Source: Desulfobacteraceae bacterium
GTDB lineage: Bacteria > Desulfobacterota > DSM-4660 > Desulfatiglandales > Desulfatiglandaceae
Length of the DNA stretch: 44,952 nt
Direction of reading: 5' to 3'
NCBI GenBank assembly: GCA_030666795.1
Contig: DAOUXC010000002.1
Location: forward strand, 1 to 44,952
Shown here in pieces: positions 1 to 44,952 of the stretch; the stretch's first letter is position 1, and each line of letters starts with the position of its first letter. Made by a program: the position numbers and the translations under genes. Under the pieces are notes generated by a model, which made no database searches, was not told the DNA's origin, and worked only from the letters and a program-made list of their open reading frames with translations.

Positions 1-386
1 ACCATTGGGTTATCGGCCTTAACTGTCAGAGCGTCCCATTATAATAACAAGGTCGAAGCTATTTTGAAGCAAGTTTCTTTCATAAATGAATCCGACGCGA
101 AGCGTCAGTTTCAAATGCTAACGTTGCAAAAGTCGAAGATGCGGCAGATCTAAGGCGTCAAGGGTGAAGCTGTAGTACTTTACCGCGAACTTTTGACAAC
201 GCAGGAGATGTGGCATCCTCGGCTTTCCCATCGGGTAAATAACATGGCTGTTTTTCGTTGTTTTCAGGATGTCACTTGGAGTGTATTCCAACAACCGAGC
301 CAAAAAGGTTGAAAGAGGCTATAATACCAGTCTTTAAACCCAATTTGCCATGTTATTTATGCAACTATAGGGTAAATTGACTATGC

Positions 387-848
387 CTAATCGTAACTTG
401 CACGGGTCACTTCATCACTCATGGTCGGCGCGACAATCGGCTTACAAGCGGAGCTCTCCCATGTCCCGAGAGCGGTATGCATATCAAGATACTTTTTCGG
501 TATGGGGTGGGTTCCTACAACGACATGCACTTCGTAGCGTTTTTCGAGAAAGGCTTTAAACGTATCGATATAGGGACAGGGGGGATAACCAACCACCAGG
601 CCGGTGGCCAAATGAATAACCTCCGCGCCATTTTTCACCATCTCTTCCCCCGCATATTCTATATTGCCACCGGGACAACCATCGCACGTTGTAAAACCAA
701 CCAACTCAGGTTCGGTGTCCGTGTAGATGCTGAAGGCCCCTTCCTTTTTCTTCATTGCCCGGAAACACTTCCCGCCCGCGCAGCGACGGTAGCGATCACA
801 GATAATTATTCCAATCTTTGTCTTTGAATTCATTTCAACTCCCTTCAA
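387..848 (-). CDS. CGGC domain-containing protein
   Basis: ORF with Cys motifs CAGGKCF and CDGCPGGN plus HLATGLVVGYPPCPY, typical of CGGC-domain proteins. Confidence 0.85.
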   Translation of the reverse strand: MKGVEMNSKTKIGIIICDRYRRCAGGKCFRAMKKKEGAFSIYTDTEPELVGFTTCDGCPGGNIEYAGEEMVKNGAEVIHLATGLVVGYPPCPYIDTFKAFLEKRYEVHVVVGTHPIPKKYLDMHTALGTWESSACKPIVAPTMSDEVTRASYD

Positions 849-1014
849 TTTTTATTTGATAAATTTTTAAAGCATTCGAACGGGTCATGGGGTTGACTGA
901 TAAAGGATCATAAAGAGAAGGGAAAAGAAACCTTTTTTGTGATTATGGAATGAATTGATATTTCAGCCTGAATTTGATATCTTCCGATGGCACATCGGTC
1001 GGAAAGGATTATTT

Positions 1015-1629
1015 ATGCTTGAAAAAGACATTTCAGCCCGTGCAGGCAAGTCCTCTTTAGTCGCGATGTTTCTGATGACCGCGCTCCTGGTTTTTCCACT
1101 GGAAATGTCGTTCACGGCATCCCTGCGTGATTTTGTGAAAGAAAAAGAAAATATAGAGACAAATGAGTTAACGGAAAAAGCTTCCTTACATCCTATTCTT
1201 GTCATGAATAAGGTCAACCGGTTCTGCAGACTGCTTCAACAAAAAGGCGCTGCCGCCTTCAAAATCTGCATGAATAAAGAAAGTGCTTTTTTCGATCATG
1301 AGACCTACATCTTTGCCCACACCCTGGTGGACGCTGAGGTCATGGCCTCTCCAATGGACCCTGAAATGGTGGGGAAAAACATTCTGTTCATGCAGGACAT
1401 CATCGGAAAGCTGTATATCGCGGAAATGAACAGGATGGTGAAGGAAAACAAGGCAGGATGGATTGAGTATTATTATCGCAAAACCAGCGAAGAGATGCCA
1501 ATTGTTAAAACCGCATATGCCCGCGAATGCCGTGTTGACGGAAGGACATATGTGATCGCCTGCGGGATAGAAAACATCACAAAGAACCAGGTGCTGAAGG
1601 TGCTTCAGGACCTGGTCCCTGAAAAATGA
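1015..1629 (+). CDS. Cache-like sensor domain protein (signal peptide/TM plus single Cache-like domain)
   Basis: Hydrophobic N-terminus then NPxxxGKN-like 'DPEMVGKNILFMQD' and 'GWIEYYYRKTSEE...KTAYARECRVDGRTYVIACGI'; ATG at 1015 preceded by GGAAAGGAT; ends in ATGA overlap with the next ORF. Confidence 0.7.
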   Translation: MLEKDISARAGKSSLVAMFLMTALLVFPLEMSFTASLRDFVKEKENIETNELTEKASLHPILVMNKVNRFCRLLQQKGAAAFKICMNKESAFFDHETYIFAHTLVDAEVMASPMDPEMVGKNILFMQDIIGKLYIAEMNRMVKENKAGWIEYYYRKTSEEMPIVKTAYARECRVDGRTYVIACGIENITKNQVLKVLQDLVPEK

Positions 1630-3449
1630 TCCATATGCTGAACAGAAAGCCTACTTTATTTACCGGTATAAAAAAAAGGTTGACAATATCCATGATCCTG
1701 GTGGTCTTTATATTGATCGCCATGCTCGTGGCTTGCGGATATTTTCTTTTTCATTTGGAGGAAAAATACGAAATACAGGAAGGGGCCGGTCGGATCGTTA
1801 AACTCATCCAGCAGGCTCAGATAGCGGAAAAAGCGTATCGTAAATATTATGAGGACGGCTACCGGCACACGGTCAAAAAGAAAACACAGGAAATGCTGAA
1901 CGATCTGGACACGAACGGCCATATTTTCGGTCCGGCCAAGCATCCACTCATCGACCTGATCAAGGCCTACCAGAAATCTTTCGAAGAAATCGTTGCCCTT
2001 TATAAACTCCAGGAAGAGATGAACGACCGCCTGAACGCGAACGTGGAGAGCGTCCAGTCCATGTGTCTGGGTCTGAGTCTCGACACCCAGACCAGGGAAC
2101 TGAATCCTCACCCCGGATCAAGACCCCAAACCGTTTACATGGCTGCTGGCCAACGTTTGGCCTTACATCATATCCGCAACATGTGCTTACGAATCCTGGT
2201 CCACCACAAACGTTCCATCATTTCCAAGGATGAGAAACATTTAAACCTCCTTTTCAATTATGTGAAGACATACAGTCCGGGTATATTCGGGGCCCTGGAG
2301 CTGAGCAGTGAGACTCTGGGCGACACGGCCCTGCAAAAGGAGACTGCCGATCTCATCACAACCATCAAAGATTGCGTCACCCTGATTCGGGAATCAGCGG
2401 ACCTGGTGCACGCGGAAAATCTCAAGGAAGAGCAATTTGATCTCATCGCCCAAAAATTGACCGCCAAAGCGGACAGCATCCATTTGGAGGCCTATTCCGC
2501 CAAAAAAAGGCTGAAGACCTCAGCCGCCATACTGCTGGTCCTGCTCATTTCAGCGGGGATCCTTATTATTGTTCTGGTAACGATGGCGACGAATCGTTCC
2601 ATTACCAGGCCTCTCAATCATATGGTCAGAACCGCGAAAGCCATAAAGGAGGGAGACCTGGACCAGACTGTCGAGATAAAAGGAGACAACGAATTCGCCA
2701 AACTCGGCAGAGCCATCAACGCCACCACTTCTCACCTGGCCCAATCCCTGCGGCTCCTGGAAAATGAGGTGGCTGAAAGAAAATCCGCGGAGCGTGAGAT
2801 CAAGGCCCTGTCCCGCAAGATGATCACAAACCAGGAAAATGAGAGGGCGTCCATCGCGAGAGAATTGCATGACGAGCTTGGGCAAATGCTCACACTGTTG
2901 AAAATCCAGGTGTCCCGCGTGTTTTCAAAGGGAGGAAACCATTACGCGAATCAGGACAAATCGTCAGAGGAGATCATCGATTCAATTGACAGGTTAATGT
3001 ATGAAGTCAAAGAACTGGCATTACGGCTCCGGCCGAAAATCCTGGACAGCATGGAACTGAATGAAGCCCTTCACTGGATGTGCAAAGAATTCACAAAAAG
3101 AACAGGTATCGAGTGTACCTTATCCGGGGATGTGATCAGCCTGGATGACGAGGTGATTGAATCGACTCTCTTCAGGGTTGCCCAGGAGTGTCTGACCAAT
3201 GTGACCCGCCATTCAAATGCCACCCATGTCAATATCAAATTATACAAGCAGGGTGAGTTGATCGAGTTTGAAATATCAGACAACGGGAGAGGATGCGACG
3301 AAGTTCTCTTAAATTCAGGGAAGGCGCTCGGCATTGCGGGCATGAAGGAGCGGGCAAGATTGATCGGCGGGGATTTGATAATACAAACAGCACCCGGTCA
3401 GGGCTTTTTTCTGAAACTGATTGTTCGGTTATCGGCCTTTACGGAGTAG
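1626..3449 (+). CDS. NarX/DegS-type sensor histidine kinase (2 TM, HAMP, HisKA_3, HATPase_c)
   Basis: HAMP 'RSITRPLNHMVRTAKAIKEGDLDQTV'; 'ERASIARELHDELGQMLTLLKIQ' HisKA_3 H-box; C-terminal 'DNGRGCDEV..GIAGMKERARLIGG'. Confidence 0.95.
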   Translation: MIHMLNRKPTLFTGIKKRLTISMILVVFILIAMLVACGYFLFHLEEKYEIQEGAGRIVKLIQQAQIAEKAYRKYYEDGYRHTVKKKTQEMLNDLDTNGHIFGPAKHPLIDLIKAYQKSFEEIVALYKLQEEMNDRLNANVESVQSMCLGLSLDTQTRELNPHPGSRPQTVYMAAGQRLALHHIRNMCLRILVHHKRSIISKDEKHLNLLFNYVKTYSPGIFGALELSSETLGDTALQKETADLITTIKDCVTLIRESADLVHAENLKEEQFDLIAQKLTAKADSIHLEAYSAKKRLKTSAAILLVLLISAGILIIVLVTMATNRSITRPLNHMVRTAKAIKEGDLDQTVEIKGDNEFAKLGRAINATTSHLAQSLRLLENEVAERKSAEREIKALSRKMITNQENERASIARELHDELGQMLTLLKIQVSRVFSKGGNHYANQDKSSEEIIDSIDRLMYEVKELALRLRPKILDSMELNEALHWMCKEFTKRTGIECTLSGDVISLDDEVIESTLFRVAQECLTNVTRHSNATHVNIKLYKQGELIEFEISDNGRGCDEVLLNSGKALGIAGMKERARLIGGDLIIQTAPGQGFFLKLIVRLSAFTE

Positions 3450-3454
3450 AAAAC

Positions 3455-4102
3455 ATGTCCGAGAAAATAAGAGTTGTCCTGGTGGATGACCATGAAATGG
3501 TTCGAGCGGGCTTCCGCGGTCTCATAAATGACCACACTGACATGGAGGTCGTCGGAGAGGCCTCCAACGGTCAGGAGGCCATAGAAACGGTCAAACGAAT
3601 AAAACCGGATGTCGCTGTCATAGACATCTCCATGCCGGGTATGGACGGGTTGGAACTGATCCCCAGGCTCAAAGACGTGAATCCGACAATAAAGGTTGTC
3701 CTGCTGAGCATGCATGAACTGGAGTACTTTGTTGTTCAGGCCCTGGAGCAGGGAGCAAATGGTTATGTCACCAAGAGTTCCGCGCCGGAAGACCTGGTCA
3801 AATCCATTCGAAAAGTTCATGGCGGCGGACGTTTTCTGAGTGAAAAGGCTTACGAACTCCTTGCCTACAGGATTACCGTCGGTTCCGATCATTCGGATCC
3901 GGTGTCCAAGCTTTCACAGCGTGAAAAACAGATACTGGTAGGACTCGCTCAGGGCATGACCGTTAACGAGATCGCGCAAAATTACTGCATCAGCCCGAAA
4001 ACGGTCAACACGTACCGGGCAAGGATTATGGAAAAACTCGACCTCAAAAACAATGTCGAGATGGCCCTTTTCGCTTTACGAAACAGTTTGATTGAACTCT
4101 GA
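3455..4102 (+). CDS. LuxR/NarL-family response regulator
   Basis: 'IRVVLVDDHEMVRAGF', 'DVAVIDISMPGMDGLELI', HTH 'LSQREKQILVGLAQGMTVNEIAQNYCISPKTVNTYRARIMEKL'; ATG at 3455 is a better start than the ORF-track start. Confidence 0.95.
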   Translation: MSEKIRVVLVDDHEMVRAGFRGLINDHTDMEVVGEASNGQEAIETVKRIKPDVAVIDISMPGMDGLELIPRLKDVNPTIKVVLLSMHELEYFVVQALEQGANGYVTKSSAPEDLVKSIRKVHGGGRFLSEKAYELLAYRITVGSDHSDPVSKLSQREKQILVGLAQGMTVNEIAQNYCISPKTVNTYRARIMEKLDLKNNVEMALFALRNSLIEL

Positions 4103-4107
4103 CCGGC

Positions 4108-4125
4108 CCGGCGCGGGTGCGCCGG
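4108..4125 (+). repeat. GC-rich hairpin directly after the response-regulator stop codon
   Basis: CCGGCGC-GGGT-GCGCCGG, 7-bp perfect stem; no U-tract. Confidence 0.45.
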
Positions 4126-4239
4126 TATCGAAATCCCGCATTCATATTCCGTCCCTGTTTTCTTTTGTTTCAGTCCTTTCCTGTCAGGCCCCGAACAAGA
4201 GGGATCTCTCGGAAAACCCTGTGGTCTCAATATATTTCA

Positions 4240-4294
4240 AAACGCGTGGATCCTTATGTAGTGAATTATCCTACACTGCACGCGTTTATTTTTT
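4240..4294 (+). terminator. Candidate intrinsic terminator between regulator genes and transport genes
   Basis: AAACGCGTG (4240-4248) pairs with CACGCGTTT (4279-4287), nested TGTAG/CTACA (4257-4261/4271-4275), followed by ATTTTTT. Confidence 0.7.
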
Positions 4295-4449
4295 ACATCA
4301 GGGTTCCGAAAAAATGACACTCTTTCCGAAATAGTCCGATTCCCACCCATTTGTTTCTATGTTTAAGTAGAAGCATTATCAGCAGTCTATCCAGTCCGAT
4401 TCCATTTTGGGCTTTATTTCATATTTTTTTTACAGAGAAGGAGGACACA

Positions 4450-4956
4450 ATGATTAACAAAAACCTGAGCGCCGTCTTCTGTCTGGTTGCTTTCCTGTTG
4501 ATATCAGCTACGGCATACGGCGCCACGGCCGTTCGGCTGGCCACGGAACCGCGGGAAGAAAAACAGATAACGGTTTACGCGTATAAAATCAAACACCTTG
4601 CTACCCTGAACAGGGAAAAACCGGGGCCTTTGGTTGAAATTGTCAAAACCATTATCACGGACCCTGAACGGGAGGTCGAGGTCAAAGTCAAACCGGTAAA
4701 CGTTCTTATGAAATATGGACTCATTCAGTCGGTCGGGGTCGCGGCTATTGCCGGGAAAGGCGACTTTTCCGCGGAAGACCTGAAAGATCTTATCGAAGTC
4801 CCTATTTACGAAAAAGGGGGCAAAAAATATTCCTGCTTTTTTAATAAAAGGAATCCCAGGGGTGAGCCTTTGAGCAAAATTGCCATCAAAAACCTTAAAA
4901 AAATAAAAACGGACGGGACCTATAATCAGATTCTGAAAAAATACGCGAAAGAATAA
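4450..4956 (+). CDS. Short secreted solute-binding-like protein (168 aa, SBP_bac_3-like ends)
   Basis: Signal peptide 'MINKNLSAVFCLVAFLLISATAYGA'; 'KPVNVLMKYGLIQSVGVAAIAG' and C-terminal 'KIKTDGTYNQILKKY' resemble SBP family 3; ATG at 4450 after GAAGGAGG. Confidence 0.55.
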   Translation: MINKNLSAVFCLVAFLLISATAYGATAVRLATEPREEKQITVYAYKIKHLATLNREKPGPLVEIVKTIITDPEREVEVKVKPVNVLMKYGLIQSVGVAAIAGKGDFSAEDLKDLIEVPIYEKGGKKYSCFFNKRNPRGEPLSKIAIKNLKKIKTDGTYNQILKKYAKE

Positions 4957-4968
4957 AAGAGACAAACT

Positions 4969-6249
4969 ATGGTTTTATCCACCGTCCTGACGCTGGTCGT
5001 CATTCTCTCCATTGTCATCATATTTTCAACGGCCATTAAAATACCGGCCCCTTATACCATAACCCTCTCGGCCATAGCCGGCTCTCTGGTCGCGGGAACG
5101 GGATTGCCTGTTTCAAGATTTGTCGAGGGTTCGTTCGGGTTTTTCTATATTGTCATGGTATTTGCGGCGGGCCTTATACTTGTCAAAGTCATGTCGGAGA
5201 TCGGCTTCAACGAAGCCGTTAAAAAGGCGATACTCCTCAGATTCGGACGGTACCGCGTCCTCATGCTCCTGGGCATCATGTTTCTGCTCATGCTGCCCGG
5301 AATGCTTACGGGAATCGGTTCTGTGGCCGTGGTCAGCACCGGCGCCGTGGCAGCCCCCCTGTTGCTGGGAATGGGGATTCCCAGACCCTGGGCCGCGGTA
5401 TTCATCACCATGGGCGCCATTCTGGGTATGATCGCCCCGCCGGTGAATATCCCGTTGATGTATATCGGGGCCATTATTGCCATCCCCTATGAGGGATTCA
5501 CTCTGATCACACTGCTGCTGACGCTCCCTCTCGCCGCGGGATTCGCTTTATGGATCGGACTCCGGTACGGGGATAAAACCGCTCTGGAGGATTTGATCAG
5601 AAAGGCCTCCGAATCACCATCAGACAGCGAGGGACCGTTGGTTTATCTACCCATCATCGTGGTCACGGTTTTATTATTGTGCGAACGGACGGTTCCTCAT
5701 TTCCCGCATCTCAGCCTGCCCCTGATTCTCATGATCGGCGCGTTGACCGGGTTGCTGAAATTGAAAATCCGCGATTTTTTCAGGGCCTCCACAGAAGCCC
5801 TGGCCGGGCAGTCCTTTATCATCCTGATGATCATCGTCACCGTAGGTATAAAGAGTGAAATCCTGTCGTTGACCGGTGTCCGGGGTCTGTTGACGACTTT
5901 CTTCTTCGCGGGGCTGCCGGACTGGCTTTTCTATCCCAGCCTGATCAGCCTGCCGCTTCTGGGAAGCTTCGGGACCGTGTTCGGTTCCACCTTTATTCTG
6001 GGTTTCCCTTATGTCCTGGCCCTGCTTCCTAAAAGTACCATCATTACATCGGCCGCGGTCTCCCTGATTGCCGGTGTGGCGGATATTGTTCCTCCAACCG
6101 CTCTATCAGGAAATCTGGCGGCCCAGGCCGTAAATGAAGCGTCATACGCGCGGATTTTCCTGCGTTGCATGGTTCCGGCGTTGATCATGATCGTCTGGTC
6201 GATTGCCGTGATCCTGATGTCGCCGTTACTGAAACAACTGATTCCCTGA
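4969..6249 (+). CDS. TRAP transporter large permease (DctM-like)
   Basis: Polytopic; 'PPVNIPLMYIGAIIAIPYEGF', 'MLPGMLTGIGSVAVVSTGAVAAPLLLGMGIPRPWAAVF' DctM-like repeats. Confidence 0.75.
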   Translation: MVLSTVLTLVVILSIVIIFSTAIKIPAPYTITLSAIAGSLVAGTGLPVSRFVEGSFGFFYIVMVFAAGLILVKVMSEIGFNEAVKKAILLRFGRYRVLMLLGIMFLLMLPGMLTGIGSVAVVSTGAVAAPLLLGMGIPRPWAAVFITMGAILGMIAPPVNIPLMYIGAIIAIPYEGFTLITLLLTLPLAAGFALWIGLRYGDKTALEDLIRKASESPSDSEGPLVYLPIIVVTVLLLCERTVPHFPHLSLPLILMIGALTGLLKLKIRDFFRASTEALAGQSFIILMIIVTVGIKSEILSLTGVRGLLTTFFFAGLPDWLFYPSLISLPLLGSFGTVFGSTFILGFPYVLALLPKSTIITSAAVSLIAGVADIVPPTALSGNLAAQAVNEASYARIFLRCMVPALIMIVWSIAVILMSPLLKQLIP

Positions 6250-6264
6250 GTATGGAGGTCCCCA

Positions 6265-6426
6265 ATGGACGAAGCCGCGATCATCGGCCTGTTGTATAAG
6301 CTCATCATAGTCTACTTTATCGTGATTTTTATAACCAATCTCTTCCGGAAAAAGAAGATATCGGATCAGGTGATGTACGCGGCCATATTGGTTCCCTTTG
6401 TACTCAGACTCTTCTCAATCAAATAA
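6265..6426 (+). CDS. 53-aa small membrane protein (2 predicted TM), missing from the ORF track
   Basis: ATG at 6265 preceded by TATGGAGGTC; MDEAAIIGLLYKLIIVYFIVIFITNLFRKKKISDQVMYAAILVPFVLRLFSIK*; tightly spaced between permease and hydrolase genes. Confidence 0.65.
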   Translation: MDEAAIIGLLYKLIIVYFIVIFITNLFRKKKISDQVMYAAILVPFVLRLFSIK

Positions 6427-6434
6427 AAAGCGAA

Positions 6435-7607
6435 ATGAAAAACATGATGAAGGCACTCAAATCAAATCACCGCATCGCTTCTTTTTTCCTCCTGGTTATG
6501 GCAGGCATCCTTATCATACACTCCGGAACCACGTTCCTTGAAATGCACAAACCGGATACCCTGTTTCCGGGTCCCGGCGTCACCGGAAAAGGAAAACTGA
6601 GCGACTATGTCCCCCGCCTGAAAGACACGCCCATGGATACGGATCTCTATTTTCTCAAGGGTAAGGAACCGGGTGGAAAATTCCTGATATTCGGAGGGAC
6701 CCACAATGATGAGATTGCCGCTCACGTTTCCGCCATCACCTTGCTGGAAAACGCCGTTGTCAAAAAGGGGGAACTGATTATCATCCCGAGAGTCAACCGG
6801 AGCGGCTCGACCTATACCCTTGAAATGGAGGCCTATCCTCAGTTTCTGGAGATCAAGACATCCAAAGGCGTCCGGAAGATCAGGACCGGCGCTCGATACG
6901 CCAATTGGGCCCATCAGTTCCCGGATCCGGAAGTCTACGCCCATCCCCTTACGGGTCAGAAATACCCGGGCACCGAATCCAGAAACCTGAACCGGGTCTA
7001 TCCCGGCAGGGCGAATGGATTTATCATGGAGAAAGTGGCCGCCGCGTTGATTGAATTCATCAACCGGGAAAAAATCAATCTGGTGCTCGACATGCATGAA
7101 GCGTACGCGGAGCACTACGTGGTTGACTGCCTGGTGGGTCATGACCGGGCCATGGAGCTGGTCGCCATGACCCTGATGGCGCTTCAAATGGAGGGAATCA
7201 GCATCAAGATGTTTCAATCCCCGAAAAAAGTATACGGTTTTTCCCACCGCGCCATTGGAGAGCATACCGACGCTATGGTCGTCCTGGCGGAAACGACCAA
7301 TATCGCGTTCGGGAAATTTCGAGGTAAAATCACACAGGATCTCTTATGGGACGGAAAGGATCCGTTTTACGATCTCCTGTACCGCAAGGGAAAATTGTTT
7401 GTTGAATACGATTCCAAGAAAGGCATCTCACTCGATGAAAGGGTGGCCCGGCATCTCACCACAGTTATGGAACTTTCCAGAAGCCTTTCCGAATACGATG
7501 AGTCCAAAACAATTGAAATAGACAATATTCCGGAATATTCGGAATTGCTCGATAAAGGGATCATAGGGCTTTTGGAACCCAAAGAGAGAAACGACAGATT
7601 TCAATAG
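6435..7607 (+). CDS. Succinylglutamate desuccinylase/aspartoacylase-like (M14 superfamily) membrane-anchored hydrolase
   Basis: N-terminal TM; zinc motif region 'FGGTHNDEIAAHVSA', 'LIIIPRVNRSGS', 'NLNRVYPGR', 'INLVLDMHEAYAEHYV'. Confidence 0.8.
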   Translation: MKNMMKALKSNHRIASFFLLVMAGILIIHSGTTFLEMHKPDTLFPGPGVTGKGKLSDYVPRLKDTPMDTDLYFLKGKEPGGKFLIFGGTHNDEIAAHVSAITLLENAVVKKGELIIIPRVNRSGSTYTLEMEAYPQFLEIKTSKGVRKIRTGARYANWAHQFPDPEVYAHPLTGQKYPGTESRNLNRVYPGRANGFIMEKVAAALIEFINREKINLVLDMHEAYAEHYVVDCLVGHDRAMELVAMTLMALQMEGISIKMFQSPKKVYGFSHRAIGEHTDAMVVLAETTNIAFGKFRGKITQDLLWDGKDPFYDLLYRKGKLFVEYDSKKGISLDERVARHLTTVMELSRSLSEYDESKTIEIDNIPEYSELLDKGIIGLLEPKERNDRFQ

Positions 7608-7642
7608 AAAAAAACAAACCCAATGAAATATGGAGGCAAAAA

Positions 7643-8236
7643 GTGACTGTTATGAAAAGATGCGTGTGTCTTCTCCTGATGACATTTTGTGTTTCAATGA
7701 TTTTTGTTTGCGACCTTTCCGCGAAGCAAATCAAAGAAACACCCAGATTTCCCACCCCCTTTCTGCTGACCTCCGCGGGACAGAGCCCGGACGCTTTGAT
7801 GGTCAAAATCATCTCCAAGCGAAAAAAGCTCGATATGAAATACAACCTGCTCGCCCAAACGTCCGACCTGGCGGATATCAAGAGCCTGTTGCTGGTCATG
7901 GGCGTCAGCATGAAAGGGCTTGGAACCGCGGGTATCAAGCTGGAAAAGGAAGTGGCACGGGTTCACGGCTTAATCAAAGAGGCTAAGAAGAAAAAGATTA
8001 AAGTCATCGGAATGTTCGCGGGAGGCGCCGGGGGCCGGGGGGGCAGAGACAAGCTGACCGATTCGGTGATCTCTCAGGTCGCCCCGAGGGTCGACCATCT
8101 TGTGGTGATCAAGAGCGGCGATAAAGACGGTTTCATCAAGGGATTGGCTGAAAAAAACAATATCCCGATCACGTACATGAAAAACATTCTGGAACTCAAG
8201 AAAATCGTCCCCGCGCTTTTTTCGGGGAAAAAATAG
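7643..8236 (+). CDS. Exported DUF6305-like protein
   Basis: Signal peptide; 'PFLLTSAGQSPDALMVKII...YNLLAQ...DIKSLLLVMGVSMKGLGTAGI' resembles DUF6305; start may be GTG 7643 or ATG 7652. Confidence 0.55.
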   Translation: MTVMKRCVCLLLMTFCVSMIFVCDLSAKQIKETPRFPTPFLLTSAGQSPDALMVKIISKRKKLDMKYNLLAQTSDLADIKSLLLVMGVSMKGLGTAGIKLEKEVARVHGLIKEAKKKKIKVIGMFAGGAGGRGGRDKLTDSVISQVAPRVDHLVVIKSGDKDGFIKGLAEKNNIPITYMKNILELKKIVPALFSGKK

Positions 8237-8238
8237 AA

Positions 8239-8284
8239 GGGGTTCGTCATTTTCGCGCGCGGTCGCTTGAATGACGGGAATCCC
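8239..8284 (+). repeat. Intergenic inverted repeat
   Basis: CGTCATT (8245-8251) / AATGACG (8270-8276) with flanking GGGGTT / GAATCCC partial extension. Confidence 0.45.
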
Positions 8285-8314
8285 TGATCAGGCACTATTT
8301 GAAGAGGACATCAC

Positions 8315-9865
8315 ATGAGATCATCAATGCGGCTTTTGGTATGCGTTCTCCTGTCAACATGCTTATTTACCACATTCAGTCTTCCCGCCCTGGCCGGGGA
8401 GGCCGAAGACCGTTACCGGCCCATCGGCGCGGTCCCGGGATATAACCCGAGAGTCCAGTACTATGAAGTGCCCGAAGGTTTTCCGAAGTATGACGACACC
8501 GTGATATTTATCGGAAACATCCGGGGCGACTGGCGCGAAATGGGTTACCAGTACGGGGAGCGTGCCGGGAGTCTGATCCTGAATGTCTACAATTATCTTA
8601 TTGGACATTTCAAGGTGAGATTCGGTCTTCCGCACCTGCGCGAGGATCTTGAGCGTTATTCGAAGGTGATCCGGGACTATTCTCCCCAGATGATTGAATT
8701 CATGAAGGGGATCGGTGAGGGCGCGTCGGAAGTCCTGGGGGAATCAACCCATTCCAAAGATCTGACCGATTTTGAGAAGATCCTTTTGATCAACGTTTAC
8801 CTGGACCTGGATTTCGGGCACCCCAAACCGGAATTTCATAAAGGCAAGACAACACCCATACCCGGACAGCGAACCGGACAATCCGTCCATAAAAAGTTTG
8901 CGGCGCAGCACTGTACCGGTTTTGCCGCCAGTGGAAACGCCAGAGGTCCCCTCCTGTCTCCGACCAAAAACCGGGAGACTCTTATCGCCAATAACTATGA
9001 TCTCCCCAAATTTGTGCCCGGCGGATGGAGTGTCGCTTACGTGGCGACTCCGAAGGATCCGAAAGCCCATTGCTTCTGGTCCATGCAACCGGCGGGCGTG
9101 GTTGGGGGTTACAATCTCATCGTCAATGACCGGGGTGTGGGGATCGGCAATTTTTTCGGCGGCAGGAGCACGGACGAAATTGACTTCGGCCTGGCGATCG
9201 CGCCGCTGATGGTCCACGCGGCGGCCTATTGCGGCAGCGCCAGGGAAACAATCGACATGATGACCCTGGGAAGCCCGGATTATCGAAAAAAATCAAACAG
9301 AAAAACCATACTCCAGACCGGGCCCTGGGCCTACCTGATCGCGGACCCCGATGAGGTGGCCGTCCTTGAGGTCAGTTCCCACAGGCATGCGGTAAGAACC
9401 CCCGGAGACATGAACGAGGCGGGCAACTACGTTGTCTACGCCAACTGGTACGGATCAAAAAAATACTATGACGAGAACAATCAACTCGTGAGTGAGCCCA
9501 TGGGTATCCAACCGCCGGAATTTCCCGAAAGATACCATACATTTGACTGGTATATCAAACACCACTTCGGTGAAATCGACGCTGACACGGCCAAGGAGAT
9601 GCAGGGAATTCGCTATTTTTATGAGGAAAAAACCGGCAAAAAGATTGAATTCCTCGAAGACAGCAACATCCCCGTTTACATCGGCAAGCATACGCCCTGC
9701 GCGTACTGGGGGGCGGCGATCGACGTGGATATGGGGGGAACCGTTCATGCGGCTCAGGCGATTCTGAGAAAAGACGGGAAGACCAAAATCTACTGGGTAC
9801 AGGGAAGACCCTGCGAATGGGTCGGCCCCTGGCAAAGCGTGGACTTCTCAGGATATCGGAAGTAA
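8315..9865 (+). CDS. C45-family autoproteolytic acyltransferase/hydrolase (Ntn fold), exported
   Basis: Signal peptide; 'GNIRGDWREMGYQYGE', candidate nucleophile 'AAQHCTGFAASG' (Cys200, codon 8912-8914), 'NNYDLPKF', 'GGYNLIVNDRGVGIGNFFGG'. Confidence 0.8.
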   Translation: MRSSMRLLVCVLLSTCLFTTFSLPALAGEAEDRYRPIGAVPGYNPRVQYYEVPEGFPKYDDTVIFIGNIRGDWREMGYQYGERAGSLILNVYNYLIGHFKVRFGLPHLREDLERYSKVIRDYSPQMIEFMKGIGEGASEVLGESTHSKDLTDFEKILLINVYLDLDFGHPKPEFHKGKTTPIPGQRTGQSVHKKFAAQHCTGFAASGNARGPLLSPTKNRETLIANNYDLPKFVPGGWSVAYVATPKDPKAHCFWSMQPAGVVGGYNLIVNDRGVGIGNFFGGRSTDEIDFGLAIAPLMVHAAAYCGSARETIDMMTLGSPDYRKKSNRKTILQTGPWAYLIADPDEVAVLEVSSHRHAVRTPGDMNEAGNYVVYANWYGSKKYYDENNQLVSEPMGIQPPEFPERYHTFDWYIKHHFGEIDADTAKEMQGIRYFYEEKTGKKIEFLEDSNIPVYIGKHTPCAYWGAAIDVDMGGTVHAAQAILRKDGKTKIYWVQGRPCEWVGPWQSVDFSGYRK

Positions 9866-10000
9866 GATTTCGGATCCTGTAGAAATCAGTTATATGTCCA
9901 CGGGAAGGAGGTTACGCTGAAAATAACGGGTTGTCGTATTGATATGGACGGATAAAACAGTTTTTTTATCATTTATTAAGGAAAAGGGAGGAGAGGAAAG

Positions 10001-11332
10001 ATGAGAATATTTAAGGTGGCATTGATTGCTGTGATGGTATGCCTGATGACTGTTTCCCTGAGTTTTGGAAAAGAGCCGTTAACCGTTAAACCGGAAAGTG
10101 TGGGCATGTCATCGGATCAGCTTAAAAATATCGATGAACAGGTGAAAAAGTATATTGACAGCGAAAACATGGCCGGCGCGGTGGTACTGGTTGCCCGCCA
10201 TGGAAAAATCGCCTATCTGAAGGCCTTCGGAAACGCGGAAAAGGAAAAAAACAAGCCGATGACGACGGACGCCATTTTCCTGGTTGCCTCCATGACAAAG
10301 GCATTGACCGCGACGTCCATCCTGCAGTTGGTGGATCAGGGAAAAATCCTTTTGACGGATCCGATTTCGGCGTATGTCCCCGAATTCGCCAAACCGCAGG
10401 TCGCCGTGCAGGACAAGAACGGTAAGATCAAACTGGTCAAGGCGAAACGGGAGATCACTTTCCATGATCTGTTGACCATGACTTCGGGTATCGGATGTAC
10501 CCGCTGTTTCGGTACTCCGGCAGGGGACTTTGTCACGAACCTGATGATTCAGGCAAAAATCAAGGACGGGATGGCGGTCTATGACGGAACCATCGGGGAC
10601 GAGACCAAGAACATCGCGGGTATCCCGTTGATGTTTCAACCGGGCGAAGGTTTCAATTACTCCGATCCCGGAGTCATCGCGCTCGGTCATCTGGTTGAAG
10701 TTATTTCAGGAATGAGTTTGGACAAATACATGGAGAAGAACATCTTCAAGCCCCTGGGGATGAGCGACACGTGCTTTTTTGAGCCAAAGTCCAAGCTTTC
10801 AAGGGTTGCCGACTATTATTATGGTCATGATGGAAAAAATGGAAAAAAAGGTGATAAATTCATTAAAGATTACCTGGGTCCCTATGCCGAGTATGAAAGG
10901 GAAATGTCCTTCACCGACAAGCAATCCTTTTTTGCCCCATGCGCGGGTATACACTCTACTGCCGCGGATTGGATGAGCTTTGTCCAGATGCTCTTAAACG
11001 GCGGCGTGTATAACGGAAAACGCCTCTTGAGCAAACAGGCGGTTAAACTGATGACAACCAACCAGATCGGGGAAAAAGTCTTTCCTTTCTGGAATAACCG
11101 CTGGGGATACATGGTCGATATCCAGGAAGACAACGTAGCGGATATGCCGAACGATTCCTATATGGGCGGGGAAGGCGCTTTTGGCTGGGTTGGTTTCTAT
11201 GGCACACGATGGTTCGCCAACCCGAATGAAGATACGGTGATGGTCTTTATGACTCACGTCTACTGGTTCTTTGACGTATCTCCGCTCCAGAATAAAATCG
11301 CGCACATCATCAACCGCGCGGTCATCGATTAA
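10001..11332 (+). CDS. Beta-lactamase-family serine hydrolase, exported
   Basis: Signal peptide; SxxK 'VASMTKALTATSILQ'; 'FNYSDPGVIALGHLVEVISG'; class C/DD-peptidase-like organisation. Confidence 0.9.
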   Translation: MRIFKVALIAVMVCLMTVSLSFGKEPLTVKPESVGMSSDQLKNIDEQVKKYIDSENMAGAVVLVARHGKIAYLKAFGNAEKEKNKPMTTDAIFLVASMTKALTATSILQLVDQGKILLTDPISAYVPEFAKPQVAVQDKNGKIKLVKAKREITFHDLLTMTSGIGCTRCFGTPAGDFVTNLMIQAKIKDGMAVYDGTIGDETKNIAGIPLMFQPGEGFNYSDPGVIALGHLVEVISGMSLDKYMEKNIFKPLGMSDTCFFEPKSKLSRVADYYYGHDGKNGKKGDKFIKDYLGPYAEYEREMSFTDKQSFFAPCAGIHSTAADWMSFVQMLLNGGVYNGKRLLSKQAVKLMTTNQIGEKVFPFWNNRWGYMVDIQEDNVADMPNDSYMGGEGAFGWVGFYGTRWFANPNEDTVMVFMTHVYWFFDVSPLQNKIAHIINRAVID

Positions 11333-11351
11333 AAGAACCATCTTGGATAGA

Positions 11352-11424
11352 GGTGTTTGAGTGCCGGCGTCCTGAAAACGACGGGTTACGGTTACCCGGC
11401 GCGGGACAAAGCCACTCAAACACC
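11352..11424. promoter_or_regulatory. Structured intergenic element upstream of pgsB (12-bp perfect inverted repeat)
   Basis: GGTGTTTGAGTG (11352-11363) / CACTCAAACACC (11413-11424), with nested CGGGT/ACCCG. Confidence 0.6.
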
Positions 11425-11437
11425 CGGCCCGAACAGT

Positions 11438-11458
11438 GCCTTTTTCATATAAAAAGGC
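11438..11458. promoter_or_regulatory. Second hairpin upstream of pgsB
   Basis: GCCTTTTT-CATAT-AAAAAGGC, 8-bp perfect stem. Confidence 0.55.
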
Positions 11459-11503
11459 TTTCGCAAGCAGAGGCTTGAGCTTAAATCAACAACCCCGGAA
11501 ACC

Positions 11504-12688
11504 ATGCCTTACCTTCTCATCCTGATCACCGTCACAGGCTACTTGATCCTGGAAAAAATACTCCACAGGAAGAGGCTGAATGCCATACCGATTCGTGTTC
11601 ACGTGAATGGGACAAGGGGAAAAACAAGCGTGACGCGCCTGATCGCGCGTATGCTCAGGGAGAACGGCGTTCGGACGGTTGCCAAAACCACGGGGGACGC
11701 GGCGCTCTTCATTGGCCCCGACGGTCGTGAACAAAGTTGGAAAAGACGGGGACCCGCGCGCATCCAGGAACAGGTCACATTCATCCGCAGGGCGGCTGCC
11801 CTCAAGGCTGAAGCAATTGTCGTCGAGTGTATGGCACTGGCGCCCCCGCTGCAGTTCACATCGGAGGCGGACATGATTCAGTCCACCATCGGAGTGATCA
11901 CCAATGTGCGGCCCGACCATTTTGAGGTCATGGGAAAAACCCTGGATGACATTGCCGCCTCGCTCAGTGCCGGCATTCCGAGAAACGGGATACTGGTCAC
12001 ATCTGAAAATCGATATCTTTCCTTTTTCAAGTCCCGTGCGGCCCGGTTAAATACCAGGGTCTGCCTGACGGATAAGTATGATGCGGATTTCGAGAAAGGA
12101 TTCACAGGAAATAAGGGCGCCCGAGAAAATGAGCTGACAGCCAGAAAGGTATGCCGCCTGGTTGAAGGAATGTATTCGAAAACAGCACAATTTTCACTCC
12201 ATGAAAAGGGTTGTGAAGACAATCCGGTATACGTAAAAAAAGAACGCAAATCCGGACACATCCATTTTATCGATGCCTTTTCCGCCAATGACATTGAATC
12301 CGCGAAACAGATCCTCGATCGGATATCTTTTGATGAAAAATATCCGCGGCCTCTGGTTGCCGTCCTCAACAATCGATCGGACAGGCCCCTAAGAATGCTT
12401 TCATTCGCCTCCTTTGTCGCCCGGGAGACCGCGTTCAAGCACATTGTGCTGGTGGGTGATCATCAACGGCTGGCCAGGAGGCATATTTACAGAAACATGG
12501 GCGGCCGCTCCGTTGATGCCGCCAAGGAACGCCCTGTCCACCTTTTTGGAAAGGGATCGCCCGGGAAAGTCCTTAAGACCCTTGAGCGGCAGGTAAACGC
12601 AAAGGAATGGACCCTGGTTGGGCTGGGCAATCGCAAAGGAACGGGCGCTGATCTGTCGCGCTATTTTCAATTGGAAGAAAACCCATGA
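11504..12688 (+). CDS. pgsB: Poly-gamma-glutamate synthase PgsB/CapB-like Mur-type ligase
   Basis: P-loop 'VHVNGTRGKTSVTRLIARMLRENG', 'AEAIVVECMALAPPLQFTSE', 'GVITNVRPDHFEVMGKTLDDIA'. Confidence 0.92.
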   Translation: MPYLLILITVTGYLILEKILHRKRLNAIPIRVHVNGTRGKTSVTRLIARMLRENGVRTVAKTTGDAALFIGPDGREQSWKRRGPARIQEQVTFIRRAAALKAEAIVVECMALAPPLQFTSEADMIQSTIGVITNVRPDHFEVMGKTLDDIAASLSAGIPRNGILVTSENRYLSFFKSRAARLNTRVCLTDKYDADFEKGFTGNKGARENELTARKVCRLVEGMYSKTAQFSLHEKGCEDNPVYVKKERKSGHIHFIDAFSANDIESAKQILDRISFDEKYPRPLVAVLNNRSDRPLRMLSFASFVARETAFKHIVLVGDHQRLARRHIYRNMGGRSVDAAKERPVHLFGKGSPGKVLKTLERQVNAKEWTLVGLGNRKGTGADLSRYFQLEENP

Positions 12689-13131
12689 TTCTCGCCGAGT
12701 CAATCGCCATAGGACTTGTCCTGGGCTTTGTGATCTATGAATGGATAGGGCTTTCCCCCGGGGGTCTGGTTGTGCCGGGGTACCTTGCCCTGTACTGGAA
12801 CCGCCCGGGAATGATCATCAGCACCCTGGCCATATCCTTTGCCGTCTATGGCCTTGTCCGTCTTCTCTCGAAGGTGACCATTTTGTACGGGAAAAGGCGG
12901 TTTCTGCTTATGATTCTCACGGGCTATGCTTTGCGATGGATTTACGAGGTCTACGTCATCCGCTTCAGCATGTTTTATACGGAAGTGGATGTCATCGGAT
13001 ACATTATACCGGGTCTCATTGCCAATGAGATGGATCGTCAGCGCGTGATCCCGACCCTGTCCCTGATGGTGACGGTTTCCATTATGGTTCGGTTGATCCT
13101 CATGGCAACGGGCCGAATATATTGGAACTGA
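12685..13131 (+). CDS. pgsC: Poly-gamma-glutamate biosynthesis protein PgsC/CapC-like
   Basis: Polytopic 'IGLVLGFVIYEWIGLSPGGLVVPGYLAL' signature; ATGA overlap with pgsB. Confidence 0.92.
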   Translation: MILAESIAIGLVLGFVIYEWIGLSPGGLVVPGYLALYWNRPGMIISTLAISFAVYGLVRLLSKVTILYGKRRFLLMILTGYALRWIYEVYVIRFSMFYTEVDVIGYIIPGLIANEMDRQRVIPTLSLMVTVSIMVRLILMATGRIYWN

Positions 13132-13161
13132 AACACTCAATCCAAACCCGGTGCACATGCA

Positions 13162-14247
13162 ATGGACTATAACCCCGACTCAAAAACACGCCAAAAGGGC
13201 CTGCTGGGCGCCGCTTTCCTTGCCGTCCTGTTGCTGGTGTTGAGTGAATATGTCGTAACGCCGGAAAAGGATCGGCACGAATACGGGAAGGCGGCGGCCG
13301 TCCTGATGCACCGGGCCCTCGATGCTGTTAAAAAAGAGAAACAGAGAATCGGGATCGCCATTGAGTCACGGGAGGATCCTAACGGAACCGGTATCATCGG
13401 AGAGGAATATTCGGACCTGACCAGCACATTGGGATCGCTTTCAGCGAAAAGGACTTCAACAAATCCCCTTTTTGCCGCGGTTATCGTGGACATGATAAAA
13501 GATTGCGGGCTCACAGAGGGAGACCGGGTGGCCATTACTTTTTCAGGATCTTTCCCGGCCCTGAATATTGCCGCGCTTTCAGCCGTTCACACACTGAAAC
13601 TGAACCCGATCATCACGAGTTCCATAGGCGCGTCATCCTATGGGGCGAACCATCCTGAACTGACGTGGCTGGACATGGAACGGGTCTTAAGAGAAAACAG
13701 TATCTTCCCTTACCGGTCAAGGGCCGCCTCACTGGGGGGTATCATCGACACCCAGGGGGGGCTGGACGGGACGGGAATGGAAACGGGATTGAAAGCGATT
13801 CAAAGGAACCACGTTCCATTTCTGGATGAAAAAGGAAAGGAAACACTGATCGCTGATATTCAAAAGCGACTGGAGTTATTTGAAGACCGGGACGCTGAAA
13901 AGAACATCGCGCTCTATATAAACGTCGGCGGGTCCCTTGCGGCTCTCGGAAATTGCCCCGAATCCTACTCTCTTCGAACGGGGCTGTTGAAAGACATCGC
14001 TTTTCGCGATCATCCGCAAAAGGGGATCATCTTTATCATGAGTGAACAGGGAATTCCGGTCATTCATCTCCTGAACATCAAAAAGATCGCGCGCCGTTAC
14101 GGACTTCCCATCGATCCTGTACCCCTCCCTGAACTCACCAGCACCGTAATGCCGGGAACGCGAAAACCTTCCCGTTTTTTCGCGGCCATCAGTTTCGTGG
14201 TCCTATGTGTGCTCCTTTTTTATTTGAACAGGAAAAGCCGTCCGTGA
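13162..14247 (+). CDS. pgsW: Poly-gamma-glutamate system protein PgsW-like
   Basis: N- and C-terminal TM; 'GIIGEEYSDLTSTLGSLSAKRTSTNPLFAAVIVDMIKDCGLTEGDRVAITFSGSFPALNIA', 'SSIGASSYGANHPELTWLDME'; immediately follows pgsC. Confidence 0.85.
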   Translation: MDYNPDSKTRQKGLLGAAFLAVLLLVLSEYVVTPEKDRHEYGKAAAVLMHRALDAVKKEKQRIGIAIESREDPNGTGIIGEEYSDLTSTLGSLSAKRTSTNPLFAAVIVDMIKDCGLTEGDRVAITFSGSFPALNIAALSAVHTLKLNPIITSSIGASSYGANHPELTWLDMERVLRENSIFPYRSRAASLGGIIDTQGGLDGTGMETGLKAIQRNHVPFLDEKGKETLIADIQKRLELFEDRDAEKNIALYINVGGSLAALGNCPESYSLRTGLLKDIAFRDHPQKGIIFIMSEQGIPVIHLLNIKKIARRYGLPIDPVPLPELTSTVMPGTRKPSRFFAAISFVVLCVLLFYLNRKSRP

Positions 14248-14341
14248 CAGAGGTCTCCCTCCTTTTCTTCAAGGCGTCCGGAGTCCACCGCGCTTTCTCT
14301 CACTCTTTGCCCGCTTAGAAGACCAGCCGCCGGTCAGGCGC

Positions 14342-14764
14342 TTATTTGATGTAATAGCCTGAAACTCTCCAGTTTCCGTCTTTATCCAGCATGGGGGTGA
14401 CTGTTTCGATCGCTGATTTTTTGTTTTCAAACGAGGCCCGGAAACGTATCACCACGTACTGTCCGTCCGGGGCGCCGGGCAGTGAAGTCCTGCAGGTCCG
14501 GCTCTTGAGTTTCCTTGAAACGAGCTTGCCAAGAGGCATCCGCGCGGCCAGGAGCGACTGCTCCCACTGCTCCTTTTTGACGGCTTTTTTGAAGTATTCC
14601 GCCGCTTCGCTCCAACTGTCCGCGTATTTACACTCATCTACCAGGGTCAACCATTTCCGGGCCGCGGATGTTGCAGCCTTCTCCTTCTCGAGGTCCGTTG
14701 CCAACCCCGGTACGGCAACAATTATCATACCCACAAAAATCAGACATGCGATCCCGCGAATCAT
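14342..14764 (-). CDS. DUF4019-like exported protein
   Basis: Signal peptide 'MIRGIACLIFVGMIIVAVPGLA'; 'AARKWLTLVDECKYADSWSEAAEYFKKAVKKEQWEQSLLAARMPLGKLVSRKL'; start 14764 with GGAGAAG RBS. Confidence 0.75.
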   Translation of the reverse strand: MIRGIACLIFVGMIIVAVPGLATDLEKEKAATSAARKWLTLVDECKYADSWSEAAEYFKKAVKKEQWEQSLLAARMPLGKLVSRKLKSRTCRTSLPGAPDGQYVVIRFRASFENKKSAIETVTPMLDKDGNWRVSGYYIK

Positions 14765-14778
14765 AATTTCTTCTCCTT

Positions 14779-14813
14779 GACTATTATGAAGTTTGGTCCG
14801 GTTCATAATAGTC
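14779..14813. promoter_or_regulatory. Perfect 12-bp inverted repeat in the DUF4019 upstream region
   Basis: GACTATTATGAA-gtttggtccgg-TTCATAATAGTC. Confidence 0.65.
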
Positions 14814-14890
14814 TGGTTATTTAGATACCAAGTCAAGAGCAGACTCAACACTTTTTATTTGGCGTAAGACCGAATGTTGGTCGGCGCGGC

Positions 14891-15622
14891 TCACCGGTCT
14901 TCCGGGTTTTCCGGCAGGACCCCGTTTTCGAGACAGTACCGTGAATAATTCGGATAACTCAATGCATCAAGCCGTCTGAGCGTTTCCGTGGTGTCATACG
15001 CCAGCCGACCCAGCGCGATCCGGCCGTTCACCGTATCGAAGGTCGCGTAACTCGCCCGGGGGTCGCCGTCCCTGGGTTCTCCCACGCTGCCCGGATTGAC
15101 GAGGATCCTGTTTTTGACATGCTTGATATAGGGGATGTGTGTGTGCCCGGTGACCATAACGTTCGCCCGGATATTTTCATAGTGCCGGTGCAGTTCCGAC
15201 GCGGGGACGTTCAGATCGAGGTAGTGGTTCAGCACCAGACCGGGGCCGGTATGGTTCATGTAAAACGAGATGCCGTTCATTGTAAACCTGCATTCTCTGG
15301 GAAGTCCTGCCAGGTATTGTCTGTCCTCATCCCTGATCGCCCGTTGCGTCAGTTCCGTTGCCCGGTCGATGGCCGCCGCGTAATTGGCGTATCTTTCCGA
15401 CAGGTAATCCGACGATTTTTTGTTCTGTGCCACCACGTCATCATTGTTTCCCCGACAGATATGGGTGCAGACCGATTTGACGGTTCGGATGCACTCATGG
15501 GGATACGGATAATCGACCACCAGATCGCCGCAGCAGATGAGCACATGGTGGGGCACTTTTTTCATTACGGCGTCCAGCGCATGAAAATTACCATGAATAT
15601 CTGATACAATGAGAATCTTCAT
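14891..15622 (-). CDS. Metallophosphoesterase (YfcE/MJ0936-like)
   Basis: 'MKILIVSDIHGNFHALDAV', 'CCGDLV', 'RGNNDD', 'VTGHTHIPYIKHVKNRILVNPGSVGEPRDGDPRASYA'. Confidence 0.92.
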   Translation of the reverse strand: MKILIVSDIHGNFHALDAVMKKVPHHVLICCGDLVVDYPYPHECIRTVKSVCTHICRGNNDDVVAQNKKSSDYLSERYANYAAAIDRATELTQRAIRDEDRQYLAGLPRECRFTMNGISFYMNHTGPGLVLNHYLDLNVPASELHRHYENIRANVMVTGHTHIPYIKHVKNRILVNPGSVGEPRDGDPRASYATFDTVNGRIALGRLAYDTTETLRRLDALSYPNYSRYCLENGVLPENPEDR

Positions 15623-15813
15623 TCAGGTCCAATCATTTCATTTTGGTTTGAGTAGATATAACGCATGTAAAGAAGAGTAATAGACTATTCGATCAGCCGG
15701 TAGCCGTTTTCTCGGACGATAGCCTCTCCCTTAGCATCTCACGTTTCAATATCCTATCCATACTGCTCATTGTTCATCAAGGGTCAAGAGTAGGCCCCAT
15801 TACTTTCTTTGTA

Positions 15814-16701
15814 CTATGCCTGATATAAGGTCAATACACTCACGTCCGGTGGACAATTCAACCTGATTGGTATGAAAAAAAGACCAAGCCCCCTACTAAC
15901 GTAGGTTTGCCTCTTTCCATCCTTTACAAGTCCTGCCAGGTATTTCTGGCCGAATGGTGAGGGTACGTAAAGAGCACCCACAAAAGGAAGAACAACCTGG
16001 CCACCATGGGTATGCCCGGAAATGATGAAGTCGATACGTTCGCCCAGGTTTTCTATGTCTTCATTTACATCCGGATTATGGGAGAGTAATATCCTACAGG
16101 CGTCTTCAGGAACATTTTTTAGCGCCCTTGACAGGCTATATGAACCTTCCCAATAATCATCCACCCCTATTAATTGAAGGGTCTCGCCCCCTCTTTTTAA
16201 GGTTTGGAATTCATTCCTTAAGACTCTTACGCCAATGTTCTCTAATCCATTGGCTATCTTATCGGCTACCTCAATCCCGCTCCAGAAATCATGGTTACCA
16301 AGGACAGCGAAAACACCAAGGGGAGCCTTTAGTCTACCCAATTCTTCCATACAATACTTATAATGTTTTTCCTTGAATCCACCGTATGTGGTCCAGAGAA
16401 TTTTAGTCGCACCGCTGACAAAGTCCCCTGTTAACAGGATGAGGTCGGGTCTGGCAGACATTAATTTGTCCACGCCCTCTCTGACAAGCTCTCTACTGAC
16501 TAAAGGTCCTGCATGAATATCCGTTATCTGGCCCACCTTAAGTCCATCGAAGGCATTGGGAAGACTTTTCAAGCCCACTTTCAACTTAACAAGTTCTAAA
16601 TTGCGGGTATTAAGAAAGCCCTTACCCGCGATAAGGCTTAAGACTCCCAAAATAAATAACCTAATAAACCCTCTGCGTGTGATGGAAAGCTTGTTTTTCA
16701 T
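15814..16701 (-). CDS. Membrane-anchored metallophosphoesterase (YkuE/YaeI-like)
   Basis: N-terminal TM; 'GQITDIHAGPL', 'LLTGDFVSG', 'VLGNHDFWSG', 'FIISGHTHGGQVVLPFVG'. Confidence 0.92.
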   Translation of the reverse strand: MKNKLSITRRGFIRLFILGVLSLIAGKGFLNTRNLELVKLKVGLKSLPNAFDGLKVGQITDIHAGPLVSRELVREGVDKLMSARPDLILLTGDFVSGATKILWTTYGGFKEKHYKYCMEELGRLKAPLGVFAVLGNHDFWSGIEVADKIANGLENIGVRVLRNEFQTLKRGGETLQLIGVDDYWEGSYSLSRALKNVPEDACRILLSHNPDVNEDIENLGERIDFIISGHTHGGQVVLPFVGALYVPSPFGQKYLAGLVKDGKRQTYVSRGLGLFFIPIRLNCPPDVSVLTLYQA

Positions 16702-16789
16702 TTTGGCGCGTTAGTATTGAGAATAAACGGCAGAATAGTAATAACACAAAACCCACTTATACATCACTGTTGATACATTTGGAGACAAT

Positions 16790-16920
16790 AACAGATTTCC
16801 ACTTGTTTTGGTATTCATTAAAAGAACCGGATTAAGAATAGTCCATGTTCGGATAATAATCCATAATTTTTAATGGTTTCAAAGAAAGCTTATCGTATTA
16901 CGAAATATCGAGGTATCGGA
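16790..16920. repeat. Dispersed degenerate intergenic repeat, copy A
   Basis: AACAGATTTCCACTTGTTTTGGTATTCATTAAAA...CCATGTTCGGATAATAATCC...TTTCAAAGAAAGCTTATCGTATTACGAA; matches copy B (21003) and copy C (23271). Confidence 0.6.
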
Positions 16921-17032
16921 TTTGCTTTTGTTTACCGTCACAATACGTTAAAAGGGGCCGCTTCAAGTATCATAGCAGTATTGCTTAGCAACGATAAGAT
17001 CTGTGTAAACAATCTAATGCACCTGAAACGCC

Positions 17033-17437
17033 TTAGGTTTTTTCTTTTAGAAAGGTGCCGATTTGTTTATCGAGGTTAAGAATATGCTGGGAAAACCAGT
17101 CCCACACAAAGTTTAAGAGTATACTCGTGTTAACACGGTTACCTTTTAAATATTCTTTCTGAAATTCACATAAGCGATCTATAAAATGGTTATGTTCTTG
17201 CTTCTGTTTATCATAACCTGAATAATGATGCTTTAACATATATTCTTCTTCTGTTCGGAAATGCTCCTTGATATATTCATGCAAATCACCCAAAATTTTT
17301 TCGATTTCCTTTTCAGTTTTCTCTTTTCCTTGCAGAGAAAACATATGATTCAAGATCTTAATTATTTTTTTGTGCTGGTTATCCAACTCTTTTATATCAA
17401 CCGAAAATTCTTTTTTCCATTTAATAAGGCCCATCAC
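17033..17437 (-). CDS. Bacteriohemerythrin
   Basis: 'WKKEFSVDIKELDNQHKKII', 'HFRTEEEYMLKHHYSGYDKQKQEHNHFI', 'DWFSQHILNLDKQIG' hemerythrin iron ligands. Confidence 0.93.
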   Translation of the reverse strand: MMGLIKWKKEFSVDIKELDNQHKKIIKILNHMFSLQGKEKTEKEIEKILGDLHEYIKEHFRTEEEYMLKHHYSGYDKQKQEHNHFIDRLCEFQKEYLKGNRVNTSILLNFVWDWFSQHILNLDKQIGTFLKEKT

Positions 17438-17835
17438 AACCTCTTCTTGTGTGAAAAGTCAAGTTGAGTGTACTTGCCAATAAGATGTCGCCTCAACCCC
17501 CCAAATTATTCATGCTTTTGTTTTGTAACATTAAATAAAGGAAAATTCAAGCTTACCCCAAATCATCATTCAAAGCAGTACATAACTTGGACTGTTTCTT
17601 CTAAAAAATCCTCTGAAACGTATAGCTTATCGTATCCTTAAATTTTGAGACACCAGATTTTGTTACGCTTACCACCAGAATACACAAAAATCTCAGAAAT
17701 TCAGTTTAATAGCAAAATATATATGCTTGAGATTCTAATTCTCTAAGCACAACATATGGGCGTTTTCAAAAAAGAGGTAGGGCCATTACTGACCTTCCTC
17801 GGAGCTGACGGTTTAAGTAATTTCACATGAACGGA

Positions 17836-19980
17836 CTAGTCATATAGCAGTAGCAATGGTATCCATGGCATAGATCTTCTATTTATTACCATATCAATCG
17901 CATCTAGCAATGATTTTTTCGCAAAGGAATCCTGGTCGATACTCCATATCATCACTCCAGCCGCCTTATGAATTGCAAAAAGTGTTTTATTTTTAACGGT
18001 ATTTATTCCGTTGAAGTAATAGTCGCCCACTTTGTTAGTGTCTGGATCAAGAGCTGGGTTTTCCTCGATGATCTTGGCATAGGTTTTAAAGCTTGGAGGC
18101 GTTGTTTGATTGTTTCTGCCATAGAATGGGACACCTATAATAAGCTGTTCTTTTGGAAAGCATTTAGTTTTACTCCAATAGTTAAAGGCCTCAACCGCAT
18201 ACGTGCAGGGAGAATGATTGTCAGCAGTTTTGTCGTAGGCCATGATATTGATGAAGTCTACATAGCTGGAAACGCCAGAATTCACCCACTGACCATAGTA
18301 TTTGTCTGGGGGTACTGCGGCAGTAAGCAATTTTACTTTATTGTCATTGAATTTGGTAGGATCTTGCGTGGTGATATGTAGCTCTTTCATCAATTTTTCA
18401 AAGTTATTAGACTGATCACTGGAATCTGGATATTCCCAATCAATATCCACACCGTCCAGTCCATATGTATTTATAAAATCGACTAGATTATTGGCAAAAG
18501 CCACTCGGTAGGCGGTTTCTCCTGAAAGATCCACAAAACGAGTGTCGTTTCCTCCTCCATCACCGATAAACCATCCCCCTACGGCAATAAGAACCTTGAC
18601 ACCCTTATTTTTAGCTTTAACTGCAAGATTGGTTAGCTTTTCTTCCTCTGTAGAATTCAAAGCGTTTATGAAATTAGGGGCGCTGACATAATCAAAAATG
18701 TTATCTGAATCACCTGATTTCAATTGGCATGTCTGGTTATACAACTCGATGATGAGATCACTATCGCCTAAAGCCGAACCATCAATTGTGGTTCCTTTTT
18801 TAATTCCATTCAGAAATGCCTCATAGTCCTTGCCGGTTTTAACGATTTTGATAGTATTATATGTCCCGAGATAAGGCGTGCTGCTCTCAATGTGCTGGTA
18901 ATCGTAAGCTCCATCTTCAAATATACCAAACTCAACATATTCTTCATCATCAGTATTAAACCCAAATCTGACTATGTTGCTGCTGTCTTTCTTTACACAG
19001 AGATAGACTCCCCCGTATCCATCCGGTTTGACTCTGGTTTCAAAAATTAAATTTTCTCCTGAAAACTTTTTTTTGGAATCAAGGACTGCACAGTCACAGT
19101 CATTTGCGGGCTTATGTACGTTCACATGAAGTGTGGTTCCGGATTCAGTGATTGTTCCATCATTGTGATAGATAGTCCATTTGTCAGCATAAGTCTCATC
19201 ATCGAAGTCATCCCTCAAAGTATTATCTGTAGTCCATTCAAGTCCTCCGTTTGATGTAGGATACAGAAAGGAATAATTGATATGGGTCAGTTTGTCATAC
19301 TTAATCTTGGATAGATCCTCCCACCTTGGAAAATAACCCACAACTTTAGGTGAAATAGGGCAGCTATAGCCTGGCCCGGCCTGCAATATCGTATGTGTCT
19401 CACACTCGATAAATATCTTTCCTTCACGCGGGGCCTCGCTGGAGTTTAATGTGACCGTATACGCAACAGGCTCATTACCAGTGTGGTAGCCGTCACTTCC
19501 TGATGTTATAGTAATCCAGTCAGCATTATCTGTAGCATACCAGACATAGTTAGGTTCGGAAACTTCCACGTCAAATTTGCCACTGCCTCCGGATTCCTTA
19601 AAGAATGCAAAGCAATCAATAGGGTAGACACAGCTTGGCCAGGACTGCAATATCGTATGTGTCTCACTCCCAATAAATATCTTTCCTTCACGTTGGATCC
19701 CGCTGGGATTAGATGCGACTATGTACTCAACAGGCTCATTACCGTAGTGGTAAACACCATTTCCTGATGTTATAGTAATCCAGTCAGCATTATCTGTAGC
19801 ATACCAAACACAATTAGGTTCGGAAACTTCCACATCAAATTTGCCAGTGCTTTCAGATTTTTCAAAACATGCAAAACGATCTATAATAGTAACAGTACAG
19901 CCAGCAAAGACAGGAGAGCTTAATGTTATCCCAAGTAAACCTATAATGAAAAAAGTTAGAATCCATCTAAATCTTTTCAT
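17836..19980 (-). CDS. Exported GH18-family (chitinase-like) protein with two BACON-like repeats and a nested beta-sandwich domain
   Basis: GH18 motif 'DGVDIDWEYPDS', 'KVVGYFPRW', 'KVLIAVGGW'; two ~88-aa repeats 'GKFDVEVSEPNxVWYATDNADWITITSG'; start at MKRFRW (19980). Confidence 0.88.
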   Translation of the reverse strand: MKRFRWILTFFIIGLLGITLSSPVFAGCTVTIIDRFACFEKSESTGKFDVEVSEPNCVWYATDNADWITITSGNGVYHYGNEPVEYIVASNPSGIQREGKIFIGSETHTILQSWPSCVYPIDCFAFFKESGGSGKFDVEVSEPNYVWYATDNADWITITSGSDGYHTGNEPVAYTVTLNSSEAPREGKIFIECETHTILQAGPGYSCPISPKVVGYFPRWEDLSKIKYDKLTHINYSFLYPTSNGGLEWTTDNTLRDDFDDETYADKWTIYHNDGTITESGTTLHVNVHKPANDCDCAVLDSKKKFSGENLIFETRVKPDGYGGVYLCVKKDSSNIVRFGFNTDDEEYVEFGIFEDGAYDYQHIESSTPYLGTYNTIKIVKTGKDYEAFLNGIKKGTTIDGSALGDSDLIIELYNQTCQLKSGDSDNIFDYVSAPNFINALNSTEEEKLTNLAVKAKNKGVKVLIAVGGWFIGDGGGNDTRFVDLSGETAYRVAFANNLVDFINTYGLDGVDIDWEYPDSSDQSNNFEKLMKELHITTQDPTKFNDNKVKLLTAAVPPDKYYGQWVNSGVSSYVDFINIMAYDKTADNHSPCTYAVEAFNYWSKTKCFPKEQLIIGVPFYGRNNQTTPPSFKTYAKIIEENPALDPDTNKVGDYYFNGINTVKNKTLFAIHKAAGVMIWSIDQDSFAKKSLLDAIDMVINRRSMPWIPLLLLYD
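19372..19899 (-). repeat. 264-bp tandem duplication encoding two BACON-like domains
   Basis: TGATGTTATAGTAATCCAGTCAGCATTATCTGTAGCATACCA at 19501 and again at 19765 (period 264). Confidence 0.85.
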
Positions 19981-20084
19981 AAAGCAACTCCTTTGATTAG
20001 CAATCATTTTTGCGCTAAGTAAAAAGCCATAACCTATTAAACAAATTATTTTCAAAATGGTTTAAGACTAATGGCTGTCACCCC

Positions 20085-20137
20085 ATTACAACTGCCATCA
20101 TAATACTTGAAAATCACCCGATTCAAATATACCCAAA
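20085..20137. repeat. Dispersed degenerate intergenic repeat, copy E
   Basis: ATTACAACTGCCATCATAATACTTGAAAATCACCCGATTCAAATATACCCAAA; 34/40 leading identities to 32118-32171. Confidence 0.6.
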
Positions 20138-20352
20138 CTATTCGTGAACGCCAATTTCGTCAAATCCTATTATCGTAATATCTTTCTGGATTTGGTGAGA
20201 CAATAGGCTATTCACAGTTTTTTAATGATAGACTCAACAAAAATCATAGTGTTATTATTTGAATGAGTTGCGTTTTGTCTGTTTTTCTTCAGCCGGGAAA
20301 ATACCCCCTTTTTTGTACCGCAAGTAAGGCTGGTCATTTCGAATCGCTGGTG

Positions 20353-20946
20353 TCATGCCTGTGGCCTGATATTCTCTCTCAAGCTCCTGTAAAAAAATCG
20401 GAACTTTTCAGATTGAATCCCCGCATACTCCATTCCCGAAAACGGCACCCTTGGATGCGAGCGAAGATATCGCTTTCTTTTTGCTAATGTCTTTTTTCTG
20501 AAGGGTATTGTGGGCTTATCTTCAACCCATTTCACTTCATCGGCCAGCGGGTGGTCTCGTTTGAAATGTTCACCAAGATCCTGCAAGTACAAAATGGAAT
20601 AACACTCCTTGAATATGCAGATCGTTGGGGGCGGTATACTCCTGATAATATTCAAACCCTTGCCCTGTATTTTAAATTCGCCTTCCTGATTAGTGAGCGT
20701 TTCAAAATAGTCATAATATTTTCTCTTAGGTTCAATAGAGAATCGGACAGATTCGATAAACCAGACGGCTGAAACTACGACACCTTCAATGGGCTTCCGC
20801 GTATCAAAATCTACTATTTTTCCGCAAATATTACGGTCATATCGAAAATATTCAGAACCAAAGGAAGCATGGTTCGGTGTTACAAAAAACAGGATGAGAC
20901 ACGCTATAATGGTAAAATATTTGATATATTTGCTTCTAAATGACAT
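20353..20946 (-). CDS. Exported protein with carboxypeptidase-regulatory-like domain
   Basis: Signal peptide; 'ICGKIVDFDTRKPIEGVVVSAVWF...TLTNQEGEFKIQG'. Confidence 0.6.
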   Translation of the reverse strand: MSFRSKYIKYFTIIACLILFFVTPNHASFGSEYFRYDRNICGKIVDFDTRKPIEGVVVSAVWFIESVRFSIEPKRKYYDYFETLTNQEGEFKIQGKGLNIIRSIPPPTICIFKECYSILYLQDLGEHFKRDHPLADEVKWVEDKPTIPFRKKTLAKRKRYLRSHPRVPFSGMEYAGIQSEKFRFFYRSLRENIRPQA

Positions 20947-21002
20947 TTTAGAATCATCCCTCTTTATAGCGATACTTGATCATAGCGGCAATATCTAGAA
21001 CC

Positions 21003-21072
21003 AACAGCTTTCTATTTGTTTTGGTATTCATCAAAAAATAGAATCACAAATATTCCATGTTTGGATAATGAT
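21003..21072. repeat. Dispersed degenerate intergenic repeat, copy B
   Basis: AACAGCTTTCTATTTGTTTTGGTATTCATCAAAA...CCATGTTTGGATAATGAT, aligned to copy A. Confidence 0.6.
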
Positions 21073-21204
21073 ACTTGAATCCCATCGCAATGGGACTTTC
21101 ATTAAAAATTCTGTTAGGACGAATCATGTGAATTTTAGAAATTTAAGTACAACCCGCTATCATGAACCCGGAAAAAGAAAAGAACACTGCAAAACGGTTC
21201 CGAT

Positions 21205-23094
21205 TCACTTCAACCCCGCCTTGCGCAGTGCATCAATCAATCGCTCCCTGTCCGGCTGATTTTTGAATGGTCTACGCTTCGCAAACCGCTCTACAGAAAA
21301 GTCAGGGTCGATCCTGAGCACTTCTTTGGCCGCTGCCCGGGCATTCTCCTCCTGACCGGAAGATATATACGTGGCGGTGAGAAAAGCCATGGGAAGAATA
21401 GAATCGGGAGCTTGATCAATGGCCTTCCTGAACATCGAAATCGCTTTCTCATTTTGCCCCGACATCCAATAGGCCAGACCCAGAGCATACAAAAAATTAC
21501 CTTGAGGCTTAGGGTTTAGCCGGATGGCCTTTTTGAGATACTCGATCCCTTTGTCAGGCCACTCAGACCAAGTGAATGCTAGCCCTAGCAGCCAATAGCC
21601 ATGAGAGCTGTTGGGATTTAGATCAATCGTCTTCTTGGAAAAGGTGATAGACTTTTCATGCTCCCCTCTCAGTAAAGCTATGAAGGCCAATGATATGTAA
21701 TTACCTGTATACGAGTCGTCAAGGGCAATGCCTTTTTTTGCCGATTGAGTGGCCTTGGCTAATGAAATGACAGGGTGCTTGCTTGCACTATACACCAAAT
21801 CGCACACATGGGATGTAGCGATTATCGAGTAAGGTAGAGGATGCTGTGGAGCCAGGGCTATGGCTTGTTCAGCCTCCTTTCGGGCCATGATATTCGCCTC
21901 CTTGTTACCAGCATAAACATACTCCAATGCCTTCATCATTTTCATAAAGGCCTCGAGGCTGCAAGGGTACCTATCCACTTCCTGGACCACCATCCCATCC
22001 GTCAGTTTGAGTCGAAGACCTTTTATGATCTTTATGGTAATCTCGTCCTGGACTGCAAATATCTCTTTCAGGTCCCGATCATAATGCTCGGCCCACACAT
22101 GTCGGCCGGTCTTGGCATCAATAAGCTGGGCCGTCATTCTCAAACGGTTAATTGATTTCTGGACGCTCCCTTCCACCACGTATTGAACCCCTAACTCTTT
22201 GGCGACCTCCTGAACCTTGACCGCCTTGCCTTTATAGGAAAAAGTCGAGTTCCGGGCGATCACAAAAAGCTGTGGAACACTGGAAAGACCTGTGATGATG
22301 TTTTCAGTCAGGCCGTCACTGAAATATTCCTGATCAGGATCACCGGTCATGTTGACAAAGGGGAGTACGGCAATAGAAGGTCCTTCAGGCAGCTTCAGTT
22401 CCCTCTTTTCCTCCGCTAATCTCTCTACATCAGGCAAGCGAAAATAAATATTCCATATCACACCGGCTGCTACTGCCAGGATGAGGATGAATACCCCCGT
22501 AAAAATGGCCGCCCAATGCCATTTCCTCAACCCCCGCTTCTCTCCGATGACCTTTCCCGCCGCTTCAGGATCGACCAGGGTCTTATAAACCCGTATTGGT
22601 TTTTCAATATTCTTGACCTTTTGCTCTCCTAAAAACTCATAGCCAATAGGGATTTTTTTACCAATCTGGTCAAAAGCGGTTCCGGAAATACAGATCCCTC
22701 CACTCTCGGCCAAGCTCTCCAACCTGGCGGCAATATTGAGACCATCTCCGTAGATGGTCTCTCCCTCTTCGATGACATCGCCAAGGTTGATCCCGATTCT
22801 GAACTCCATCTGTCGGGATTGGGGAAGTTCGGCGTTCCTCACCCTCAAGTCCTTTTGAATTTCAACGGCACACTGGATGGCATCCACGACACTGGGAAAT
22901 TCAGCCAGCACATTGTCCCCTTTGGCATCCACGACCCTGCCTTGATACTTCTGAATAAGGTCCGTCATGACCTTTCGGTATAAAGTGATTGTCTCCACAG
23001 TGGCCCGTTCATCATCGCCCATTAGACGACTATAGCCTGCTACGTCCGCACTGAAAATCGCAGTCAGTTTCCGCTTGGTATGTTCCTCCACCAC
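21205..23094 (-). CDS. Class III nucleotidyl cyclase domain + TM + TolB-like + TPR protein
   Basis: 'RKLTAIFSADVAGYSRLMGDDE', 'RVVDAKGDNVLAEF', 'YGDGLNIAARLE'; 'SIAVLPFVNMTGDPDQEYFSDGLTENI'; C-terminal TPRs; GTG start after GGGAGGTGA. Confidence 0.92.
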   Translation of the reverse strand: MVEEHTKRKLTAIFSADVAGYSRLMGDDERATVETITLYRKVMTDLIQKYQGRVVDAKGDNVLAEFPSVVDAIQCAVEIQKDLRVRNAELPQSRQMEFRIGINLGDVIEEGETIYGDGLNIAARLESLAESGGICISGTAFDQIGKKIPIGYEFLGEQKVKNIEKPIRVYKTLVDPEAAGKVIGEKRGLRKWHWAAIFTGVFILILAVAAGVIWNIYFRLPDVERLAEEKRELKLPEGPSIAVLPFVNMTGDPDQEYFSDGLTENIITGLSSVPQLFVIARNSTFSYKGKAVKVQEVAKELGVQYVVEGSVQKSINRLRMTAQLIDAKTGRHVWAEHYDRDLKEIFAVQDEITIKIIKGLRLKLTDGMVVQEVDRYPCSLEAFMKMMKALEYVYAGNKEANIMARKEAEQAIALAPQHPLPYSIIATSHVCDLVYSASKHPVISLAKATQSAKKGIALDDSYTGNYISLAFIALLRGEHEKSITFSKKTIDLNPNSSHGYWLLGLAFTWSEWPDKGIEYLKKAIRLNPKPQGNFLYALGLAYWMSGQNEKAISMFRKAIDQAPDSILPMAFLTATYISSGQEENARAAAKEVLRIDPDFSVERFAKRRPFKNQPDRERLIDALRKAGLK

Positions 23095-23270
23095 AGAATC
23101 ACCTCCCTAATTAAAGGTGTTTTGACATTTAGCTTTCAACAGTTCTAAACAAGTACCGTAGCAATCTCATCCTTTGCTTCTCCTTCTTTAAGCCGTAACT
23201 CTTCCTCCTTTCAAATTACTCATACAAAAGGTATTAGTATCTTTTTTATTATGTCTTCGATTCAAACATT

Positions 23271-23330
23271 GGATAATGATCCTTAAAATTCGATGCGTTC
23301 AAAGCAACTTATCGTATCCCGAATTCTCGC
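23271..23330. repeat. Dispersed degenerate intergenic repeat, copy C
   Basis: GGATAATGATCCTTAAAATTCGATGCGTTCAAAGCAACTTATCGTATCCCGAATTCTCG, aligned to 16851-16910. Confidence 0.55.
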
Positions 23331-23695
23331 TGCATGGATTAGTGATATGATTCCAATGAAATACTTGAAAATGGCGTCCTAACTTTATCTAACGCATCAA
23401 AATATCATGGGATTCAGTATACCTTGTGGTAGTCAAAATCCAAGTTGAGCAAGGTGATTTACGTACAGGGGTGACTATTGTTGAATTTATAGGACGTGAT
23501 GCGAAGAGCAAATTTTGCAAAAATCATAACACTCAAAGGATTTAATGATACCAAATCAAGACATAACTCTTCTGAGGTAGTCCGAGAGTAATTATTTCAA
23601 CTTTTGAGAACAATCTTTAGTCAGCATTATAGCAGAGGTCGTTACTCTTAATCGGTCATTGTGAAGCACTATGTATAGAACAAAGCTGCCAGGAT

Positions 23696-26600
23696 CTACA
23701 GCGCCGTCAGAAGCTCCTGCGCCTTGTCGAGCCAATAATCCATCCCCATCTCCCGGAACAACCCTTCGGCCTTCCTGAGGTTTTCAATGGCCTTTTCCTT
23801 TTCACCCGCGTTCAGATAGAGCGGGCCCAAGCCCAGGTATCCTATAGAATACATTGCTTTCATCCTTAATTCCTTGAGAATTTCGATCCCTTTGAGGAAA
23901 CACGCCTCGGCCTTATGGATTTGAAGAGGCTCAGCTTTCCCCAGTATCGACCCAAGCACTAGCCGGGACCACCCTTCCATATGTTTTTCGTTGTTCTTTT
24001 GAGACAACCTCAGCGCTTCTTCCGCAAGGCTTAGGGCATTTTTCAGATCACCCAGGTCCAGGTAAATCCGACCTAACTGACAATGAGCCATGGACAAATA
24101 CATCTTAACCCCACTCTCACGGTGAATTTTGAGGCCCTTTTCCGCATGCCTTTTGCCGTTCTCTGGATCTCCAAGCATAGCGTAAACGAGTCCCAATGCG
24201 CTCCAACACAGGGCGGAGACCACAGCAAAACCCCCCTTTTCGCTGTAATGGATCCCTTTTTCAAAATGCTTTTTCGCAGGTTCCCAGTCCCCTTTGGAAA
24301 AACAAAAGTGGCCGTATTGCATTTCAATAAATCCCAAAGCGATCGGGTTATTCCTTTCAGACGCATTACGAAGGCCCTTTTCCAGAAAAACCTTTCCTTC
24401 ACCAAAGTCACCAAAGTAACCCATACTTGAACCGCAATAGGCGCAGAGCATTGCATATGGCGTCTGTGGCATGGAAAAAAATCTGTTTTCCATGCCCGCC
24501 TTTTCAATCAGATCAATAACAACCGGTGCCACATCGACGATTTTGTGATACTCCCCTTTCGGCAAGTATGAAACACAAAGACCGGATGCAAGCGGCGCCA
24601 TCAATTCCAGGTCATGGTTCTTTCGTGCCGCCTTAAAGGCATCCTCTGAATACTTTATCCCCATTTGAGGATCTCCCCGATGTGAATAATACATGCCCAT
24701 CGCGTTGTAGAATTTGGCGAGGCGTCTCTCATCCCCTAACGCTTTTGAAAGCCGCTCCACTTCCTGAAACAACCCCAGGAATTCTTCGGGGAAACCCAAC
24801 AATCCCCAAGGATGTCCCATTAAATCGAGAACCTCCAACTTCTTCTTTTTGTTCTCCTCGGTCTCAGCCAATTTGTTAAGCAGGTCCATGGCGCTTTTGT
24901 AGAATGCAATGGCCTCCTTGTGTGAATAATTTGCCTCTGCCTTTTCTCCGGATAACCTGGAATAGTGGATGCCCTTTTCATGGTTGCCGCTCCTGGAATA
25001 GTGATAGGCCAGCATTTCGTAGAACTCTTCCAACCGCTCGGCATAAAGTTCTTCAATGGCTCGGCCTATTTTCTCATGGATCTCCTTTCTTCTCTTCAAG
25101 AGCAGGCTGTTGTAGGCCACCTCCTGGGTGAGGGCATGCTTGAAGATGTACTCCAGCTCCGGGAACAGGTTCTTCTCATAGATGAACTCCAGTCCTTGAA
25201 GGTTGAGAAGATAGGATTTGAGTTCCTCGCGCATGCCGGTGATGGTCTCAAGAATGCGAAAGGCAAAGTCCCTGCCGATGACGGACGCCACCTGCATGGT
25301 CCGCTTGAGATTGTCTTCCAGCCGGTCCAGCCGGGCAGAGATGATCCCCTGGATGGTGTCCGGGATCTGCAGGTCAGAGGCCTTCCCGCTCAAGACATAC
25401 TGCTCGTCTTTCCTCTCGATGGTTCCGTTTTCGAGCAGGGTGTGGGTGAACTCTTCCATAAACAGGGGGTTGCCTGCCGCACGATTAAGGATCAACTGCC
25501 TCAGTTCCGGGGCCGCTTCCCCCTCCTCCAGGATAGCCTTAACCAGTTCACTGCTTGAGTTTGTACCCAGTTGATCCAGGCCGACCTTGGTGTAATAGGA
25601 CTTGCTCCCCCAGGGATGGGTGTATTCGGGACGATAGAGAAGCAGCAGCAGGATGGAGGTGTTGGGCAGCCACCCGATCATATAATTTAAGAACTCCTCC
25701 GAGGTCTTGTCTATCCAGTGGATGTCCTCGACAGTTAGAATCAACGGCCTTGCCTGGCTCCCTCGAACGAGTATGTCTCTTATGGCCTCAAAGGTTTTTT
25801 CCCTCTTCTTTTTCGGTTCGAGCTTGGTAAAATCTTCATCATTCACCTTGAGGGATAAAAGGTCCTGGAAGAAGGGGATAATAGACTTGAGCTTTTCATC
25901 AAGACCAAGGATTTTCTCCTCCATCTTTTTCTTGATAAGAAACTCCCTGTCTCCTTCCTTAATATCCAGATAGGACCTCAAGATATCCAACAAAGGCAAA
26001 TAGGGCATGGAACCGCCGTACTGGAGGCAGCGCCCTTCAAGATAGGTGTATTCACCCTGAGGCAGCATGTTCCTCATCTCAAGGAGCAGCCTGGACTTTC
26101 CCACCCCTGCCTCTCCTACAACACCCACCACCTGGCCCGTCCTGGATGTCACCTTGTCAAAGGCATCCAGAAGCGCTGCCATGGAGTTCTTTCGGCCCAC
26201 AAACCGGGTAAGCCCCTTGGCGATTGAGGCCCCTATCCGGGTCCCCACCTCACCCGCTTTGATCAGCTCAAAGGCTTCCTGCGGCTCCTTCTTGCCTTTC
26301 ACCTCCACTTTTCCCAGAGACTCAAACTCAAAGAAATCCCTGGCAAGCCTGTGGGTATTAACGGATGCCAGAACAGCGCCAGGCCTGGCCATGCCCTCCA
26401 TCCGTGACCCCAGATTGGTGGTGTCTCCCACCGCCGTGTAATCCATCCTCAGGTCGTCCCCGATCGCTCCCACGATCACCGGACCTGAGTTCAGCCCGAC
26501 ACGCATCTTGAACGCCACCCCTGTGTCCTTTTCTATTTTGGCACCATACGCCTCAACGGCTTTTTGAATGGACAGGGCGGCATAGCAGGCTCTTTGAGCA

Positions 26601-27061
26601 TGGTCTTCATGGGCCACGGGGGCGCCAAAAAGGGCCATGACGCCATCGCCGGTGAACTGGTTGATGCTGCCCTCATATTTGTGGATCTCATCCATAAGGA
26701 TTTTGAAAGCGCCGTCCATGATCTGGTGGACTTCCTCCGGGTCTAATTTCTCTGAGATGGATGTGTAGTTGGCCACGTCAGCAAAGAACACCGTCACCAG
26801 TTTCCGTTCCCCCTCAATGGAACCGCGGGTGGTGAGGATCTTATCGGCCAGGTGTTTGGGCGTGTAGGATTGGGGTTGATTAAGATCTATAGCCGGCGTG
26901 TCTGCGGGTTTCCGCAGGTCATGGCCGCATCCATTACAAAACCTACTCCCAGATGGATTCACCTTCCCGCATTCTGGGCAAGCAAGTTCCAGTTTATGGC
27001 CACATTCGTTGCAAAACATCGCGTCTTCGGGATTTTCATGGTGGCATTTTGGACATTTCAT
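23696..27061 (-). CDS. Double zinc ribbon + class III nucleotidyl cyclase + AAA ATPase + TPR protein
   Basis: 'CPKCHHENPEDAMFCNECGHKLELACPECGKVNPSGSRFCNGCG'; 'VFFADVANYTSISEKLDPEEVHQIMDGAF'; Walker A 'GEAGVGKSRLLLEM'; TPR tail. Confidence 0.93.
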   Translation of the reverse strand: MKCPKCHHENPEDAMFCNECGHKLELACPECGKVNPSGSRFCNGCGHDLRKPADTPAIDLNQPQSYTPKHLADKILTTRGSIEGERKLVTVFFADVANYTSISEKLDPEEVHQIMDGAFKILMDEIHKYEGSINQFTGDGVMALFGAPVAHEDHAQRACYAALSIQKAVEAYGAKIEKDTGVAFKMRVGLNSGPVIVGAIGDDLRMDYTAVGDTTNLGSRMEGMARPGAVLASVNTHRLARDFFEFESLGKVEVKGKKEPQEAFELIKAGEVGTRIGASIAKGLTRFVGRKNSMAALLDAFDKVTSRTGQVVGVVGEAGVGKSRLLLEMRNMLPQGEYTYLEGRCLQYGGSMPYLPLLDILRSYLDIKEGDREFLIKKKMEEKILGLDEKLKSIIPFFQDLLSLKVNDEDFTKLEPKKKREKTFEAIRDILVRGSQARPLILTVEDIHWIDKTSEEFLNYMIGWLPNTSILLLLLYRPEYTHPWGSKSYYTKVGLDQLGTNSSSELVKAILEEGEAAPELRQLILNRAAGNPLFMEEFTHTLLENGTIERKDEQYVLSGKASDLQIPDTIQGIISARLDRLEDNLKRTMQVASVIGRDFAFRILETITGMREELKSYLLNLQGLEFIYEKNLFPELEYIFKHALTQEVAYNSLLLKRRKEIHEKIGRAIEELYAERLEEFYEMLAYHYSRSGNHEKGIHYSRLSGEKAEANYSHKEAIAFYKSAMDLLNKLAETEENKKKKLEVLDLMGHPWGLLGFPEEFLGLFQEVERLSKALGDERRLAKFYNAMGMYYSHRGDPQMGIKYSEDAFKAARKNHDLELMAPLASGLCVSYLPKGEYHKIVDVAPVVIDLIEKAGMENRFFSMPQTPYAMLCAYCGSSMGYFGDFGEGKVFLEKGLRNASERNNPIALGFIEMQYGHFCFSKGDWEPAKKHFEKGIHYSEKGGFAVVSALCWSALGLVYAMLGDPENGKRHAEKGLKIHRESGVKMYLSMAHCQLGRIYLDLGDLKNALSLAEEALRLSQKNNEKHMEGWSRLVLGSILGKAEPLQIHKAEACFLKGIEILKELRMKAMYSIGYLGLGPLYLNAGEKEKAIENLRKAEGLFREMGMDYWLDKAQELLTAL

Positions 27062-27412
27062 TTTTGATGCCCTCCGGATCTAAAGAAAGGTTTCTTTGAG
27101 AGACAATAAGGATGGGCCTTTTCTTTTTGAGGATGGAGTATAATTGAGTGATGGATTGGTGTCAAATTGGTTCAGATTTCCATGTATTTGCATGCTTTTT
27201 AAGCATCATCAGGTTTTATGGATACTGTATAAAAGGAACCTCGACAAAAGAATAACATAAGGTTTTGCTTACTTATTGGTATCATTAAATTTTATGAACC
27301 TTAAAGTTCAACCAAAACCAATATCATGTCCCAGAGATGACATGACGGGGACTTCCGCAAATCAGTACCAGAAGCTTAAGACATATCATGAGGAGACATC
27401 CTATATTGTCCT

Positions 27413-28423
27413 TCAATTTTCACTAGGGGGGATGGGTTTCCAAATCCTTTTCCAGATCCAGGCCAGACCACGCCAATCTTGGCTTGTTTTCAACCTTTCA
27501 TCTTTAATGGGGTTGGGATTCGGATGTCCTACCTCGGCAACCTTAAATCGGAAAACATAATCGGGCTCCGCACCCATACGCAGATCTGTGATTGCGATAT
27601 GATCGCCCACTTTTGAAAAGGCATAATACCCCCTCGTAAACCATCTGAGTTTGACCACCGGAGGATGTTCTTCCAGCCCACGCATTAACTCCAGATTCCT
27701 CGGATAGTGATTGATGAATAAAGGTGTCTTTCCATCGAATAGAGAAAAGTAAGTTTCAAAATATTGATTTTTATGAATGCCCACTATCCGCCACAGAAAA
27801 GTTGTAAAAGGGGCCGGAGAGGATATAAACCGGGAGTAGGGCACGTTCTGATGAGCAAGCTTTTCCCTCACCCTGTTCTCTACAAATTCACTGGCACCAA
27901 ATGCCCAGACCAAGTAGACCATACAGAAGACCAATCCTATCGTATTGAGCCTGTGTCCTAGTAGCGAGCTTCTTTTGAGCACCAGTGCTGCCGAGGCACC
28001 CAATAGAACGGGCAGAGTGATGAGGGGATCAATGATGAAAAAAATCGGCCTGGCCAGAGGCGTGGTGTCGAAGGGCCAGAGGACCTGTGTGCCATAGACC
28101 GTGAAAAAATCCAAAAGCACGCTGGTTTCCAGAACCAGAAAGGTCAGAAGAAACCATTCTTTGATATGAGACTTTGTTTCGGGATGGATCTTCGTGATCA
28201 GCCACGCTATGAGTGGAGAGAAAAGGGCCAGAAGAAAAAGAGAATGGCTGAACCCTCGGTGATAGACAAAGTCATCCACTGGTCCGCCAAGGGGGATAAA
28301 AACGTCCAAATCCGGTAAAGTTCCCAGGATGGCACCCCAAAGAAGGGCTTTTCGCCCCACCTTTTTGCCAAGGACAGCCTCACCGCAGGCAGCACCAAAG
28401 GTAAGCTGAGTTAAAGAATCCAA
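27413..28423 (-). CDS. YdjM-like membrane-bound metal-dependent hydrolase
   Basis: 'MDSLTQLTFGAACGEAVLGKKVGRKALLWGAILGTLPDLDVFI...YHRGFSHSL'. Confidence 0.9.
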   Translation of the reverse strand: MDSLTQLTFGAACGEAVLGKKVGRKALLWGAILGTLPDLDVFIPLGGPVDDFVYHRGFSHSLFLLALFSPLIAWLITKIHPETKSHIKEWFLLTFLVLETSVLLDFFTVYGTQVLWPFDTTPLARPIFFIIDPLITLPVLLGASAALVLKRSSLLGHRLNTIGLVFCMVYLVWAFGASEFVENRVREKLAHQNVPYSRFISSPAPFTTFLWRIVGIHKNQYFETYFSLFDGKTPLFINHYPRNLELMRGLEEHPPVVKLRWFTRGYYAFSKVGDHIAITDLRMGAEPDYVFRFKVAEVGHPNPNPIKDERLKTSQDWRGLAWIWKRIWKPIPPSEN

Positions 28424-28629
28424 GGCGCTTTCTCCATATTTCCGGCTCTGGTTAATGGATCAACAAAGAACAAGAGAAAACTTGACTCATTTGTTATAAT
28501 CTCATTATTGATCGATACACCCAGGCACACCCGAGGGTATGGATTTCCGTATTCTTTCGATTTTATTAATATTATTCAGCTTTGCTGGGTGAAGTCAAAT
28601 TTTATTAACCTTAAAGATGGAGGTGAATC

Positions 28630-29467
28630 ATGAGAACATTTCAAGGAGTCACGAATTTCGTCAACTACCAGAGGATCAACGTCAAAAAAAAATACATTGC
28701 GTAACTATGAACTCATCCTAAACAGCTTTAAGGATCATTTCGGTGACATAGAACTTTCAGCCATAACCAGGGAAGATATTCTGTCCTTTCTCACCAAGAT
28801 TACAGAAGGGTCAAAGCAGACCACAAAAAAGCTGCGTTTTACCCTCCTTTCCGCCTTCTTCAATTTCATTAAGATCTCAATCGATCCTGATTTTCAAAAT
28901 CCTTGTGACACCCCGGCCCTGAAGAAGCTTTTCAGGGCAGCGAAGCCGAATCCATTGAAGATTTTTGAAAAGGATATAGTGGATGAAATTATTTTCAGGA
29001 CGCAACACAAGAGAAACCGGCTCATGTTGGAGCTCATGGCACGCGGTGGTATGAGAGTCGGTGAAGTTTTGAAACTCATGCCCAGAGATATTGAAGATCG
29101 GAAGGTAATCATCCGGGACCCTAAAAGCGGTAAGGAAGCTGAGGTGGTTTTTCTCCCCCAGAAAGTGGCTGACAGGCTCAAGAAATATATTAGAGAAAAT
29201 GAGATCAAGCCCGATGACATGATCTTTCCGATAACATATGCTGCAGCGAGGATTATCGTGAAAAAGGCTGGAAATCTGGTCAATATCCAATTGAGGCCTC
29301 ATGATTTGAGGAGGCACGCAGCCACTTATGCGAGTCGCGCTGGCACCCCGCTTGAAATCGTCAGCAAGGTCATATTGCGCCATGCAAATTTATCAACGAC
29401 CCAGAGGTATCTCGGAAAGGTCAGCGATGTGGAAGCCATGAGGTGGATTGACAACCTACACGGATAA
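28630..29467 (+). CDS. Tyrosine recombinase/integrase, split by a frameshift at a 9-A run (28684-28692)
   Basis: ATG 28630 with GGAGGTGA RBS encodes MRTFQGVTNFVNYQRINVKKKYIA*; removing one A gives ...NVKKNTLRNYELILNSFKDHFGD joined to catalytic domain 'GGMRVGEV...HDLRRHAATYASRAG...LRHANLSTTQRYLG'. Confidence 0.85.
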
Positions 29468-29785
29468 TGAAATGAAAACCGGGGTGAAAGCCGAAATGCT
29501 TTGCCCCGCCCTTTAAAAATGTGAACTCTAATAATTTGTCAATATCACAGCCAGTCTTAAATAAATCGGCGTCTCAATACTCAAAGGACGGGTGACCTAT
29601 ACTGAACCTGAGGGAGACGATCCGAAGGAAGAAAATAACCTAAACGGAACCCTTCATTCGGCACATCTTTTACTCTCCAATTTGGCTTGACATCTATCCC
29701 TTTTTTGAGTTTTAATGAATCTAATTCAATCCAGTTAATGTAGAGATAACCTAACAGCACAACCCGAACCTTCAAGGAGGAAATC

Positions 29786-29875
29786 ATGTTTTCATGTCTC
29801 CAGAAGGTAGAGGTAATCGAAAGCCTCCGAGGGATTTTTATGTCCTTTTGGAGGCTTTTGTTCTTGGGGAGGTGA
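29786..29875 (+). CDS. 29-aa leader ORF upstream of cyclase gene
   Basis: AAGGAGGAAATC-ATG; MFSCLQKVEVIESLRGIFMSFWRLLFLGR*; TGA lies inside the GGGGAGGTGA Shine-Dalgarno of the 29880 gene; encloses 9-bp inverted repeat. Confidence 0.5.
   Translation: MFSCLQKVEVIESLRGIFMSFWRLLFLGR
29820..29858 (+). promoter_or_regulatory. Hairpin inside the leader of the 29880 cyclase gene
   Basis: AAAGCCTCC (29820-29828) / GGAGGCTTT (29850-29858), perfect. Confidence 0.6.
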
Positions 29876-29879
29876 ACGC

Positions 29880-31781
29880 ATGGCCGAAGAAGGATTCAAA
29901 CGTAAGCTCACGGCTATCTTGAGTGCGGATGTTGTAGGTTACAGTCGCCTTATGGGCGAGGATGAAGAGGCGACAGTTCGTACCTTGACCGCGCATCGGC
30001 AAATGATGTCAAAAATCATTCAGCAGCATCGGGGCCGGGTGGTAGATTCTCCCGGAGACAACCTGCTCGCCGAGTTTGCCAGCGTGGTAGATGCGGTTCA
30101 GTGTGCCGTGGAGATCCAGCAAGTGCTCAAGGTCAAGAATGCCGATATACCCGAAGAGCGCAGGATGGAGTTCCGCATAGGGATCAACCTGGGGGATGTT
30201 ATTGAAGAAGGGGATCGCATTTATGGAGACGGCGTCAACATCGCTGCCCGTGTTGAAGGATTAGCCGAAGCGGGTGGTATCTGCATTTCTGGAACCGTGT
30301 ATGAGCACATCAAAGACAAGCTGGCCCTGTGGGAAGACTTCCTGGGAGAGCACACGGTCAAGAACATAAAGAACCCGGTAAGAGTTTACAGGATCGGATT
30401 AGAACGTAAGGAAGAAAGAGATGAAAAAACAGGGAAGCAGGCTAAACCGAGGCCATTGAAATGGGCCATGCTCGGTGGAATTGCCCTTCTTATTTTGGTA
30501 GTAGGGGCAGCAGCTGTCTGGAAATTTTATCCGCGCCCTGCTCAATTACCGCCGAAAGAAGCTGCGGTTGATCAGCCACAGGCCTTGAAGTTGCCGGACA
30601 AACCTTCAATTGCCGTTCTGCCTTTTGCAAACGTAACGGGAGATCCAGAGCAAGAGTATTTCAGTGATGGCATAACCGAAGAAATCATTACCAGCCTCTC
30701 CAAGATTCCAAAGCTATTGGTAATTGCACGCAACTCTACCTTCACCTACAAGGGTAAGCCCGTGATGGTTCAACAAGTAGGCAAGGAACTGGGTGTTCAT
30801 TACGTACTGGAAGGGAGTGTTCGCAAGGCTGGAAACAAAGTTAGGATCTCGGCCCAGTTAATCGATAGTCAAACAGGACACCACCTGTGGGCGGAGCGTT
30901 ACGACCGGGAGCTTAAAGACATATTTTCGCTTCAGGACGACATTACTCTGAAAATTCTGACATCCCTGCAAGTAAACCTGACACAAGGAGAGCAAGCCCG
31001 TGCGCTTGGAAAAGGTACGGATAAGATTGAAGCATACTTAAGACTCATAAAGGCACGTGAGCATCTGATCCGTTTAAATAAAGAAGACAATCTGGAAGCC
31101 CGCCGAATATTAGAAGAAGTCATTTCCCTCGATCCGGATTATGCATCGGCTTATTCATTTTTGGGTACGACCCATTTTCTGGATGTAGCGTTAGGAGAAA
31201 CCGCTTCTCCTAAGCAGTCGATGGTTAATGCAATGAAATTGGCTCAAAAGGCTATAGCGATTGATGACTCATTGGCTGATGCCCACAGGCTGATGGGCCT
31301 TATCTATACAATGACAAAACAATATGAAAAGGGAATTGCTGCATCCGAACGGGCCGTGACACTCGGTCCCAATGATGAAGGCGCTCATAGAACTTTGGGA
31401 ATGGCACTAAGGTATGCCTGCAGGTGGGAGGAATCCATTCCGGAATATGAGAAAGCGATTCGTCTGAACCCTTTCCCAACAAGTCGTACTTTTTGCGGCC
31501 TTGGCATGGCTTATATTTTTTGTGGGCGTCATGAGGAAGCAGTCTCAGCATGTAAGAAAGCCGTCCTCAGGCAGCCTAATGACATATTTTCCCATATTGC
31601 ACTGACATTTGCGTATTGCGAGTCAGGTCAAGAGGAGGATGCTCGGGCAACAGCAGCTCAAGTGTTAAGGATCAACCCCAAGTTTTCTGTAGATCGTTTT
31701 GCAAAAAAGACTCTGACATACAAAAATCCGGCAGATACAGAGCGATTTGTCGCCGCTCTGCGTAATGCCGGTCTTAAGTGA
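29880..31781 (+). CDS. Class III nucleotidyl cyclase domain + TM + TolB-like + TPR protein (paralogue of 21205-23094)
   Basis: 'RKLTAILSADVVGYSRLMGEDEE', 'RVVDSPGDNLLAEF', 'YGDGVNIAARVE'; 'SIAVLPFANVTGDPEQEYFSDGITEEI'; TPRs. Confidence 0.93.
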   Translation: MAEEGFKRKLTAILSADVVGYSRLMGEDEEATVRTLTAHRQMMSKIIQQHRGRVVDSPGDNLLAEFASVVDAVQCAVEIQQVLKVKNADIPEERRMEFRIGINLGDVIEEGDRIYGDGVNIAARVEGLAEAGGICISGTVYEHIKDKLALWEDFLGEHTVKNIKNPVRVYRIGLERKEERDEKTGKQAKPRPLKWAMLGGIALLILVVGAAAVWKFYPRPAQLPPKEAAVDQPQALKLPDKPSIAVLPFANVTGDPEQEYFSDGITEEIITSLSKIPKLLVIARNSTFTYKGKPVMVQQVGKELGVHYVLEGSVRKAGNKVRISAQLIDSQTGHHLWAERYDRELKDIFSLQDDITLKILTSLQVNLTQGEQARALGKGTDKIEAYLRLIKAREHLIRLNKEDNLEARRILEEVISLDPDYASAYSFLGTTHFLDVALGETASPKQSMVNAMKLAQKAIAIDDSLADAHRLMGLIYTMTKQYEKGIAASERAVTLGPNDEGAHRTLGMALRYACRWEESIPEYEKAIRLNPFPTSRTFCGLGMAYIFCGRHEEAVSACKKAVLRQPNDIFSHIALTFAYCESGQEEDARATAAQVLRINPKFSVDRFAKKTLTYKNPADTERFVAALRNAGLK

Positions 31782-32117
31782 GGGGAGATAAGTGGTAGGG
31801 GAAATTAGGCCGTTATTGAAGGTTTGTTACTCCAAGAGTTTTGTGTACCAAATTCCTGAATATTATGGTCACTTCCTACACCCAGAAGGTGTTGCATTCA
31901 TAACGGTAAATTTTACCTTGATTTCAGTATACCTTATCATTTGTTGACTGATTTACGACTCTAAAACTGAACCCCAATTGCCTTGTTCTTTACTTTTCCT
32001 GCGTTCAAGTATGCTGTATATATTTAATTTTACAGCCATTTCAGGATACCTCTGATAGTCGAAAGAATCCAGCCGCAAGGTTTCTTACCATAATTGAGAT
32101 TGGAAGGCGCTCATATT

Positions 32118-32171
32118 ATTACGACTGGCATCAGAATCCTTAAAAATCACCTGATTCATGCATAACCCAAA
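32118..32171. repeat. Dispersed degenerate intergenic repeat, copy D
   Basis: ATTACGACTGGCATCAGAATCCTTAAAAATCACCTGATTCATGCATAACCCAAA, aligned to 20085-20137. Confidence 0.6.
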
Positions 32172-32283
32172 AAAACTATCGTTTTTTGTAGTCCTCAGTT
32201 TTCAACCATTCTTGCATTAAACTAAATTCGTTAAATATTTAAGAATAGGTTTGTCAGTTAAAACCTACGTCATAGACAACAAA

Positions 32284-32312
32284 ACCCCACCTCTCATTCT
32301 GAGAAACGGGGT
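32284..32312. terminator. Candidate terminator hairpin between convergent genes
   Basis: ACCCC-acc-TCTCA-ttc-TGAGA-aac-GGGGT flanked by AAAA and CTTT. Confidence 0.55.
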
Positions 32313-32444
32313 CTTTGCTCTATCTCTTTGATCATTTTCAAACCTTGTTTTTAAGGTTTAATGCGGAAAATCTAATAACTGGCCACAAGAATCCAGTCCA
32401 GATGTGGAATATTACAACACTGGATTATATTGTCAAGCATAAAG

Positions 32445-32467
32445 AATGGGTATGGTTTATACCCATT
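32445..32467. terminator. Hairpin 3' of the MBL gene
   Basis: AATGGGTAT-GGTTT-ATACCCATT, 9-bp perfect stem. Confidence 0.4.
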
Positions 32468-32611
32468 ATTCGTTCTTATGGGAAAGTGGATTAGGTTTCT
32501 TGTGAGATGCACAGGTTAAAGAAGGATAGAAAGGCAAGATGTATGCCGGTAGGTGGTAATATGGTTGGCCTTTTTTTCTTGAAAAAATTAAACCGGCGCG
32601 CCTGAACCGGC

Positions 32612-33511
32612 TCAGACAGCTAAGGTCATGCCCTCCCTGGCCCAAAAGACATTCATACCGGATTCGCGGTCGGAGATTCCGGCGTGACACTCATGCCACA
32701 GGCTGTCCAGTATTTTGTCCGAATGCTGGGGATCATGATGAAAAATCGCAAGCTGTTTCACTTTGGCCCTCTCCGCCAATTCCAATATCACCGGGATAGA
32801 GGTGTGTCCCCAGTCCACTTTCTCCGCATACTCCTTCTCCGTATACTGGCCATCCGCAATAAGGAGATCAACACCCTGAATAAAATCAAGATAATCCCGC
32901 AAAGCTCCATCGCTGTTTTCATCCTGGAATTCAGGCCGAAACATACGATCAAGCTCAACGTCCGTGGCATAGGCCACCTTTTTCCCCCCGGCCGTCAAAC
33001 GGTACCGGACCGAACCACCGGGATGAAAAATCTGCTCTTGCCAGTCCACAACGACCGGTCCAAGCCTCATGGTCTCATCGGACATCTCCTGTATCTTCAT
33101 TTCCGCTGCCATCTCGGATAAACCGACCGGAAAATAATCCACGTCCATCTGTCGGCTCAAGATGGATTCAAGGAATTGTCCTTTATTCGAACTCCCGTAA
33201 ATGACCAGTTCGGTCCCCTTTATGTAGGCGGCTTGAAAAAAAGGGAATCCCTGTATGTGGTCCCAATGTGTGTGACTGAGGAAAAGGTGCAAGGAAAGAT
33301 GGCCATTCCGATCCTCAAGCTCTTCAAATAACTGAAGGCCAAGACCCCTTATACCCGTACCTGCATCAAAGATGATATTTGTGTCCTGATATTGAACAAA
33401 AACGCACGGTGTGTTGCCGCCATACTTCTCGGTGCTTCGGCCCGGCGTAGAAATCGAGCCGCGTGTGCCCCAAAAAGTAACATACATTTTAGAGGGTTTG
33501 GCAGGGGTCAT
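32612..33511 (-). CDS. MBL-fold metallohydrolase
   Basis: 'FWGTRGSISTPG...YGGNTPCV', 'SHTHWDHIQGFPFF', 'FHHDP'. Confidence 0.92.
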   Translation of the reverse strand: MTPAKPSKMYVTFWGTRGSISTPGRSTEKYGGNTPCVFVQYQDTNIIFDAGTGIRGLGLQLFEELEDRNGHLSLHLFLSHTHWDHIQGFPFFQAAYIKGTELVIYGSSNKGQFLESILSRQMDVDYFPVGLSEMAAEMKIQEMSDETMRLGPVVVDWQEQIFHPGGSVRYRLTAGGKKVAYATDVELDRMFRPEFQDENSDGALRDYLDFIQGVDLLIADGQYTEKEYAEKVDWGHTSIPVILELAERAKVKQLAIFHHDPQHSDKILDSLWHECHAGISDRESGMNVFWAREGMTLAV

Positions 33512-33930
33512 GGTTTTTTTCTGATCTTGCCTTCCATGAAAAGGATTTTCGCATCGCCGATCTGTATTTGATCATTAGTGCGCAACACACATTTCTGAAC
33601 CTGAATGCCGTTTACAAACGTGCCGTTCGTGCTTTCCAGATCCTCAATCTGATATTCTTCATCACGGAAGGTAATCCGGGCGTGTAACCGGGAGGTGTTG
33701 TCAAATTGAAGCTGGACCCTGCACTGGGAAACACGACCGATAAGGATATCTTTCTCTTCCAGTTTAACCCTGGTCGTCTCAAGGCTGGGATGACTGATCT
33801 CCAGATATGCGTATCGACTCAATGAAATATCTTCAAGCACCGCCTTCCTGGAAATAGGAGTGGTCTTTGAAAACTCCGTCCCATTGACAGATACAGGCCT
33901 GGTCTTAATTGTGGATTCGTCTTTCTTCAT
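33508..33930 (-). CDS. FHA domain-containing protein
   Basis: 'ILIGRVSQCRVQLQFDNTSRLHARITFRDEEYQIEDLESTNGTFVNGIQV' FHA core; 4-bp overlap with the MBL gene; likely start MKKDES at 33930. Confidence 0.93.
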   Translation of the reverse strand: MKKDESTIKTRPVSVNGTEFSKTTPISRKAVLEDISLSRYAYLEISHPSLETTRVKLEEKDILIGRVSQCRVQLQFDNTSRLHARITFRDEEYQIEDLESTNGTFVNGIQVQKCVLRTNDQIQIGDAKILFMEGKIRKKP

Positions 33931-34001
33931 ATTAGTCAATATAGCCTGATATATTACATGTTTCAACAAAAAAACCGGCAGGGCACCTTCATGCATTGAT
34001 C

Positions 34002-34457
34002 CTATTTCAGCAATCCTGTCTTATTATCATAACGGGCAGAAAAAACAGCACCTTTTCCCGAGAATATACTGCAATTTGACAGAACATGTTCCGCAACCCC
34101 GGTTCTCCTGGTTTCGTCCAGGTTGTTGAAAACCTTAAGAAAAAGGTCGTCTTCTACGATCTCAGTTAGGATTGACCAAATCTCTTCAGGTGTCATTTCA
34201 GGCGTAATTCGTAATCCTTTATCGGGTAAATCCACTCCGAAAAGCCCCTTACCCGACTCCACCATTTGATTCAGGCTCTCTTGAATCTTCTCAACCTCAA
34301 TTGCCAGTTCCTTTTCTGAATAGCACACACCGGAAACAGGGCAGGAGACATCCCGGTTCGCAACCCTGAGATCAATACCGATGCAAATGCCCCTTTTATC
34401 ATTTTCTTTTTTACCGTGAACCTCTATGAGCTTGAAAATATCGGCCATGTCTCCCAA
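34002..34457 (-). CDS. Hypothetical protein
   Basis: Uninterrupted ORF in a tightly packed - strand run; 'VSCPVSGVCYSEKELAIEVEKIQESLNQMV'. Confidence 0.65.
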   Translation of the reverse strand: MGDMADIFKLIEVHGKKENDKRGICIGIDLRVANRDVSCPVSGVCYSEKELAIEVEKIQESLNQMVESGKGLFGVDLPDKGLRITPEMTPEEIWSILTEIVEDDLFLKVFNNLDETRRTGVAEHVLSNCSIFSGKGAVFSARYDNKTGLLK

Positions 34458-34490
34458 CCCCTCTTGTTATGTGAAATGAAATCCCTAAAA

Positions 34491-35033
34491 CTAATCCTGC
34501 TTCTCTTTAAGGCACATGGGTAGGCCCGCGACCATATAAAACACTTTATCGGCCATACCTGCTATTTTTTGATTGAGCGACCCGGCAAGATCTCTGAATT
34601 TCCTGCCCAATGCATATTCCGGAACCACTCCTGTCCCCACCTCGTTGGCCACGGCGATAATCGTCTGTTTCTTTCGGGAAATTGCGTCACAAAGACTGCT
34701 TTCATACGTGGCAACCTGTTCATCTCCCATTTTGAGAAGGACATTACTCAACCAGACGGTCAGGCAATCAATAAGAACGGCATCCACTCCGGCACACTTT
34801 GTTTCAAGGGCCTCAGCGATCATCAATGGCTCCTCCACCAGTCCCCATTGTGCACTGCGCGATTCCCGATGTAATCTTACCCGTTCGGCCATTTCTTCAT
34901 CCAATATCTCTGCCGTGGCAAGATAAACATAAGAACCATAGTGTTCCTCGGCATAGCGAAGCGCCCATGAGCTCTTGCCGCTCCTGGCACCTCCCATTAC
35001 AAAGATAAATTCGTTTGTGGATGATTCAGACAT
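34491..35033 (-). CDS. cobU: Bifunctional adenosylcobinamide kinase/adenosylcobinamide-phosphate guanylyltransferase
   Basis: 'FVMGGARSGKSSWALRYAEEHYGSYVYLATAEILDEEMAERVRLHRESR', 'LIDCLTVWLSNVLL', 'VANEVGTGVVPEYALGRKFRDLAGSLNQKIA'. Confidence 0.94.
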   Translation of the reverse strand: MSESSTNEFIFVMGGARSGKSSWALRYAEEHYGSYVYLATAEILDEEMAERVRLHRESRSAQWGLVEEPLMIAEALETKCAGVDAVLIDCLTVWLSNVLLKMGDEQVATYESSLCDAISRKKQTIIAVANEVGTGVVPEYALGRKFRDLAGSLNQKIAGMADKVFYMVAGLPMCLKEKQD

Positions 35034-35093
35034 TTCAGATCAAAGGAAATGGAGGGAATATTATATTGATTTTATGAAGGCAGAGGATGTAAA

Positions 35094-35939
35094 TCAAACC
35101 GTCAACTCACTCTCTTCCTTCGCAGCATCAATTAACATATCGGGGTTGCTTTTCCGGGCAAGTTCCTCGCAGTGAGCCTTTATTGAAGCGACCTCCGGGT
35201 CTTTTCTGGAAGGATCATGGTGAAAAAGGACTAACTTTTTTACATTCGCCTTTAAACCAAGATTGAGGGTGGAAACATAGTCCGAATGGCCCCAACCCTT
35301 GCGTTTTTCTAATTCTTCCGGAGTATATTGGGCATCATGGATTAATAGATCAGCGTCTTTGCAGAACTTTACATAATCTTCAGGATGCCTTCCGGCCCAT
35401 GCCTCTTCCGTGAGTTCATTATCAGTGAGGAACACGAGGGTCTTTTTCCCTTCGCGAAAACGAAGGCCGAACCCGCCCTGGGGGTGTTGAAGAGGGATGC
35501 TGTCAACGACCGCATTGTCAACCTTCAGGGGGCCACCATTCAATGTATCCAGATAACTCATCTCGGCCTTAAGGTCATCGAACTTAAGGGGGAAAAAACC
35601 ATCCCCCATTTTATTATCGAAAGGGACACTCAGGCCCTTAATGCAGGTCGGAAAACCATCGATTTTTATCTTGCTTTCAGGATCATAGACCGGGTCAAAA
35701 AAAGGGAACCCCTGAACATGGTCCCAGTGGATATGGGTAATGAGGAGGTGAATATCAATTTTCCCTGCCTCGGCAAGCAGATGTTGACCCAGGAGCCTGA
35801 TACCGGTTCCCGCGTCAATTATAATTTTTCTTCCGCTTTCAAGCGTAATCTCAAGACAGGTTGTGTTTCCCCCGTAAGTCGTGGTGTCTTTTCCCGGGAC
35901 CGGTATGGAACCCCTTGTTCCCCAAAATTTGACCTTCAT
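35094..35939 (-). CDS. MBL-fold metallohydrolase (paralogue of 32612-33511)
   Basis: 'MKVKFWGTRGSIPVPGKDTTTYGGNTTC', 'THIHWDHVQGFPFF', 'FHHDP'. Confidence 0.92.
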   Translation of the reverse strand: MKVKFWGTRGSIPVPGKDTTTYGGNTTCLEITLESGRKIIIDAGTGIRLLGQHLLAEAGKIDIHLLITHIHWDHVQGFPFFDPVYDPESKIKIDGFPTCIKGLSVPFDNKMGDGFFPLKFDDLKAEMSYLDTLNGGPLKVDNAVVDSIPLQHPQGGFGLRFREGKKTLVFLTDNELTEEAWAGRHPEDYVKFCKDADLLIHDAQYTPEELEKRKGWGHSDYVSTLNLGLKANVKKLVLFHHDPSRKDPEVASIKAHCEELARKSNPDMLIDAAKEESELTV

Positions 35940-36130
35940 AGTTTACCTTTTTGACACGTTGACAGTCGCCGTTTATAAAAATTAAGGCAAGATCCGCCCA
36001 ATGTTTAATTAAAATACTTTTATTTACGTCATCACTCGATCAGTGTCAATCTAAAAAAATCAATGAAAAAGATAGGATAACCCATCAATACTCCTATTCG
36101 GATGATATAGAGAAAAATATGGGTGAAACT

Positions 36131-38227
36131 TTAAGTTCCGGGACCGGTCCGTAAATCAATCTCGCAGTCTCTTATCAATTTTTCAGCCTTTTCCTTCATA
36201 TCAAGGGCGAAAGGATCCCCCTCCTTCAAACCGTTCTCAATCCCGTCCAGTATATCATAATATAAATTCCAGGCCTTTTTCTCCGCCAGGTATCTCTTTT
36301 TTAACAAATCCGGTTTGTTACGTAACTCTTTGATGATCCTGTGCAAACGGTCTGTTCCCATTTGCAGCAATTCAAAACCGTCACCGGGTTTACCCTCATT
36401 GAAAGACAGGGCCCCTTGCAGTGCCAGGCGCAGATATACCAATGTAAAAGGTATGTGGGAGACAAAACAGCCGGTAAAGGGATCAATACAGCGCTTTGTT
36501 TTTTCAACAGGCCAGGATAACGCTTCGGCATAATGAGAAAACATAAGGACACGAACGTAATCACCGATCAACTTTCCCGTGTGGGCGGACTTGATTGCTT
36601 CTATTGCAAAGTCTTCCTTGTCATGACGCATAATGAGTCCGTCTTTATGGACATATCTCAAATTTTCCCTTGATTCCTGAAATAAGACGGACAAGATGTA
36701 AGCCTGGTCCTCTGCTCGGCCAATAAAACCGGGAGTAAACGGCCGATGTCTTCTCAGGCTTTTGACAAGGATACCACAGGTACCTCCGGTCACGTGGATA
36801 CGCTGAATACACCGGTCATGTCCGTTAAGAAGACCGTTTCCGTACCTGGTCATCATTTCGGCCTCTGTGGAAAGGGACTGCGGAAGACGGCTGAAAAAGA
36901 TCCACTCATCCCCCTTGATAACTTCATCAGGAAAAATGACGTCGGGCGTAAAAAGGGAACGGGATATGTCTTCCCGGTTGACCAATGCCCCTGCGATCAT
37001 CCCCAATTCTACCCGTCTACCATCCCCGTCTTCCCCCTGTGCACCCCACAGAGGTGTCTTGAAATGGTCCAGCGCTGATAATCGACTCTCTTTTACTAAT
37101 TCTTTTTGAGGAAAAACCTGATCAAGATCTATTTTAAAGGTGGCCTTGATGCAGGGATCCAAAAAAACCTGCCAGAATGCCGCTATCGCCTTGAGAAGGC
37201 TGTAATGCCTGCCGTATTCTCCGTCTACACCAATGATCTCATGAAGGAGGCTGTCATCCCCAAGACCAAAAAAATGTCCGGCAGCGGGCACGAATATTTC
37301 ATTTACCAGTCTCAAAGTGTCGGATTCGGTCAGGGCGTAGATTCGGAGATGATGAAGACCGTCCACATCCTTAAACATCTCCTCAAGACAGGCCTTTGCC
37401 ACATCCTGAAGCCCTTCATGGGTCACCGAAACGGAGAGGACACAATGGACTTTCGCGTCTTTTTCAACTGTTCCCAGCTCTTTTTCAAACGCTATAGCGT
37501 CATTCAGACCCTTCAGTCCGTATATGACCTCATTTTTATCAGGAGCAACACCTATCGGGATCGGGTGATCATACCAGTAAAGCTGACGTTCGTCTTTTAT
37601 CCGCTTCAGGCTCTCCTTCAGTCTGTCGGAAAGGGCCAGATCGTCAATAGGCCTGGCAGACAAAGGTAGCGTTAAAAGAACATTTGAGGTAAATAATATC
37701 TCTCTGGCAGGTTCATGAATGGGATCGGGATTCAAACTGTGAATTTGTATGCTTCTCTTTTTGCGCAGTGCCTCAATTTTTTTCGCCCTGTCATCAAACA
37801 GAGAGACCCCCTCCGGGAACAAGACCCTCCAGACCATGTAAATAGTCTCCAGGCGGTTCAAGAGGTTCTGTGGCTTTCCGATCCAGGCATATAATTTGTT
37901 CAGGTCTTTCCTGAAATCAGCGTCCCCGGTATACCTTTTCTCAATCTCATCACGAACAAGGGCCAATCCGTCACGATAAAATTCAATTGCGTTCTTAAAG
38001 GTGAGCTGTTTTTCCTGATCCTTGATAAAATTTTCGGCATGGGAATAAAAGGGGTGGGATTTCCCGCATAGGGAGATAAGGAAGGCTGAGTTTAAATTCC
38101 TGATCGTTGACTCGGGCGTCGTCTCCTCGGGACGGAATTGATCAACAATATCAAGTCCCGTCAAGGGGTCCTGTTCTCCTGTCTTGCTGATCAAGGCCCT
38201 GATTATCGCTTCAAATTTTTCATTCAT
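36131..38227 (-). CDS. Large uncharacterised protein with GT-A glycosyltransferase-like motifs
   Basis: 'TFKIDLDQVFPQKEL' (DxD-like), 'GGTCGILVKSLRRHRPFTPGFIGRAEDQAYILSVLF' (ED-like); likely start MNEKFE at 38227. Confidence 0.6.
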   Translation of the reverse strand: MNEKFEAIIRALISKTGEQDPLTGLDIVDQFRPEETTPESTIRNLNSAFLISLCGKSHPFYSHAENFIKDQEKQLTFKNAIEFYRDGLALVRDEIEKRYTGDADFRKDLNKLYAWIGKPQNLLNRLETIYMVWRVLFPEGVSLFDDRAKKIEALRKKRSIQIHSLNPDPIHEPAREILFTSNVLLTLPLSARPIDDLALSDRLKESLKRIKDERQLYWYDHPIPIGVAPDKNEVIYGLKGLNDAIAFEKELGTVEKDAKVHCVLSVSVTHEGLQDVAKACLEEMFKDVDGLHHLRIYALTESDTLRLVNEIFVPAAGHFFGLGDDSLLHEIIGVDGEYGRHYSLLKAIAAFWQVFLDPCIKATFKIDLDQVFPQKELVKESRLSALDHFKTPLWGAQGEDGDGRRVELGMIAGALVNREDISRSLFTPDVIFPDEVIKGDEWIFFSRLPQSLSTEAEMMTRYGNGLLNGHDRCIQRIHVTGGTCGILVKSLRRHRPFTPGFIGRAEDQAYILSVLFQESRENLRYVHKDGLIMRHDKEDFAIEAIKSAHTGKLIGDYVRVLMFSHYAEALSWPVEKTKRCIDPFTGCFVSHIPFTLVYLRLALQGALSFNEGKPGDGFELLQMGTDRLHRIIKELRNKPDLLKKRYLAEKKAWNLYYDILDGIENGLKEGDPFALDMKEKAEKLIRDCEIDLRTGPGT

Positions 38228-38423
38228 ACCTTTTTGTTTCATATGGGAGGCTGAGGGAAAAAACGCTTCTGATTGGTTACGCTCATCCTTCTTCTCTGCG
38301 ACGTACATGCGATCGGCGCAAGGCGCACGGAGAGAATCGTCGATCACATCTTTTTGGGCACGTGCTTTTCCCTGCGCCCTGTGCCTTGCGCCTTTGGCCA
38401 ATCTCAATTATACCGGCAGGCTT

Positions 38424-39047
38424 CTAAAAGGCCTTCACCACATAACGGCGCTCAATAAAATTCAGGGGGTCCAGCAACGTCATCGCATCCGGAGCGCCTA
38501 TTGTCTCCCAGTCAAGCCGGTCATATGAGATAGGATTGAATATCCATCCGACCGAGATGTGCAAATGAGTGGAAATGCCGGCTTTTGACGTGCCCGCGTC
38601 AGCCAGAGTCGCGATGACATCCCCCTGTTTGACCAACTTGCCCACATGAATACTATCATATGGGTTTGTGTGACCATAAATAGTACAAAATTTTTTATTG
38701 TCGCTATCCGCGAAATCATGTTCCATTATCACGGATCTGCCTAAGAAATCATTGAGGATCGAGACAACCACCCCGTTGTACATTACCGGGACTCTTGTTT
38801 TTTTATCAAGACGAAGGATCTTGTCCCGTTGATCCCTGTATAGAAATAAATCCAAACCCTCGTGAGGTCTATTTCTCTTACCCTTCTTATCTCCCCACCA
38901 TTTTTCAAGCTCACGGAATAGCATTCCGGGATAAAAGATCCATTCCTCAAACCCGTACTCCTCCAGGGAATTTTCCCGCACAAGGAATTCCGTGAATCGT
39001 GTTTTACTTAAAGGTAGAGTCATTTTTTCTAAATAGTGCCCATCCAT
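38424..39047 (-). CDS. M23-like peptidase domain protein
   Basis: 'GRSVIMEHDF....CTIYGHTNPYDSIHVGKLVKQGDVIATLADAGTSKAGISTHLHISVGW'; alternative start MTLPLSK at 39023. Confidence 0.8.
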   Translation of the reverse strand: MDGHYLEKMTLPLSKTRFTEFLVRENSLEEYGFEEWIFYPGMLFRELEKWWGDKKGKRNRPHEGLDLFLYRDQRDKILRLDKKTRVPVMYNGVVVSILNDFLGRSVIMEHDFADSDNKKFCTIYGHTNPYDSIHVGKLVKQGDVIATLADAGTSKAGISTHLHISVGWIFNPISYDRLDWETIGAPDAMTLLDPLNFIERRYVVKAF

Positions 39048-39214
39048 AAATGAAAAAAGGGACCTTGCAGGTGTCCAACTCAGAAATGAGCAATTTTTTA
39101 CAAGATCAAGGAAGTCAAGGGTTTAGGCGGAGGCGTACATATGGTACGCCGCACAACTAATCCCGCAGACTGACGCTGGGATTGTGAAAAAGGGCCATTT
39201 CTGGATGGACACTA
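39034..39214. mobile_element. MITE-like element with terminal inverted repeats
   Basis: TAGTGCCCATCCATAAATG (39034-39052) versus reverse complement of CATTTCTGGATGGACACTA (39196-39214): 17/19; internal GGCGTAC-ATATG-GTACGCC and AATCCC/GGGATT hairpins. Confidence 0.65.
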
Positions 39215-39219
39215 AATAA

Positions 39220-40038
39220 TTATCTTCCCACTTTCAGTCTACTCGCATATACCCTGGGAAGACCCGCATCGATTATTTTGTCGGCGGTTTTCTCGAAGTC
39301 GTATTCAATTCTGTAATAGGACAACATTTTTCTTTTTGTGTCGCAGACCAGATAGCATGCTCTCGGGTCTCCATCTCTCGGTTGACCCACTGAACCGACA
39401 TTCACCATCCACATTTCCTCTTCCGGCGGATGAAATGTATAGGATCTTTTACTCTTCTTAAAATGAGGAATGGCAATTTCAATTGCACCGATGCCATAGT
39501 CGGATTTAACAATAAGGGGTTCGTGTGAATGGCCAAAAAACACAAGCGGTATCTTCCTTTTTCTCATATAGTCGAATTCTCTTACAGCCACATTTCTTGT
39601 TTCGGCAATTTCCGGTCCAACAATATATTCAAAGAGCTCCGGTTTGCTTAATGTGCTGTGGGTCATTCCCACATGGGGAAGACGGCTTGGCATCATGGCA
39701 AAGCCCGCCTTCTTGAAAAAAGGTGATTCATCCACATCCACATTATGATTCTTCAGTTCATCAATTGTCCAGTATGTCGCTTTTATAGCATTTTCGCTGC
39801 TGAATACCTCCTCGAAATTCAGGATACCCATTAAAGCGGCCTCATGGTTGCCGATTATGGACCTGATGCCTCTTTGCTCCAGTTTTTCCAGAACCTGAAC
39901 CGGGCTTGGGCCGTAGCCCACGTTGTCACCAAGAGAATATATCTTGGAAATATTTTTCTGTTTTTCTATATCCCCCAGAACCGCCTCAAAGGCCTCAAGG
40001 TTACCATGTATATCCGCAATGACAGCTATCCTCGCCAT
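39220..40038 (-). CDS. Metallophosphoesterase
   Basis: 'IAVIADIHGNLEAFEAVL', 'YSLGDNVGYGPSP', 'IIGNHEAAL', 'FFGHSHEPLI', 'VNVGSVGQPRDGDPRACY'. Confidence 0.93.
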   Translation of the reverse strand: MARIAVIADIHGNLEAFEAVLGDIEKQKNISKIYSLGDNVGYGPSPVQVLEKLEQRGIRSIIGNHEAALMGILNFEEVFSSENAIKATYWTIDELKNHNVDVDESPFFKKAGFAMMPSRLPHVGMTHSTLSKPELFEYIVGPEIAETRNVAVREFDYMRKRKIPLVFFGHSHEPLIVKSDYGIGAIEIAIPHFKKSKRSYTFHPPEEEMWMVNVGSVGQPRDGDPRACYLVCDTKRKMLSYYRIEYDFEKTADKIIDAGLPRVYASRLKVGR

Positions 40039-40254
40039 TCATGCCCTCCATTATCGACTAACGCCGCTAATTATTGAGCTATTACGGTTTTGTTGAATTA
40101 CATTAATTATTCCGAATTTAATCATGTCATGTGCTAATGTAACACAATAATAGTGAAAAGGCAAGGATTTTTGGATAACGCCTGCTCAATTGGAGATAAC
40201 CCTTTTATTTTGCCTTAATTGACTATAATCGGGAGATGATCCGAATTTCTAAGC

Positions 40255-43200
40255 CTATGAATGATCCGGGTGGCGAAGGATTTTTGCCCTCAGGACTGCG
40301 AAAACATTATGCACATCCTCCAAGATCACATACCCGCACGGGACCAGAAGAAGAGTGATACCGGTGGCGAATAGCACACCGAAACCCAGGCTCACGGCCA
40401 TGGGGATGAGGAACTGAGCCTGGAAGCTTCTTTCAAGTAGCATAGGGGTGAGACCTGCAAAGGTAGTCAAAGAGGTGAGTATGATGGCCCTGAATCTCAT
40501 GCCTGCCGCTTTTGTGACCGCCTCCCGGGAATTGAACCTTTCACCGCGTATCCTGTTCGTGGCATGGATCAGGACCAGCGAGTCATTGACAACGACTCCG
40601 GCCAGACCCACCATACCGAAAAGACTCAGTATGCTGATGTTAAAGCCCATGATCAGGTGCCCGAAAAGGGCCCCGACTACTCCGAACGGGATTGCACCCA
40701 TAACGATAATAGGCTGGGTAAAGGACCTGAAGGGAATGGCCAGGAGGGCATAGATACAGAAAAGTGCTATTCCGAAACCCCTGATGACATCGGACAGGGA
40801 TTCTTTCTGTTCCTTGCCCTCACCCTCAATGCTGTACCTGAGGCCGGGATAAAGGCTTTCAAGGTCGGCCAGGAAACCCTCCTCCAAGACCGTCCTTACT
40901 TCATTGGCGTTGGTCTTTGTCTCATCCACGTCCGCGGTCACCTTTATGACGCGAAGACGCTGGGCGCGCTGGATAGAGGCATACCCCTGCTCCATTTTCA
41001 CCCGGGCCACCCGGCTGAAGGGCACCTCTGTGCCGTCCGGCGTTCGAATGCGCATCTCTTCCACATGTCCCAGGGATCGGCGCTCAGAGTCAGGATACCG
41101 CACCAGGACCTTTACCTCGTCCTTATCCCGCTGCAGACGCAGGGCCTCGGCACCGTAAAATGCGTGCCTCACCTGCTGTGCCAAATCATTGAGGGTCAGA
41201 CCCAGGCTGCGCGCCGCCGGTTTGAGGTCGAGCTGCATTTCCTTTTTTCCAGGCAGGAAGCTGTCACTCACGTCAAAGACCCCGGGATATTCCTTGAGTT
41301 CATCCTTGAGTTCATCCGCGGCCGCAAGTAACTGATCGTGGTCGTCTAATGAAAGATGGACCTCCACGGGATTTCCCGCGCTGAACAGCTCACTCTGAAA
41401 GGTGACTGATTCCGCGTCCGGGATCAAACCCACCTTCTCGCGCCAGAGTCTGACCAGCTTAAGGGCGCTCACATCCCGCTTCTCACCTTCGAGAAGTTGC
41501 ATGAAGACCTGCCCCAGGTTTCCGCCATACTGGGCCGACCCGGCAGAAGGGCCGTGACCTCGCGTGTGAAGCCCTGTAAGCGCTATGCTGTGCTCAAGGA
41601 GGGAAGGAGCGTCCTTGGACCGCCTGCGGTCCATCTCCAACAGGATTTCCTTGCCCGCCCTCTCCACATAATTGATCACCTCCGCCGTTCTTTTTGTCGG
41701 GGTCCCGGCAGGCATTGTCAGCGAACAGATCAACACATCACTCTCAACCTTGGGAAAAAAGGTAAACTTGATCAACCCCCCTTTCCATGCCCCATAGCTC
41801 AGAAGGAGTACCGCTATACCCAGGGCCACGGTTGCGTAACGCCAGCGGACGCAGAAGTTCACAAACTTTGCGTATGGCCCGTTGATGAACCATTTGAGCC
41901 ACCGCGACGTGCGCTTTTCCCTTTTGGGGCGTTTCCTGCGACCTGAACTTCCACTCATACCACCCGCTAAATGGGACGGTAGTATCATCAGGGATTCCAC
42001 AAGGGAGCCTAAAAGAACCAGGATCACCACTATGGGCATGTTGCGCATGATTTTTCCCATGTTGCCCGTGCCGAGCAGCAGGGGCCAGAAGGCTACCACA
42101 GTGGTCAATACCGCGAAAATCACGGGCTTGCCGACCTCCACGGCACCTTCCACCGAGGCCAGGAGCGGTCTCAGCCCGTCTTCTCTCTTTCGAAATATAT
42201 TTTCTCCGACGATTATGGCGTCATCAACAACGATACCCAGCACCATAATAAATGCGAACAGTGAAACCATGTTGATGGAAACATCAAACTGCGGCAGGAT
42301 CCACAGCCCGGCCAGGAAGGAGATGGGAATCCCCAGGGTGACCCAGAAAGCCAATCGGATGTCTAAAAATATTCCCAGAAGGATGCTTACCAGGATGAGC
42401 CCGAACGCCATGTTTTTCAGCAGCAGATTTATGCGGCTCCGGAGAATCTTGCTCATGTCCTGATAGATGCCGATACCCACCCCCTTTGGAAGACCGGGTC
42501 TTATTTTCTCAGCGTAACTCTTGACCGTATCGGACACGGTGAGGGCGTTCTGATCGGCCACCCTGAAGACCTGAATGACAGCAGCGGGTTTGCCCTGGAA
42601 TCGGGCCATGAGGTCCACATCTTCAAATCCGTCGCTAAGTAAGGCAATCTGCCCTAAAGTAACCTTGCTGCCGTCGGGCCGTGTAATGACGGCCACGTCC
42701 CGGTAATCCGCCGCATAGTAACGCCTGCCCTTGGTGCGGATCAGGATCTCACCCCCGGAGGTCTTGACGTTGCCCGCGGGAAGATCAAGGCTGGCCCTTT
42801 TCACTGCATCGGCCACCTTACTCAGGGTAAGCCCATAGCGGCGCAGGGTCTTCTCCGATATCTCCACATGGATCTCCCCCTCCCTGATACCGAAGACGTC
42901 CGCTAAGGTGATACCGGGCAAATTGGTGATCTCGTCTTTTAACTTTTCCGCAAGGTACTTGATTGTCGCTTCGTCCGCGTCACCATAGACGGCCAGGCTT
43001 ATGACCTGAGTTCGGCGCGTTACCTCACGCACCACAGGTTTTTCGGCCTCTTCCGGAAAGGAAGTGATACGGTCCACTTCGGCCTTTACCTCGTCCAGCA
43101 GGGTCTTCAGGTCCCAATCCTTCATCACCTCTATCACAACCGTGCCCACATTTTCCCGGGCAGTGGAATCAATCCGCTTGATACCGGCCAGGCCGGCCAC

Positions 43201-43413
43201 GTTCTCCTCTATCCGGCGTATAATGGCCTCTTCCACTTCGGCAGGTGAAGCGCCCCTGTATTCGGTGGTGACCGTTATCCGGTCCAGGGAGAACTCGGGG
43301 AATACCTCCAGTTTCATTGTGAGACCGGTGACGGCCCCCGCTAACAGGAGAAAGATCATCAGCAGATTGGCGGCAACATGATTTTCGGCGAACCAGGCGA
43401 CAATGCCTTTCAT
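40255..43413 (-). CDS. RND-family efflux transporter permease (AcrB/HAE-like)
   Basis: 1052 aa; 'VTTEYRGASPAEVEEAIIRRIEENVAGLAGIKRIDSTARENVGTVVIEV', 'GIVVDDAIIVGENIFR', 'GLAGVVVNDSLVLI'. Confidence 0.95.
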   Translation of the reverse strand: MKGIVAWFAENHVAANLLMIFLLLAGAVTGLTMKLEVFPEFSLDRITVTTEYRGASPAEVEEAIIRRIEENVAGLAGIKRIDSTARENVGTVVIEVMKDWDLKTLLDEVKAEVDRITSFPEEAEKPVVREVTRRTQVISLAVYGDADEATIKYLAEKLKDEITNLPGITLADVFGIREGEIHVEISEKTLRRYGLTLSKVADAVKRASLDLPAGNVKTSGGEILIRTKGRRYYAADYRDVAVITRPDGSKVTLGQIALLSDGFEDVDLMARFQGKPAAVIQVFRVADQNALTVSDTVKSYAEKIRPGLPKGVGIGIYQDMSKILRSRINLLLKNMAFGLILVSILLGIFLDIRLAFWVTLGIPISFLAGLWILPQFDVSINMVSLFAFIMVLGIVVDDAIIVGENIFRKREDGLRPLLASVEGAVEVGKPVIFAVLTTVVAFWPLLLGTGNMGKIMRNMPIVVILVLLGSLVESLMILPSHLAGGMSGSSGRRKRPKREKRTSRWLKWFINGPYAKFVNFCVRWRYATVALGIAVLLLSYGAWKGGLIKFTFFPKVESDVLICSLTMPAGTPTKRTAEVINYVERAGKEILLEMDRRRSKDAPSLLEHSIALTGLHTRGHGPSAGSAQYGGNLGQVFMQLLEGEKRDVSALKLVRLWREKVGLIPDAESVTFQSELFSAGNPVEVHLSLDDHDQLLAAADELKDELKEYPGVFDVSDSFLPGKKEMQLDLKPAARSLGLTLNDLAQQVRHAFYGAEALRLQRDKDEVKVLVRYPDSERRSLGHVEEMRIRTPDGTEVPFSRVARVKMEQGYASIQRAQRLRVIKVTADVDETKTNANEVRTVLEEGFLADLESLYPGLRYSIEGEGKEQKESLSDVIRGFGIALFCIYALLAIPFRSFTQPIIVMGAIPFGVVGALFGHLIMGFNISILSLFGMVGLAGVVVNDSLVLIHATNRIRGERFNSREAVTKAAGMRFRAIILTSLTTFAGLTPMLLERSFQAQFLIPMAVSLGFGVLFATGITLLLVPCGYVILEDVHNVFAVLRAKILRHPDHS

Positions 43414-44654
43414 TGGCTATTTCTCCCTTTTCCCGATACATCCCTGACTACCATACCGTCAGTGATCGCCTTAAGCGAGGTAATGACCACCCTTTCTCCA
43501 TTTTGAAGGCCTGACCTGACCAATACACGCTCTCCCTGAATACGGCCCACATCCACCTTTCGAAAGCTCAGCCGACCGTCCTTGGTAACGACCCAGACCA
43601 CATGGCCCTCGTGCAGGGCTGAACGGGGAATAATCGCTGCGTCGGACATTCTGCGGCCTTTAATATCGACAGTGACAAAGAGACCGGCGGCCAGAGGCGG
43701 TTTTCCGGCATAGGGTTTGTTAACCCTTACAACCACATTAATCATTCGTGTCCGTTCATCCAGTTTTCCTTCAGCCCGCACCACCTCCCCTTGCCAGGAC
43801 ATGTCCTGTCCGGCGACACGGGCCCGGACCGTCACAACGGAACCGGGCACATTACCGGAAGTGAAACCCGGCACATTGAACCAGAATAAATCCCCGTCTT
43901 CCAGGGGGAGGACAATCTCCGCCGCATCAGTGGAATATAGGACGGCCAAGGTCTGCCCGGGTGAGACATATTGGCCTATGTCCACATTTTCCTGACTCAC
44001 CCTGCCATCGAATGGCGCAGTAAGCTCGGTCCGTTCCAGGCTTAACAGGGCCTTTCTAAGGTCGGCCCCATCGGCCTCCACCCTGGCCCTGGCCGCGGCC
44101 AATTGCGGCTCCTTAATCACTAATGGGGGTGGTTTTTTGTTTGTCCTGGAGCCACCCTGACGGTGCAGGTACCATTCCTCGCTGGCCGCGGCGGACTCTT
44201 CCTCCTGAAGCCTCAATTTACTTTCCGAGTCCTTAATTTTTGCTTCTGCCAGGGTAACGGCCAGCCGGTAATCCTCCGGGTCTATACGCAGTAATGTGTC
44301 GCCCTTTTTAAATTCGCCCCCATTGACCAGGGAGGGAGAAACAAAAATCATCTTGCCACCCACTTGAGGCACCAGGTTGATTTGCTGCAAGGGTCTCACC
44401 GTACCTTCACCCGTTATCCGTACCCATTGTGGTCCGGTTTCAACACCTATGGTCCTGACCATGGGTACAGGCACGGCAGGTTTAAGTTTCTTGAGTTGTG
44501 TTTTGCTTGCCATCAATCTGTTCATGCCCAGAGCGCCCAAAGCGATCAGGGCTATAGGAATAACAAATTGCAGAAGTCGTCTCTTTTTCCTGGTCATGGC
44601 TTTTGACTCTCTATTTTTATCCATTCGTAATTTCCCTTTATTGTGTCTGATCAC
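43410..44654 (-). CDS. RND efflux periplasmic adaptor subunit (HlyD/AcrA-like)
   Basis: N-terminal TM; 'GTVRPLQQINLVPQVGGKMIFVSPSLVNGGEFKKGDTLLRIDPEDYRLAV', 'LTAPFDGRVSQENVDIGQYVSPGQTLAVLY'; 4-bp overlap with the permease. Confidence 0.95.
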   Translation of the reverse strand: MIRHNKGKLRMDKNRESKAMTRKKRRLLQFVIPIALIALGALGMNRLMASKTQLKKLKPAVPVPMVRTIGVETGPQWVRITGEGTVRPLQQINLVPQVGGKMIFVSPSLVNGGEFKKGDTLLRIDPEDYRLAVTLAEAKIKDSESKLRLQEEESAAASEEWYLHRQGGSRTNKKPPPLVIKEPQLAAARARVEADGADLRKALLSLERTELTAPFDGRVSQENVDIGQYVSPGQTLAVLYSTDAAEIVLPLEDGDLFWFNVPGFTSGNVPGSVVTVRARVAGQDMSWQGEVVRAEGKLDERTRMINVVVRVNKPYAGKPPLAAGLFVTVDIKGRRMSDAAIIPRSALHEGHVVWVVTKDGRLSFRKVDVGRIQGERVLVRSGLQNGERVVITSLKAITDGMVVRDVSGKGRNSQ

Positions 44655-44715
44655 CTAATTTTTAAAAACCACTATTCATTCAGGGAGTAGTGGAAATAAT
44701 AAAAAATCCAAATAG

Positions 44716-44945
44716 CAAATTCCAAATGACAAACAAATTCCAATTAACGAAATTCAAAACTCCAAACAATTTTTGCACATCGTTTATATAGATCGTTTTT
44801 TTACGCTTTTGCTTTCAGTAATGGCTTTAGCCGTTGATTAAACAGATGACCTATCCCGCCCTGCCTCTGCGCCGCAATACTAAGGGGGCGGGTGGGAACC
44901 AAGTCATTTTTTGGTCATTGGATATTGGGATTTATTTGGAATTTG
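44716..44945. repeat. MITE-like AT-rich element at the window edge (possibly truncated)
   Basis: CAAATTCCAAAT (44716-44727) and its exact reverse complement ATTTGGAATTTG (44934-44945), plus nearby CAAATTCCAA-type reiterations. Confidence 0.45.
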
Positions 44946-44952
44946 GTGCTTG

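What the first reader, a model, noticed from the sequence alone, without database searches (positions are those of the whole stretch)
955..14247. Candidate integrated gamma-glutamyl-type polymer system: sensor, transporter, three exported hydrolases and PgsBCW in one co-oriented block
Seen: about a dozen consecutive + strand genes with short gaps or ATGA overlaps, ending in pgsB-pgsC-pgsW. Established: PgsB is a Mur-ligase-like ATP-dependent amide ligase; PgsC is its membrane partner; PgsW is a poly-gamma-glutamate-associated family. Inference: co-location with a DctM-like permease, aspartoacylase-like M14, C45 Ntn hydrolase, serine hydrolase and a dedicated two-component system suggests one pathway that makes or remodels a gamma-linked amino-acid polymer or conjugate, cleaves it outside the cytoplasm and imports products. 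I am not aware of this combination being experimentally described.
Basis: partly seen in the sequence, partly recalled or inferred. Interest (0 to 1): 0.78.

Follow-up and report, generated by a model that had tools for sequence, protein, structure and literature searches.

The report
Gamma-glutamyl ligase linked to uptake system
In at least five bacterial phyla, genes usually read as makers of a poly-glutamate capsule travel with secreted amide-cutting enzymes, a binding-protein-like family of unknown function and a TRAP-like importer, so what is called a 'capsule' locus here looks like part of an undescribed nutrient-processing and uptake system.

Summary
The block is real: 13 co-directional genes at 1015-14247, ending in pgsB-pgsC-pgsW. 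A core of DUF6305, DctM-like permease, small membrane protein and M14 metallo-amidohydrolase recurs in Fusobacteriota, Bacillota, Synergistota, Acidobacteriota and this Desulfobacterota genome. It is almost always paired with a secreted Ntn hydrolase: GGT, C69 peptidase, or C45 in this window. It is linked to one pgsBCW per genome. In Synergistota (101 genomes) DUF6305 and pgsC occur together in 42, singly in 2 and 2, in neither 55; in 25 of the 42 they lie within 10 kb (0.7 expected). In Fusobacteriota all 16 pgsW genomes carry DUF6305. Module-linked PgsB and PgsW form a lineage apart from stand-alone pgsBCW. DUF6305 is a lipoprotein in most clostridial rows and has a plain signal peptide elsewhere, like solute-binding proteins. 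Best reading: one envelope system that cleaves gamma-glutamyl or N-acyl amino-acid compounds outside, imports the products, and needs an ATP-driven gamma-glutamyl ligase. The ligase product and transport direction are inferred. The C45 enzyme, serine hydrolase, SBP-like protein and this particular two-component system were seen only in this window.

The parts
1015..1629 (+). membrane-anchored Cache sensor protein (window-specific)
   Evidence: Pfam dCache_2 38 bits, sCache_2 36 bits; ATGA overlap with the kinase
1626..3449 (+). sensor histidine kinase, HAMP-HisKA_3-HATPase (NarL-type; not the HK family of the other module loci)
   Evidence: Pfam; not in the recurrent HK cluster
3455..4102 (+). 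LuxR/NarL-type response regulator
   Evidence: Pfam Response_reg + GerE
4450..4956 (+). exported small protein, weakly like family-3 solute-binding proteins (window-specific)
   Evidence: SBP_bac_3 17 bits, below cut-off 26.4; signal peptide-like N-terminus
4969..6249 (+). DctM-like permease, core part
   Evidence: PF06808 22.5 bits here, 11 of 12 relatives match DctM and 9 of 12 match CitMHS; 37% identical to the Cetobacterium permease
6265..6426 (+).
   Evidence: homologue directly after the permease in 69 of 72 loci with room; alignment ends AALVIIPLVLRALMIK; GGAGG upstream
6435..7607 (+). membrane-tethered M14 AstE/AspA-like metallo-amidohydrolase, core part
   Evidence: PF24827 34.8 bits; H90, E93, H221, E286, N186-R187 invariant in 12 relatives; present in 72 of 72 loci
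7643..8236 (+). DUF6305, exported binding-protein-like component, core part (ATG at 7652 possible)
   Evidence: PF19823 157.7 bits; AlphaFold2 mean pLDDT 89, single alpha/beta domain
8315..9865 (+). exported C45-like Ntn hydrolase, stands where other loci have GGT or C69
   Evidence: NF040521 70.5 bits, cut-off 85; candidate nucleophile Cys200 in HCTGFAASG
10001..11332 (+). exported beta-lactamase-fold serine hydrolase (window-specific)
   Evidence: PF00144 208 bits
11504..12688 (+). pgsB, Mur-ligase-like amide ligase
   Evidence: TIGR04012 308 bits, cut-off 222.7; GTRGKTS ATP motif read in the translation
12685..13131 (+). pgsC, membrane partner of PgsB
   Evidence: TIGR04011 125.8 bits, cut-off 96.45; only PF14102 match in the genome
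13162..14247 (+). pgsW, extracytoplasmic alpha/beta domain between two membrane helices
   Evidence: TIGR04332 323 bits, cut-off 100; AlphaFold2 mean pLDDT 91, pTM 0.90

Best explanation
The block is a divergent member of a conserved envelope system. Shown by comparison: a fixed core (DUF6305, DctM-like permease, small membrane protein, M14 amidohydrolase) travels with a secreted Ntn hydrolase (GGT, C69 or, here, C45) and depends at genome level on one PgsB-PgsC-PgsW ligase complex, which may serve several cores. Inferred: the Ntn and M14 enzymes cut gamma-glutamyl, peptide or N-acyl bonds outside the membrane; DUF6305 binds the released carboxylate-bearing amino acid or conjugate and hands it to a TRAP-like permease for ion-driven uptake; a two-component system senses supply; PgsBCW spends ATP to make a gamma-glutamyl chain or conjugate at the membrane that the same hydrolases use as donor, acceptor or reserve.
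For: Same core plus pgsBCW on a Cetobacterium plasmid (37% permease, 42% M14, 36% DUF6305 identity) and DUF6305 in 16 of 62 loci of a PgsW-seeded scan, nearly all with the full core. Of 39 such genomes searched whole, 18 have DUF6305, and in 16 it lies in the PgsW locus. Synergistota 42/2/2/55, Fisher p 1.7e-23, 25 of 42 within 10 kb against 0.7 expected. Fusobacteriota 16/1/0/81. 25 of 26 module genomes whose pgsBCW was not found at the first locus fetched carry a pgsC (one a weak fragment), against 0 of 5 genomes with only the DUF6305-response-regulator context. M14 72/72, small membrane protein 69/72, Ntn hydrolase 70/72. PgsB tree: module and stand-alone rows separate with one change against 27 in shuffles. 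Lipobox in most clostridial DUF6305, plain signal peptide in Fusobacteriota and Synergistota. Soluble PgsW-like proteins at the end of C69 modules.
Against: No biochemical evidence. PgsBCW also occurs without the core in many phyla, so the ligase has another job there. Two Synergistota genomes have DUF6305 without pgsC. Co-occurrence counts are not corrected for shared ancestry. DUF6305 shows no close fold match, so 'binding protein' rests on location, lipobox and invariant basic residues (K91, R106). Transport direction is not shown. The module/stand-alone trees include loci chosen because they carry DUF6305.
Confidence: 0.55

Rival explanations
1. An ordinary poly-gamma-glutamate capsule or matrix with its own turnover: PgsBC make gamma-PGA, GGT acts like CapD to anchor or trim it, M14 degrades it, and the permease recovers glutamate.
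For: GGT-family CapD is part of the Bacillus anthracis cap operon and PGA systems are reported as abundant in Synergistetes and Fusobacteria (PMC5542703); Fusobacterium nucleatum is reported to make PGA (Candela 2009, cited in PMC3815933); PgsB and PgsC exceed the curated synthase cut-offs.
Against: One pgsBCW coexists with up to 9 DUF6305 copies in a genome and with GGT, C69 or C45 as the hydrolase, more than recycling of one polymer needs. PgsA/CapA (PF09587) was not searched for. Francisella CapBCA gave no detectable poly-D-glutamate (PMC3081320, PMC2629122).
Confidence: 0.22
2. PgsBCW helps to mature or hold extracytoplasmic hydrolases (for example by gamma-glutamylating them or their anchor) rather than making a free polymer.
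For: Soluble PgsW-like proteins accompany C69 modules without a second pgsBC; stand-alone pgsBCW loci also neighbour secreted C25 peptidases.
Against: No modification site or hydrolase tail was identified; stand-alone loci also have a candidate outer-membrane barrel, which points to an exported product.
Confidence: 0.1
3. The permease works outward or supplies precursor: it exports or exchanges glutamate or another dicarboxylate for polymer building, and the hydrolases are remodelling enzymes.
For: The permease family also matches CitMHS and DcuC exchanger models.
Against: DUF6305 has binding-protein signatures (lipobox in most clostridial rows; also found beside a response regulator without the permease), and the extra copies come with their own hydrolases.
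Confidence: 0.08
4. A nutrient island in amino-acid-fermenting anaerobes in which pgsBCW and the uptake core are neighbours only because both are useful and mobile.
For: Adjacency to pgsBCW changes 8-12 times on the permease tree; the core is separable from pgsBCW on the chromosome; the window's DUF6305 is the only one over cut-off among 390 genomes of its phylum.
Against: When not adjacent, both still occur in the same genome in 25 of 26 cases; a dedicated PgsB and PgsW lineage goes with the core.
Confidence: 0.05

Closest known systems
Poly-gamma-glutamate synthase, PgsBCA/CapBCA(D,E) of Bacillus
   Same: PgsB and PgsC families over curated cut-offs; a GGT-family enzyme (CapD analogue) is the usual neighbour in module loci
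   Different: PgsW follows pgsBC where Bacillus has PgsA/CapA; constant partners are a permease, DUF6305 and M14; the window itself has no GGT anywhere in its genome
Francisella CapBCA
   Same: capB-capC followed by a gene annotated as poly-gamma-glutamate system protein, the name of the PgsW family (PMC5362203; membership not tested here)
   Different: function open in the literature, no poly-D-glutamate detected (PMC3081320); a DUF6305 module there was not tested
TRAP transporters (DctPQM)
   Same: large DctM-like permease (best PDB profile match a DctMQ chain, E 0.08, not significant), a small membrane protein and an extracytoplasmic alpha/beta protein encoded together
   Different: permease just below the Pfam cut-off here; small subunit only about 50 aa; DUF6305 is not a DctP or TAXI family
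GGT plus transporter systems for glutathione or gamma-glutamyl peptide nutrition (Staphylococcus aureus ABC importer + ggt, PMC10355420; Francisella GGT + DptA, PMC7340319)
   Same: gamma-glutamyl enzyme working with a dedicated importer
   Different: the TRAP-like permease, M14 enzyme and PgsBCW ligase are not described as parts of those systems

Membership tests
PgsBCW (PgsB TIGR04012, PgsC TIGR04011, PgsW TIGR04332) | all three proteins over curated score cut-offs, encoded in order B-C-W | tested here: met
   308/222.7, 125.8/96.45 and 323/100 bits, contiguous at 11504-14247
Poly-gamma-glutamate synthase (Bacillus type) | product is poly-gamma-glutamate | not testable with these tools
   needs polymer extraction; literature on a CapBCA with the same annotated third protein is negative (PMC3081320)
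Poly-gamma-glutamate synthase (Bacillus type) | PgsA/CapA (PF09587) present | not tested
   no PGA_cap search of the genome was made; it is not among the block's families
TRAP transporter | DctM large subunit over the Pfam cut-off | tested here: inconclusive
   22.5 bits against 23.8 for the window protein; 11 of 12 members match at E<=0.01, best 2.3e-13
TRAP transporter | DctQ small subunit (four helices) | tested here: not met
   53-aa protein with no Pfam or NCBIfam match
TRAP transporter | DctP or TAXI substrate-binding protein | tested here: not met
   the exported partner is DUF6305; no close fold in the PDB
M14 AstE/AspA amidohydrolases | zinc ligands HxxE...H, catalytic Glu and substrate-carboxylate Asn-Arg | tested here: met
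   H90, E93, H221, E286, N186, R187 invariant in 12 sequences; PF24827 34.8 bits, cut-off 25
C45 Ntn hydrolases | curated score cut-off and N-terminal nucleophile Cys | tested here: inconclusive
   70.5 bits against 85; candidate Cys200 in HCTGFAASG
Gamma-glutamyltransferase partner (PF01019) | GGT in the locus or genome | tested here: not met
   no match in the window's genome, unlike most other module loci

The most novel reading that the evidence does not exclude
PgsBCW of this lineage is not a capsule synthase but the ATP-driven half of an envelope gamma-glutamyl cycle: it makes gamma-glutamyl chains that secreted Ntn enzymes use to capture or exchange amino acids, which a new TRAP-like transporter (DUF6305, DctM-like permease, mini-subunit) then imports; one ligase serves several substrate-specific modules.
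Probability: 0.22. Interest if true: 0.9.

Novelty: new variant of a known kind. Interest (0 to 1): 0.7.

Why it matters
PGA 'capsule' genes are reported as common in Fusobacteria and Synergistetes (PMC5542703). The data here suggest that in these groups, and in many Clostridia, the genes belong to a hydrolysis-and-uptake system instead of, or besides, a capsule. This assigns a testable role to two families of unknown function (DUF6305 and PgsW) and to an unannotated small membrane protein, and it offers a new angle on why Francisella CapBCA matters although no poly-D-glutamate has been found there.

Tried and rejected
(1) A family 'F10' next to GGT in Synergistota: its sequences look like out-of-frame translations over the GGT region and its longest member matched no Pfam or NCBIfam model; discarded. 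(2) Idea that the window joined a stand-alone pgsBCW to the core independently: not supported; PgsB falls on the module side and PgsW just outside the stand-alone clade (AU test of window with stand-alone rows p 0.165, so not excluded either). (3) DUF6305 and PgsW as related folds: hhalign probability 17%; rejected. (4) DUF6305 as an SGNH esterase (top but weak Foldseek hits, TM about 0.3): no conserved catalytic His in the alignment; rejected. (5) PgsW fold search in the PDB: no match at E<=0.001. (6) Contig contamination: composition matches the genome. (7) Promoter and terminator scan: counts near those of shuffles, uninformative. (8) Literature: no paper in the held library uses DUF6305; the 20 listed pgsW hits look unrelated by title; one paper uses 'poly-gamma-glutamate system protein'.
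Full report
WHAT IS THERE. The window is the whole contig 118 of a 3.36-Mb metagenome-assembled genome. A genome of the same family (G132) carries its pgsW on a 2,631,610-base contig of the same length as LT984854.1, uncultured Desulfobacterium sp. TRIP AH-1, so I place the window in Desulfobacterota. Composition of the contig fits the rest of the genome. Thirteen + strand genes run from 1015 to 14247. Families: Cache sensor, histidine kinase, LuxR-type regulator, weak SBP_bac_3-like exported protein, DctM-like permease, an unannotated 53-aa membrane protein, M14 AstE/AspA-like enzyme, DUF6305, C45-like Ntn hydrolase, beta-lactamase-fold hydrolase, PgsB, PgsC, PgsW. DUF6305, C45 and the serine hydrolase have signal-peptide-like N-termini, and M14 has an N-terminal membrane anchor. 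A 347-bp gap separates the sensor genes from the others.

IS IT A CHANCE NEIGHBOURHOOD? A tblastn of plasmids with PgsW hit a Cetobacterium somerae plasmid whose annotated order is ggt, two chromate-transporter genes, HK, RR, ggt, DUF6305, TRAP-like permease, 47-aa protein, M14, pgsB, pgsC, pgsW. DUF6305, permease and M14 align with the window's at 36%, 37% and 42% identity. A scan of one genome per species seeded with PgsW alone returned 62 loci. Sixteen carry DUF6305 and nearly all of those the full core, in Fusobacteriota, Bacillota, Synergistota, Acidobacteriota and one record labelled Acholeplasmataceae; the others carry pgsBCW without the core. Of 39 genomes from that scan searched whole for DUF6305, 18 have it; in 16 it lies in the PgsW locus itself.

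GENOME-LEVEL LINKAGE. In the window's own phylum, DUF6305 passes its cut-off only in the window's genome among 390. In Fusobacteriota (98 genomes) all 16 PgsW genomes carry DUF6305; the one genome with DUF6305 and no PgsW match has a contig that ends inside pgsC. In Synergistota (101 genomes) both families occur in 42, DUF6305 alone in 2, pgsC alone in 2, neither in 55; in 25 of the 42 the two lie within 10 kb, against about 0.7 expected. Copy number is unequal: one pgsC match but up to 9 DUF6305 matches per genome. Of 26 genomes with core modules whose pgsBCW was not seen at the first locus fetched, 25 carry a pgsC elsewhere (one is a weak contig-edge fragment); 5 genomes with only the DUF6305-response-regulator context carry none. 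Fetching the pgsC regions showed a core module beside pgsBCW in 12 of them. These counts are not corrected for shared ancestry.

ANATOMY OF THE MODULE. Over 72 permease genes with room downstream, M14 is present in 72, the small membrane protein directly after the permease in 69, and a secreted Ntn-type hydrolase within 8 kb in 70: mostly GGT (PF01019), otherwise C69 (PF03577), and C45 only in the window. GGT, C69 and C45 are all Ntn hydrolases (established knowledge). The window's genome has no GGT, so C45 plausibly takes that place. HK/RR genes of another family recur in about 41 of 73 module loci. The small protein aligns through the pattern AALVIIPLVLRALMIK.

WHAT THE PARTS SUGGEST. DUF6305 is predicted as one alpha/beta domain (pLDDT 89) with invariant basic residues K91 and R106. 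It has a lipobox in most clostridial rows read and a plain signal peptide in Fusobacteriota, Synergistota and the window, the pattern of an extracytoplasmic binding protein. In Bacillota it also occurs beside a response regulator without the permease. The permease family matches DctM and CitMHS models. M14 keeps all catalytic residues. PgsW is predicted as an extracytoplasmic domain between two membrane helices; shorter PgsW-like proteins without the C-terminal helix close some C69 modules, which ties PgsW to the modules directly.

HISTORY. In the PgsB tree, module and stand-alone rows separate with one change, with the window on the module side. In the PgsW tree, 43 of the 45 stand-alone rows form one group with the window just outside it, and the label needs three changes. 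On the permease tree, adjacency to pgsBCW changes 8 to 12 times. So the ligase lineage is dedicated to the module, while gene order is reshuffled repeatedly. Caveat: more than half of the module rows were fetched through DUF6305, and the window's branches are long.

HOW IT MOST LIKELY WORKS. Shown: conserved linkage, predicted export or membrane location, catalytic residues. Inferred: extracellular cleavage of gamma-glutamyl, peptide or N-acyl bonds by Ntn and M14 enzymes; capture by DUF6305; uptake through the TRAP-like permease; regulation by the two-component system; and an ATP-driven gamma-glutamyl product from PgsBCW that the hydrolases share. The weakest step is the last one. A capsule with its own turnover is the main rival.

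KNOWN CONTEXT. PGA systems were called abundant in Synergistetes and Fusobacteria from CapB/CapC content (PMC5542703). Francisella capBCA mutants are attenuated, but poly-D-glutamate was not found and the function is open (PMC3081320, PMC2629122, PMC4688374). GGT with a dedicated importer is a known nutritional theme (PMC10355420, PMC7340319). I found no description of the DUF6305-permease-M14-Ntn-PgsBCW combination in the held library, which does not cover most subscription journals.

Noticed in passing
L060:11050-14202 and 19 other stand-alone pgsBCW loci: Stand-alone pgsBCW (Bacteroidota, Zixibacteria, Chlorobiota and others) is followed in 20 of 42 loci by an exported protein of about 300 aa without any family match, in 16 by a candidate outer-membrane beta-barrel, and in 15 has C25-family peptidases nearby: a possible outer-membrane export route for the ligase product.
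   Followed up: partly
L229, L233, L240-L245, L249, L259, L260, L262-L264, L266-L268: In Bacillota DUF6305 also occurs with a response regulator and without the permease in the locus; 5 of these genomes searched have no pgsC: a possible sensing role for the same binding protein.
   Followed up: partly
L290, L292, L294, L295, L228: Second, shorter PgsW-like proteins lacking the C-terminal membrane helix at the end of C69-type modules in Synergistota.
   Followed up: partly
window 21205-23106 (-), 23696-27079 (-), 29817-31781 (+): Three nucleotide-cyclase-domain proteins with TPR repeats, one also with zinc ribbons and AAA_16, lie close together, next to a phage-integrase-like gene at 28634-29467.
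   Followed up: no
window 17836-20055 (-): Family 18 glycosyl hydrolase with BACON domains, in a GC-poor stretch (0.38-0.42 against 0.476 for the contig).
   Followed up: no
window 1-14300: The block is slightly richer in GC than the rest of the contig (0.50 against 0.465) and further from the genome's tetranucleotide profile, a weak hint of horizontal origin.
   Followed up: partly
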